Part shown: positions 1 through 64,000 of the stretch, in pieces | Position numbering within the stretch: the first letter of the stretch is position 1 | Layout: each line of letters begins with the position of its first letter | Source of the DNA: Marchantia polymorpha subsp. ruderalis | Taxonomy: Eukaryota > Streptophyta > Marchantiopsida > Marchantiales > Marchantiaceae | Length of the DNA stretch: 64,000 nucleotides | NCBI GenBank assembly: GCA_037833965.1 | Contig: AP031358.1 | Span: 2,860,001 to 2,924,000, forward strand | Direction of reading: 5' to 3' | The notes under the pieces: model-generated | Seen by the model: only the letters and a program-made list of their open reading frames with translations | Database searches by the model: none | What the model was told of the DNA's origin: nothing | Position numbers and translations under genes: made by a program

Positions 1-182
1 ACTCGGAAGTGACATGTAAACGCGAACCGGGTTGAGCCGACGACCGCGTAGGCGCGCGACGCGGCACGTGGCGCCACGCGAGTGACGAGAAGTGGTGGAA
101 CTCTCCAACCGACAGGCCACCGAGCGCCACCTGGCTCGGGGTTCGCGATCCAGCGGGCTGGGACCTCGCGCGGCTCCAAAGC

Positions 183-189
183 TATAAAA
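183..189 (+). promoter_or_regulatory. TATA box of the first gene
   Basis: TATAAAA lies about 200 bases before a good 5' splice site (AGAAGAG then GTCAGT, exon end at 381). This fits a core promoter with transcription starting near 210-220 and a non-coding first exon. The assignment rests on position and consensus only. Confidence 0.5.
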
Positions 190-381
190 TTCGCCAGCGG
201 CGGGTCGGATTTTCGATAGTGCGAGAGGCTTCCTGCAATTAGCAAATCCTTCCACTGCGAGACACGAGCAGCGACACGAGCGCAAGCAGGTGGGGGGCAT
301 CTCGTCGGGGCCGCTAGGCAGGAACAACGAGCCAGCGAATTTGCTTGTCGGTCGGAATTCCTGTCGACAGCAGCAGAAGAG

Positions 382-1444
382 GTCAGTGTGTTCCTTCGGG
401 CTTTTTGTTTTCTGGAATAATGCCCCATGGCTGCTTATAGAATTGTGAATGAAGGTCTTTACGTTCTGGAATGTATTCCAGACTGCTGCGTTCTGGCCCG
501 GCGCCGTGACGTTGCAGAACCGCGACGGTGCGCCTTGATGGTCGGATGAGTGTGTGGAGTTTAAAAGAGAGAGGCAGTTAGGACTTGCGGATCGTCTTTC
601 CACGTTTTCGAAGCTCGATTCTCTTCTCGAAGCTGGGACTTGGGAGCTGGGAGCTGGGAGCTGTTGTTGGCGGGGAGCTGGATGGAGTCGGAGGGCAGGA
701 AATCGAAGTTTCGTTATTTTGATGAAGGTTGCAAAGGACCGAAAGAAATTCTATGTCTGGCGTGGGCTGTAGTTAGCATGCAGGAGTGATAACTTCGGGA
801 CTTGATGACGGGATGGATGATCGGGTGATTTGAGTTTGAAGGGAATCGACGGGAATGCAGGAGTAGTCGATTTCTTGGAGCTGAATTCCACAGAGTTTTT
901 GTAGTTTGTATGAAGAATTAGAAAGTTGTAAACTTAGACTTCGGGGATCCGATTTTTGACAGATTCGGGAGATTTTTCTTTCACCGACTACAGCAGTTGC
1001 TAAGCTGTAGATACTAGATAGGCGGAATACATTTACATTGCAGGTCTTGTTTTGAAGGGTGTGACGACGGGGGATTTTAGATCGCTAATCTACGGATGAG
1101 AAGTTTTCGATTCGACTTGGGATGTTTAAGCTCCCGCCGTAGACACTGCAGTCAGATTTATAGATCGATTACATATAGATGGATCATCATCTGACTGAAT
1201 CTCGATGATTTATCCGGCCGTGCAATCTGGATTAATCAAACGTGCAATTCTCTTACGAGATTCATGAGCAGTATTCGGCTCTCGACTTTGACGTAGATCA
1301 GTCTTACGAAATATCGTCTCGGATATGAAATCGTTGTGTTCATCAATCTGATCATGTCAAATGTAAGCTCGAGCGTGGAGAAAGCGTGGAGAAAGCATGG
1401 AGGTGGTGAACTGACGGTGGTAACGGCGGCGCTGTGTTTTGCAG
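382..1444 (+). other. Probable 5'-UTR intron of the first gene
   Basis: The stretch begins GTCAGT and ends TTTTGCAG, just before the exon with the first convincing start codon (ATG at 1474). It shows no conserved coding frame. Short open frames inside it (for example near 554-772) lack protein-like composition. A long leader intron is common in plant genes. The call is an inference from splice consensus. Confidence 0.45.
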
Positions 1445-1473
1445 AATTTTTTCGGGCATTGGAGACATCTGCA

Positions 1474-2634
1474 ATGGAGAATACTCTCCCCGACCACCTG
1501 CAAGGGCAGAGACAACTCCGCCATAGTAGTGGAAGCGACATGTCCGATTCAAGCTACCAAAGCTACCAACTTTCTGAGGGATTTCCAGGAACCAGGCAGT
1601 CATCAATAAATACAGAGCCTTTGACACTAGACGCAGAGGAAATAGGAAACGCCAAAGTAAGTGCCGGAACTGTTGGTCCTATTTGCAAGTGAAGCAGTTA
1701 CAATGTCAGTACTTTACAGAGTCATAACCTCAACGGAGATCGATCCGTATGTGGTCGCTGCAAATACACCGCCATTTTATCTGTGATTGTCCACTCCAAT
1801 CTAGATATCTATAGTTGGAATGCAAGGAAGATTAGAGGATTGCATTATCAGTGTATTGGTCGGTACCCGTTCCCTTTCGGAGAGACACGGTCGAGAAATC
1901 CGACTCTGGTGCTGAAGGAGGAGTCGAAGTTTTGAGAACTAGGGACCTCCTGCACTCGAACCATGATCTCTACCACCATACCAAATACCCTCTGCTTAAA
2001 GCCTTTTTGGATTTTAACATTTCTTTCTAAACTTTTACTAAAGCTAAACCTCGAACTCATTTCTGGGAGTTTAAATTAAAAAGGTCCCAGTTTTTAATAT
2101 GTGTAGGGCGAAGCAAAACACGTTTTGGAGAATGTTGATCCAGAAGAAGCTATTGATATATTTACAAAGGTAAGTCGTTGATCGACGTTGGCTGCTCCAT
2201 TTGAGATGGTGAAGTTGGAAGATCGAGTATCATTAGTAGACTGTACCCTTCAAAGCTTTTCACTTTGTACTTCTAACCGCTGTGAAAAAATTTTCTCTAG
2301 TAAGGAGAGAACTAACAACAGACAGGTAGGTAGAGAGGCTACCTCTCATCCTTTCGTGACACGGGTCGGTTTCAGTAGTTGACAGAAGCTGTCATGTTCT
2401 TGGGTTCTTTCTCATGTTCTTGGCTTTTTCTTCTTGGATTTACAGGACTTGCAGATACAGAATGGAATAGCTTCCACTGAAGAAGATATGGCGAAGAACA
2501 TGGCGAATGAGTTTGAAACGTTGATGCAGAAGGCCTCCAAAATCGTGGAGGCGAACAAGAAGCAAGCGAAAGCTACCGCTAAAATCCCGGGAGCTCCAAG
2601 CGAGTCTAGTCCAGGGAGCTCCAAGCGAGCCTAG
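1474..2634 (+). CDS. Small hypothetical protein, 144 aa, three coding exons
   Basis: The coding exons read as 1474-1656, 2107-2169 and 2446-2634. Each junction has consensus GT...AG signals and stays in phase 0. They join to a 144-residue hydrophilic protein. The N-terminal third is rich in Ser, Gln and Tyr. The middle is acidic (a segment reading NVDPEEAIDIF). The C-terminal third is rich in Lys and Ala, looks helical, and ends in a Ser/Pro tail. I see no signal peptide, membrane segment or catalytic motif, and I do not recognise the family. The last exon contains a short direct repeat (GGGAGCTCCAAGCGAG, twice) that encodes a repeated Ser-rich tail. The start at 1474 was chosen because the 3' splice site at 1444 precedes it closely. 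The gene converges on the F-box gene. The exon structure is well supported; the function is unknown. Confidence 0.6.
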
Positions 2635-4824
2635 TCCAGGGGAAAGCAAAGGTTAGGGAAAACATTTCAACAGTGTAGAGTAGACAACTTGTAGATTTGT
2701 AGATAGATTTGAGACATTGGAGAGTACGCAGAGGCGAAGCCCCTTGTTATCTCTCTAATCATACACAGAAACTCGTTATAGTAGAGTGACGAACTCTTAA
2801 CCGGATCAAATCTTCTTGCACATGGTACATCTTCTTGCACATGGTAAAGTTTGCAAACGACAGTAGTGCTTATACTGTAATGATGAGTTGAGACCTCTAG
2901 AGACTATTAAGGATTTGAGTCTGATTCTTCATAATCTTCTTGAAATCAACAAACATTTGATTTGTTTGGTATTGCAACCTGATTCTTGCAAACTGAAATT
3001 TACCTATGGTGTTGAAATTATATCCTGCAATATATGGCAATCTGCCAAGTATCGACCGTTGAACTGAACCCGATAGACAGCCACCCGACGAGGCACAAAA
3101 GCTGTGCCATACTTCATAGTTATTTCCAGTTTGCGACAGATCTCTCCGATATTGGAAATATGATTCGAAAGGTTTTGCAACTTCGAACACATGGAAAATA
3201 TGTTAAAACTGTACACTCAGAACAGTAACAACTGAAAAGTATTTCCCGATGTACAGTGGCAAACTGCAGTACACAGTACCTTTCAGATAAAGTGCGACTG
3301 TGTACAAATCTTACATTGAAATGCGCAGAATGAATACAGAGTAGGGCAGCTGACAGCCTCCAAAAGAATCGCACGAACCTTTACTGCCTTATTCTAAAAT
3401 TTGTCAACTGTTGCCAAAATTCCTTTACTTTATGTTCCAGACAAATTAAAGCTCTTCCTGATGACTACTTACCCTTCGAGACCAGAGACTCTACGCAGCG
3501 TCCTGCAGAAGAGAGCTCAAATATAACCGACTCGAAGTAGCATATAAAATATATGACAGAAACCAAGAAGCCTCCCCTTTTTATACAATTTGCTTTCGCC
3601 TGACTAGATATTGCCTTGCTCTTGGCTCGAAGCTTCATAAGATCAAATGTACACTGATTCGACAGAGCTCCGGCGAGCAGCCACTGCATGGGTCGAAAAT
3701 CGCTGCTTGATGAACACTGTACACAGAAATGTTAAGTGCAGTACGGGAGTACTGTCGACTCCTTGCAGATTGAAGCCGAAACTGCATTGCTCCACCATGC
3801 AAAGAAACAGTAAAGACCAAAGCAGAAGCAACGTTTCTGACGATCCATCTGCACATTAAGCGCTCTACTCACGTTAGCAAACGTAAAATAGATAGAGAGA
3901 CGAGACGTTGCAACAGCAAGGTGAACCACTTTTCGAGCAAGATCAGCATACACAGGGTCGTGAGAATTCTCAGACGTGAAGGCCTTAATGAGTCAGCACC
4001 TGAAAGTGGCCACTCTTTGATATTAGTTCCTATTCAATATAAAACAAATTTTTTGCCTTATGCGAAACTGTGATTTGAATTGCCCATGTCATGACCAAAC
4101 TCCAGCTATACTGATCTCTTGCGTACTTGGCAGTAACCGATGTGGTCAGGTCAAGAAAGAACTCTTTCCCGCTTTTACTCGGTGGTGGACGAACACTATC
4201 CAAAGGGCCTGCAATAATTTATTGATGAGCAAAGATCTCTATTCTGCATAGGTAACCATGTGCTTTGAGGACAACAGGACTTCCATACGATCCACGAAAA
4301 CACTTCCCAAGAAAAGCAGTTCCAACAGACAATCCAGCCTTGCAAAATTGCAATGTTCGAAAAGTTTACAATTAGATACATACACAAGGTAGAAGCAAAT
4401 GAGTTCCACAAAGGGCAATCGTGTACATCCCGCAGCGCAAGAGAAGTCAGACACTGCGCGGTCCGTTAAATGGACAGCCCGGCCACAATATCCGACTTTA
4501 CACAACAAAACCCAGTGGCATATTCAATTTCATGTCAAGATTGTAGGAACAAATGTAAAAGTGAAGCCCCTCAGGGTTTGGTGTTAGGAATCTCAGCATC
4601 CTTGAAGTGGTGCCAACCACTCTAAGCAATATACAAGGCGCTCTGTCTCTTGGAGAAGCAAACAGGGATCTACAGAGGACTCCTCTACTCTACTGTTTAA
4701 TTTATGACCTAAAAATGTTACAACTGTAAACTCCGAAGTGGGGCAACACGCACCCACAACTCATGATAATTACAAAAGGAAACGCACTAATCAAAATATA
4801 TAGACCTCTTTGCTGCACAAAATT
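2635..4824. other. Intergenic region between convergent genes
   Basis: This holds the 3' flanks of the small + strand gene and of the - strand F-box gene. I see no coding frame with protein-like composition, no transposon ends and no RNA gene. Short frames on both strands overlap and contradict each other. It probably includes both 3' UTRs. Confidence 0.5.
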
Positions 4825-6072
4825 TCAATATTTCAACCAAGATTGCCCAGAGATGGAATCGGCACTCTGTACTCGCAGGTTGAAGTCAAAAGGGAGCGGC
4901 AGAACGGATTGACAATGTTGCCGGAGGAACCTGCTCTGGGGAGTGATGGTCCACTTCTTTCGGGAGATATCATACATCACGGCTTGATCCCATTTAGGAG
5001 AAACAAAAAACAAGTGATCCCCTTGCCCAACCCAGAACAAATCGTCGTCAAAATGGAACAGCTCTTCAAACTTTCTACCATTCCGGGGCAGCAGAGTAGG
5101 CACCAATTTCCACTCGTTGGTCGAAGGCCGCCACGTGTGCACGGCAGGCAGTCCGTGATTCTTCTCCACCCTCTGCACCAGCACGAGCGCACCGCGCCTC
5201 TCAAAAAGCAATATGTGCTCACCTTCAAGATGCGGTAGCAGAACGGGAGATTTAGTCCACTCCATCCGCTTCAAATTGAACACCATCATCAGATCATTGT
5301 ACCCATCCTCCCCAAATTCTACACAGTACAGATTCTCCCCACAAACTGCGTGCCTGCGAGAAAAGTACCCAGGTTCGTTATCCACCCAGGGAAAGTATCC
5401 AGCCATCTCCCACTTGTTCGTCCTCGAATCATAAACCTCTGTCACTCGGCAAAGACAGGTCCTCGAATGCATCCAGTTGTGAGGGCACGTGCTCGAGCCC
5501 GCGGCAATAACTCTAAAGGAATTCGATGCCTGATCCACAACCAAAGCCACCAAAATAGGTTTCCAGAGCCGCCCTCGAGCAGAGAGTTCGGTGTCGATGG
5601 ATGTCTCGGGGAGCTCTTTGTAGGTTCTTGTAACAGGATTGCAGAGAAGAATGCTGGCGGGGCCTGCGAACCACGTCCGGCGCATGACCACGCAGAGGAG
5701 GCCCCCGTCCGCGCAGACCGACATGACCTCGGCTTTTAGAAATGGGACCGACGGGGGTGGGCAGAAGTGCCATCTCTCCAGCCAGGGATCATAGGCTGCC
5801 AAGCTCTCGGGCTTGTGAAATTCGAAGATGAGGAAGTGAGGCCCACAGTGAGGAGCTTCTGCTCGAAGCTTGGTGAAGGCGGGAGACACGATCACGTCCC
5901 TCCAGCGCTTGCAGACCAGGCGGAACTGCAGCAAGAGGGGAACCGGGAGGCATGCGAGGACTCTGTCTTGCAACTCGTTCGGCAGGCCTTTCCAGACCCG
6001 TGGGTCCATTTCTTCGTCGCCTCTCTCGGGCTGCTGGAGCACTAGAGGCATGGTGCTGAGCGCGTCCTCCAT
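4825..6072 (-). CDS. F-box/kelch-like protein, 415 aa
   Basis: The frame encodes a 415-residue protein. The F-box lies at about residues 27-66: WKGLPNELQDRVLACLP, then the RLVCKRWRDVI core. The rest has the beta-propeller style of plant kelch-like F-box proteins, with repeated short strands ending in W or Y (NKWEMAGYFPW, MEWTKSPVLLP, NEWKLVPTLLP, KKWTITP). F-box proteins are substrate adaptors of SCF ubiquitin ligases. The F-box binds SKP1 and the propeller binds the target. The closest style I recall is the At5g15710/LCR group, which starts the F-box in a similar way (DxRxW...LP). I chose the ATG at 6072 because the acidic MEDAL... start leads directly into the F-box. The frame is open for 68 more codons upstream, but that part is low-complexity and lies in a CT/GA-rich leader. 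No intron is seen. Confidence 0.85.
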   Translation of the reverse strand: MEDALSTMPLVLQQPERGDEEMDPRVWKGLPNELQDRVLACLPVPLLLQFRLVCKRWRDVIVSPAFTKLRAEAPHCGPHFLIFEFHKPESLAAYDPWLERWHFCPPPSVPFLKAEVMSVCADGGLLCVVMRRTWFAGPASILLCNPVTRTYKELPETSIDTELSARGRLWKPILVALVVDQASNSFRVIAAGSSTCPHNWMHSRTCLCRVTEVYDSRTNKWEMAGYFPWVDNEPGYFSRRHAVCGENLYCVEFGEDGYNDLMMVFNLKRMEWTKSPVLLPHLEGEHILLFERRGALVLVQRVEKNHGLPAVHTWRPSTNEWKLVPTLLPRNGRKFEELFHFDDDLFWVGQGDHLFFVSPKWDQAVMYDISRKKWTITPQSRFLRQHCQSVLPLPFDFNLRVQSADSISGQSWLKY

Positions 6073-9000
6073 GTTTCCTCCTCCTCCTCCTCTCTCTTCG
6101 TCTATGTTTCGCAGGCCTGTGATCCTCCTGCAACCGCCACGCGCGTTTCGTTGGTCGATCCTCGCCGGAAACCTGTCTCGCCTCGCGGCTCTCGTGTATA
6201 GAGAGAGGCAGAGCGAGAAGCAAGAAGACGAGAGTGTCTGGAGAGTCGCCAGATTTGTTTGAGGGTATGCCCACATTTATCCTTTCCACACAGGAACGAA
6301 AACTGCGATGAATTCCCCCACAACCCACCCTTCGTACCTCTCCCCCCCTCGCTCCCGCCCCCTCTGACACAAAGCTCGAAAAACCTCACCGCGCTTTTCC
6401 TCCCTCAGGTTCTCGTGCTCGTACCCACACACCCAACGCCAATCGCCTCCCTGCTTCCTGCTGCCGATCCCTCTCCACAGCCTTCCTGTTGCTCACTACG
6501 CTGCTCGTCCTCGCCGTCGACCTTCAAGCCTGCACCTGCGGCAGCGACAACAGCAGACCTGCGCCCACGGGGGCAAATGGAATGAAATACTTCAATGCGC
6601 GAGCGAGTGCTTTCCCTCGCAGGTTCCCCTTACCTTACCTCTCGCCCACAGCCCAACCCTCGCCTCCCCTTTCGCTTCACTTTCTCTCCCTCTCTCCCTA
6701 CTTCCTTCGACTTCTTTCCTCCGCTCTCTCCCTACCAATCGTCGTCAGGCGGATTGGTTGATAAATTAGAAGCGGATTTCGATACCATCGGCTGACTCTG
6801 AATTTCTAAAGTCTCAGTTCCATGAGCATGCAGAATGAGGCAAAGAAATCCGCAACTCTTCAGAAACCGACTTCCCACCTCCTATCATCCTCTCTCCTCT
6901 CATACTCTCCTCTCCTCTTCGTCCCTCCTCCCACAACTAAAAGCTTCTCCGCGAGCCCGTCTGGTCCAGAGCCCACCTGATGTTGCAACTGGGGGACTGC
7001 TCGGATGCTCCTGCTCCATACAGAGGGATGGCCATACTACAGTGGGCTCAAAGAAAGACCCAGCCAAGCTGCGCCGAAACTCGGCCTGACACAAGACCTC
7101 GTCCCTGGCTACAAACGAGGCAGCCCGTCCCCGGCCTGGAGCCCAAGTGTGTCCCTGCTGCTTAATGGCATGATTCCGTATTCTACAGGATGGGGTGACC
7201 CGAGTGCGCTCGATTTACATGCACCTGCTCCAGCCTGCGTGGCCTCTGGTCAGGCCCGGCTCGCGCTTATGTGACCCTTTCGGTTGAGGTTAGCCTTTAC
7301 TTCGAGGTGATTAGGGGTTGGTTGGTCTCGGCCTCGCTCGCAGGCTCGCAGCGCCTTTTGCTATTCTCTCCTCTTCTCTTCACTTCTCGGCATGCGAAAT
7401 TACTCCCGCCTCTTGTGCACGACGACCCCACGCAATTGCACTTGCTAATTCTACTGCTGTTGCTGCTGCTGCTGATGATGATGATGCCGCTGACTCTTCC
7501 CCTTCTTTTCGCTGCGGGACTTCTTTCGCCTTCTCCAAACGTCTGTCCATCTATCTATCTGTTCATTCGCTCTTTTCCTCTATCTATTCCCCCTCCACTT
7601 CCTCCTCCTCCTCCTCCTGCTCCCTCGTGAGACGAGGGGCCTAAGATCTTCCTCCTTGGACTTCGTCGATCGAAGTGATCTTTATCGCCATCTCTCTCCC
7701 TCGCTCTTTCCGTTGCTGAACAACGCTCACCGGCGTTGCTTGGATGGAAGTTGCTCTCCTGCAGCTACTGACGTTTGGCTTCCTCGCACTCACTTGCAAT
7801 GGCTTCCGCCTGCAGCGCTCTTCTGCTCCTCATGCTCTGCAAGCTTCCATTTTGCTTGTCTTCTTCACCAATTTGACATTAGCCGTGTCATCTTCTACCT
7901 CTACATATTCATGTTACGTCGTGATTCATCCGATACGCTTGTGCTGTGTAGAACCTAAACTAGTTAGTTATGATATCTTAAGGTGTCGAGGGGCATAATT
8001 CCCATGGGTGCTATGGGGCCCATCCCCGTCCTAGTCCTTTGGTTTCATCCGAGTACTACTTGATGAGGTTATCCCATCCTTTTTGCCATATTCCTTGCTA
8101 CCCTGCTTCCCTTTCTTCCCTTTCCACCTCCCCATGTTAACATGTAGCTTCACAATTCTCTTCGATCAGGCTTCGGCTTTAGGCCCAGATCAGTATTTCT
8201 TACTTTTTCTTTCCTCGCTCCTCCCCTTTAAAGTTTTCTTCTTTCATTTCAATATTGTTATCCACCTGTATTTCCTGACGATCATTCCTCGCATGATTCT
8301 TTCCTTCTTCTTCTTCTACTCCGAGTCCGCCCTTTCACCCATCCGTCATAACTAAATTCCTTTCTTTCGTGGAAAGTGTGATTTGGGCTGCGTTCATTTC
8401 GTGGAAAGTGTGATTTGGGCCCCTCCCGAATAGCCTAAGTCCGAGGTCCAGCTTTACGGGAAATACGGTGACCGAACCTCTCCCGTTACGTATCTTCCTG
8501 GCTATGTTACTCTGCCTTTGGCCGGTCTACATTCCCGACTCTATGTCACCCAATCTGCAGATCTCTCTGGCTCTGTGATTCTCTCGCATGCTCCTCTGGC
8601 CCTCACCTCCCTCTGGCTCCACCTCTAAACCCGCTAATCAAATCAACAAGATCTCGCTCTCTCTGCTTCCTTGCCTCAACTTTGTATGATCTCGATCCTT
8701 CAGGCTCACGGCAGCTCCTCGCCTCCAGATCCTCTGCCGTCCCCTTTCGTCTTCGCCCGGCTCTTCTTCCTCTCCCTCCCTCCCTCCCTCCCTCCCGCCG
8801 CCCGCGTTCTCTGAGGTTCTCCCTCGTTCCGCTGTGCTGCTGCATATAACTACCTCCCTTCGTTTGTCCGCAGCCTTGCCCTAGTCTGCGTGCTCGTTTC
8901 TTGTCAACAGCCTTCTCTTTCTGGCGTTTCCAGCTGCCTCCTCCCACATCTCGAGGCCATTCTGCCATATTTTCTGCTATCCGGCCCATTTTTTAATACA

Positions 9001-9924
9001 TACAGCATCACCACTATGATTGACAGACTCGTTCTGGCAGACGATGCTGTGATGGGGCCAGTGATCTTTGGCGAACCAAACAGCAACCTCATCTTTCTCC
9101 TTATCCTCGACGTCCCGATACGGCCGTAGCACCAGCACCAGCAGCACGGCAGCAGTTTGAGCCCTGACGGCATAAGACACTTCACAGCGCTGTCACCAAT
9201 TTGGTCTCGACTTGCATACAACTACTGTGATCGCTCCCCTTTCCTTTCCTTTCCTTTCTTCGCCATCGCCATCAACATCATCATCATCATGGCTGACCTT
9301 TACCTTCCAGCGAGAGCCATTCGAGAATCGGGATGTCACAGTACGTTCCAGCATGCCAAGCCATGCCACTGACTCTCACTGTACGCGATCGTTATCTTTT
9401 CCGCCCGTGGTAGTGAGACCGCAGGCAAGTCCAATTTCGCTCGACGACATGGCGACGCTGGCGAGCCCCCCATCTCCCTGTTCGACTGGATGGGGCGGGC
9501 CTGCCCATCCTCTTCGCCCCGTGGCTCGGGCCCCTTGTTCCTTGATGCCATCCAAGAAATGGCCGCGACACCGGCATCGTATCGGCTCACACTTCAGCCG
9601 CAAGCGTTCCCTCCTCCCCCTCCCTCTTGACGCGCCTCTTTGCCGCCCACATGAGCGTTGCCAACGCGCAGTTGGCACTACGCCTATCGCATCTACGCCT
9701 TTGGCCAAAGCGCACAACGGTCCCTTCCCCTCCCAACCGACTGCTGTAGGAGTCCACCGGGAATGCCATAGGAAGTGGTATCCAGTCGCCTCTTCCCTCC
9801 TTAGGAAATGGAAAATCGTTCGGAATATCATCTTTAAGATGCGGAAGATGTGCGGCAGATGAGATCCGAATATATGTGTTTTTTGATGATTCTAGCGCTT
9901 GATGTGTACGAGCGATTATCTTTT
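6073..9924. other. Pyrimidine-rich upstream region without a convincing gene
   Basis: The + strand is rich in CT runs (CTCTCTCC, TCCTCCTCC), simple repeats (a TGC/TGA run near 7455-7490, TCCC near 8785-8800, TTTCC near 9240) and a 32-bp-spaced duplication of TTTCGTGGAAAGTGTGATTT near 8368 and 8400. The first few hundred bases must hold the F-box leader and promoter. Frames such as 9212-9862 (+) have a composition set by the simple repeats (Ser, Pro, Arg) and show no domain. It may be a long leader of a divergent transcript, but no splice or coding pattern supports that. Confidence 0.4.
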
Positions 9925-10261
9925 GGGAATGGAAAATGTTGCATGTTAATATGGGCGGGATTATTCGATGAATGTAAGCATTTCACCAACAAGAATTTCC
10001 AATTTTGATGTATAAAGGAATATAATATACAAGAGTAAACGTCATTGATGTACATAAGCTTTGGTATGGACGATGCAACATCTTTGATCATTATCTGTCT
10101 CTTTCATAGAAATATGGGAATGGAAAATGTTGCATGTTAATATGGGCGGGATTATTCGATGAATGTAAGCATTTCACCAACAAGAATTTCCAATTTTGAT
10201 GTATAAAGGAATATATTATACAAGAGTAAACGTCATTGATGTACATAAGCTTTGGTATGGA
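9925..10261. repeat. Direct duplication of a 146-bp unit
   Basis: The segment 9925-10070 recurs at 10116-10261 with almost no change, at a spacing of 191 bases. Both copies start GGGAATGGAAAATGTTGC and end GCTTTGGTATGGA. About 45 bases of unrelated sequence lie between them. The near-identity points to a recent duplication. No coding role is visible. Confidence 0.85.
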
Positions 10262-13200
10262 TATGATAATGATATTGACAATAATCAACCTTTATCCATT
10301 TGAAATCAATCTTTTAGATGAAATTTTCAACTCATTTTTGTATAATTTAGATATATCCTTGACAAGTCAATTGTAAATGACTAGACACTATTTTTAAATT
10401 AAAGAGTGTTTATCGACCATGGAGTAATCGATCAGATCTTATTACCAATAAAAAATCTTAGCAAAGGCAACAATAAAATGATTTGATTAAAATTAACTGC
10501 TTCTAACAGGCGTTGTGACATAATCAAGAATATTAATACAACAGAATATTTTTTAAATCATCATCACAATATTTTTTTAATCCTTACTATTTTGAAAAAA
10601 TTCCAGAAAAAATTTATTAAAATTTAATAATATATCCAATTATATAAAATTTCCTTTTTTATGGTTATATAGTTTTAAAATTATTTATTTTTATTTCTTG
10701 CTTTAAAAAAAATTTGAAGTGATTTTCAAATGAAAACGAAAATAATAATTTTTGTATTACATTTTATTAAAAAATAATTTTTCATTTTAAATATATAGTT
10801 GAGCTTTTCTTTATTGCAAATGGATGATTATAAAAATGATAGAAATTATTTCCTTTACAATATCTTTAATTTTATTTTGTAAATATGGCTATAAATTTTA
10901 TTTTTGGGAAAAAAATATTCATCAAATTGTAAAAAAAATTGAAAATTTTATTCTATGAACTTCTGATGAAAAATCTCATATATATGTTTAGATCTCTTTG
11001 ATCTAAAACTTTTGGTGTTGTACTTTTTAAAATGAAAAAAGGAGTGAAAATATTCCTTGTGGTTATCATTTTGCAAGGTTTTCATAAAGAGATTGAAAGA
11101 ATTATATTTCAAAAATTATTTTCCATGAAATATTATTATTTATTCCAACTAATCAGAATGATATGTACAACATAAATTTTTATATTTATGTTGTACATAT
11201 CATTCTGATTATTTGGAATAAATGTAAGGTGTATGACTTGTCTACAATCAAGTTTGAATTGATTGTAATTTGATCAATATGATGAAACAAACACATAACT
11301 AAAACTGACACAAAACATTAGCGATTCATCTTAGTGATGACACATCTATTGGTGCACAAATTCATTACTCAAGGAAATTCCCAAGTTTGTGTCACTGAGA
11401 GCTTCATTTGTTTTCTTATATAATAACAGACTAACTAATTCAACCAACCCAGGTTAAGCTGACAAGAGTCAACCAAAATCCAAGTAAACTCATAACAATA
11501 ACCTGGAAACACTACAAGAAGTAATTTTAAAGTAGATACTTATATTTGCAACGTTGTAATAACCACGTAATTTTTATAATTACATATAGCTTGATTTTGA
11601 ATATTATCAATCAATTGCATTAAATTTCATGGATCGCATATCATGCTTCACTTGATTTTTAGTAAAAAAGGGCTATGTTGAATTAAATATGTTTTAAAAT
11701 TTCATTTATATAATGATATATATTTTGAATTTTGAGTAGTGAAGAAATTTTCAAGTTCATTTTTTAATCTTCATGATCGAATACTTATAAATATGGGAAA
11801 ATTATATTTTAGCTTAAGAAAATAAACCCTGCGGAATCAACTACACCCTCGAATCAATTCTTTCATGTGGTTTGGTGTGAAAAACCTCCCGTCATGTTTG
11901 TAGTTGCAAACTTTGTGACATACTTTTCTCACATACGAAACTGTCTCTGAAATGAGAAATTTGGAACCTTGGAACTTATTATTTGAGCGTTTATAGTGAG
12001 TGTGATAGCACTGGATGATTACATAATTTATTTATTTCTAACAATCGGCATGACTTCTCATCTGCCCTTATGATCATGAAGCGCAATAGAAAGAGTTATG
12101 TGCTAAATTTATTAGGGTTGCACTATATTCTCTCTCGCTAAATCATCACTGCGACGTTTTTATGGCAAACTTTTTCAGGAATGTTGAAGACAACATGGAA
12201 CAAATGCAATTGAGGGATCATATCACGTATCAGCTACCTGTACCGTACTCATACTTCAAGTAACTTAGAGCCTACCCAAAGCTGACCATATAAATTCCTA
12301 CCGGTTGCTTTCTGAACTGCAAATGTCATGGAAGAGGAAATGTGAAAAATATTTTGGTATAAGGACACAAGGATAGTAATAAAGTCGTGAATTTGAGTCA
12401 TACAAGGTAACAAAGGATGCACTGTATCAGTGACCAGAACTGAGCATTTAGTCGAGATGATTAAATAGCCGCCATCACATGGCACGCATATCGATGCGAT
12501 GTATGTGAGGGTCAACGACCATGAAGCCATGCATGCCTTTGGGCCCACAGGACCGCATCGCCATGGTCCATCTTCAACGGGCACGAGTCAAAATTCTCTT
12601 CCTACCGACCCCGATTATGAAGTCGGTCATCTCTTAATTCCAACCAATCGATTAGCATTCCGATTTCCTTCCACGGCATTTATCCAATTATGTGTATTGG
12701 CGTTGAGATCTTCTTGACATTCAATTTATACAAGTAAGTTCTTTGGAAATCTGTACTTCTGTTTTCTACGTTCGAGTATATTGAATGACGGTAGTTGGTA
12801 GATTGATGTTTAATGCCATTGGATAGGAAAATGAATAACGTATCAAATTTCGAGCTAGTCAATATTTTCTGTCAGCTACAGTAATTTCCTTAGATTGATT
12901 TGATTGCCGTAACTTTTTATATCCACATCGCTGTCTAATCATTTGAATACATAATTCATCGAATTATTTAAAATGTTCATTCTTCTTAGGCTCTTAAGAT
13001 ATTGTAGCCAGCAAGGAATAATTATTGCTCATTTGCCCGTATGAACTTAAAAACCATCAATAACATCGTTCTCAAAACAACAACATCCGATGTTCATCTT
13101 ATTAATCGCTATTGGAGCAAAGGTGCAATCGAAAACAATCTCGAAAAACGTCGACAACGGTTATCAAAATGAAGATTAATTTCTGAGTTTATACTTGAAA

Positions 13201-14800
13201 GTCTTTGGTAATGTTTAGAAGGTAGACAAATTTTAATGGAGACAACACGGGACTATCAACTTTTCATTTCACTCAACGTGCTTAGTTTGAGAATATGTTC
13301 TTATCGTAGTTTCAAATATGATCAGGATTGATGAATTGGTCTTCTTACTGACAACATCCCTCAATGATAAACATGTAATGAGATCTTAGTGTGATACATC
13401 TTACGCCTGAGAAACAGAGTAATTTGTCAATTTTATTGCGTAAGATAGCATGTCCAGAGAATCTCTATGCTTTGAATGTCAAAAATATCAATAATGCAAG
13501 GATGTTAGACGGAGTAGAAGCAGAAATTCGACAACTTTCGAGAACGATATTGTGAAAAAGAGGAAAAGGACATTAATGTTTTGAACCCCACACATGATGT
13601 CTGAAAAGAACGAGAGAGCTAAATGGAGCATTATGTAAAAGTACGCGGAGGGAAAAAACAGAAATGAGCCTGGCCACCACGCTCCCAAGGCCAGATAATA
13701 AGACAATTCTTAATAGGGAGGAAATTCATCTCCATAACTGACATGATGCTTATTCTTGTGCATCGACCTAGATCAGGGCAGCGCACGAAGTGCAGTGATT
13801 CGAACTCATCCTCGGATGCACCTCGATCCCACCCCAGAGCGCCCTCAGAACCTCCTCAGTGGATGGAGTAAGTCCCAAGGCTCGGAAACCCTCCAAGACA
13901 CCCTGCGAGCCTCCCTGAAGGATCCCTGAGGCACGGGTAAGAGACGATTTCCAGGAGTAAAGAGAGGGTTGTAGACATTTTCGTAATAAAAGGAAGGGAG
14001 ACCGGGTCCAAGGTGCGGAAATTGGTTAGGTTGGAAAGCACTATACGATATTTCAGGCCTAAAGTCATGGGGGAAAATTAAAATAATTATCGATTGACAT
14101 GAACATTGTGGATCAATTGAAGATGATTGGAAGCTCGTTCGTCATGTTGATCTTTAGAAATGTTCTTCTTTGTCTGTAAGGATGGTATCTTTTAGCGGTT
14201 AATGATCTAGACATGAACAAAATTTACACCAAATGCAGCTAAAACTTTAAGAAGTTCTAACGTTCTGGCAGAGTTTAGGCAATTTTTTTCTCCTATATTT
14301 TGACGAAGATATATTGTGATCCACTTATCGAATCCATCTTTTGTCATAATCTATTTTTTCTTTAATACATGTTAAGTGTAATCCATTTCTTTTCTCGATC
14401 TTTATACAATTTGTGATGAATAATTTCTTAACAATTTCGTAACCATGCATGGTATATATAAATTTATTATATATGATACATATAATTCTTAAAGAATTCA
14501 ATATTTACTCTGAGTTGAACAATGAAAGTCAACAAATAAAAACTCAAGTTTCCAAATTTGAGATATATATGAAGGAAAATTTAACAAAAAAACCTAAAAT
14601 ACATGTGAAGTGTGATTTAGATTTCTTCTTCTTTCTTCTTTACAAATTCAGATATTTCAAATACTGAAGAAAATTTTTGATGATTTAAATTCGGGCTGAA
14701 GCTACACCCAGCTGTATTTAAAAAATTAATTTTTCTAAACACCGGAGAAGAGCCAAAAGCCGCGGAAATGTGGACAGAAAAAGTCCAGATTAAGAGACGG
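10262..14800. other. AT-rich intergenic region
   Basis: Most of this is strongly AT-rich with many homopolymer runs. It looks like old, decayed repeat sequence, but I could not identify any transposon protein. Around 12250-12720 and 13740-14070 the base composition rises to that of gene flanks, without a recognisable protein. Confidence 0.4.
11140..11221. repeat. Long hairpin with 37-bp arms
   Basis: The arms 11140-11176 and 11185-11221 are inverted copies with one mismatch, around an 8-base AT loop. The inner arm reads ATGATATGTACAACATAAA. It could be a foldback transposon relic or a structured RNA. No target duplication was evident beside it. Confidence 0.8.
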
Positions 14801-14900
14801 AGACGACTAGCGTAGGAGCGGGAGGAGAAGGTACAAGTTAGTGGAGTCCCAGTGGACTGCACTGGCGATGCAGGAGGAGGCCATGCTGCCCCTGAGCGCT

Positions 14901-14928
14901 CCGTCCGTCCGTCCGTCCGTCCGTCCGT
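14901..14928. repeat. (CCGT)7 microsatellite
   Basis: Seven uninterrupted copies of CCGT lie in a GC-richer stretch that follows the AT-rich intergenic block. Confidence 0.9.
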
Positions 14929-15329
14929 GCCTCAGGTGACCTGGACTTCGGTCCGTTCCACATCCCATCGCTCGGCTTCTGGTCTCGTGTCTCTGGGGCC
15001 TTTTCCCGTACTCGTCCTCGCAACTTTGCCTCGGGAGCTGCCACCACATTTCTCTTCCTCCCTCGGTCCACGTCTCGAGCCTCGACCGGTGGATTCGTCT
15101 TTTCATCTGGCTATGGATGAAGCGAGGATATGCTTTGTTTTTTCATTAAACAGTTTTTTTTTCGCGTTCTTGTCCACCTTCCTCCAAACTCGAGCGATTC
15201 TACTTCCAGGCCCAAGATATGGATATGGGGTTTTGTGTGAGCATGTGGCGTGGATTCATGTGTGGACGCAGACACCACACCTTGAATTCTGTTGCGTTTG
15301 GAGATGTATTACATGTGCGGTGTGCATTT

Positions 15330-17460
15330 GAATATTGAGGTTTAATCTTGTGCTGTTCGGGGTTAGACAGTTTGGCCGTACTCGTACCGACACAACTTCT
15401 TTTAAGCGGCCGCCACAGTTGGGTGAAACTGCTGCTGATGGAGGGATCCAGTGGAATCCTAGTTTCATTTGAGTTCACGTTCTTCCAGATTCCCGTAACA
15501 TTCTTCCTTAGGAAGTTTTTGCTGGATTTGATATGGTCATGTGCTTCTTCGAAGTTGCATTATCTTGCTTTGGGATGTTGAGCGCTTGTTTTACTACTGT
15601 TTCTGGATTCGTCAAGTTCTCTTCTCATCTCCTCATCTTCGATTGGAGTCCTACTACATAACATACCGTTCCTAACTCATTCTTGAGCATCTGTTAGATT
15701 TTACTTACGTCAGCAGTTCACCGATTTCCTTCCTTGGTTCCTCGCTTGCGTGGTACCGATCCGCTCCTAGATTAACATCTGCAGATTCAGCTGCTGTTGA
15801 TGGGTTCTCTATTCCAAGTAGCATATCCTCTATATGTACTGCCTTCGCGGAAGTCTGACATCCTCATTTGACTATTAGAGTTTATGAAGACATTTTTGGC
15901 CGTACTCGCACCCCCAAGTCAAGCCAATTCCCAATTCCCTTCTCTCTACTGCTAGATCACTGAAATCTTTTGTCAAATCTAGCTCACTTCCCTTCACTCC
16001 TCATAGCATTCATGCTTTGTCTCCAATGGCAATGCGTGTTAATAGATCGAATGACTCATCTAAGTTACTGTACTCTGCTCGTGTATAACTATCCCAGTAT
16101 TATCTGGTTCTCGTTCAACTTCATTTTTTGTCCACAAGGTATGCGGATTCTGACATGCTCGTTTGAAAGTCGAGTCCAGTCTTTGGCAGCACTCGTTGCA
16201 CTTGAGATTGCACAGTTGTTACCGTACTCGTACACAAGTACCCATAACTTCTTTTAAGCATCTGCCACACTTCTTTCTTCTCTCTACCCAGTGGACGGGC
16301 AATTGATATCTCTCGATGCCAGTCGAGTTCACGTTCTTCCACGTTCTTGCAGTTCTTATGTTTCCTCCAATCGCGAATGTTCCTTCTGAATCCGTCCACG
16401 TTCTGCAGAGCGAGACAGTAAATCAGTCACATGCGTCTTCTAGCTGCGTTTCTTGCTTCCCAATCATCCCTGTTCTGCAGAAGTTTCATCTAATCGTATA
16501 TTACTTCTTGCTTTCGGAACACCGAGCGCAAGCAAAATTATATCTACATTTATCTGCGTCTCACTCAAATGACATCTTCTCCCTTACTATTTACAGAATT
16601 CAGTCAATCTTCTGACATCTTTATGAGAAATGTTGAGTTTTCCAACTTTTGCGCTGGGGTTTGGGCAGTCATCATCGTACTCGTACCCACAGCTTTCAGC
16701 CACTCTTACCCTATTGTACAGGTGGATGGACTACTCGAGATTCTTCTTCCATTCCAGTGCCCGCTCCTCCACGTTGGGTCCAACCTCCTCTGCCGAATTC
16801 CTCTTCCCTTGCTTTCGAAATGCTGCCGTGACCCTCAGAACAAACCAATATCATCTCCCCATCATCCGGACTCCGGAGTTTCAGTATCCAAGGTTGTCGC
16901 TACCGCTGTCTCAGTACATGCAGCCTTATGACATCTACATTTGAATATCCGAGTTCAGTCCTTTCTAGCAGTCACCTTCTTCCTTTACCGGTATGTGTAC
17001 TTTCAGGATCTTATACCATACTTCCTGTATGTACTGTGGGTTGATGCTTGGCAGGAGGTTTAGAAAAAGTTCATGCAGAAAGTTTCTCTGAAGTCCTCAC
17101 TCCTAGAGTCTGACTAAGTACAGCGTTGAGCTGCTGTAACTTCTATCCGTTGTGTTCGTCTAAGATATGTCACGGGTCTGCAATGACCAAGCCACTTGCG
17201 GCAGGGCACACCTACATTCGATAAAGCGATGAACTTACTGTAATGAAAAGTTCTGCAACAATTGCAGAACATTGCCCTCAAATGAAATTCTGACTTCATG
17301 CAGAGCAAATCGGATATATTGCTTGTCGAACTCGGCTTTTCACAGCAGCTCTTTGGGACATCTGTATTGTTCCACTGCACTCTACACTGATTCGTATCTG
17401 TCTAGGTTGTCGTTTGATCAACATGACGTTCGAGTTCAGCACTTCTTCTTCCTCTATGGA
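15330..17460. repeat. Degenerate tandem repeat block
   Basis: Recurring landmarks suggest an old tandem array with units of roughly 300-530 bases. A CGTACTCGTAC-type core occurs near 15375, 15900, 16220 and 16675. It is followed in some units by ACTTCTTTTAAGC and GCCAC. A second landmark, GAGTTCACGTTCTTCCA, occurs near 15470 and 16325. A third (TTTGAA..TCGAGT.CAGTC type) occurs near 16160 and 16940. Copies are too diverged for exact limits. No protein is encoded consistently across units. Confidence 0.45.
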
Positions 17461-18431
17461 TCAGTATACGAAAAACTGGAGTCTGTGTCTCATCGATCAT
17501 GTGTATTATATGTTTTCCTTCAGGCAGTCCACTGAAATAATACTCCCTAGATCTGGTCATTACGGGTAAACGAGATGGTAGGAAGGCAGCCAATGCACAC
17601 ACCAAGTAATGTCGCAAAAAGGATGGAAAGGCGCATCCAGACATGGATGAATCCAAACCCTAACATGAGATAGGCTCTAATTGCATCACAGTGGGTAATA
17701 TTTACTCCTCTTCTAAGGTATACAAACGAAGTAGATCAATCTGTCTTGTCTAAAGGAGTATATGAAGAATCATACGTGATCAATCTCATTTGGATAGTGC
17801 CAGTTACTGCTATCCGTAGAATAAAGGTTACATGTTGCATATAATACACTTTACAAGTAAATGAAGAGAATAACACCTCGTTGCTTAGCATCTTAGGCTA
17901 TCTCGCCCTCTCTCACCAGCCAACGTAGTGCACTTTTTCCGCCGGTGGTGCTACTAGTAGGCTTGTAAGAATGTATGACAACCAGCCTCTTGAAGGTGCT
18001 CAAAGTATGTGAAACTTAGGCCAATGTTCAGGAAGTCGTTGCTAGCTGAGATGGGTTGGTGAGGTTTCTTCTCAATATTGAGGTTGAAGCAAATGTGGCC
18101 GAATTAACCGGCAACTAAGGCTCGTCTCATGATGAGTCGGCTAGATTTGGCGTCATTGCATTAGGAGCTTGGATTTGCCTCCTCATCTTCCCTCCTCCCT
18201 ATTCCCTACTTAGGTATTGCCAGATTTGACTTCAGAGAGGCGTGCAAGAGGCAGTTGGTGAAGAACAAGGAAGGACGTTACAGCTGCGAAGCTCAAGCCA
18301 CGAAGTGAATACAGGACTGTAGACACTCATCATTGCATGTAGGCTAGGGCAGGGTAGGGATGTGAGGGGCTAGGATGAGGTGAATGAACACAATTCCAGA
18401 CGTACCATGCACTTGTTGATTGAGGGAGCGT

Positions 18432-18465
<34 letters not shown>

Positions 18466-21400
18466 AGTTCAACGAGGGAGTGTGAGACGATGGGACGATC
18501 TTGGCGAAGCTTTGGGTTGCTCAGTGTACTTACTGCCTCGGCTCTTTGAGTCCATATGTTTCGATAAGTGGGAACCTGAATCTGCTGCTTACAACCAGGC
18601 TTTACTTGGCATCCATGACTGAGGGTTGGGCACCAGCTGCTCAGAGTCTATAGGCCATGAGGCCCTTATTTGTAGAGGTCAGCATAGGATAGTGGTCGTC
18701 CCGCATAACTGGTCAATATCATTCTCGTTTTTCTCCTCCAATACCTGTGCTCAAAAGAGGCTAGGAGACGTACCACATGGATAGATGGATGGTCGGGAGG
18801 GACCTCATCCAATGCTCCGTTGCATGTCAGTGAAAGCTCAAAGAAAGTTTAGGAAATAAGCAGTTTACGATCGGTGATCGAAACAGCACGCATTCAGGAT
18901 TTGTTATGTACGGCCAACCAATCAATCAATACTTTTTTGTCAACCAGCTCAGAGCATTTAGAATTAGGAAGACATGCAACAAAAATTGGTTTGTGATCCT
19001 TTTTTCCATCTAAGCATTTGCCTGATGCTAGTCGGAACTTTTGGATGAGCAAGTAAGCAATCCATTTTCTTCTTTCTGACCTTCGTCAATATGATACTGC
19101 TGATAGCGCTATATACAAGGAAATCTGGGAGTCGACACTTGTCGAGAGCCCGGTATTCCATAGTAACTGGTTTGTCACGAAACGTTCCTCTAACACAACT
19201 TCCCGTTCCTCCCCTGTTTTCTAAAAGAGGATCAGGAGATCAGAGTCCTACCCTCTCCTTTCAATGATTGTGTCTGTCAGAAGGCTCGATTTGACGGCTG
19301 TATTCTCGATGGTTATTAGTCACCTAGAAAGCTTGACTAGCAAAGGAGGTAGATTTCATCTGAAACCTAGGCTTGAAGTGGTCCCAAGTCGTGTGTTATT
19401 CGTCTTGTCTAACAGCAATGCTATCAGAATTCTCAATTCTATACTGTCTAGCAAGTGCGGGTGTATTATTCCTGATTATCTTAGTCTTGCTGTCGCTATT
19501 CTAAGAGGTGTGTTTGAATAAGTTGTTTCGGCTAAAAGCTGCAGAGATAAACATATGCAAGTTTGAAGTCGGTCTTTACATACAATACATGTGAATGGGG
19601 GCCAAATATCTGTTTGCATCTGGAATTTATTTTTTCGTGGTCGCAGAAACAACTTCTTCTCAACACTTTATTTTCCCTACGCTTTGCACAAGCTTCAAAG
19701 TGTAGATCACTAAAGTAGTGAATTCAAAACTTCTGCATGCTCTTGCATGCTTCTAGTGTTGCCGTCTGTCTTTGACCGACAGTGTGTCAGCTGACATCAT
19801 CATGGAAACGTGACGAACCAGCTGATGTCTATATCCTTCAGATTTCGATTCCAGAATCCAGGGACCATCCGTAATATCGTATGGCGAAGGTCGTTTAATA
19901 TGAGGCTTCTTACTCTTGAACTGGCACACGAATGTCCAACAAATTGACAAATTTTTTTTTACGTTAGAACTGACTGAAAGGCCGTTGCACATATCGATGC
20001 CCTCTGGATCCGGAAGGATGGAGTCAAATCGCTTACAGGAAGAGCTTTCTTCTACGGGAGGTAAACTTGTAACTAGGCATCTTGAGAGGATTCTTTTTCT
20101 CTAAAAAGAATCGGAGACCGACAGAGGCAGCTGAACTATAGTTAGGTTTTAACACGAAGTGCTTCTCGAATTAGAGTACCCAACTTGATACGAGCTTGCG
20201 GAATGAACATGGTTAGCATCCGATGTAAATATTTGTCTCGGTACAATCCCTCCAATCTTCAACACTGCCCAGTGTTGCGCCTCGAGTCAGGCCTGAGCTC
20301 AAAGGATGAAAATTACATCGAAGAATGGGAAGTGCGACCTTCGATGATGAATAGGTGGCTGCAAACCGTATATTCGCAGGGAAGGGTCCTGTAAATACTG
20401 ACTGCAGTCGAGATCTAGAAGTCCAAACTGCAGTATTTGAGCCGTTTCCCCATCAAGACTCAGAGGCATATTCCAACCCAATTAACATTTGTCGGTAAAC
20501 GGCGGATATGCTTGCTTGTACAACACCATGTCATCGTACTGTTTTCTTTCTCAGTCTTTACCTTCAGCTCATGTGTTCCATAACAATATTCAATGGAGGG
20601 TCATAACTTGCATGCCCTTCCTTTTCCTCGGAGGACTTGATCTGTCGAAAGCAAAATGTCCTTGAAGAACGAAATTTACATCTGCTGACGTGAGCTCCCA
20701 ATCTCTAGGTTACTTATCGCTAAACTTAACAGCACTAGAGAGTTACATTTCGAAAGACAATACACAAAACGGGTTATAACTTTGAGTTCGGACATATTTT
20801 TCTGGAGTTCATGGAATGCTTCACGGACTCCTTTCCTACAGTTCCACCTTATTTTCCAAAGAACCAATTAAATCCGAAATCGTGACAAGAAAAAGTTCAA
20901 TGAGCATCATCTTACTCAGAAGGCAAGAGCAAGGAAATAGTGGTACTATACAGTCCAGAAACGTAACAAACTCACGACAGACTGTTAATGGCACAGCTTT
21001 CATCCGCTTCTATTAACCCTGAAGCTGCAAATCCAATACATGGAACAGGAAAAGAATTTGGGTACATGGCAAAAGCAAAGAAGACAAGTGTTTTCAGGAT
21101 TGATCATGTGAGCACAAAATGGAGTGAACGCAAACTTTTGCAATGATCAGATTGTCTTGTAAATTTCCACATTAATGGGAAAGAAAATTGTTACATGTGA
21201 GATCATTAGAAGCGCTTCTTTAACATAATGTATTGAACTTTGCTATAGATCAAGCAACAAGGTTACTCGGCTGCCATAAAACCTCACTCATGGCTCATAT
21301 TATCCTACTGTTTTACGTCTGTCTTCGGCTTGTGTTATAAGAGGGTGATCCAAGTAACTACGAAAACATTGAGTAGTAACTGGTGGCACCCATTCAGCAA

Positions 21401-21703
21401 TATTCAAATTCAAGAACGTCGTACTTCTCTGTCAGATCGGTCTTTCTCAAGTATTACTCCTGGCTGTGTGGAATCTGATTGTAATACTTGAGTACTCTTC
21501 GGAGCCATGTAAGGCTCATAAAAAACACAAAACGCTCAGGCTAAAAGCCATTTGAGGTCCAGACAATTGAACGTCTATACACATCCGTCTAATTCCAGTG
21601 TCATCTATTCTAATCTGTACTAGTCTTACTCGTTTTGATCTGTCAATCTAAGGTTCCTCTGTCGACAAAACACAGGTTCAAAATGGCTTAAGAGAAATTC
21701 TGA
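17461..21703. other. Intergenic region, includes a (GA)n microsatellite
   Basis: A GA-repeat lies at 18434-18462. The rest has intermediate base composition. Short open frames on both strands (for example 19264-19521 + and 20185-20394 +) show no domain or codon pattern I trust. The right end must contain the 3' UTR of the AK6 gene on the - strand. No transposon termini were found. Confidence 0.4.
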
Positions 21704-23130
21704 TTAATCAATCAGATAAGAAGGGGCGTTAGTCCGCAGCCACTCCTTCAGCAAGCCCACATTGTTGCTCATGTCTTCGATAGTATCGCTTGGAAGAGCC
21801 AAAATTATGTCCTTGTTGTAACTTTCTCGCGCTTCTTCCAAAAGAACTTGGAATATCTCGCACTCGATGTTGTTCTGTAATTTCTGATCCATGTATCCTC
21901 TGCGAACAATGTTGACAAACCAGCTCCAAGACTTAATGTTTAGCTGCCCTCTCTACAGTAACCGCTCATGAAGGCTAGGTCCAATATGAATGACTGGAAG
22001 GTTGAATTCCAGACATGTCATACTCTTTCAACATGTGCATATACTTGTACGTGGTTGTATACTAAAAAATTAAAGTTGATTCCCAAGAGAGTAAGGTAGT
22101 TTTGACAGGTTTCTCAAATGCTGGCAGAAACTACAGAAACTCTGGAGCTGTGTCCATCTTTGGGCCTGATATTAGGGGTTCTATATGTTGTTTTAAAGTT
22201 GAAAGGGCGGCGAGAATTCTGAGATGGAAATAAGATTATATCATGTTATGCCTCAAAATCATCGAATCCTTAAGTAGCAAGTTTCGACACATCTCCCATA
22301 CTGTGAAAATTGATTACATCATATCCCCGTATGGATGGTGCTGATGCTGTCAACTTGAAGCCCAAAAAAATTTCGGTTCACAAAATTGTGTTGTATATGT
22401 TGTATCGTGTTAAGTTTTGCAAAGCCGTCCTCAGAAAAGTATGACAGAGAATTCTCTCCCACCTGCTGGCCCTCTATATGCTCACTACTCAAAGTAGTGA
22501 GCAAGCGAAAGCTCGCATCTTCACGGAGAAATAAATACAAATTGGGTCCTCACAGGTCTAAGGCTTTATATCCATCGACGGAACAGATTGTAGATGCATC
22601 CAGATGGCAATTTGACGATAGCGGACTTTGGTGGCTTGAATTCTGACCTCAAGTAGCACAATTCAGAGACAAGAGGAAAGATTTGTGGCACCTGTTAGAG
22701 AGGCGGTCGTACAAGACTGCAGTTTTTGTCTGCAGGACGACAACGACATCAAACCAACGCTCGGGAAAGAAGTCACAGCCATGGTAGTCGACGACATTGC
22801 CGCCTGCGCTCATTTTCTCCTCCAGGTGATCAATCACCTGCCGTACATCACAACATAATCAAACCCAAAGCTCAGCGCTCAGCTCACCACAAAAATACCA
22901 CAAAGGCTTATGCCCGAATCATGAACCCGGAAACTCACCAAATCCTCGTTGATGACGAGACACTGCAGCTGATCATCCCAGCCATCATGCAGCTCCAATC
23001 CCTGCACCAGCTCTCCAATATTGATGTGGTTCAGGCGCGTCGCCGATGCCAAGAGCGCACACGTCGAGGTTTTGCCGGTTCCTGGAGTCCCAGTGACGAG
23101 CACGTTGGGGCCTCTCTGCCCGTCCACCAT
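21704..23130 (-). CDS. AK6: Adenylate kinase 6 (AK6/Fap7 type), 177 aa, three exons
   Basis: The exons are 22939-23130, 22692-22837 and 21704-21899 on the - strand. All junctions are GT...AG and keep frame, giving 177 residues, the usual AK6 size. The N-terminus has the P-loop GTPGTGKT. The family signature blocks follow: [36 protein letters not shown], then [18 protein letters not shown] and [11 protein letters not shown] near the end. AK6 is a nuclear, broad-specificity NMP kinase/ATPase. In yeast (Fap7) and plants it assists late 40S ribosomal subunit maturation with the uS11 protein. The 792-base second intron (21900-22691) and the 101-base first intron (22838-22938) hold no other gene. 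The start at 23130 sits right before the conserved domain and after a CT-rich leader. No defect is visible, so the gene should be functional. Confidence 0.95.
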
Positions 23131-23703
23131 CCTCGCTCCCCTTCGTCCTCCCTCTCCTTTCCCTCCAACTCCTGTTGGCTGAAATTCTACTCCTACGCCA
23201 CCAAACTCCGTTCGCCCAGCTCACACTCCACGCCTCTCGACGATCTCGACCTCAACCTGCTCGACCTGCTTCCCCTTTAGGTTTCTAACACAGGATCCTA
23301 CGGACGAATAGATTGCAGCGCACGAGGGCCGAAGCTCTTCATCTAATCCCAGCTTTCATCGTGGCCAATTCGCTCTTACAGTAACCGAGAAATAAATTAC
23401 TTCATGGAGTGAGTAGCAGCAGGGGTTTGACGACGATGGCAATGAATGGTCGCTCCGAATTGGAATATTCTCGTTCTGGCGTCGGGCATCTTAGCAAGTC
23501 CTCGAATGTGTTGGATCCTTTCCTCTGCGAGACGGAGAGGAGAAGAGGAGTGGGAGAGGAGAAGAGGAGTGGGAGGTCGGACATTGACCCCATCTGTCGC
23601 AGTGTTCGGTTCATGACATGAGCATCTGTTATTAACGAGCATCGACGTAGAGTCAGATTTGGAGCTAATGCATGGTTACGGGGTTTATCAAGTTTGTGCA
23701 AAA
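23131..23703. other. AK6 leader and promoter region
   Basis: CT-rich sequence directly upstream of AK6 is followed by unremarkable sequence. It contains a short direct duplication (GGAGAAGAGGAGTGGGAG, twice near 23540-23573). No separate gene is seen. Confidence 0.4.
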
Positions 23704-24057
23704 TCTGACTTTCCACTAATTGCTACCTTTTTGAATGCTCTCGATATAACTGGTGTACCTCAACTCAATATATCTGTAGTTAATGTTTTTTTCCTTTTAC
23801 TAGCAAATTTATTACTAAGAGTGAATGATTGTAGTAAGTATTATAAGAGTATTGCATATTTTTCATTACTAATCTATTCCTCTGACTTTCCACTAATTGC
23901 TACCTTTCTGAATGCTCTCGATATAACTGGTGTACCTCAACTCAATATATCTGTAGTTAATGTTTTTTTCCTTTTACTAGCAAATTTATTACTAAGAGTG
24001 AATGATTGTAGTAAGTATTATAAGAGTATTGCATATTTTTCATTACTAATCTATTCC
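23704..24057. repeat. Perfect-looking 177-bp tandem duplication
   Basis: 23704-23880 and 23881-24057 are head-to-tail copies. I find only one difference near the start (TTTTTGAATG versus TTTCTGAATG). The unit length is divisible by three, so a + strand frame stays open across both copies. The protein it would make is hydrophobic and unfamiliar. The near-identity implies a recent duplication or ongoing unequal exchange. Confidence 0.9.
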
Positions 24058-24240
24058 TCTTTTGTATAATGACACGTAGTTTGTGTGTTTACTCCTTTAC
24101 GAATTGTACGCCGAATAAGACAAAATTGCTTATTGAGTTTCATCTTCTAGTATTGAAAGCTCCAAAGCTAACGTTTAATATCTTTTGGTAATCTTCATAA
24201 TTTTGAGCTTCCATAAAGATGCTTGACATGGGGTTATACA

Positions 24241-24496
24241 TAGGGATGGGCTAGTCGGCTAATATTTTTTGTTAGCCGGCTAGCCGATAAATATTGCCAC
24301 CTCTATCCGAGGCCGAAAACGAACCGTAAACTCTGGCCGAATTTACGTTTTCTGCCGATTATTTCCTTAGATTCGGCCGAAATTATCCAATATAGATTCA
24401 TTTCAACCGAATATTTCGGTTGATTGCATTTTCATCCGGCTAAATTCCAGGCCCAGCCGGCTACCCGAAAGTTAGCCCGCTACGTGCCCATCCCTA
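24241..24496. mobile_element. hAT-type MITE, 256 bp, with 8-bp target duplication
   Basis: The element starts TAGGGATGGGC and ends with the exact inverse GCCCATCCCTA. It is flanked on both sides by the 8-bp duplication GTTATACA (24233-24240 and 24497-24504). An 8-bp target site and ends of this type are hallmarks of hAT transposons. No transposase is encoded. The interior is rich in short CCGGCT/AGCCGG motifs, which hAT transposases often bind near the ends. It must have been moved by an autonomous relative elsewhere. Confidence 0.9.
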
Positions 24497-24929
24497 GTTA
24501 TACAATCTAAGAGTGTGAATAATGTCTAATAATACTTTTTAATATAATCTAGATGTTACTCTCGGTTACTATATTTTGCATGTACATAACCTTGTCTTAC
24601 TATGAGGTTTCCATATGACTATTGATATGTTTTCACCTTGATCACTACGCTTAATTAATTTCCGTTAGAAAAAAATTGAATGAGCAATCAATTATACATT
24701 AACCAGAAATCTACTAAAATTTCTATCCATTTATTTTTCTTTAATGGTAATTAACCAAACCCGGAACCAAAGGGTCAAAAGTCTGAAAAACACAATACAA
24801 GCAAAAAACCACAAACAAGGTAAAAGACACCAAAAGTCAATCTTTAGCTTGTGCCAAGAGCGTTAGAACGATAATGTCCATAAAATAACAACCTATACAA
24901 AAAGGAACTAATTGTAATAAAGAAGAGAA

Positions 24930-25150
24930 AATCTCCACATCTATATTGTGAGCAAACCTAATGTCTTCTTACCTAGAACAAGTAACAAATAAATGCTATT
25001 CATCCTCAATGTACCCACCGTCACATAATCTACAAATAAGTTCACTCCTATTATTATTAAGCCAATGTACTTCATCAATTCTAAGCTTATGAAATCGAGT
25101 TCTATGCCTAGAAAATTTATGATGTAAGTACGTAGAGATTCTGTAAATAG
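24930..25150 (-). pseudogene. LINE retrotransposon 3' ORF remnant
   Basis: On the - strand one frame reads RFHKLRIDEVHWL, then ICRLCDGG, then YIEDE, a stop, and HLFVTC. This matches the zinc-knuckle-like tail of LINE polyproteins (pattern CxxC...EDExHFLxxC). There is an in-frame stop in place of a residue between the Glu and the His. The surrounding sequence is AT-rich and decayed and I could not trace a reverse transcriptase core. Family assignment is moderate; loss of function is clear. Confidence 0.55.
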
Positions 25151-25289
25151 GTAATACATTCTGATGTAAATGATGATCAAGTAAATAAAATATGAAACAT
25201 TTCTCGATTTGTGACTGTCATCCGTGCACAAAGGCCATGCTAATCTTCTATGTATAGTTACAATTTTAACGGATGTCCCCGAAGGGACT

Positions 25290-28200
25290 ATTAACAGAGT
25301 TACTCATTCACTCTTATTCATACCATGCAACTAAATTATGTATATAGCTTAACCATAATGGATTAATGCTTCTTGACTTTGCAACAAAGTAGCTTTGAAA
25401 CCTTTTGGGTTATATGTATATAGATTTTATGTACTTCACATCAAATTAATTTTTTTTTATAAATTGTGGTATCAATTTAAATGCATTTTCGTGTATTGAT
25501 AGCTTATTTCACTGTTCAATTTGATGACTCAGAGAGATTTCTTTATTAGATGGTTTGCTCATACAAAGAATAAAAAAAAAATATCTTTGACACTATGATG
25601 TCTGCTTTCTCTTGATAAAATCAATAATTCTTATGAAAAAATTGATATTATGTTTTTTAGTAAATCAATATAAAAATACATGGTTTCTTATGAAGACTAT
25701 GATACTTTTTTGGCTATAGTCGAGTTTACAATTTTGAAAGAATATAATCATCTTTTTCTAAGGTATGGGCTCAATGAAATTTGGACACTCAAGGTTTTCA
25801 ATAAAAAAATGTGCATTTATGTATCTTATATTTGAAGTCATATCAAATTCTCTCATGTAAATATATAATATAAATAATAATATTTTTCTTTATAATTATA
25901 ACTGATCTACAGAAATTTACATGAAAATATGGTCTACAAACAACAGTCTTTGGTGTATTCGGTGAGAGATCTATCCCTATGTTGATGCTTTTGCAAATGA
26001 TTTGTTAATTGTTTGACATAAATAATTAGACTTATATTGTGTATGAAAATTTTCAAAAATACTGTTCTATTTAGATGATTAGAAAAATTAAATATTACTT
26101 GATTATCCATAAAAATATTTAAGAGCAGCTATTTTTCAAGCAATCCTTACTTCAATAGTTTTTATATTTCCTGTAAAAAAAAGTAAATAATTTAAATTTA
26201 AATTTATTATGAATAAATTAATTATGATTGACGGTTTTTTTAAAAAAATCTAAAAATTTAAAATTTTATTCAGATATAACATTTATAAATTTTACTTTTT
26301 CACCTCATAAAAATTTAAATATCCACAAAATTGAATTTGGATTTATAGTTTTAGGGTCTATCAAAATTTAAACGTATATTTCGATAGGAAGTTAAGCCAA
26401 AAAATTTATCATTATTTTTTACATCTGAAATATTTTTTTATAAATATTGAGGTGTTTAAAATTTAGTATATTTTTAATTTCAGATACTAAAATATACTCA
26501 ATTTTCATAACTTTTCTCAACTTTTAGTTTTAGTATCTATAAATACTCACCTTCGTTACTTATAAGTAACTTACGGATATATACATAGAACTGAAGCCTC
26601 AACCTTGGAACTCCACAAGATTCACCTTCTTTGTCATTAGTAAGAACATGCTTCTGTATCCGAAGCTTTGTCTAGATGTGATGACAAGTGATCTTCTACT
26701 CCCTGTTGCGAAATAGTAGACTCAAGATACAGTGTAATTTCCAAGAGGGACAAATTTGTTCTACTCGATAACCATTAATCTACATAATTATTCTTTCTTG
26801 AAATCAGTAAACCAAAACATATTCAGACACAGTTCTTTACATCATCCTGAATATAGAACATGGGTTTTACCAGCAATGACAGGGGAAGGATATTATCTGT
26901 TTTTGAAGCTATGTCAGGTAACTTCGAACCAGTCTATTTGAAGAGTCTGAGTATCTGATTCTTGAAGGATCCAAGCATGCAGATTTCATCACTTCACCTC
27001 CAGATAAACTGCATATGACTCGGAGCTCTTGAGTTGTTGGGAGCACGTGTTATAGGAAGAATGAGCTTCAATTATAGCTTATGACATTGATTTCTTCAGC
27101 AGATCTGAATCTATGAAGAAAAATATCGTGAACTCACTATTCTCTCCTGCTTTTGGTTTGTTGACAAGTAGCATCTCATCAGCACATCCCTTCAAGTTGA
27201 GTGTCGCCAGAATACAATTTTTGGAATCATAAATATTCCAAATATGGAACTTGGTTCTTGGTTCTTGGCTTTTGGCAATTGCTTTACGTTCCGTATCTTG
27301 TACGACGTACCCGAGTGGTAGACCTCTTGCTCGAGATCCAGTCAAAATTTGTTAATAGATGAAGTTGTGTTAACTTCATTGATCGGCAGTAATCGCAAAA
27401 GACTGAGGCTTTCCTTACATCACAGCTTTCAGTACATCTTAGATAATCTTCAGAGTTCAATGCAATATCTATCGAGTGGTTTCGGTTTCCTCGACGTTTT
27501 CATATTCGAGCTCTACAATGACTACACCTTGGAGGAATTTAACAGTGGCAAATCTAGTAGTCTCCAGGTTACTGATGCTCCTGCACTCCATTGTAGCTCA
27601 AATTTTCGTGTAACACCGATCTTAAAAACACCAGACATCAGTGGTATTCTTCCAGTTTATGGAAGCGGGCTGCATAACAGGTCCTTAACAAGTTAACACC
27701 AGTTATATCATTCTAAAGAGTCAAACAAGGTATAGAGCATAGTTATGGATTAAACCTGTAATTTGACCGTCAAGTAGAAGGTCGCTTGCAAATGATGTAT
27801 AGTCATGGTTAAGTTTCAAAACGAACGATGTGTTTCTTTAATGTGTCCAACCTGTCACGCAATCGATCAAAAACTGCTGTAATTTAGAGGGAATCTTTAA
27901 AGTTTTCTCTACTGACTGGTCTGATCAATTAGAAATTATTGTAAACATCATTCTGAATAATTCTGTAATTCGCTTGCAAATTATATATATTCCTGAATAA
28001 TATTTTTCTTGAATGTGTCCAACCTATCACGCAATCGATCACAACTGTGACAATTAACTACCTCGATTGGTAGTAATCGCAAAACGCTGAGAATTTCCTT
28101 ACATCCTTAAATGTACATTAGTGTCGTAGTTCTTAATTGCATATCATTAAATGGTTGAATATGCTGCATGTAAAGATGAGATCATTCCTCATGCTCGAGA

Positions 28201-28921
28201 TCGAGACGGAGTTGGAAACTTAATTCGATGAGGATGGCCCCAGATGATGAATTGCTGAGACACTCGTCGGTACATACATGAGTTATCCGTGGTCTCGTAG
28301 ATTGAGACGCGTTCTGCATATTCCTAGTTAAGATCTCATCTGATAGTACCAAAATCTGCTTACACAGTACAACTCTAGAATGACTAACCATTATGCCAAT
28401 CGTTCTCCCTAGCAAAAAAATTCCAGCTCTTCTATCGAGAATCACACAATCACTCTTGTTCAGAAGTGGAAACCCTTGCTTTTCCTCGTGTTTCTGGAAA
28501 ATACGAGACCTCTGACGCCCGTTCTAGACGGAAACCTTGTGAGATTTCAATTCATGTCACACACAAGGGCCTAAGGGGATGTTGATGCACCTAGTTTCTA
28601 GATAAAAGCGTGTGACATGCTGCGTTCGCTTAGCGAGTTGATTACACGAAATCGAATACCTGCTGCTAAGATACACACTCATCTTTGTTATTGATGTACT
28701 GCTCAATTCTTACCCGTGACAAAACTATTTAAACAGTTGATCCAAGATGGACTTACGGTAGGTACTCTTAAGGGTTTTCAAATCTCTTCTATACAGAATG
28801 TAAATGGGAATATATTGATTGGCCATTTCATAGGACGTATTGGTAGACAGATTTTTGTTTTGAAACAAAGTCCTTGTCAATTGTAATGAATTTGACAATT
28901 GGCTTCGGGAAGTGTCCGCCG
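25290..28921. other. AT-rich intergenic region
   Basis: Strongly AT-rich, especially 25430-26560, with no recognisable domain. From about 26580 to 28500 the composition is closer to genic. Two facing frames exist (27079-27345 on - and 27349-27696 on +). Neither shows a known motif or clear splice partners, so I do not call a gene. Confidence 0.4.
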
Positions 28922-29144
28922 AGATTCTGTAGCACTCATTTATTTACGGCGATGAATTAAATTTATTGATGTAGTCTTCTGGATCCAACAAACCAGATTC
29001 TGTAGCACTCATTTATTTCACGGGGATGAATCAAATTTATTGATGTAGTCTTCTGGATCCAACAAACCAGATTCTGTAGCACTCATTTATTTCACGGGGA
29101 TGAATCAAATTTATTGATGTAGTCTTCTGGATCCAACAAACCAG
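28922..29144. repeat. Three tandem copies of a 74-bp unit
   Basis: Units begin AGATTCTGTAGCACTCATTT at 28922, 28995 and 29069. The last two are almost identical; the first differs by one missing base and a few changes. The units are directly adjacent, so this is a minisatellite and not a CRISPR-like array. Confidence 0.9.
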
Positions 29145-29403
29145 GACCATTTCTAACATTCCTGTAACAAGCTTTTACGGCCTAACGAAGAACATTTTAT
29201 GGCATCACCCTGAGAACATTACAAGTTGCCCTAAACTTGAGGTTTTGGTTGTTCTTCTGATTTCATAAATTCTTATTCTCTCGGGGTTTTTGGGTCTTCT
29301 GAATATACACTTGTTGCAATATTTTACTTGGAGATACCCGTAAAATGTTGGCCATCGATTTTTGGCGTAAAACCTTAACGCGAAGACTAAAATCCCAAAA
29401 CTT

Positions 29404-29751
29404 TCAAGGCTTTGGGACACCAGATTTATAAGGAACAATCGCCTCCCGTTCAAGGACAGTTTCCGGGAAATACTCAATGCCCTTCAAAAAGCAGTTCCAA
29501 AAGATAGTCACTGTGTCGTAGAGGTCATTTGCATCTGGTAATAAAACCGTATGCGATGTCGGTGCTGAAGCCGAGTTGCCAGGAAAACCTAGTGATAACG
29601 CAATGGATTCTTCGCCGAAGCTAAACAAAACCAAGGCAACGTGCGATGTGTAGATTACCTGCGAGAATAAATCATCCAATCTGATCGACCGAACAAACTT
29701 GGGACACAAGCTTTTGCACATGCTTTCGGAATTCGGTTCCTGCTGCAACAC
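29404..29751 (-). CDS. Possible downstream exon of the ankyrin gene
   Basis: An open frame on the - strand ends 49 bases beyond the 3' end of the ankyrin/PGG frame. Near its upstream end is a plausible 3' splice signal (TTGCAG at about 29742). The sequence (SRVYTSH-style hydrophobic stretch VALVLFSFGEESIALSLGF, then an acidic tail) does not match a domain I know. It could be the last exon of the ankyrin gene, if a short intron removes that gene's stop. It could equally be unrelated. Confidence 0.25.
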   Translation of the reverse strand: MLQQEPNSESMCKSLCPKFVRSIRLDDLFSQVIYTSHVALVLFSFGEESIALSLGFPGNSASAPTSHTVLLPDANDLYDTVTIFWNCFLKGIEYFPETVLEREAIVPYKSGVPKP

Positions 29752-29799
29752 AGAGATTGATGAAGTTGCGGCGAATGGACCAGAACTGGCCGGCCTTCG

Positions 29800-32040
29800 T
29801 CACGAAACAGATGCGTAGATTGTCACGCCCACAATAGCCCACACGTGGATAACCAGATTCAACGACTTCATCTCACTGGAAAAGTCTTTCTGATCTAGAG
29901 GAATATCATGGCTAATCCCTCGGTTATTGCACGGCATACAAATAAGTCTCCGCGGAGCCTCGATAAACACCCCCTTAACCAGATACCACAGATGATCGAA
30001 CCGATTCTTGACCCCAACTTTGACGTCGCGGTACAGCTTGAACGTGTAGAAGATGCGGCGAAAGGCCTGGGTGAAAACGAGAAGACTACCCAAAATCGTG
30101 CAGACCGTCATGAGGGTCTGAGTGTCCGGAGGCAGGTTGCCATAGCCCGCCCCGACGAAGGCTCCCACTCCGGTCACGACACAGAAGATGAGGGGGACGA
30201 CGAGCTGGGCCTGCTCGTGGGCGAAGAAGACGCGCAGAGACGTGGACGTGGTGTAAAGGCTGCCGCCCGTGATGCGCTGCGTGGACGTGGTGTTGAGGCT
30301 GCCGCCCGTGATGCGCTGCGTGTTCTGCTGCGTGGTGATGGTCGTGCCCAGGCAGGACAGGATCGTGTACATCGAGAAGTAGAAGGACATGCAATCGTAG
30401 GTCCAGAAGAAGCGCACGGCCCGGGCATTGTACGGGAATTCGTTACCGAATGGCGGTTGCAGCAGAGCATTGAATGTTACCCCTCCAAGCAGCGCGGCCG
30501 CGACCAGCACAGCGTTGGCGGAGTTCTGGGCCCCATGCTTCATGCTGTTGACCTCGTTCATCAGAGGCTCGTTCCCCGGCTGGCGTTCGAGCATGTCGAG
30601 TACCAATTGTAATTGGATCGAGCTGTTTCCGAATTGCAAGCTGCATGAGGATCGGAGCCAAGCCAGATCTAGCGGGAGTACGACGGAATCGTTGTAGATG
30701 CTAGGTTGGAACTGGCGATGGTTGCAGAACTTCATGACCATTGTACGTAATGTCAAGGAGCTGCAGCAGCGAACTGCGAGGTGGAGAGGGGTGTCGGACA
30801 CACAGGTCGCCTCGTAGAATCGAAACCTTTTGGATTTCTCCCGGGTCCACCAGGAGTGCAATGTCAGTTCCGTCCATTGCGGCCGCGCGAGGTCGCCCGT
30901 CGATGTCAGTTCCGTCCATTGCGGCCGCGCGCGGTCGACTGTCGATGTCTGTTCCGACCATAGCGGCCGCGCGAGGTCGACTGTCGATTTCAGGACGGCG
31001 TTCACGTCCACTTCTGGGTGGGACACGAGGATGTCGAATGTCTCCATGGATTCCACTCTGATGGCGCAGTGCAGAGGCGTCATTCCGCTGCCATCGGCTG
31101 TGAGGATGTTCACATTTGCTTTCGGGCAATTGAGGAGGTGCGAGAGGACCTCTGCGTTGTCTTGTGCGGCAGCCAGGTGGAAAATCGTGTGCCCTTCCAT
31201 CGAGCAGTTGTACGTCAGGTAGTGGTCTATCACTCTGTCCTCTTTGGAATCTGTTTTACGATCCGAGAACATTGTACTAGTAAAAAGGTATTGCTTTTCT
31301 GTATCTTGTATCATTGACGTTTCCTGCAACTCCTGTCTTTCCAAGGTGTTCTTTTCTTCCCACTCTCCCTTTGATAAGCTTCCGTCAGTCCTTCTCCTTA
31401 ATTCCTCTATCTTCCGGTACTTCCCGGACTTCCGATCCTCCTGCTCGGAAGAAACGAGCTCTCGTCTGAAGAAACGAGCGCCGGAGACTTTCAGTAAAAC
31501 ATGGTCGCTCGGGAACAATTCAATAGGGCAATGTTTCCGCCACGTCAGGATGTCGATGAGCTTTTCGTCAGGACCAACTGCGCGGTTGATTTGTTCAGGG
31601 CACGCATCAATTAGTGTCCTGACCATGGCCAATTTGCAAACTCCTTTGGGCTTCATTACCTCCATGAGCAAAGGAGTGAGGTTCTGAACAGAGTCTTCTG
31701 GGCAAATGTCGATACCGGGAAATCTAATCAGTTCCTCGACGACCCTCTGGTGCCCTCCTCCTACTGCATAGTGCAAAGGTGTTCTGCGCAGCACTTCATC
31801 TCGGGCATTAACATCAGCAGTAGGATTTTCTCTATACCAGTGAAGCAAGGATGTGACGATGGTTTCATAGCCCCCATAAGCGGCGAGATGCAAGGCCGTG
31901 TGTCCGTCGGATGTGGCCACGTCGATCTTCTGTTTACCCACTGCAAGAATTTTTAACACTTCATCTTCGTTCCCCTTGGCTGCTGCCTCATGCAGTCCAG
32001 CGGTCTCATTCGCACCTGCACGATTAATTTCGTGTCCCAT
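29800..32040 (-). CDS. Ankyrin-repeat membrane protein with PGG-like domain, 746 aa
   Basis: The N-terminal half has ankyrin repeats: DGHTALHLAAYGG (about residue 45), RRTPLHYAVGGGH (about 84), EGHTIFHLAAAQDN (about 285), GMTPLHCAI (about 320) and SDTPLHLAV (about 415). A charged linker (about 190-280) separates the first two from the rest. The C-terminal third is membrane-bound. It opens with a PGG-like segment (NSANAVLVAAALLGGVTF...PPFG, with PPFG where PPGG is usual), followed by about four more hydrophobic helices. The layout matches plant ACD6/ITN1-type proteins of the plasma membrane or ER, which act in defence and salt signalling. This is family knowledge; the role here is unknown. Two in-frame tandem repeats lie inside the frame. 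The start at 32040 (MGHEINRAG) precedes the first repeat closely. Single long exon; an extra 3' exon is possible. Confidence 0.85.
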   Translation of the reverse strand: MGHEINRAGANETAGLHEAAAKGNEDEVLKILAVGKQKIDVATSDGHTALHLAAYGGYETIVTSLLHWYRENPTADVNARDEVLRRTPLHYAVGGGHQRVVEELIRFPGIDICPEDSVQNLTPLLMEVMKPKGVCKLAMVRTLIDACPEQINRAVGPDEKLIDILTWRKHCPIELFPSDHVLLKVSGARFFRRELVSSEQEDRKSGKYRKIEELRRRTDGSLSKGEWEEKNTLERQELQETSMIQDTEKQYLFTSTMFSDRKTDSKEDRVIDHYLTYNCSMEGHTIFHLAAAQDNAEVLSHLLNCPKANVNILTADGSGMTPLHCAIRVESMETFDILVSHPEVDVNAVLKSTVDLARPLWSEQTSTVDRARPQWTELTSTGDLARPQWTELTLHSWWTREKSKRFRFYEATCVSDTPLHLAVRCCSSLTLRTMVMKFCNHRQFQPSIYNDSVVLPLDLAWLRSSCSLQFGNSSIQLQLVLDMLERQPGNEPLMNEVNSMKHGAQNSANAVLVAAALLGGVTFNALLQPPFGNEFPYNARAVRFFWTYDCMSFYFSMYTILSCLGTTITTQQNTQRITGGSLNTTSTQRITGGSLYTTSTSLRVFFAHEQAQLVVPLIFCVVTGVGAFVGAGYGNLPPDTQTLMTVCTILGSLLVFTQAFRRIFYTFKLYRDVKVGVKNRFDHLWYLVKGVFIEAPRRLICMPCNNRGISHDIPLDQKDFSSEMKSLNLVIHVWAIVGVTIYASVS
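30241..30318 (-). repeat. In-frame 39-bp tandem duplication in the ankyrin gene
   Basis: Two adjacent 39-bp copies encode two copies of a 13-residue unit (TQRITGGSLNTTS type). They fall in the loop between predicted membrane helices of the PGG region. The length is a multiple of three, so the frame is kept. Confidence 0.9.
30860..30985 (-). repeat. In-frame 42-bp triple tandem repeat in the ankyrin gene
   Basis: Three adjacent 42-bp units encode a 14-residue unit (STVDRARPQWTELT type) inserted between two ankyrin repeats. Each unit carries a GCGGCCGCG core. The copies are close to identical, which suggests recent expansion inside a coding exon. Confidence 0.9.
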
Positions 32041-32738
32041 TCTGTCTGGAATTTGCTTCTATAGGACACAATCCTTCAAATGAACATCCAGAAATGTCCC
32101 AGGGTGAAATCAACACAGGCTTCAGAAACACTCACTTCACCTCGTCGAGCGATATGGAGGCGTGAAATTCTCGATGATACCTTGGGTAAGGCGAGGGCAC
32201 GCGGCAAGCAGCGACGTCTTGGTCCTGTCGATGTCAGACGACTCGACGACATGCGTCAAATTTGAGTCGCCTTTCTTGTTGGCAGCCTTCTCTGGCGTTG
32301 GACAGAAACAAGACTGTGTTCCACAGCTGAGGCCTCCATCAAGGCCATCGCCGTAGTCGAAGCTTTAAGATCGGGCCCCAGAGTCTGTACCATCCAGATC
32401 TGAAAGCATGGAGGCGCTGATTTTTGTAATCCTCGTGCCCCTACAATACTCCATCTTTGTGAAACATGGAGAACGTACAGACACTCGCCGGAGGCACCTG
32501 CAGATGCGAAGACAATCAACTAGTCTGACCTGCGTCCGGCGTGAACCCAATTTGATTCATGCGAAGGAAACAGCAGGCGATTTTTTCTAATTTTTTAGAC
32601 CCCTCGAGCCATGGCCGCATATGCATCCGCCCGGCGGTAAACTTCCAGATGAAGCATCGACCCAATCTACTTATTGTCTCACACACTATATATAACGAAG
32701 AATGGAAAAGAGTCATACTGGTCAGTAAGAAGTTTTCC

Positions 32739-33390
32739 GGGAGAACTCGTACGAGTCCCATGATATGAATTGCACGATCCACAATCCACCTCGTTGCGGA
32801 TCGTGCTGTCTTATTCCTTGACCGGACGCACTGCTGTGCATCCGGTCAAGGAGACCAATTTGGCTCCGGATGACTAGGTGAGGATCCAGACAATATTTTA
32901 TTCAAGTGTGAGGCAGAGTCTGGCAGGCTTTACCCCAAGATGCGAATACATTTGGTTCATGGGGAACTTTCGAGCTCATTACGGCCCTTTCCATGCTCAA
33001 GATGAGAGAACAGTCGAACTGCTTAGACCCAAATCAGAGCAGCAGACACCAGTTAATGATTTGAATACAGCACAAAACGCACGTACACAAAAGCTTGGAG
33101 AGTTGGAAGATTTCTGGGAGAACTCGTACGAGTACGACGATATGAATTGCGAGGATTGTGACAATGTCCTCGCAATCCACCTCTTTACGGATCGTGCTGT
33201 CTTATTCCTTATAGCAGTGCGTCCGGTCAAGGAGACCAATTTGGCTCCGGATGACTTGTTAAGGATCCAAACATTGTTTTATTCAAGTGTGAGGCAGAGT
33301 TGGCAGGCTTTACCCCGAGATGCGAATACATTTGGTTCATGGGGAACGTTCGAGCTCATTACGGCCCTTTCCATGCTCAAGATGGGAGAA
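32739..33390. repeat. Duplicated 270-bp segment
   Basis: 32739-33010 and 33116-33390 are diverged direct copies. Both begin GGGAGAACTCGTACGAGT and end with CAAGATG(A/G)GAGAA. The left copy carries frameshifting indels relative to the right one. The right copy reads openly, so it is nearer to the original coding sequence. Confidence 0.8.
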
Positions 33391-33567
33391 AGTGGACAGT
33401 GGAAGAACAGAAGTATTCATGCACAGTGCGATCAATCTCAACTTACCGAAACTCATCACTGTAAACTCCGAGACAAAAAGGTCGAAATGACAGACCCGAG
33501 TTTTTACTCTGAAACCTATTTCCTAGATAACTGCGAGACCCTCTACAATTTGCGAAGTAGACTTTAA
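32878..33567 (+). CDS. Hypothetical protein frame across a duplicated segment, 229 aa
   Basis: The frame spans the end of the left copy and all of the right copy of the 270-bp duplication. The part in the right copy looks protein-like (LFTDRAVLF, then RPVKETNLAPDD, then QTLFYSSVRQSWQALP and TFELITALSML). The part in the left copy is in a different frame of the same sequence and is probably not genuine. I do not recognise a family. This may be a broken gene whose true exon is about 33050-33567. Confidence 0.3.
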   Translation: MRIQTIFYSSVRQSLAGFTPRCEYIWFMGNFRAHYGPFHAQDERTVELLRPKSEQQTPVNDLNTAQNARTQKLGELEDFWENSYEYDDMNCEDCDNVLAIHLFTDRAVLFLIAVRPVKETNLAPDDLLRIQTLFYSSVRQSWQALPRDANTFGSWGTFELITALSMLKMGESGQWKNRSIHAQCDQSQLTETHHCKLRDKKVEMTDPSFYSETYFLDNCETLYNLRSRL

Positions 33568-33867
33568 GTACAGTAAATGCACGGCAGGAGTTTGCAGGGA
33601 CTTATTTCGCCAGTACTTTCGCCACCGCGGTCAACATCAGACGCCTGGTACTGCGTAAGGACTTGCTTTGATTTGAAGTTAAGTAATACAGAGAGACACT
33701 ATGAGCGAGTGTCTCTTTTCCAGTAGGGCGAACCTTTCAAAGACATGTTTCATGTCACTGAGATTTTCGTAGCTAAAATGTAATGAGTAATATATAAGTT
33801 TCAGATTTACTGTCTCTAGTGTTCTTGTTTATTAGAATTTGATATATGGTGCACTTTCTTTTCCACA

Positions 33868-33918
33868 ATCATCACAACATGAGCATATTGTGACACATTA
33901 TGCTCATGTAGTGATGAT
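33868..33918. repeat. Hairpin with 20-bp arms
   Basis: The arms 33868-33887 and 33899-33918 are inverted copies with one mismatch around an 11-base loop. The inner arm is ACATGAGCATA. Looser complementarity continues outwards for some 15-20 bases (CTTTC.TTTT against its inverse), so it may be the core of a small foldback element. Confidence 0.75.
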
Positions 33919-36479
33919 CAAAAGGAAAGCACGTGTGTAAGGAAAGCGAATACTAAATGTGTGTAAGGAAAGCACAGTTTATTGTGGTCAGCTCCTCTGC
34001 GTGCGCATAGAGTGTTTCTTGTCCACCAGGTCTTGACTACCATGACTCAATTACCTGCTCCTGCCATCAAGTGTCTTGAGAAGTACTTTGACTTATCGGT
34101 GCTCAACAAGACAGACCCTAAAAATCCCCCCTCAATGATCCACTAATGTAAGATGATCAAGGAGGATATCACGGCGCGATTTCATGAAAAGATTTTGCGA
34201 TTGAATGTGGAATTTTGTGTATAACTGTTTCAGCATTTTGCTAGTTCTGCTTTTCTGCCTTGAAGTCTGTTGACCTTAGATCTCTTCGAGACTCAATGCC
34301 ACCTCTATCGAAAGTGCACAGATTCCTACGCACTGTTAACCTGGGAGTCTACTAGTGAGGCCATCACTTCTGGTCATAATCGTTATAGTTCAGCTTCTAG
34401 GGCCTTTAACCTGGAAATCATTCAGAAGCAGAGACCAAAGCTCAGGTCTACTTTAGGAAAGGAAAGTATCATTGGAAGAGAGTTATGATGTGCAGTATGC
34501 ATATTAATATTTTCAAGTCTATAGTTGGGATAGTTGATCCTTGTAACTTGACATAGAAGGCCTTATTGACTCTAGCTAACTGAATCATGGTTTTGCAACA
34601 TTCTTCGCACTTCTAATGTGGATTATCATATCCACATTAGTTGGAGGTAACCATGTGTCTTTGGGCATTGGCGAACTTTACATGATATTTCACATTTTCT
34701 TATTTTGTGGATAGACGTTGAGAACGAATTTTATCAATCTGATTGCATCTAAATATATAAGACCTTTGTATGTTATCTATAAATATCATGCTTTATAAAT
34801 AACAGCTTTAATAATTTATTGCTAAGGAATGTGAAAAATTTTGATAAAATAATTCATCTTTTCTCTAGGTACGTGCTAAATGAAATGTTGACAATCAAAA
34901 GTTTCTTTGAAAAATATGCATTTTATACTTGGAATCATATTTTATTATTTCATTAGAAATTTTATTTGTAAAAATATAACTATAATTTATCTACAAAATT
35001 CTATTTGAAAACATTATTAATCTACAAACAACATAAATTGATGCATTTGCAAATGATATGTTGATTGTTTGACATAAATAGTTGGACTTATATTGTTTAT
35101 AATTTTGTTCAAAATTATCATTCTACTAAGATTATTGATAAAGTTTAGCAGCAGCTAATTATTTTCAAGAATTCTTCTCTCAATTGATTTTTTCTATAAA
35201 TAATGTTAAATGGAACACAAGAATCAAAAGATTCATGAAATAGAAATTACATGGTTCGTCATGATCGTACTATGTTTACGGTAATAAGTGTTTTATTCAA
35301 AAAATATATCTCTATTCAAGAAAGTTGTAACTTGTTCTTTTAAATGTACTTGGTAATTGAAAAACTAGGATTAACCCCCACTAGTATAACTAATCATACT
35401 TTTAACTCTAACTTGAGTCTATATCGAGTCGTGACTTATCTACTAAGAATCTTAGGTTAACTGATGTCGTGAAAACAACCCTCACAGTCTATTTAAATAC
35501 CCCTTAAGAAGTTAAAGAAGTAAATGTATCGTAGACACTTCTCTACACTAGAGGTAATTAAAACTAAACCGTAGCTTAAACAAGATAGAATTAAAATATA
35601 AGAAGGTAACAAAAGTTGCTAGTAATATTTACTTGTACTCCTCATACAATACCTGCGTAATAGCATAATATATAATATATAGCATCAATTTCATTGATTT
35701 TATCGTTCATCTTGAGAAACTCAAGCTTTATATCACACAACGCATCTTTGATAAATTGATACTTGATGTTGATATGTTTCAACTTGTTATACATCACTTG
35801 ATTTGTAACAAGATGTAACATATTTTGATTACCATTGTTATCATTTTTAGTTATTTAAAACTAAAGTAGAATTGTGACACTAAGGTTTTTAGAGAAGGTC
35901 ATTCAAACATGAAAACATAAATTGTGTAGATGTGCTATATCAACAATGGTTCTATTCTCTCTTCTATAACTTTTACTAATAAGTACAAGCTAATAATTCT
36001 TAATACTCATCACACCTTCCATTTTTAATGGATGGATGATGTGACGAATAATTTTAGAAAATACACAAATGACTTACGTGGAGTTTTCAACTAACACATT
36101 GAATCTTTACCTAATAAGTATATGGATCGTTGACGTGACAGTGTCAATTAACACATCTAATCTCAAACACGCGGATTGTTGACGTGACAATTATGACTTA
36201 GTCCATGCTAAAATAACAATAACTTCACATTGAGTAACCTTTACTTTAACTCTAACTAACAAAAAATGGTTACAAAAGGTTATTAATGTAACCATGAATA
36301 ACATGAGTGATGTTACTCACATCATTTCCATCATTCATTCTCCATATAATACACTAGGAGTGGATAACATGGAGAATGAATGGTGAAAATGAAATTTTAT
36401 CTTCTTGTACTTGTTGGTATGATCTTTATAAAGAAAAGAAAAAACTTTGCCAATATTTTTCATTTTCAGAATTTATGTT
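33919..36479. other. AT-rich region, probably decayed repeat and copia LTR sequence
   Basis: Low-complexity AT-rich sequence lies downstream of the copia RNase H remnant in that element's own orientation. Its 3' LTR would be expected here but I could not find its ends. A short hairpin (CTAATGTGGAT and inverse) sits near 34613-34640. A 22-bp inverted repeat flanks 36350-36368. Two GTTGACGTGACA motifs lie near 36131 and 36178. I see no gene. Confidence 0.35.
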
Positions 36480-37540
36480 TTCATTTTCAAGTGAACTTCT
36501 TACTAATCTAGAGTTATAACCATAATAAATATTGACAACGTATTTATTCATTCTCATTTTTATGATAAGTCTATCTTGTCAAATAGTTTGCTTTGATGCT
36601 TTTGCTATCGTTACACGTTCAACTTCAGTTGTAGATTGAATTACATACTTCTACAAACTAGATCTCCAACCAATGCATTCACCATCAAGTGTAAACACAT
36701 AAAAGTTGCAGATTTAGTCTTGATCAGAGTAAATCTACAGTCCCCATCAACGCAGCATAACAAGGATTTGACATTGTTTCATAAATCATCCTACAATATA
36801 CCATAATTTTTTATAATCTTCATGTATCTGAGAATCCATTTCAACTCTTTGCATCAATGCATCTTCCGTGTATTTGACATGTATCTGCTCATCTTGCTCA
36901 TTTCTAGAGCAATATTAAGCTTTGTGTATAACATCAAATACATGAGGGTGTATTAAGCTTTGTCGTAAGGTATTGTTAATATTTTTCACTTTCTTAATGA
37001 CATTGAATTGTGGAAAGTTTTAAGTGTGCTTTCAAAGGATTCCATACTCCTTTTTTGTTTACCATGTTAATAGTGTCAAGCACATATTGAACATGAACAT
37101 ATTGAAGTTATTCTTTTTTCAAGAAAAATGCATCACCATTACCATACTTTGTATAAGTATGACAATTTTCAAGAATGAATGAATTAATCATTAATCCATA
37201 TCTTGCAAGAGCTATATTAATCTGACTCATGATCTTCTAATGGTCAATTCTCGTTGATCTATACCATCTGATGTAGATACTTGAAGCTCATCAACAATTT
37301 CCTACTCTTTTAGTTTCAGCTCTTTAGAAGTTTCTACTTGTGTCATATCAATAATCAGACAATAATCAATTTTCCTCTCAATAATATACATGAGTGAAGA
37401 TTTTTTCTTGTTAGTATGGGAGCGGATCACATTTCATCTTTTTTCAATGATCTAGACTTATTGAAATAAATATCACTACTGATAATAACTTTACAAGCTA
37501 CTAGATTTCACACTTATAACTCTTCACACCATTGCCATAT
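36480..37540 (-). pseudogene. Ty1/copia remnant: integrase end, reverse transcriptase, RNase H
   Basis: The - strand holds recognisable copia pieces broken by stops and frameshifts. They occur in the expected order from high to low coordinates. First is the linker after integrase (VIISSDIYFNKS near 37420-37480). Next is the RT end near 36810-36950 (SRYMSNTRKMH, then KELKWILRYMK, as in the usual SRYMSNP...HWEAVKWILRYLKG). Last is RNase H near 36500-36700 (VFTLDGECIGWRSS, STTEVERVTIAKA). The sequence is AT-rich and clearly dead. It continues across the gypsy insertion at 61719, which shows it was the target of that insertion. Confidence 0.85.
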
Positions 37541-37828
37541 GTCATGGCTCGAGACGTTGGGTCGATTTGAGTGGAGACACGTTGAGTTCGAGTTGGAGTC
37601 GGGGAACGTTGGGAGTCGGCTAACGTTGGGCCGCGGCAGACGGGCGAGGAACGTTGGATGGAGTCGACACCTTCCAGGGATATATTCGAGGCGAGCTCGA
37701 AGAACTGTCAGTTCTTCGAGTTGAGCCTTACGCGTCGGAGTTTTTCCGTTAGCTTCGACTTTTAGTCTACCTACGAGTAGTGAGTTTGGCTTGACTCTTT
37801 GTGTATTCGTGTTTCGACACTGATTTTA
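37540..37828 (+). repeat. 5' LTR segment of the gypsy element
   Basis: This 289-bp segment recurs at 61313-61602. I count three substitutions and one small indel region between them, so the copy is fairly young. It starts TGTC at the target duplication. It holds several AACGTTGG motifs and a CGAAGAACTGTCAGTTCTTCG palindrome. After 37828 the two copies part company: the left copy runs into unique sequence, the right copy into a 111-bp terminal block. Confidence 0.85.
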
Positions 37829-40633
37829 CTCGAAGAACTCTCATATGATATAAATGCGGATTATAGTTTTCGTTTCCTTTTCGATCTTTTGGAGAGAATT
37901 TCTCATCGCGTGTGACGGGATTATGGCGTGATTATGGCGCTGTGTTGGAGTTCTTGTTCGGCTCGGTCCCCAATCGTTTGAATTTTTTTCAGACAGGCGC
38001 TGTGCGCTCTGTCGCAGGACGAGAACGTGAACCTCTGTGGAGGTTTGTTATTTCCTGTTCATGCGTTTCGTGGAAGGCGATTGACTGACTGACTGATCGA
38101 GTGTCGCCCGCTTTGCTTTGTGGAACTTGCATGCGGTTGGGTTCGGAGAGCTGCGTCGAGTTAAGAAATGGTCGGACCAGAGCACGGAATCAGCTTCCGG
38201 CGATCGTTTGATTTGACAGTCGCGAGTGGATGAAGATTGGAGGGCAGCAGAGGCGTCCAGCGAGACTGTGAATCTGCACTCTGGCTCTGAAGTGTTGGCA
38301 ACTCCAGCTCGTGTCTCGATTTTGTCAACCGGCGATTTGGTTTTGCGCGATATCCTTGCAACGGAGGAAGGTCCTCTTTTCTGTTCCTCCCGAAGCTCGA
38401 GTGTCATTCCATCTCGTAGTCAATTTAGTTTTTTTGTGGGGAAGAGGATTTGGAGCGGCTTGGTGCTGGTTTTTGAACGCTGTTGTTTCAGGGTGGAGTA
38501 GTGCTCGTACTTTAGTTTCTCTGTTGGAAGACTCCGGTTCATTGGAGGCTCAAGTTGTGTGGATCTTGGGGTTGTCTCAGTTCAGGCTTCAGGCTTGATT
38601 GAACTTGGCCGGTTTTGAAACTTCGAAGTATGGTGATGATTATTTTCTAGAAGAAAATGGAATGGTCTACATCTTGGAGATTCAGGTGAAGGTGGAAAAG
38701 CGGAAGTCGTAATGTTATAGTGTGTTGCAATAATTGTTGCAATGGTCATTGGCAAAATTCTGATCGATCAACGATAGTTCGCTCAATTGGTGTGTTCTAT
38801 TTTATCAATCGTTTCTGGTAGAAATCTGGACAATTCCTTCTGATTCTGTTTAAACGATGATATGATCACTGGGGTCGATCGTACTTGAAGCAATAACAAG
38901 TGGACTTATTCATCACTCAGCTTCCGTGGTTCGGTCCATTCGCTTCTTCACTAACCTAAACGGCTATTCGGGAGCTCTGGCTGCGTACGTATGCCTCGCG
39001 ATTGAGGCGCTGCCGGGGGCTAATCGAAGCACCGCTGCACAGGACCTTGCAGGCACGGAATGGAAAATGAATGTGCCGCGGGTCAGGCTGGATGAGAGAG
39101 CATCGGTAATCCATCTCCCTCTCGACAATTGAGGTGGCTGTTGAATCGGTGGGACATAGAAAAGGTGGAGCGACGGTATCCAGATAATGATCGAACTCAG
39201 GGACGAGTCGGCCTCCTCTTGGGGTTCGTGAATTCCATCGAGCAGAGAGAAACCGACCACTGTGTATCAGGTTTTGCGAGGTTCAAGAGTCGTATGCCGT
39301 GAAGCTTCTGGTTCTTGCCATAGCGGGAAAAGGTGGCGGAGAACGTAAAAGGAGAGAGAAGAAGGTCGAGATGTACAACTTCGATTCGTCCTCGGTTCCT
39401 CTGGAGACCGGACAGGGAGAAGGCCTGGAGCCCAAATATGATATTGGGCTTGGAGCCTGCCAGAGGTTTAGCCGTAGGTAGCCGGACCGAGCATTCTTGG
39501 TGCTGGTAGAAAGTTGAGGACCTAGTCATAGCGATCTATCACACACGAGGTTTAGATCATTCTTTAAGATCAGTACGAACCCACCTCAGCCATATTGGAG
39601 GTCAACATTGAGTGACTCCACATCAGTACCTGCCACTACACCACAGTTCGACCAGGACTGGCAGTGTTTGTGTGAATAGTCTGTGGGAGCAAAACACAGC
39701 CCCAAATCTTGTCAGTTCTCATGAGTTCAAGTCACAGGTTATGCCGAGAAACCAGCGAAGGCCGTGAGTGAGATTGGCAGGTGTGATAGTAATGGCAGCA
39801 CAGGTTTCGGCGGAGAAGATTATGGGGCATGAAGCATGTTTGGAGTGTGGCTTTTGCGCTGATCTGTTGGACGAAGGAGTGAACAAATATATGCACCAAT
39901 ATTTATCTCAATAATCAACTCTTATTGCGTTAAAAAAAAAAAAAAGAGAAAAAAAAGGGGGAAAAGAAAAGAAAAGAGAGAAAAAAAAAGTATTTTTCTG
40001 GAGAGATTGAGAATCTGCACTCGGTCTCATTTATTATGATTTTTTAGTTGTGAAAATATGTATTTATCATTATTATTTTTTTCTATGGAGAACAGTTAGG
40101 GTAGATAGGTTTTTTGTATTTGTTATATTCCTTGCCCCCTAGTTACAATGTGAAGTGGAGTTATGAGGTGAAGTACGGGGCAGCTCGGCGTGGATACACT
40201 CTTTGCGACGAGATGAACGAGATGGCGTTGCAGGCGCTGGAGATAGAAGGTGGTAGGGGGCGAAGGAGTTCGACTCGGGGTCGCGATGCGAGGCGATGTC
40301 CCGTGTGTTGTGTTGTTCTGTGCTGTGTTTCATTTCGGCTGGAGAGTCGTTGCTAGCTGTTTGCTTGTGTTTGGATCCTCTCCAGTCTGGCTTCTTGATG
40401 CGCGCCCATGTCTGGGTTGACGTTGATTTCCGGAGTAGTTTTACTCTAGTGTGCTGTCGATAGTGCGGCTGGATTTGATCACCGGCGCCTATCTTTGTTT
40501 CTCTCATGGTGAGACTGGAGTGATGACCAGTGGACCAGGAGAGTCTTCTTGCGGTGATGACAGGTTAGGTTGCCCATACCCATAGTCAGTAGGGCTAGAG
40601 CAGGTTAGTGCAGGGACGAGGGCAGGTGGAGTT
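37829..40633 (+). other. Long leader between LTR segment and gag
   Basis: About 2.8 kb precede the gag start, unusually long for a gypsy leader. Composition is mixed. A purine tract of A and G runs from 39932 to about 39990, with AT-rich sequence after it. No primer-binding site could be recognised. Small frames exist (38226-38501, 38926-39132) but show no domain. It could include the rest of a longer LTR, captured host sequence, or another small insertion. Confidence 0.4.
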
Positions 40634-42832
40634 GTGGCAGTGGTGCCGATTGGTGAGTCAGTCATCACGGAGGAGTTTGGGGGTTCCGTTGAGGACAGTG
40701 GAGGATTTACGCGGAGTGGGTTGAGGTATCGGCTACCTCATCATAGCGCATCAGTGGTTGGAGAGGCGCGGAGTGTGGCAGATATCAGATCTTTGGTGGT
40801 GATATCGTCTAGGGTCCCACACTCGTGGACAGGGGACATGGACGGTATGTACGGGGCCATGAAGGGCCCACGGCGGTACTCTGGTGCAGTGGGCACCATT
40901 GAGTTGGATGATTTCATCCAGGAGTTTGACACGTGGTGCGATATGCAGTTCTTGCGTAACCCCACGTTGTTTACACCCTTCTTTGCATGGAAGGGGTTGT
41001 TTCAGCATCTGGAGGGACCTCCCATGGATGACTACCATGAGTTTGGGAGAGAGTATGCTGTGGAGATTGACGCATGGAGGCGTCATTGGTCTCCAAACTA
41101 TACGTCGATCACCCAGGGTGGTGTTGGTACCAGTGGAGGTGCGAGTGGTAGCATCACCGATGGTACTAGTGGAGCAAGTACCACCAGCGGTGCTGTTGGC
41201 GTTGCCAGCACGAGTGGAGAGACTACTGGCGTACCTTCGTTCAGCCCCATTCCTGAGTTCTTCAAGAGGTTGAGGAAGAACTATCAGGGGGTGAGGACGG
41301 AGAAGTTGAGGAGTCTCCAAGAGTTTGAGCGGAAGACTGGTGAGAGTCTTCGGGAGGCATACACGCGTATGCGGCGGTTGATCTCAGTTACTCACGGTGT
41401 AACTGAGGCACAGGCGGTCCAGTATTGGTACAAGATACTGGACAGAGAGCTACGGCGGAGGGTTCGGGATGCTACCCTCTTGAGCGATGCGTCACCGACA
41501 TTGGCCTATGTGTTTGCTCTTTCTGAGAAGATTGAGCTTAACATAGTGGAGGAGAGAGTGGTGACTTCTTCATTCGCTAGAGACGTAGCCACTACCTCTC
41601 GTGTCCCGCAGAGCACGGCACAGTCTAGACCCTTTGGTGGTGGTAGTGGTGGGGGTCGCGGAGTGCAGACACGACACCAGACAGCCGCTAGAGATACAGG
41701 GGCACGTGCACTAGTGCCGTCGTTTGCTGGCCAGCAGCAGGGACCAGCATGTTGGACATGTGGAGGGGATCATCGGCGGAGAGATTGTCCCCAGGAGGCC
41801 GGAGGTCAGAGTTCACAGGCTAGACCCCAGTCAGCACAGGTGGTGTGTGACCACTGTGGTCGAGCAGGTCATACTCGAGATCGGTGTTTTGACCTTCATC
41901 CAGAGTTGACATCTGGTGATAGAGGTCGTGGTGGTGATGCTTCTCGAGGCCGAGGTGGCCGTGCTGGTAGAGGTGGTCGAGGTGCCGGTGTAGTTGAACG
42001 TCCTGTAGCGAGTGCTACTTCGTCCATAGAGAGCGCGATGGCTGCTCGGATTGAGCAGTTGGAGCAGAGGCTTGCTGCTATGGCGACGTCTGGGGCGAGC
42101 ACTTCCACCTCTTACGAGGAAGAGGATTTCCCTTATCTAGCGAGTGCAGCACAGGTGGAGGCATCGGTTGCGGTGACTAGAGGTGCAGCTCGAGCTTTAG
42201 AGCCACGCGGTGCGACAGGGGAGTTGGATCCTCAGAGGGGTGAGGGTGGGCGTCAGGCCAGACTTCCCCAGTCGTTTTTGCTGTCAGAGGTGGGCAGTAC
42301 TTCATCCATGAGACCTGTACCACCTAGTGGCCTTAGTGGGAGGACTGAGACATCTACGTCACGTGTGGTGGACACAGACACACCATCTAGTGCAGTGACG
42401 CGGATGGCTAGCTCAATGATGAGATCTCCATTATTTTCAGCTATGGAGCTGATGGACTCTGGGATTGACTTGGCTCGGGTTTTTCGTGCAGCAGCCACGT
42501 TGTGTGAACGTGGGAGTATCCCTGCTACGAGTGCCGACATAGGCGAGACTATTGGTGAGGAGCTATCCTCTACGACTTCATCGAGCGATGAGTCGACATG
42601 GCAGGCGGCAGCGGCACGGATGGAGTCCTTGCCAGCCCGACCAGCCATTGATCGGGAGAGGGTTGTCCCTGGTGTGTGTATGGTGGACAACCGGAGCGGG
42701 GTATTTCGCTTGGTGAGTGCTACAGGACAGGTGTATGTCCCAGCCAGAGTGTTGCTGGATTCTGGTGCACAGCCTTTGATGTTGGGCAAGATTGCCTGCA
42801 TTAGTTTGGGAGTTCGGAGGTCCGAGTTGTAG
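40634..42832 (+). CDS. Gypsy Gag-protease, 732 codons to first TAG
   Basis: A retrotransposon Gag region lies at about residues 90-320 (IELDDFIQEFDTWC; later LREAYTRMRRLI and ALSEKIELNIVEE). Two zinc knuckles follow at about 372-411. The first is CWTCGGDHRRRDC, which has only three residues between the second Cys and the His where four are usual. The second is CDHCGRAGHTRDRC, which is canonical. A Gly/Arg-rich stretch (about 430-460) and a Ser-rich linker come next. Near residue 714 is the aspartic-protease active site LLDSGAQ. The frame then meets TAG at 42830, and the same frame continues open beyond it. The protein would form the virus-like particle and its maturation protease. Start chosen as the first ATG of the open frame; the true start could be slightly different. 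Confidence 0.85.
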   Translation: MAVVPIGESVITEEFGGSVEDSGGFTRSGLRYRLPHHSASVVGEARSVADIRSLVVISSRVPHSWTGDMDGMYGAMKGPRRYSGAVGTIELDDFIQEFDTWCDMQFLRNPTLFTPFFAWKGLFQHLEGPPMDDYHEFGREYAVEIDAWRRHWSPNYTSITQGGVGTSGGASGSITDGTSGASTTSGAVGVASTSGETTGVPSFSPIPEFFKRLRKNYQGVRTEKLRSLQEFERKTGESLREAYTRMRRLISVTHGVTEAQAVQYWYKILDRELRRRVRDATLLSDASPTLAYVFALSEKIELNIVEERVVTSSFARDVATTSRVPQSTAQSRPFGGGSGGGRGVQTRHQTAARDTGARALVPSFAGQQQGPACWTCGGDHRRRDCPQEAGGQSSQARPQSAQVVCDHCGRAGHTRDRCFDLHPELTSGDRGRGGDASRGRGGRAGRGGRGAGVVERPVASATSSIESAMAARIEQLEQRLAAMATSGASTSTSYEEEDFPYLASAAQVEASVAVTRGAARALEPRGATGELDPQRGEGGRQARLPQSFLLSEVGSTSSMRPVPPSGLSGRTETSTSRVVDTDTPSSAVTRMASSMMRSPLFSAMELMDSGIDLARVFRAAATLCERGSIPATSADIGETIGEELSSTTSSSDESTWQAAAARMESLPARPAIDRERVVPGVCMVDNRSGVFRLVSATGQVYVPARVLLDSGAQPLMLGKIACISLGVRRSEL

Positions 42833-43785
42833 CCTTGTCCGTTCCAGATTCAGACATCACTCGGTGGCACCAGCGACAGGTCTTACATGATGACCAGAGA
42901 GTGCATATCAGTGCAGTTGAGGCATGGTCATGCTCAGGATAGCTCGCAGTTTGGAGTTCGAGCGGTGGTTACATCAGCAGAGTCATATGATGTGCTTCTT
43001 GGTGGAGCGGTGTTATATCCGATGGGATTTCGGATGGATTATTGGACGGAGACGGCAGCTTATCGCCCTGGTTGGGAGTCCGGTGATGGACGTATGAGTG
43101 AGCTGCCTGTGAGGTTCATTTCTCGAGATCGACCTCTTGGATCTTCTCCTGCAGTTTTAGCCTCTATTGCGGGTTTCAGTGGAGTGCTCACATGGCCTGA
43201 TGACTTGTTGGAGGGGAATAGGTCAGCCGAGGATACTCCAGTCTATGAGGAGGTGGAGGAGATGGTGAGTCTCGCAGCGGCAGTGTCATCATCTTTGGAT
43301 GTTCCACTTTGGGATTCTTGCCACGCATTACAGCATGAGGCTGATAGGTTGGTGAAGAAGGCTTGGAGTGAGGCCTCTTTACCAGCAGAGGCAGAACGAG
43401 TCTCAGATGGTCGGCTAGTATGTGGTCTTAGCACCCTATCACCATTAGTTACTACACCTATCGTATGGGAGTATTCCCCAGAGGGTGTTTGTTTGCTGGA
43501 TCTTTTTGAAGGGATCAGCACGGGTTTGGCTGCAGTGTTGCAGTCAGGTATTCTTGTACGTAGATACTTGTACGTGGAGAAGGACGAGACTGCACGTCGG
43601 GTTTCTTCACGACATGTTACACAGTTGATGTAGCGTTTTCCTTTGTTGTTGCCGCGATCAGCTGTTCGAGGATACCAGAAGGCGTTGCCTGCAGACATTT
43701 CATTGCTGGGGGCGCCAGACCTCGATCGAGTTGGACATATTGATTTGGTGATTGCGGGATGGCCATGTCAGGGGCACACATGCGC
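42833..43785 (+). pseudogene. Protease C-terminal part and N-terminal half of DNA methyltransferase
   Basis: The frame of gag continues past TAG 42830. A protease-like C-terminal part follows (YDVLLGGAVLYPMGF near 42990-43025, as in gypsy DILLG..FL). From about 43480 a cytosine-5 methyltransferase begins. Motif I reads LLDLFEGISTGLAAVL and is followed by a Y..VEKDE acceptor strand that would bind S-adenosylmethionine. A second in-frame TAG is at 43631. Motif IV with the catalytic cysteine, LVIAGWPCQGH, lies near 43749-43775. The domain is then cut by the insertion at 43791. Motif I (F-x-G-I-x-T-G) resembles DNMT3 more than MET1 or CMT. This half alone cannot be active. Confidence 0.85.
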
Positions 43786-44820
43786 TGGGCTGTGGTAACC
43801 CACTTTTTGTTTTTTGTCGGAACTAAAACATTTTTGAATAGTAAGTACCGCGGCAGCTGTAATAACCCACTAAAGGCTAAAACTGCAATATAGTGGTAGA
43901 AAGGTCGAACCCACAGGGACAGAGGAACACACAGGGTACAAAGTGTCACGTTTAACAGACTATTGATGAGTTTGAATTCTCAGGCGACTGTCACTCCCAG
44001 AAATACTGCAAGTGTCCACTCGGAGCGCACTCGGAGGTCGCACAGTGCAGCGTAACACACACACACACACACCTGAACTACAGAAATACAACCCAGAGAT
44101 CCGTTAGGACCTCTACTTCAAGATTTCAGGGGGAAAGTCTCTCGCGAGCACACTCGGCAAAGCTGCGGGCAGTGACTTCCAACTCCGGCTTTTACAACAC
44201 TTCCACTAGCTTGCTGCTAGTGTAGGAAACCCGGTTTGGACTGCCTACTTCGGATCGAAGTCACTCCTACGCGGTGAACAACACTCTCAACTCACAAAAC
44301 GCGCAGAGAACACAGGTCCGCACTGAGGGACTCGCGGTGAAACATTCCAGTAACACAACAACAGTCTATTGAAGAGTTTGAATTCTCAGGCACTTGTCAT
44401 TCCCAGAAATACTACAGGGGTTACCCTCAAGGCACCTGCTGCAGCGTAACCTGAATTTGCAACCAAGGCTTACACGAAGTAGCAAAACTTCACTTTGGCA
44501 TTCAGGGGAAAAATCCCAAGGAGTACAATCAGAAAGAAACACTCGAAGGTGTAGGGGCGAAACTGTTCAAGCATCTAACTAGTCACTGGCTCTGAGCATC
44601 GGCAGTCACCCGCAGGTGCAGATCCGAACTACTCAAGTCTCTAACCAATGTACTAGCTCTGAACATTCGGCCGAAGGCCTTCAGCTACAAAATGCGGAAC
44701 GCTAAGTTGTAACTCCTCCTGCGTGGTGACAGAACTCAAGGACACAAACACGCAAAGGAAATGGGTTCCTGATCTATACTTCTGAGTTTGGGAAAGAACC
44801 CCAGGCAAAACGCCTGGAAC

Positions 44821-44829
44821 TATTTTATA
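44821..44829 (-). promoter_or_regulatory. TATA box near the 3' end of element copy 1
   Basis: TATAAAATA on the - strand starts about 36 bases after the ORF stop and about 970 bases before the element's 3' end. A short hairpin (CCAGGC and inverse, around GTTTT) follows within 20 bases. The same arrangement occurs at 50661-50669 (+) and 53825-53833 (-). It points downstream, out of the element, as an LTR promoter would. Confidence 0.6.
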
Positions 44830-44864
44830 CCTTCTAAGTCCTACCAGCACTACACTGCACTACG

Positions 44865-47800
44865 CTACACGCCTGCACGGAACCACGCTACACTACACTC
44901 CGCGGAACCTGTACTACGTCTCCTGCGCGGCCGACTGCCGCGCACTAACTCCCTACCCTGCCAATCTTCCGCTCGACTACGCAGTCCCAAACGCTGCAAC
45001 GCCGCGGACACCTCCACTTCGAGGGCGGACATGGTATCCTGTGCCTTCGACAGAAAGGCATCGAGCTTCTTTGCTACCTTCCGCCGACTCCTACTGTCGC
45101 CTGACAACAACCCGGCTGCGCGCAATTCAAACTCATGCAGTGTGAGTTTCTCCTGCGCCTTCACTTCCCAGTGGGCGTAGCCCTTGAGACAGTGGGCGAC
45201 ACGCCTCGCCGTCTCCACCTTCGTGCGATCCGCCTCCTTCCTGCGATCCTCTTCAATTATCACTAATTGCGATTCGGCTTCAGCACGTTGCGCTCTCAAT
45301 TCGCCACACTCTGACTGTAACCTGCGGATTAACTCTTCATCCGCCTGCCGTGCGAGCTGACATTGTTCCAACAACCGCGTCTGTCGCACGAGCTCCTCTG
45401 ACAAAATCCGATTCTGGGCCTGCTCAGAAATGAGTGCTTCCTTGACCTTCACCTGCTCCTTGGTGAGCTCGTCCAGTTTCTCATCCTTCATCTTCTCGGA
45501 GTGCTTGTAGAATTTCTGATTAAGTTTGTACTGACCCCACAAGCATGCATGCTTCTCCTTCAATTCCCTCAACTCCTGGTCCACTCTAGCTAATAGCTTG
45601 CTGGTGTGGACTTTAGTGCGAGTCCGCCTGCGCACTAACTCGATGTAAGATCCCGGCTGGAGTGGGTCGGCGTATTTATCGACCTTGCGATCCAAGTACC
45701 TCAGCAACGGAATCACCTGCTCAGAGAGCGCCGCCGCCGGCGCTCCAACAATTTCCTCCTCCTCCTCCTCGGTGTCTTCTGCTCCTGACATTTCTTCCGT
45801 GGAGCCTCCGTCGTCATCATCCGAGTGGAGAATTTCAGTCGCCATTGATTGCGTCGGCGACTGCCCCGAGTGGGGCTGCACGTCATCGACGTGTGCTGCC
45901 TGCGAAGGCACGGCTGCAGCCTCGCTGCTCGTCGCCAAAATGTCTAAGGCGGAAGGCGAATGTACCCGTGCGGCATCCCCGTCGCTCGCTTGTTGGTTGT
46001 CTATCGCGTCCTCTCTGCCGCCGTCGCCCGCCGCCGAAGGCGATCGAGCGGAGGGTGGCTGCGCGGGGTTTGATTGCGCATCGCGCATCGAAATTTCATC
46101 CCGCGGACAGTCACTCCGCTCCTCCGTCTGTTGCTGCTCCCTTGATCGGTCCGTGGGGGCTGTGCCCGGCCCGTGCGCAGGCGCGATTGCCGGCGCCTTG
46201 TCCGCCGCAGGCGTAGCGCCGCGGACATCTATCGCCGAAGGCGACATGGCCGGGGGCCGCTCGCCCGATGTCCCTTGGCCTATAGGCCCTACCGCCGAAG
46301 GCGCATCTATCGGCGGACTTCCCGCCGATGATGCGGCCTCCGCACGTTCCCTGCTCGTATCTCCTCGGCTCGAAGGCCCTGGCGCCGAAGGCGCGAATTG
46401 CGGCGCGTGGTGCGCCGGAGGGTCTGGCCCCGAGGGCCGGTGTCTCGTAGGCGGTTCTTCCGCCGGCTCCTTCCCCTTCCTACGTTGGAACGGGGGTGAT
46501 TCTTGCCTGTGCACAGGCGGCACGTGTGGAGGTGTCCTGTGCACAGGCGACCTGTGCACAGGCGAGCGCCTGTGCACAGGCGGACTGCTCCTTCCCACGC
46601 GTAAGCGTAGATCCACGTCCACTTGTGATCGCCTGTCCGCGGAGGCTCGTCCGTCCGCGGAGGCTCGTCTGTGCGCAAACGGAACCTCTGTCCGCATCGC
46701 ACGTGGTAACTCCGGAGGCCCTTGGCCCGTAGGCGGCCTCTCTCCCGTCGAGGTTGCAGCGTGGCCCGTTGCTCCTGCGGTCGTCCGCGCTTCCTCATGC
46801 TTCTCTGGCGACGCACTCCCTTTCTCCGTCGCAATCGTCGCCGTGTCCGCACTGTCAGCTGGCAACACCAGTCTGCGTGCCTTCTGCTTCGGCCGGCTGT
46901 ATGGCTCGCACAGCGGCCGCGGTCGAATGGGAGCAGAGGGTTCTTGATGCTGCTCCTCTTCAGACTCTTCCCTCCATCGCCGCTTCCGCGGCACTCGTGC
47001 TGCAGGAGTGTGTCTCCCTTCGTCCCTCCGCCTTGATGGGGTAGAAGTCGGTGACTCCTCTGCATCAGTGTCGACCTCATTCTCCCGCACATACTTCCCG
47101 GGATGGTCGATGGACAATGGCGGAAAATGTTCAAGCTCCGCCGCTGTCAAACAATTCCGCTGTCGATAAAAATTGATGAGGAAAGGAGAGAGATGGTTTA
47201 GAGTTCCCCCCTTCTCCTCAAACGCGTGCTGTCGCATCACCCTGTGCAGGATGCTCGCCCAGTGAATTGGAGTTCCCTCGATGACGCACTCCACAAAAGA
47301 GACCTGCCACAATGTGATGTAGCAGGCGCGGTGCGGCTGCAGTAATTGCATCAGCGCCGCGGACAAAGTCCGGCGAAATCGATCCTTGTAATCACGGGTC
47401 CTGTACCCATTCTTGGTAGACCTCCCGGTCTTGAACAGCTCCACAAATTGCGCCTCTTCCTGCTTGGTCACCTTGATGCTCTCACTGTCGAAAAGGAGAT
47501 GCCCTGGCATGCCAGCACATCTTCCCAACGCTTGCGCCCAATCTTGGACTGTCCACCGATCAACATGCGGACGCAATCCGCGCGAGGGTGGTCCCTGTGG
47601 CTCTAGCCACTCGCGCACCATATTCGCACAGATGTAGTTCCATCCCCATAGCAAGAAATCGAGCTTTCTTGCTATTAAGCGCTCCTCGAAAGCGCGCAAC
47701 CCGTTCTGTGGTAGGCGAAGTGGTACCATCCGCAATCTGCTCGGTCTCGTCATTGCGTTCCTGGAGTTCGCTCGCCCGCTCATTCTGCTTCCGCACCGCC

Positions 47801-48005
47801 CGAGCGCCTTTCTCTCTCGGCAAACTCTAATCGCCCTCAATTCCAAATCACGCGCATTCACTTCTCCCTCAATCAACAAGAAATCTCCTGAGCGACGACG
47901 TCGAGAATGTTTAGCAGCCAGCAGATGGATGCGCGCAGCGCGCACAAGAGATTGGAATCGCGAATTCAAGAATGGGACGTTCTCCGCCGCCCGGTCGAAG
48001 GTCAT
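44865..48005 (-). CDS. Element-encoded coiled-coil protein, 1046 aa, copy 1
   Basis: One uninterrupted frame fills most of the element. The N-terminal third (about residues 95-300) looks globular and rich in Trp, Leu and Arg (DFLLWGWNYICANMVREWL, VDRWTVQDWAQALGRC). It recalls in style the plant transposon proteins annotated near retroelements, but I cannot name a domain. Residues about 310-700 are low-complexity, with Pro-Val-His-Arg, Ser-Ala-Asp and Pro-Pro-Ala units encoded by palindromic DNA repeats. An acidic cluster follows (SDDDDGG, EEEEEE). From about 790 to 1000 a long coiled coil is likely (LKEKH, EKMKDEKLDELTKEQVKVKEAL, RRLQSECGELRAQRAEAESQ). No RT, integrase, transposase DDE triad or zinc knuckle is visible. 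It could be a Gag-like or accessory protein. Confidence 0.75.
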   Translation of the reverse strand: MTFDRAAENVPFLNSRFQSLVRAARIHLLAAKHSRRRRSGDFLLIEGEVNARDLELRAIRVCRERKALGRCGSRMSGRANSRNAMTRPSRLRMVPLRLPQNGLRAFEERLIARKLDFLLWGWNYICANMVREWLEPQGPPSRGLRPHVDRWTVQDWAQALGRCAGMPGHLLFDSESIKVTKQEEAQFVELFKTGRSTKNGYRTRDYKDRFRRTLSAALMQLLQPHRACYITLWQVSFVECVIEGTPIHWASILHRVMRQHAFEEKGGTLNHLSPFLINFYRQRNCLTAAELEHFPPLSIDHPGKYVRENEVDTDAEESPTSTPSRRRDEGRHTPAARVPRKRRWREESEEEQHQEPSAPIRPRPLCEPYSRPKQKARRLVLPADSADTATIATEKGSASPEKHEEARTTAGATGHAATSTGERPPTGQGPPELPRAMRTEVPFAHRRASADGRASADRRSQVDVDLRLRVGRSSPPVHRRSPVHRSPVHRTPPHVPPVHRQESPPFQRRKGKEPAEEPPTRHRPSGPDPPAHHAPQFAPSAPGPSSRGDTSRERAEAASSAGSPPIDAPSAVGPIGQGTSGERPPAMSPSAIDVRGATPAADKAPAIAPAHGPGTAPTDRSREQQQTEERSDCPRDEISMRDAQSNPAQPPSARSPSAAGDGGREDAIDNQQASDGDAARVHSPSALDILATSSEAAAVPSQAAHVDDVQPHSGQSPTQSMATEILHSDDDDGGSTEEMSGAEDTEEEEEEIVGAPAAALSEQVIPLLRYLDRKVDKYADPLQPGSYIELVRRRTRTKVHTSKLLARVDQELRELKEKHACLWGQYKLNQKFYKHSEKMKDEKLDELTKEQVKVKEALISEQAQNRILSEELVRQTRLLEQCQLARQADEELIRRLQSECGELRAQRAEAESQLVIIEEDRRKEADRTKVETARRVAHCLKGYAHWEVKAQEKLTLHEFELRAAGLLSGDSRSRRKVAKKLDAFLSKAQDTMSALEVEVSAALQRLGLRSRAEDWQGRELVRGSRPRRRRSTGSAECSVAWFRAGV

Positions 48006-50660
48006 GGTCGGCTCTTGCTCGTGAAGAACGTCTCACTTGATGGCCGCGCCGGCTGTACGCTGGAACGGTCTTCGCTCTCACGCGCGGCTTCACGCTCCGC
48101 CGTCGTCGATTAAACTCTCACGCTCGAATCGGCGGATTTGAACTCCGCGAGCGTATTACCCCGCGGACATGGGGGCGTAGCGCCGAAGGCGAGTTTTCCG
48201 CCTTGCGCGGTACACTTGTTCGTACCGCCCCTCGGCCAATCCCCCTCTGCCTTGACGCGTGTGTCTGCATGTCGGACAAAAGTTCAACTCCTGCCTGTGC
48301 GCAGGCAGGAGCCTCGGCGGATACTCCGCCGGCACGGGACTTCATCCTCCTGTGCACAGGCGGTCGCCTGTGCGCAGGCGAATTCCGTACGCGGCGCTGC
48401 GCTGGCGCGGAAGGCGTTGACCGTGGTCAGCCGTCTCCGTCCAGTCTGTCCGTTCCTTGTCTCTTCGTCGGCGCTTCCGCCGCCGCAACTCCGTCCGTCC
48501 AAGAGCGCATCCACCCGTCCCGTCCGCATGGTCCGTACCGATTTGATTACTCTGGCGGCTCTTCCGCCGTACGCGGCGCTGCGCTGGCGCGGAAGGCGCC
48601 GTACACTTTCTACCTCACAAGGCGCATTTCTAGGGCCCAAGGCGGATTTCCCGCCGACGCCGAAGCGCCTGTGCACAGGCGAGCGCCTGTGCGTAGGCGG
48701 ACTTCGCGCCTCCCCTAACCCTACTTCGCCTGTGCACAGGCGAACGCCTTCGTCCGCGCATAGGACAAAACTTGATTCCCCCTTCCGCGTAGGCGGAATT
48801 CGCGCCGGTGGCGAACTCTTTCCGCCGTAGGCGACCGCCTCCGTTTCTTCCAATAGTGATAACTCCCTAAGTCCTCATCCGTTCCAAGCGTTCTTGGACT
48901 CGTTGGAATCAGTGCGTCGAGCTCTTTCCAACGGGACCCTAACTTGGTCAAGGCGCCCGAGGGTTGACCTAATTATGGAGGATTTCCCTACAGCCGCGGA
49001 CGCAACCTCCGAAGGCGGGTTTTGCGCCTTGCGTCGTAGGGGTCCTAACTGCAGAGCTCGCAGGGAGGGTGGTGCCTGTCCTTACTGCTGCACCCCAAAT
49101 CCCAGATTCTACAAAATCCCTCGAGAATCCCCGCGATCTTCCGGATTCACTCCGTTTTGATGTACCGAAGGCTATTTACAATGCTGCCAGGGTACAGTTT
49201 TCCAAAAATGTTTTAATTTCCTCAAAATTGCCAAAAGTGGGGTACCACAGCAGCAGCTGTAAATAGTAATCGGTACGCGAAACCAGAGTAAAAAGAGGAT
49301 CGAGGACAGTCAAGGGGTTTTGGGCTTAGGCCACAGTGGGACGCTTGGGACGGAACGGGCGGTTCATGCTGCAGGATCAGCTTCGAGCACCTTCGGCGGT
49401 AGATCACTCATAACTTTCTCAATTCGTAACGCCTTGAGTTGCTTCGGGTCTTGTTGCAAAGAGCTCGCGACGCTCGTTCTAACGAGACCAAGAACTTGTG
49501 AAACGGATGAGAGGTCACTGAGTTATGAGTGTCGGAAGTTACTGATGGGGGGGCCTTCGGCGGTAGAGCGACTTTGGCGGTACGCCTTCGGCGGAAGAAC
49601 CGCCGGAAGATGCGCCTTGGGCGGTAGACGCCTTCGGTCAACGCCTTCGGGTCAACGCCTTCGGCGATACGGGAGAGTGCATTCGGCGGAAGAGTGAAAC
49701 CCTCATAACTTTCTCAATGCGCAACGCCTCGACTTGGTTAGGGTCTCGTTGGAAAGAGCTCGACGCGCTGATTCTAACGAGCCCAATAACGAGCCCAACG
49801 AGAATTCCGGGAGTTATGAAGGTCGCAAGATACTCAGCTTTCCGCCTGCGCACAGGCGAAGAAAATTTTGTCCTATGCGCGGACGAAGGAAGTTCGCCTG
49901 TGCACAGGCGCTTCGGCGTCGGCGGGAAATCCGCCTTGGGCCCTAGAAATGCGCCTTGTGAGGTAGAAAGTGTACGGCGCCTTCTGCACCAGCTCAGCGC
50001 CGCGGACGGACAGGTCAGCGCAGCGGACGGCCAGGTCATCGCCGCGGACGGACTGTGGATAGGCGAACGCCTTCGGCGGAAGAGGAAAACCAACATAACT
50101 TTCTCAATTCTTAGCGGTTTGACTTGATTCGGGTCTCGTTGGAAAGAACTCGACGAGCTGGTTCCAACGAGACCAAGATCTATTGAAACGGATAAGGCGT
50201 CAATGAGTTATGAGCGTTGAAAGCGGCTGTCATGGTTAGGCGTGAGGCCTTCGGCGTTAACAGTTAGAGGGGCCTTCGGCCCAAGGCGGCCTGCGAGTAG
50301 GCGGCTTGCGTGTAGGACGCGTGGGACCCACAGTCCTCGGATTTTGGAGAAGGAATTTTGGCCTAGGTTGAGAGATCTTGCGGGGTCCATATCTTTGCGA
50401 TGGACGGTCGGATGGATCTGAAATTTTGTGGGGCCGTTGATCTCGGCCGGCCACGCATGCCTGCAAATTTTCAGCCTCAGATCTTGGATGGTAAGGCGCT
50501 GGCGGCTCTGTACACAGTAGGCTTAGGATTCTGATTTAGGGTTAGGGTTAGATTTAGGTTGTAAGTTAGAGGGGAAGGCAGACGCCGACTCCTCACGTGT
50601 AGGTTCTGTTGCGGCTCGCACCATGGTAGTGCAGTGTAGTGTTAGGTAGGACTTAGAAGG

Positions 50661-50669
50661 TATAAAATA
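50661..50669 (+). promoter_or_regulatory. TATA box in the shortened element
   Basis: TATAAAATA lies on the + strand, with the same CCAGGC hairpin just downstream and the same distance to the element end as in the longer copies. In this copy it drives toward the methyltransferase half at 51636. Confidence 0.55.
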
Positions 50670-51635
50670 GTTCCAGGCGTTTTGCCTGGGGTTCTTTCCC
50701 ATCAGAAGTGCAGATCAGGAACCCATTTCCTTTGCGTGTTTGTGTCCTTGAGTTCTGTCACAACGCACGAGGAGTTACAACTTAGCGTTCCGCATTTTGT
50801 AGCTGAAGGCCTTCGGCCGAATGTTCAGAGCTAGTACATTGGTTAGAGACTTGAGTAGTTCGGATCTGCACCTGCGGGTGACTGCCGATGCTCAGAGCCA
50901 GTGACTAGTTAGATACTTGAACAGTTTCGCCCCTACACCTTCGAGTGTTTCTTTCTGATTGTACTCCTTGGGATTTTTCCCCTGAATGCCAAAGTGAAGT
51001 TTTGCTACTTCGTGTAAGCCTTGGTTGTAAATTCAGGTTACGCTGCAGCAGGTGCCTTGAGGGTAACCCCTGTAGTATTTCTAGGAATGACAAGTGCCTG
51101 AGAATTCAAACTCTTCAATAGACTGTTGTTGTGTTACTGGAATGTTTCACAGTGAGTCCTTCAGTGCGGACCTGTGTTCTCTGCGCGTTTTGTGAGTTGA
51201 GAGTGTTGTTCACCGCGTAGGAGTGACTTCGATCCGAAGTAGGCAGTCCAAACCGGGTTTCCTACACTAGCAGCAAGCTAGTGGAAGTGTTGTAAAAGCC
51301 GGAGTTGGAAGTCACTGCCCGCAGCTTTGCCGAGTGTGCTCGCGAGAGACTTTCCCCCTGAAATCTTGAAGTAGAGGTCCTAACGGATCTCTGGGTTGTA
51401 TTTCTGTAGTTTCAGGTGTGTGTGTGTGTGTGTTACGCTGCACTGTGCGACCTCCGAGTGCGCTCCGAGTGGACACTTGCAGTATTTCTGGGAGTGACAG
51501 TCGCCTGAGAATTCAAACTCATCAATAGTCTGTTAAACGTTACACTTTGTACCCTGTGTGTTCCTCTGTCCCTGTGGATTCGACCTTTCTACCACTATAT
51601 TGCAGTTTTAGCCTTTAGTGGGTTATTACATGGGC

Positions 51636-52858
51636 ATGGAGCAGGGTTACATGACCCGAGATCTCGGATGTTTTGGGAGATGCTACGAGTGTTACGTCAT
51701 CTCCAGGAGCAGCAGACACGTTCTCCCGCATACATTCTAGAGAACGTACCATTGTTGGGTGACACTCGGGCCCAGTTGATGGCGAGTGTCCATGAGGTCA
51801 GGGCATGGATTGGATCAGCTGTGTTGTTGGATGCTGCGAGGGTTGGTTCACGTGCTCATCGTGCACGTTTGTGGTGGACCAACCTTGTACCACGAGAGAT
51901 ATTGCGTCATGCGTATGATTCTGTGCATCGTGATCCTACCCTCACCGTTGACAGGATCTTGGATGTCTCTCGATACTCTCAGGTGGTGAGAGTGGCGGAT
52001 AGGTCACCCATGGCATTGGTGAACCACGTAGGTCAGCCTCGGATGGCTTTGCCTACGCTGGTCAGTTATCCGGCATCACATGCATATCGTGATGGGGGAC
52101 CTGGACTACTGTGGGACAGTGTTCTACATCAGTTGGTGGAGCCCAACGCTGATGAGAGAGAGCGTGCGATGGGATTTCTTACTGGTGTGACCGCGGCTTC
52201 TTCAGTTTCAGAGGCATCGCGTCGTCAGGTTTTGGGTCAGGCTATGGACTTGAACTGCTTGACATGGATTGTGAGCTTGGGTTTGGCCGAGCAACGCCGT
52301 TTGCGCGCAGATTTGGTGGTTGTTACACCACTTATTAGCTCATTGCCTACCGGGACGGTAGTGGCAATGGCTGGGGGCGATCTGCGAGATATTCGTCATC
52401 CTTGGAGTTCATGGGACGTGACGAGAGTAGACGCCCATGCAGTTGGAGATGTTGGTCACGGGGAGGTTGCTACGAAGGAGGGTACAGAGAACCCTCCTTT
52501 GGAGGAGGTGTCATAGCAACCAGTGACAGTATCGCCTCCCTCTTGTGGCTCCATGGAGGAGGAGTGGGAGCCATCGATTGGTTCTCAGATCACCGGAGGA
52601 GAGAGGCGACGGTTGATACAATTCCTACGTGACTATAGGAGTTGTTTTGCCTTCAGTATGAAGGAGTTGGGTACTTTGATTGGACCCGGCATACGGATAG
52701 AGTTGGCTAGTGATACGCCAATCTTCCGTCGTCCCTATCGATATAGTGATATGGAAAGGGACTTGATTAAGAGTCGGACGTTGGAGTTATTGGAGGCTGG
52801 GTTAGTGGAGTTGTCGCATGGTGAGTATGCTTCAGCCACTGTTATGCCAGCGAAGAAG
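51636..52858 (+). pseudogene. C-terminal half of DNA methyltransferase and start of reverse transcriptase
   Basis: With the inserted element and one TGGGC removed, this continues the upstream frame exactly. It carries motif VI (ILENVPLLG, near 51735-51757), motif VIII (SRAHRARLWWTN, near 51846-51882; DNMT3 has AAHRAR here), and motifs IX-X (ERERAMGF near 52152-52176; RRQVLGQAM near 52220-52246). All key catalytic signatures of a C5 methyltransferase are present and in the unpermuted order, which argues against DRM. A third in-frame TAG is at 52514. The RT N-terminal part follows (RPYRYSDMERDLIKSRTLELLEAGL), up to the insertion point after AKK. It is broken and not functional in this copy. Confidence 0.85.
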
Positions 52859-55800
52859 TGTAATAACCCACTAAAGGCTAAAACTGCAATATAGTGGTAG
52901 AAAGGTCGAACCCACAGGGACAGAGGAACACACAGGGTACAAAGTGTCACGTTTTAACAGACTATTGAGGAGTTTGAATTCTCAGGCAACTGTCACTCCC
53001 AGAAATACTGCAAGTGTCCACTCGGAGCGCACTCGGAGGTCGCAAAGTGCAGCGTAACACACACACACACACACACCTGAAACTACAGAAACACAACCCA
53101 GAGATCCGTTAGGACCTCTACTTCAAGATTTCAGGGGGAAAGTCTCTCACGAGCACACTCGGCAAAGCTGCGGGCAGTGACTCCCAACTCCGGCTTTTAC
53201 AACACTTCCACTAGCTTGCTGCTAGTGTAGGAAACCCGGTTTGGACTGCCTACTTCGGATCGAAGTCACTCCTACGCGGTGAACAACACTCTCAACTCAC
53301 AAAACGCGCAGAGAACACAGGTCCGCACTGAAGGACTCACTGTGAAACATTCCAGTAACACAACAACAGTCTATTGAAGAGTTTGAATTCTCAGGCACTT
53401 GTCATTCCCAGAAATACTACAGGGGTTACCCTCAAGGCACCTGCTGCAGCGTAACCTGAATTTACAACCAAGGCTTACACGAAGTAGCAAAACTTCACTT
53501 TGGCATTCAGGGGAAAAATCCCAAGGGAGTACAATCAGAAAGAAACACTCGAAGGTGTAGGGGCGAAACTGTTCAAGTATCTAACTAGTCACTGGCTCTG
53601 AGCATCGGCAGTCACCCGCAGGTGCAGATCCGAACTACTCAAGTCTCTAACCAATGTACTAGCTTTGAACATTCGGCCGAAGGCCTTCAGCTACAAAATG
53701 CGGAACGCTAAGTTGTAACTCCTCGTGCGTGGTGACAGAACTCAAGGACACAAACACGCAAAGGAAATGGGTTCCTGATCTGCACTTCTGATGGGAAAGA
53801 ACCCCAGGCAAAACGCCTGGAACTATTTTATACCTTCTAAGTCCTACCTAGCACTACACTGCACTACGCTACACGCCTGCACGGAACCACGCTACACTAC
53901 ACTCCGCGGAACCTGTACTACGTCTCCTGCGCGGTCGACTGCCGCGCACTAACTCCCTACCCTGCCACTCTTCCGCTCGACTACGCAGTCCCAACCGCTG
54001 CAAAGCCGCGGACACCTCCCCCTCGAGGGCGGACATGGTATCCTGTGCCTTCGACAGAAAGGCCTCGAGCTTCTTTGCTACCTTCCGCCGACTCCTACTG
54101 TCGCCTGACAACAACCCGGCTGCGCGCAATTCAAACTCACGCAGTGTGAGTTTCTCCTGCGCCTTCACTTCCCAGTGGGCGTAGCCCTTGAGACAGTGGG
54201 CGACTCGCCTCGCCGTCTCCACCTTCGTGCGATCCGCCTCCTTCCTGCGATCCTCTTCAATCGTCACTAATTGCGATTCGGCTTCAGCACGTTGCGCTCT
54301 CAATTCGCCACACTCTGACTGCAAACTGCGGATTAATTCTTCATCCGCCTGCCGTGCGAGCTGACATTGTTCCAACAACCGCGTCTGTCGCACGAGCTCC
54401 TCTGACAAAATCCGATTCTGGGCCTGCTCAGAGTTGAGTGCTTCCTTGACCTTCACCTGCTCCTTGGTGAGCTCGCCCAGTTTCTCATCCTTCATCTTCT
54501 CGGAGTGCTTGTAGAATTTCTGATTAAGCTTGTACTGACCCCACAAGCACTCATGCTTCTCCTTCAAGTCCCTCAACTCCTGGTCCACTCTAGCTAATAG
54601 CTTGCTGGTGTGGACTTTAGTGCGAGTCCGCCTGCGCACTAACTCGATGTAAGATCCCGGCTGGAGTGGGTCGGCGTATTTATCGACCTTGCGATCCAAG
54701 TACCGCAGCAACGGAATCACCTGCTCAGAGAGCGCCGCCGCCGGCGCTCCAACAATTTCCTCCTCCTCCTCCTCGGTGTCTTCTGCTCCTGACATTTCTT
54801 CCGTGGAGCCTCCGTCATCATCATCCGAGTGGAGAATTTCAGTCGCCATTGATTGTGTCGGCGACTGCCCCGAGTGGGGCTGCACGTCCTCGACGTGTGC
54901 TGCCTGCGAAGGCACGGCTGCAGCCTCGCTGCTCGTCGCCAGAATGTCTAAGGCGGAAGGCGAATGTATCCGAGCGGCATCCCCGTCGCTCGCTGGTTGA
55001 TTGCATACCGCATTCTCTCTGTCGCCGTCGTCCGTCGCCGAAGGCGATTGAGCGGAGGGTGGCTGCGCGGGGTTGGATTGCGCATCGCGCATCGAGATTT
55101 CATCCCGCGGACAGTCACTCCGCTCCTCCGTCTGCTGCTCCCTTGGTCGGTCCGTGGGGGCTGTGCTCGGCCCGTGCGCAGGCGCATTTGCCGGCGCCTT
55201 GTCCGCCGCAGGCGTAGCGCCGCGGACATCTATCGCCGAAGGCGACATGGCCGGGGGCCGCACGCCCGATGTTCCTTGGCCTATAGGCCCTACCGCCGAA
55301 GGCGCATCTATCGGCGTACTTCCCGCCGATGGTGCGGCCTCCGCACGCTCTCTGCTCGTATCTCCTCGGCTCGAAGGCCCTGGCGCCGAAGGCGCAAATT
55401 GCGGCGCGTGGTGCGCCGGTGGGTCTGGCCCCGAGGGCCGGTGTCTCGTAGGCGGTTCTTCCGCCGGCTCCTTCCCCTTCCTACGTTGGAACGGGGGTGA
55501 TTCTTGCCTGTGCACAGGCGGCACGTGCGGAGGTGTTCTGTGCACAGGTGACCTGTGCACAGGCGAGCGCCTGTGCACAGGCGGACTGCTCCTTCCCACG
55601 CGTAAGCGTAGATCCACGTCCACTTGTGTTCGCCGGTCCGCGGAGGCTCGTCCGTCCGCGGAGGTTCGCCTGTGCGCAAACGGAACATCTGTCCGCATCG
55701 CACGTGGTAACTCCGGAGGCCCTTGGCCCGTAGGCGGCCTCTCTCCCGACGAGGTTGCAGCGTGGCCCGTCGCTCCTGCGGTCGTCCGCGCTTCCTCTCG

Positions 55801-58251
55801 CCTCTCTGGCGACGCACTTCCTATCTCCGTCGCAATCGTCGCCGTGTCTGCACTGTCAGCTGGTAACACCAGTCTGCGTGCCTTCTGCTTCGGCCGGCTG
55901 TATGGCTCGCACAGCGGCCGCGGTCGAATGGGAGCAGAGGGTTCTTGATGCTGCTCCTCTTCAGACTCTTCCCTCCATCGCCGCTTCCGCGGCACTCGCG
56001 CTGCAGGGGTGTGTCTCCCTTCGTCCCTCCGTCTTGATGGGGTCGAAGTCGGTGACTCCTCTGCATCAGTATCGACCTCGTTCTCCCGCACATACTTCCC
56101 GGGATGGTCGATGGACAATGGCGGAAAATGTTCAAGCTCCGCCGCTGTCAAACAATTCCGCTGTCGATAAAAATTGATGAGGAAAGGAGAAAGATGGTTT
56201 AGAGTTCCCCCCTTCTCCTCAAACGCGTGCTGTCGCATCACCCTGTGCAGGATGCTCGCCCAGTGAATTGGAGTTCCCTCGATGACGCACTCCACAAAAG
56301 AGACCTGCCACAATGTGATGTAGCAGGCGCGGTGCGGCTGCAGTAATTGCATCAGCGCCGCGGACAGAGTCCGGCGAAATCGATCCTTGTAGTCACGGGT
56401 CCTGTACCCATTCTTGGTAGACCTCCCGGTCTTGAACAGCTCCACAAATTGCGCCTCTTCTTGCTTGGTCACCTTGATGCTCTCACTGTCGAAAAGGAGA
56501 TGCCCTGGCATGCCAGCACATCTTCCCAACGCCTGCGCCCAATCTTGGACTGTCCACCGGTCAACATGCGGACGCAATCCGCGCGAGGGTGGTCCCTGTG
56601 GCTCTAGCCACTCGCGCACCATATTCGCGCAGATGTAATTCCATCCCCATAGCAAGAAATCGAGCTTTCTTGCTATTAAGCGCTCTTCGAAAGCGCGCAG
56701 TCCGTTCTGCGGTAGGCGAAGTGGCACCATCCGCAATCTGCTCGGTCTCGTCATTGCGTTCCTGGGGTTCGCTCGCCCGCTCATTCTACTTCCGCACTGT
56801 CCGCGTTTCTTTCTCTCTCGGCAAACTCTAATCGCTCTCAATTCCAAATCACGCGCACTCACTTCTCCCTCAATCAACAAGAAATCTCCTGTGTGACGAC
56901 GTCGAGAATGGTCCGCAGCCAGCAGATGGATGCGCGCAGCGCGCACAAGAGATTGGAATCGCGAATTCAAGAATGGGACGTTCTCCGCCGCCCGGTCGAA
57001 GGTCATGGTCGGCTCTTGGTCGTGAAGAACGTCTCACTTGATGGCCGCGCCGGCTGTACGCTGGAACGGTCTTCGCTCTCACGCGCGGCTTCACGCTCCG
57101 CCGTCGTCGATTAAACTCTCACGCTCGAATTGGCGGATTTGAACTCCGCGAGCGTGTCACCCTGTGGACATGGGGGCGTAGCGCCGAAGGCGAGTTTTCC
57201 GCCTTGCGCGGTACACTTGTTCGTACCGCCCCTCGGCCAATCTCCTTCTGCCTTGACGCGTGTGTCCGCATGTCGGACAAAAATTCAACTCCTGCCTGTG
57301 CGCAGGCAGGGGCCTCGGCGGATCCTCCGCCGGCGCGGAACTTGAACATCCTCCTGTGCACAGGCGTTCGCCTGTGCGCAGGCGAATTCCGTCCGCGGCG
57401 CTGCGCTGGCGCGGAAGGCGTTGACCGTGGTCAGCCGTCTCCGTCCAGTCTGTCCGTTCCTTGTCTCTCCGTCGGCGCTTCCGCCGCCGCAACTCCGTCC
57501 GTCCAAGAGCGCATCCACCCGTGCCGTCCGCACGGTCCGTACCTGTTGGATTACTCTGGCGGCTCTTCCGACGTACGCGGCGCTGCGCTGGCGCGGAAGG
57601 CGCCGTACACTTCTACCTCACAAGGCGCATTTCTAGGGCCCAAGGCGGATTTCCCGCCGACGCCGAAGTGCCTGTGCACAGGCGTTCGCCTGTGCGTAGG
57701 CGGACTTCGCGCCTTCCCTAACCCTACTTCGCCTGTGCACAGGCGAACGCCTTCGTCCGTGCATAGGACAAAACTTGAATCCCCCTTCCGCGTAGGCGGA
57801 ATTCGCGCCGGTGGCGAACTCCTTCCGCCGTAGGCGACCGCCTCCGTTTCTTCCAGTAACGATAACTCCCTAAGTCCTCGTCCGTTCCAAGCGTTCTTGG
57901 GCTCGTTAGAATCAGCGCGTCGAGCTCTTTCCAACGGGACCCTAACTTGGTCAAGGCGCCCGAGGGTTGACCTAATCACGGGGGTTTCCCTACAGCCGCG
58001 GACGCAACCTCCGAAGGCGGGTTTTGCGCCTTGCGCCGTAGAGATCCTAACTGCGGAGCTCGCAGGGAGGGTGGTGCCTGTGCTTGCTGCGGCACCCCAA
58101 ATCCCAGATTCTACAAGATCCCTCGAGAATCCCCGCGATCTTCCGGATTCACTCTGTTTTGATGTACCGAAGGCTATTTACAATGCTGCCGGGGTACAGT
58201 TTTTCAAAAATGTTTTAATTTCCTCAAAATTGCCAAAAGTGGGGTACCACA
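52859..58251 (-). mobile_element. 5.39-kb TGT..ACA element with ORF, copy 2
   Basis: The + strand ends are TGTAATAACCC (52859) and GGGGTACCACA (58251). The duplication AGAAG flanks it at 52854-52858 and 58252-58256, inside the RT finger region of the gypsy element. Length is one base different from copy 1. The two are nearly identical along their whole length, including leader, ORF and tail, so both moved recently or are products of a recent duplication. Different target duplications show they are separate insertions. Same orientation as copy 1. Confidence 0.9.
53869..57006 (-). CDS. Element-encoded coiled-coil protein, 1045 aa, copy 2
   Basis: This protein is near-identical to that of copy 1, with scattered substitutions (for example several in the low-complexity middle and a few in the coiled coil) and a net loss of one residue. 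Domain order is the same: globular N-terminal part, Pro/Ser/Arg low-complexity middle with Pro-Val-His-Arg units, acidic cluster, C-terminal coiled coil. The frame has stayed open in both copies over more than a thousand codons. Either the protein is under constraint or the copies are very young. A TATA box (53825-53833) lies shortly after the stop. Function unknown. Confidence 0.75.
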   Translation of the reverse strand: MTFDRAAENVPFLNSRFQSLVRAARIHLLAADHSRRRHTGDFLLIEGEVSARDLELRAIRVCRERKKRGQCGSRMSGRANPRNAMTRPSRLRMVPLRLPQNGLRAFEERLIARKLDFLLWGWNYICANMVREWLEPQGPPSRGLRPHVDRWTVQDWAQALGRCAGMPGHLLFDSESIKVTKQEEAQFVELFKTGRSTKNGYRTRDYKDRFRRTLSAALMQLLQPHRACYITLWQVSFVECVIEGTPIHWASILHRVMRQHAFEEKGGTLNHLSPFLINFYRQRNCLTAAELEHFPPLSIDHPGKYVRENEVDTDAEESPTSTPSRRRDEGRHTPAARVPRKRRWREESEEEQHQEPSAPIRPRPLCEPYSRPKQKARRLVLPADSADTATIATEIGSASPERREEARTTAGATGHAATSSGERPPTGQGPPELPRAMRTDVPFAHRRTSADGRASADRRTQVDVDLRLRVGRSSPPVHRRSPVHRSPVHRTPPHVPPVHRQESPPFQRRKGKEPAEEPPTRHRPSGPDPPAHHAPQFAPSAPGPSSRGDTSRERAEAAPSAGSTPIDAPSAVGPIGQGTSGVRPPAMSPSAIDVRGATPAADKAPANAPAHGPSTAPTDRPREQQTEERSDCPRDEISMRDAQSNPAQPPSAQSPSATDDGDRENAVCNQPASDGDAARIHSPSALDILATSSEAAAVPSQAAHVEDVQPHSGQSPTQSMATEILHSDDDDGGSTEEMSGAEDTEEEEEEIVGAPAAALSEQVIPLLRYLDRKVDKYADPLQPGSYIELVRRRTRTKVHTSKLLARVDQELRDLKEKHECLWGQYKLNQKFYKHSEKMKDEKLGELTKEQVKVKEALNSEQAQNRILSEELVRQTRLLEQCQLARQADEELIRSLQSECGELRAQRAEAESQLVTIEEDRRKEADRTKVETARRVAHCLKGYAHWEVKAQEKLTLREFELRAAGLLSGDSRSRRKVAKKLEAFLSKAQDTMSALEGEVSAALQRLGLRSRAEEWQGRELVRGSRPRRRRSTGSAECSVAWFRAGV

Positions 58252-58256
58252 AGAAG

Positions 58257-61040
58257 GATGTACATGGCAACTACACGGATAGGCGGATGTGTGGAGATTA
58301 CCGTCCTATCAATCGGCAGACGAAGGCCGATAAGTATGCCATGCCTACACCTGAGGAGATCTTCGATGTGGTGGGACATGCGAAGATTTTTAGTACTTTG
58401 GATCTTCGGGCGGGATACCACCAGTTGCCGATTCGAGAGGAGTACAAGGCCAAGACAGCGTTTTGGGGTGTCAACTCTCACGGCAAGGATTGTTTGTATC
58501 AGTGGCGATTCTTACCCTTTGGGTTGAAGAATGCACCTGCCGAGTTCCAGAGAGTGATGGACAGGATTCTAGCGGGGCTAGATTTCGTCAAATGTTACAT
58601 TGATGATATCTTGGTGTTTAGCGACACGGTGGAGCAACACCAGATACATTTGCAGATTGTGCTTGAGTGGTTGAGGGCTCATGGTCTGCGGTTACATCCT
58701 GGGAAGTGTAGGTTCTTCCAGGAGAAGGTGGAGTACTTGGGTCATGTGATCTACCCAGGTGGTTTGGGAGTTCAGCAGGCAAAGGTGGAGGCTATTGCAT
58801 GCATTCCTTGTCCAGCGGATGTGAGTAGAGTTCGTGCATTCATGGGTTTGGCGAACTATTACCGGAGATATGTGAAGGGATTCAGTGCTATAGCGAAGCC
58901 TTTGAACCAGTTGCTGAAGTCGGATCAGGAGTGGCAATGGGGAGATGAGCAGGAGAGAGCTTTTGTTGAGCTCAAGGCCAGGTTGGTGGCCGCTCCCATC
59001 TTGAGGAGACCTATCAGAGGTCGACCATACCAGTTGCACACTGATTGGAGTATGTTGGGACTTGGAGCGGTGTTGACGCAGTGTGATGATGAGGGCAAGG
59101 AGTTTGTGATTGCGTACGCTAGTCGTTCGAACAATGCAGAAGAGTCGCGGTATAGTTCGTACGAGGGAGAGTGTTTGGCAGCGGTGTGGGCTGTGGCACA
59201 CTTCAGGTGTTACTTGTTTGGTACGCAGTTTACTCTTGTTACCGATCATCAACCGCTCAAGTGGTTGATGGAGTCTGACAAGCTCACAGGGAAGCTTGCA
59301 CGGTGGGCTCTCATCTTACAGGAGTACAACTTTCAGGTGGTGCATAGGCCTGGAGTTGCGAACCTGGATGCCGACGGTTTGAGTCGGAACCCATGCACTA
59401 ACCAGGAGGATGACACTGGAGCTAGGTGGCATGGTGAGGTTGATGAGGAGATGGTGCCCGGTTGGCATGCATCGGCCTTCATGTGTTGGTTTTGTGGGGC
59501 CTCTAGCAGTGAGGACCACTTGACATCTTACTCTAGTCGGAGAGTAGATAGTCAGTCTTCGGATACTGAGGTTGAGGATGGTGGTGTGGACCAGCGTGAT
59601 GTTCACGATGATGCGTTGGTGTTGGAGTTCCTACGGACCAGTATGGTGCCAGGCACAGTGGGTGCCAAGGAGCGAGATCGTGTTCTCCAGAGGGCGAAGA
59701 GATATCGATTGGAGGGAGCACATGTTCTCCGAGTGTGGGAGGACGGTAGGGTACGGGTAGTACCGCATCCAACTCAGAGAGCACGCATTGTGAGGCATGC
59801 TCATGAGGAGTTGGGACATTTTGGAGTGAAGCGTACGTACAGCTTACTCCTAGGTCAATATTGGTGGCGTGGTATGCATACGCAGGTGCAGCAGTTGGTA
59901 TCACGTTGCATGGTTTGTGATCGAGTGAGGGCATCGTTCAATGCCCCGACACCAGAGTTACATCCCTTACCTATCATGGGATTGGGTTACTGTTGGAGTT
60001 TGAACTTTGCTGGACCACTACCTTTGACTACACGACATCATCGGTATGTGTTGGTGATGGTGGAGCATTTCTCCAAGTGGATTGAGTTGGTGGCATTACC
60101 TGACAAGGCGAGTGAGGGAGTAGCATATGCTTTCCTTGACAGGGTGCTTAGTCACTTTGGTGCACCAGCTGAGGTGTTGACCGATCAGGGGACAGAGTTT
60201 CAGGTCTTGTGTGACAAGACGCTGATTGATCACCGGACTACTTCCCGAGATCATCCAGAGGCGGATGGTTTGGCTGAGCGGATGGTACAGACGGTGAAGA
60301 GAGCGTTGCGCAAGTATGGCCTACAGAAGGGGCATCTTGGGAACTGGGATATTCAGTTACCATGGTTGGCCATGGGATATCGATTCAGTCGTCAAGCATC
60401 CTTGGCTTCGTTTTCACCATATTTTCTATTGTACGGCCGAGATCCAGATTTGCCAGCAGCGATTCGTCGTGAGTCTAGCGAGGTGGTGAACCTTGATGAT
60501 CCAGATATGTGGGTGAGAGTGTGTTCTCAACGTGCAGTGCTCTTTCGGAGAGTTATGCCTGCAGCGTTTGAGAACCTTGCGATTGCTCAGCACCGAGATA
60601 CGTTGCGGTATGCAACTATTCGAGGAGGAGGTTATCGACCATCGATTCGTAGGTTCCGCGTGGGAGACTACGTCTATCTACAGCAGACTGCACCGACTAC
60701 GTTGGATGTGACGGCAGGACGCACTATCCTGCGAGTGCGAGAGGTGTTATCTTCTGGAGTTCTCATGTTGGAGGGTCGTGACGGTGTCGTTTGGAAGGAT
60801 CATGTGCGCAACTGTGCGCCATGCCACCTCCCAAACGTGGATGGTACTATGGATCCAAGCTTGGCGATTGTACGTGCCGTCTTGAGGTGCATGTTATGTG
60901 GGTCAACTGATCAGGCGGCCCATATGTTGGTGTGTGATAGGTGTTCTAGGGGATGGCACATGTCGTGCTTGACTCCACCTATCGATGTTGTTCCTATTGG
61001 ACGGTGGGTTTGTCCTCGATGTACTTCAGAGGGTAGATGA
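58257..61040 (+). pseudogene. Gypsy reverse transcriptase, RNase H, integrase and PHD finger
   Basis: The frame resumes exactly after the target duplication. RT: RMCGDYRPIN, then YIDDILVFS with the catalytic Asp pair (58596-58607), then KCRFFQEKVEYLGH. RNase H: LHTDWSMLGLGAVL, YEGECLAAVWA, TDHQPLKWL, LDADGLSR. Integrase: HEELGHFGVKRT...CMVCDRV zinc site, then the catalytic core. There, where Asp is expected in the first motif, the sequence has Asn (LNFAGPL, codon 60003-60005). The second Asp (LTDQGTEF) and the Glu (DGLAERMV) are kept. After a GPY-like module (FRVGDYVYL...GVVWKDHV) comes a PHD finger (60888-61022). The automatic ORF would begin at 57897 inside the neighbouring element; those first 120 codons do not belong. 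Confidence 0.9.
60888..61022 (+). other. PHD finger at the C-terminus of the gypsy integrase
   Basis: The eight zinc ligands occur in C4HC3 order: CMLC, then CDRC, then WH..C, then CPRC, with the aromatic residue before His and the Trp before the last Cys pair (GRWVCPRC) that mark PHD fingers. PHD fingers read the histone H3 tail. Chromoviruses carry a chromodomain at this position, so the PHD may serve the same role in choosing insertion sites. The reading is direct; the role is inferred. Confidence 0.85.
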
Positions 61041-61199
61041 CTTGATCTTCACATGTTATGAATTGCAGATAGGCGACTAACGATGGGGCGACATAGCACC
61101 CGGCCTACTGGTTCGCGCACCCACGAAGGTGCATAGCATGTAGTTGTAGATAGGGCTACCTGAAAGTCAGAGGGACCTGACCGCCAGTTAGGGGGGCGA

Positions 61200-61310
61200 G
61201 TTGTGATACCTTTGTGTGTGGACACTCTCGTTCCTTGTGTATGTATGTGTGAGTTGTGAGTAGAGCATGTCAGCGATGTATGATGTATGGCGATACTGAG
61301 TCGCACGACA
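61200..61310 (+). repeat. 111-bp block after a polypurine tract, repeated at 61603-61713
   Basis: The block follows GGGGGGCGAG (61191-61200), which looks like a polypurine tract. It begins TTGTGATACC and ends CGCACGACA. It is joined by GC to the TGTC that starts the 289-bp LTR segment. The same block forms the true 3' end of the element at 61603-61713. The joint GACA-GC-TGTC resembles an LTR-LTR junction. Confidence 0.8.
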
Positions 61311-61312
61311 GC

Positions 61313-61713
61313 TGTCATGGCTCGAGACGTTGGGTCGATTTGAGTGGAGACACGTTGAGTTCGAGTTGGAGTCGGGGAACGTTGGGAGTCGGCTAACGTT
61401 GGGCCGCGGCAGACGGGCGAGGAACGTTGGATGGAGTCGACACCTTCTAGGGATATATTCGAGGCGAGCTCGAAGAACTGTCAGTTCTTCGAGTTGAGCC
61501 TTACGCGTCGGGGTTTTTCCCCTTAGCTTCGACTTTTAGTCTACCTACGAGTAGTGAGTTTGGCTCGACTCTTTGTGTATTCGTGTTTCGACACTGATTT
61601 TAGTTGTGATACCTTTGTGTGTGGACACTCTCGTTCCTTGTGTATGTATGTGTGAGTTGTGAGTAGAGCATGTCAGCGATGTATGATGTATGGCGATACT
61701 GAGTCGCACGACA
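61313..61713 (+). repeat. 3' LTR of the gypsy element, 401 bp
   Basis: TGTC...GACA ends abut the target duplication on the right. It consists of the 290-bp segment shared with the left end and the 111-bp block. Because integration made the target duplication next to TGTC at the left and GACA at the right, these are the genuine integrated ends. Confidence 0.8.
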
Positions 61714-61718
61714 CATAT

Positions 61719-62420
61719 CCAAAAAATGATATTTTGTAGATATAGAATCCAACTTATTTCTATTCATTTTAGATATGAGAGAACAACCAATACAACCCAA
61801 AATTTTCAAACAAAAAGAATCAGCTATTTTATTTTATACCTTTATTCAAAAATTATCAAGAAATTGATTGCACTAAATATGATAGCAAATATAATATGGT
61901 ATACAAATAACAACTTTAATCCAAAATTCATATGATAAATTTGATTGATTCAACATAGTTCAAATATTTTCCAACACTATTAGATTGAGGTTTTTAGAAA
62001 TAGCATCCTATTGTGGAATATAAAAGATGGTGAGATGACGAGTAATCTTATTCTCTTTGCAGTAATTTCAAAATTTCTTAGTAGCTATATTTTCTACCAT
62101 TATTAGTACGTAAATATCTCACTTTGTGTTTGGTCTTAATTTGAACTTGTACATTCAAACTCTTAAAAGTCTTAAAATTTGAGTCTTGTGTTGGAGTAAA
62201 TAAACTCACATAAACTTTGAATAATCATCAACATATCATACATAGGAAAATATCACATAGAGTGAAGTTTTAGGAGAGATTTGCACATGTCATTATGTAC
62301 ATATTTGAGTAATTACTTGGAATTATGATTTCCAACTCCAAAGGTTTGACTATTATAGACCATTTTTGAGTCATACTCCTTTGACTCAACTCTTGAGCCA
62401 CATTGATATGTATTTATAAA
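61719..62420 (-). pseudogene. Ty1/copia remnant: integrase core
   Basis: On the - strand, pieces of a copia integrase occur in order: VHNDMC (usual VHSDVC), then a Y..MYDMLMII strand (usual FVTFIDDYS), then VRYLRTNNGRKYS (usual VLRSDNGGEY), then ISKMNRNKLDSISTKYHFLD (usual KLD.K...CIFLGY). Several stops and frameshifts show it is dead. Its last segment continues at 37540 across the gypsy insertion. The region further right to about 62560 is AT-rich and without a clear domain. Confidence 0.8.
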
Positions 62421-63049
62421 TTTATAAATAAATATAAATATTTATAAATTTCAGCATCTTGGATCTTCACGCGACAATTCTTATTTATTTTTCTCTAAGG
62501 ATTTTATCCCTGGACTTATATCTTCTTTTAGATCACACAGGTAGACCATCCTTGAACATTTTTACATTGAAAAGTTGATGAAACCAAGCCATTTAACCAA
62601 GATATTAAGGATCTCGGCGATTGCGTGGAACATGTTAACGTTCTTTTCAAGTTACCATAACTTGAACTTTTCGATCACCGCTGCGAGCGAGAGTGTCTGC
62701 GCAACAGGGGACGTCATTTTGACGTCTCGGCGTTCAACGTCTGCAACATTGATCACATCAAATGCACATCTTCGTACTCGCACAAACCCTCATCGTTGTA
62801 AAGTTTCCTCATACCGCGTGATCGCTTGTGTGACAGGAGGATGTGTCTGCACGAGAGAATATTTCATGCTCGGCAAAAAAGGTCATTACAATTTTCCTCA
62901 TCTAATCCATGGCTTTCTTCTGCCAACCTTGCGGTGACACTAACCGCTTGGCACAAGGCGCAGCGTCTACGAGGTTGCTGTCGTAGCTGGGGCTCTTGCC
63001 GCTATTATCGCTACTGATATAGCTATTGCAAATCCGGCTTTGTGCGTGC

Positions 63050-63540
63050 ACCAGAACGCAACCAGGGCTCCACACTGGTCACATCGAAACGAACAGCAAC
63101 ATTCTCCGAAGTGACTCCCATCAGCAACAAACAGTCAGGTGCGTGTTGACAGGTTTCCAACTTAGGGGTTAGACCTTCCGTCCAAAAGCCATGGCATAGT
63201 TGGTAATGGATTCCACTCCTGAATCAGTTCCTATTTCGTAAACCCCAGCTTTGATCGAAGCAGCCACATCCGCCATTGCTTGTAGACCGGAGGAACACTG
63301 TCGATTCACGGTCCTGAAGAAAATAGTCTCAGGAAACCCGACCAGGAAGCAGGCAATTTTGCACTTCATGGCTCGTTTCGATCCAGGGGCGAGGACAATT
63401 TTGACGAGAATATCTCCGACCTTGGTAGGATTGACTCCAGACCGCTCGACGAAGGCCAAGTAATGCATCACAACCGGACCCATACAAGTCCAGAGCTTCA
63501 AGCTCCGCCGATCCGTGACGAAGGCATACACGACGCCGCC
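63050..63540 (-). pseudogene. Peroxisomal 3-ketoacyl-CoA thiolase (KAT) pseudogene
   Basis: On the - strand the sequence follows plant KAT closely: VNPTKVGDI, LAPGSKRAMKCKIA, GFPETIFFRTVNRQCSSGLQ with the active-site Cys, AASIKAGVYEIG, then AMAFG. A stop follows at 63169, but the homology goes on in the next stretch with LLLMGVTSENVAVRF near 63090-63130. KAT carries out the last step of fatty-acid beta-oxidation. Upstream of 63531 the N-terminal part is lost or frameshifted. Plant KAT genes are split by many introns, yet no intron is visible here. This is therefore probably a retrocopy that decayed, not a working gene. Confidence 0.75.
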
Positions 63541-64000
63541 TCGAGTCTCCTATCCGGTCGAAAGCAGAGCTACCTTCGCAAGTTCTGTCAAATTCAACCG
63601 AACCGCGCCATCGGTGGCACCCTGTTGCAATCTGTGATACTTGGAAGAAGAGAGTGCATCGTCAAACCATCGATGCTCTTTCTGCCTACCAAGTGCCTTT
63701 CGATCTTTTTGGAATCGAGTATCAACTGTTTCTACTAAATGTAAGAGATCGTCTCCACAAAGTCAGAGCTTCGAGTTCTCTTGATGTTGCCGGTAGTGGT
63801 GCTCCTGCTGCCGTCCCCGTAGCGATGCCTGCACAACCAGTTACAGCTGATGCGGACAATGAGGCCACTGCAGACAGCGTTCAGACTGCCATGGATATCT
63901 CTGATGGACGGCCTTCCGAAAGGACTCCTCTGTTACCTCGTGAACCTTCACCAGCCCCACAAGTGCGACCATGTCATGTTGTTCGACACGTTAGAGAATC
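63519..64000 (+). CDS. Open frame running off the right edge, unknown product
   Basis: From about 63519 a + strand frame has no stop up to the window end, about 160 codons. It reads protein-like: WHPVAICDTWKKRVHRQT, then YQVPFDLFGIEYQLFLLNV, then an Ala/Pro-rich stretch with acidic residues (ADADNEATADSVQTAMDI). There is no ATG early in the frame, so the start may lie in an upstream exon or the frame may be a retroelement Gag piece. Its first bases overlap the thiolase pseudogene on the other strand. I do not recognise a domain. Confidence 0.35.

Follow-up and report, generated by a model that had tools for sequence, protein, structure and literature searches.

Retroelements carrying their host's silencing enzyme were reported earlier from dinoflagellates and a charophyte alga, and the system closest to the one described here, KnitGypsy-Dnmt3 of Klebsormidium nitens, has been known since 2018 (PMC5890265; statements from this and the other papers cited below hold for the available parts of their text). 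In yeast, the DNMT3 of SymbioDIRS produced CG methylation; the K. nitens domain produced none there, and neither did human DNMT3B (PMC5890265). The locus studied here lies in Marchantia polymorpha subsp. ruderalis, within a 64,000-nucleotide stretch of contig AP031358.1 (positions 2,860,001 to 2,924,000), hereafter the window, to which all coordinates refer. An earlier note on this DNA had left open its kinship with the charophyte elements that de Mendoza and colleagues reported in 2018, and the element proved to be of the same kind (PMC5890265). What is new is that this lineage extends to liverworts and Sphagnum and has for the most part kept its catalytic site; Marchantia provides a manipulable land plant for testing self-methylation, integration targeting and host silencing.

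We are nearly certain of the identity and anatomy of the element, a Ty3/gypsy retroelement of the DNMT3-carrying gypsy group of green plants and algae. Pfam matches in the window ORFs follow the Ty3/gypsy order of RT, RNase H and rve integrase. Its boundaries and coding parts are as follows.

37536..37539, unstranded: 5' copy of the target-site duplication CATA, boundary set by repeat A
40838..52516, plus strand: ORF1, gag-protease-methyltransferase, broken by TAG 42830, TAG 43631 and insertion 1, and ending at TAG 52514
43791..51630, unstranded: insertion 1, 7.84 kb, with target-site duplication TGGGC (43786-43790 and 51631-51635), long inverted arms and a 1055-aa minus-strand ORF
52514..52522, plus strand: ORF1 stop TAG CAA CCA, in the UAG-CAR-YYA leaky context
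52517..61040, plus strand: ORF2, RT-RNase H-integrase-PHD, interrupted by insertion 2
52859..58251, unstranded: insertion 2, splitting RT, with target-site duplication AGAAG and a 1054-aa minus-strand ORF; related to insertion 1
58251..59327, plus strand: RT and RNase H (RVT_1 4.4e-34, RT_RNaseH 2.5e-35)
59769..60278, plus strand: integrase (H2C2 1.1e-15, rve 4.2e-10)
60888..61022, plus strand: PHD finger at the ORF2 end (PF00628 1.8e-10)
61714..61717, unstranded: 3' copy of CATA

This Marchantia copy is dead. Its integrase has Asn at the position of the first catalytic Asp (59994-60023) and lacks four residues after TDQGTEFQ. The start and end of its ORF1 coincide with those of P0122 (Mp_4g09160), a 1278-aa M. 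polymorpha protein that matches the window at 96% in gag (664 aa), 95% from protease to motif I, and 98% in both the motif IV piece and the right half of the methyltransferase. Pfam matches to the window ORFs up to E 0.05 included no chromodomain; a PHD finger is present instead.

The methyltransferase domain falls into two parts.

43481..43785, plus strand: left part, motifs I and IV, with the in-frame TAG 43631
51632..52513, plus strand: right part, motifs VI, VIII, IX and X, and the ORF1 C-terminus

The motif coordinates (I, LFEGISTG, 43502-43525; IV, GWPCQ, 43757-43771; then ENV, 51740-51748; RAHRARLWWTN, 51851-51883; RERAMGF, 52157-52177; LGQAMD, 52232-52249) confirm that the domain sits between protease and RT, as the earlier note had placed it, and their order I-IV-VI-VIII-IX-X is unpermuted, not the permuted order of DRM. 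A PDB search with the right half gave 27 sequences up to E 1, comprising 26 DNMT3A/B/C entries (best 8.1e-5) and a PilZ protein at E 0.87. A family profile matched DNMT3A at 9.5e-22, the best DRM-type chain at 1e-9 and HhaI at 1.5e-6; none of its 57 matches to solved structures bore the name DNMT1 or CMT, and all 50 matches listed by Foldseek were DNMT3 chains. Judged by sequence, the domain is an unpermuted C5-methyltransferase of DNMT3 type, DNMT3 being its nearest likeness among solved structures, and the earlier description as DNMT3-like and non-DRM stands. Assignment to DRM, CMT or MET1 found no support, the best profile match being DNMT3A.

The earlier note had taken the wording of motif I as a DNMT3 sign, but the Glu of LFEGISTG is private to the window copy, with LFGG in P0121, P0122, P0124 and P0061. 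Against the Pfam C5-methyltransferase profile PF00145 the broken halves fell short (right half alone, E 0.044 and a sub-threshold 13.7 bits, the cut-off being 22; left ORF alone, no match), but five of six family domains matched, the first with 38 bits. Counting rows with a letter at the position, the family alignment retains the catalytic Cys in 62 of 65, the motif VI Glu in 66 of 70 and the motif VIII Arg in 64 of 67. Catalytic residues are lost in Volvox P0106, Tetrabaena P0091 and P0081, so some lineages can dispense with methyltransferase activity. Across seven Marchantia ORF1 proteins, mean identity reached 93.8% in the methyltransferase, more than in protease (90.0%) or gag (86.6%).

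The methyltransferase is a trait of the element family. At least 18 M. polymorpha entries with all or part of the gene were among the matches listed, and it also occurs in Calypogeia, Sphagnum, Klebsormidium, Closterium and metagenomic proteins; no host DNMT3 was recognised among the matches listed in the protein searches. The many further element copies bearing the domain rule out a one-off insertion of a host gene, the case that the earlier note had set against its own reading. Viral contigs yielded 12 loci of weak and short similarity, and genome contigs five loci, namely L013 and four from Streptomyces.

A rooted RT tree of 37 rows, built without P0047, most ORF2-only rows, P0113, P0042, P0096, P0055, P0065 and P0060, separated a 34-row methyltransferase-bearing clade from three outgroup rows with 100/100 support; P0054 lies inside this clade, its place within it unsettled. 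In a quick RT tree of 57 rows, P0054 adjoins the RT-first clade, and P0047, with no methyltransferase match, falls within that clade as a possible loss. The unrooted methyltransferase tree (49 rows, with L013 added and 23 near-duplicate, broken or long rows dropped; the 71-row version was a quick tree) parts the two placements of the domain on one branch (100/99). Together the trees bring the methyltransferase-bearing elements into one group and suggest a single change in where the domain sits.

The earlier note had also read gag, methyltransferase and pol in one frame. Codon phase is indeed equal on both sides of insertion 1 plus TGGGC, by phase arithmetic on the unjoined halves, but continuity from gag to pol did not hold: TAGs 42830 and 43631 lie in frame, and TAG 52514, ahead of RT, is most likely the true end of ORF1, which makes the methyltransferase discontinuous with RT. 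ORF2 continues in frame behind this TAG, whose context is the consensus of tobamovirus-type leaky stops (PMC2754532), and we consider it a probable leaky UAG with readthrough into ORF2.

Two other readings of the coding region were weighed. If TAG 52514 were instead a third nonsense mutation, the element would encode a single Gag-Pol polyprotein, as the run-on from methyltransferase to RT in gene models P0124, P0127 and P0061 and in metagenomic P0025, P0045 and P0015 might imply. However, P0121, P0122 and P0126 terminate exactly at this stop and P0123 and P0129 two residues before it (P0123, P0126 and P0129 being entries labelled partial), the distant and otherwise open element L013 has TAG CAR YYA at the same domain border, a context found in only 3 of the 683 TAGs of the window plus strand, and the Marchantia run-on models probably skip the stop via a predicted intron; a single polyprotein is thus highly improbable. 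Two separate captures of the domain, one ahead of RT and the other between RNase H and integrase, would equally produce the 100/99 branch of the unrooted tree. The rooted RT tree, however, nests the RT-first group within the methyltransferase-bearing clade, whose outermost row is methyltransferase-first, and we give two captures a minority chance. A single shift of place remains our preferred reading.

The ends of the element carry split repeats and candidate control sites.

37540..37828, plus strand: repeat A1, starting TGTC, 98.3% over 290 columns to 61313-61602
37681..37686, plus strand: TATA box TATATT, of putative function, 29 bp before 37710
37710..37720, plus strand: predicted transcript 5' end and self-primer AGTTCTTCGAG, perfect complement of 37829-37839
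37829..37839, plus strand: primer binding site CTCGAAGAACT, directly adjoining A1
61186..61199, plus strand: polypurine tract AGTTAGGGGGGCGA, of putative function, directly before B1
61200..61310, plus strand: repeat B1, identical to B2
61307..61316, unstranded: B1/A2 junction palindrome GACAGCTGTC, occurring once in the window
61313..61602, plus strand: repeat A2
61603..61713, plus strand: repeat B2, ending GACA

The repeat order A-body-B-A-B is DIRS-like, yet the integrase is of DDE type. We read B-A as the LTR because of the TATA box, the 11-nt self-primer with its binding site behind A1, and the polypurine tract before B1. Self-priming by the 11-nt transcript start is very likely: in sequence and fold the predicted 5' end is complementary to the LTR-adjacent binding site, as in the Tf1 type (fold z -3.14; none of 200 shuffles equally good). 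The inserted TG...CA ends, with the duplication CATA, a 4-bp duplication known from one copy, equal the palindromic B/A junction inside the B-A LTR, and integration at this junction seems plausible without our quite calling it probable. L013 repeats these control parts, the self-primer among them, and shares the junction 17-mer and the TATA at -29 with the window; it is an assembly circle, which cannot display A-B-A-B, and its noncoding part has six listed palindromes, of which this is one. This control layout may be common to liverwort, moss and green-algal relatives and may explain the copying of the whole group.

The split repeats could also come about by a DIRS-like route, with the internal B1-A2 templating both ends and a unit circle being inserted, and their order is indeed that of DIRS elements, described likewise for K. 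nitens (PMC5890265). We think this unlikely, since Pfam matches of the seven window ORFs include no tyrosine recombinase family and an rve integrase instead, and the copy is flanked by a 4-bp duplication with TG...CA ends. Still less credible, and disfavoured, is an ordinary element with an A-B LTR whose A1 and B1 arose by rearrangement in the window copy: A2-B2 opens with TG and closes with CA as an LTR does, but A1 is directly followed by the binding site and B1 directly preceded by the polypurine tract, L013 has the identical order, its palindrome lying between the corresponding two sites, and the K. nitens element is described alike (PMC5890265). Regarding the role of the methyltransferase, we consider the chances evenly poised that the element methylates its own cDNA. 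Observed/expected CpG was 0.69-0.79 in coding parts, 1.05-1.08 in the insertions, and 0.98 and 1.13 in element noncoding parts, the last two values leaving no clear deamination footprint. The enzyme might act for the host or other elements, a host benefit being discussed in PMC5890265; its fusion to Gag-protease and conservation within the element family make this improbable, and methylation of the element's own cDNA is the reading we carry forward.

In working copies, ORF1 would encode Gag-protease-methyltransferase, and some ribosomes would pass the leaky UAG into RT-RNase H-integrase-PHD, so that the methyltransferase would be made in Gag amounts and have its place in the particle. Transcription would start 29 bp behind the TATA box in repeat A; reverse transcription would be primed, in the manner of Tf1, by the first 11 nt of the transcript folding onto the binding site that directly follows A1. 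The resulting cDNA, with LTRs of order B-A, would receive methyl groups from the DNMT3-like domain, most likely at CG, before integration or in the course of it. Joining of the cDNA ends would form a circle with two LTRs, which the DDE integrase, perhaps PHD-steered, would cut at the palindromic B/A junction. The outcome would be an inserted copy of order A-body-B-A-B whose ends are TG...CA and whose flanks carry a 4-bp duplication. The sequence itself shows the domains in their order, the context of the stop, the self-primer, how the repeats are arranged, the ends with their target-site duplication, and the family spread; readthrough, self-methylation, the circle intermediate and PHD steering are steps that we infer. 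We lean modestly towards the cycle as a whole, with its methyltransferase-bearing ORF1, leaky UAG, self-priming, cDNA methylation and junction integration. That it is a new retrotransposition cycle, in which self-primed B-A LTR cDNA has its ends joined, a PHD-bearing DDE integrase opens the circle at the LTR palindrome and Gag-level DNMT3 marks that circle as host-like methylated DNA, we advance tentatively, as a rather doubtful proposal; such an opening would account for split repeats of DIRS type with no need of a tyrosine recombinase. With the junction, the self-primer and the leaky stop, the unexplained DIRS-like repeats of a gypsy element become part of a concrete cycle with checkable predictions.

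Compared with known systems, the element is most like KnitGypsy-Dnmt3, also a gypsy element with an unpermuted DNMT3 domain and A-coding-B-A-B repeats (PMC5890265), and P0054 falls in the shared RT clade. However, the KnitGypsy-Dnmt3 domain is reported in the Pol ORF (PMC5890265), whereas the window domain ends the gag-protease ORF1, which makes the window element a variant rather than a plain member; the available text of that paper speaks of neither a PHD finger nor land plants, and the words 'PHD' and 'Marchantia' do not occur in it. SymbioDIRS-Dnmt3 and SymbioLINE-Dnmt of dinoflagellates are likewise retroelements with a cytosine methyltransferase, but are tyrosine-recombinase or LINE elements, for which PMC5890265 finds no relation to the gypsy elements. 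Tf1/sushi shares the complementarity of the first 11 nt of the transcript to the binding site (PMC7175516), to which the window element adds split repeats, a methyltransferase and a PHD finger. Chromoviruses likewise bear a chromatin-reader domain, assumed to target integration (PMC6317226), but the window element has a PHD finger at the end of its integrase ORF and no chromodomain match, and neither 'PHD' nor 'methyltransferase' occurs in the available main text of that survey. The tobamovirus-type leaky stop has the same UAG CAR YYA context (PMC2754532), placed here between Gag-protease-methyltransferase and RT-integrase of a retroelement and recognised from its letters. What is added here to these systems is the methyltransferase at the ORF1 end with its leaky-context TAG, the PHD finger, the B-A reading of the LTR and the grouping in the trees.

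The window holds one copy of the Ty3/gypsy element, whose coding parts run gag, protease, methyltransferase, reverse transcriptase (RT), RNase H, integrase and a C-terminal PHD finger.

37536-37539 and 61714-61717: CATA duplication flanking both ends of the element
37540-61713, plus strand: whole retroelement copy
37540-37828, plus strand: repeat A1, with CTCGAAGAACT directly behind
43791-51630: insertion 1, in the methyltransferase, target-site duplication TGGGC
52859-58251: insertion 2, in the RT, target-site duplication AGAAG

Pfam matched RVT_1 (4.4e-34), RT_RNaseH (2.5e-35), H2C2 (1.1e-15), rve (4.2e-10) and PHD (1.8e-10); the gag match was weak (0.012, under its cut-off). The lesions are TAG at 42830, TAG at 43631, both insertions, an integrase Asn where the first catalytic Asp is expected, and four residues absent past TDQGTEFQ. 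Codon phase is identical to the left and right of each insertion's target duplication, confirming the earlier note's claim that the methyltransferase frame is continuous once insertion 1 and one TGGGC are removed. That note had also placed the methyltransferase in frame with gag and pol, which holds in that ORF2 (RT to PHD) shares the frame, but a TAG at 52514 lies between methyltransferase and RT. The two insertions are related to each other, with TGT...ACA ends, 5-bp duplications and a minus-strand ORF of 1055 aa (insertion 1) or 1054 aa (insertion 2), neither with a Pfam match to E 0.05. Insertion 1 has inverted arms of ~0.93 kb (43858-44785 and 50702-51630, 99% complementary) starting 67 nt inside its left end. 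The minus strand at 4825-6276 and 29800-32058 carries what look by eye like host-type genes, the first for an F-box/kelch-like protein, the second for a membrane protein with ankyrin repeats.

The methyltransferase (METHYLTRANSFERASE) has motifs I, IV, VI, VIII, IX and X in the unpermuted order previously read from the sequence. Against the C5 methyltransferase profile PF00145, the right half by itself reached only E 0.044, and five of the six family domains from which we built our own profile matched. Against PDB sequences, 26 of the right half's 27 matches (up to E 1) were DNMT3A/B/C. At an E cut-off of 10, the six-domain profile matched 57 PDB sequences, with DNMT3A from 9.5e-22, DRM2 at 5.7e-7, HhaI at 1.5e-6 and a 4onj chain, named only 'DNA methyltransferase' and which we take to be a DRM, at 1e-9; no entry among the 57 was named DNMT1 or CMT. 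An AlphaFold2 model from six rows was moderate (pLDDT 64.8, pTM 0.68), and Foldseek returned 98 matches to it at E <= 0.001, the best 50 all being DNMT3 chains with low TM-scores (0.50-0.56 on the query). Because sequence matches, motif order and fold matches agree, we classify the domain, on sequence and a predicted structure, as DNMT3-like, the type originally proposed. The matches listed in the protein searches included no recognisable host DNMT3.

The closest proteins among the matches listed came from Marchantia polymorpha, and P0122 (Mp_4g09160), a gag-protease-methyltransferase protein of 1278 aa, matches the pieces of the window at 95-98%. At least 18 M. polymorpha entries hold all or part of this gene, and a further search added at least four more and one from M. 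paleacea, counts in which the same locus may appear twice under different annotation sets. The host is presumably a Marchantia, with M. polymorpha the likeliest species. Other named sources were Calypogeia fissa (P0005, 82% in RT-integrase, and P0128), Sphagnum fallax, S. troendelagicum, Klebsormidium nitens, two Closterium strains, Volvox reticuliferus and Tetrabaena socialis. Among the best 120 of 1798 matches (8000 candidates scored), 44 matched the methyltransferase profile and 36 combined methyltransferase and RT; the methyltransferase precedes RT in 13 of these (MT-first) and lies between RNase H and integrase in the other 23 (RT-first). Annotation lists the M. polymorpha proteins P0042, P0061, P0085 and P0121-P0127 as host genes, and some of them as DNA methyltransferase, yet they are retroelement ORFs, which could distort plant methyltransferase counts.

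When 71 of 80 matched rows were aligned, the catalytic Cys was present in 62 of the 65 with a letter there. P0081, P0106 (Volvox) and P0091 (Tetrabaena) keep the domain in place without this Cys and without the motif VI Glu, and their degenerate domain may serve another role. In motif IV, 18 of the 65 aligned rows that have letters there (P0057, P0107, P0045 and others) read GWECQ, an unusual catalytic loop, in place of GWPCQ.

A genome contig scan yielded an independent element, L013, on the 9285-bp record CADCWO010000201.1 assigned to a Synechococcales MAG. A 127-nt overlap between its ends shows it to be an assembly circle of 9158 bp. Its first ORF is gag-protease-methyltransferase; TAG CAA TCA and then, in the same frame, RT, RNase H, integrase and PHD follow, and both ORFs are open. 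ORF2 of L013 shares 93% identity with P0004 (226 clustered sequences). Identity of L013 to the window pieces is 48-57% in the methyltransferase, 65% from RT to PHD and 24% in gag. It is probably a mis-binned green-algal element, eukaryotic DNA in a cyanobacterial record.

A rooted RT tree of 37 rows united the elements that bear a methyltransferase, along with their ORF2 relatives, in one clade (supported 100/100 against three outgroup rows); the 17 RT-first rows were a single clade nested within it (100/100), and its outermost row, P0072, is MT-first. In an unrooted methyltransferase tree (49 rows), one branch parts the two placements (100/99). Two separate captures of the methyltransferase are possible; the simplest reading of the trees is one old capture and one move. 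A larger quick RT tree (57 rows) gave a wider clade of 51 rows (99), in which P0047, with no methyltransferase match, falls among RT-first rows, a possible loss; most rows lacking a match are ORF2 proteins and therefore do not prove absence of the domain. In the outgroup protein P0109 there is a PHD finger without a methyltransferase match, which hints that the finger arrived before the methyltransferase. The K. nitens case was described in PMC5890265 as an independent acquisition within that lineage; since its element (P0054) sits within the wider RT clade, the capture is probably older.

Three ORF1 proteins (P0121, P0122, P0126) terminate exactly at the position of TAG 52514, and P0123 and P0129 two residues short of it (P0123, P0126 and P0129 are labelled partial); the gene models P0124, P0127 and P0061 continue into RT. 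Behind TAG 52514 stands CAA CCA, and CAR YYA follows only 3 of the 683 TAGs on the window's plus strand.

CTCGAAGAACT is the perfect complement of AGTTCTTCGAG at 37710 inside A1, and this complement recurs in the window in A2 only. An 11-nt complement within 289 nt occurs at 94 of 63,580 window positions and so is not rare enough alone; the self-primer reading follows from CTCGAAGAACT adjoining A1 and from TATATT 29 bp upstream of 37710. In an RNA from 37710, the 5' end and binding site form a 12-bp helix (z -3.14; 0/200 shuffles as good). The noncoding part of L013 has a single complement of at least 10 nt (13 nt, 7239/7415), with TATA 29 bp upstream and an RNA fold at z -3.53 (2/200 shuffles as good). 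A polypurine tract, AGTTAGGGGGGCGA, adjoins B1; that of L013, CTAGGGGGGGCA, lies ~100 nt upstream of its palindrome. Because the binding site adjoins A1 and the polypurine tract B1, the LTR would, by the logic of reverse transcription, be B-GC-A, and the genomic copy, which starts with A and finishes with B, would have the LTR's interior as its ends. At the internal B1/A2 junction stands the palindrome GACA-GC-TGTC, which occurs once in the 64 kb and lies in a 17-mer pattern common to the window and L013. In the noncoding part of L013 it is one of six listed palindromes of at least 10 nt, and 9 of 5000 shuffles of this part also contain it. A2 meets B2 at a clean LTR-LTR joint (TTTTA/GTTG).

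In the cycle we propose, the putatively leaky ORF1 stop would be read through into ORF2, the element's cDNA may be methylated by its own enzyme, and cutting a two-LTR circle at the B/A junction in its 5' LTR would leave A-body-B-A-B bounded by TG...CA and a 4-bp duplication. A cut at the other B/A junction would leave A-B-A-body-B, a form expected to be dead because it is without a 3' R region. The PHD finger most closely resembles those of CHD4, PHF12, DPF2/3, PHF21A and KDM5B, several of which read unmethylated H3K4, as does the ADD domain of DNMT3.

As a kind, the DNMT3-carrying retroelement is already known. A 2025 paper restates that some DNMT3 sit within retroelements of streptophytes and dinoflagellates and gives the families as LTR Copia and DIRS (PMC12344493); the 2018 paper it cites reports Gypsy in K. 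nitens (PMC5890265). In the available portions of the literature searched, we found no description of land-plant members of DNMT3 gypsy elements, of a methyltransferase in ORF1 with a leaky-stop context, of a PHD finger on these elements, or of self-priming with a palindromic junction. The DNMT3 of SymbioDIRS gave CG methylation in yeast, and the K. nitens domain gave none there, nor did human DNMT3B (PMC5890265). Tf1 RNA self-primes with its first 11 bases (PMC7175516), and the element's ORF1 stop has the same context, UAG then CAR YYA, as the readthrough consensus of tobacco mosaic virus (PMC2754532).
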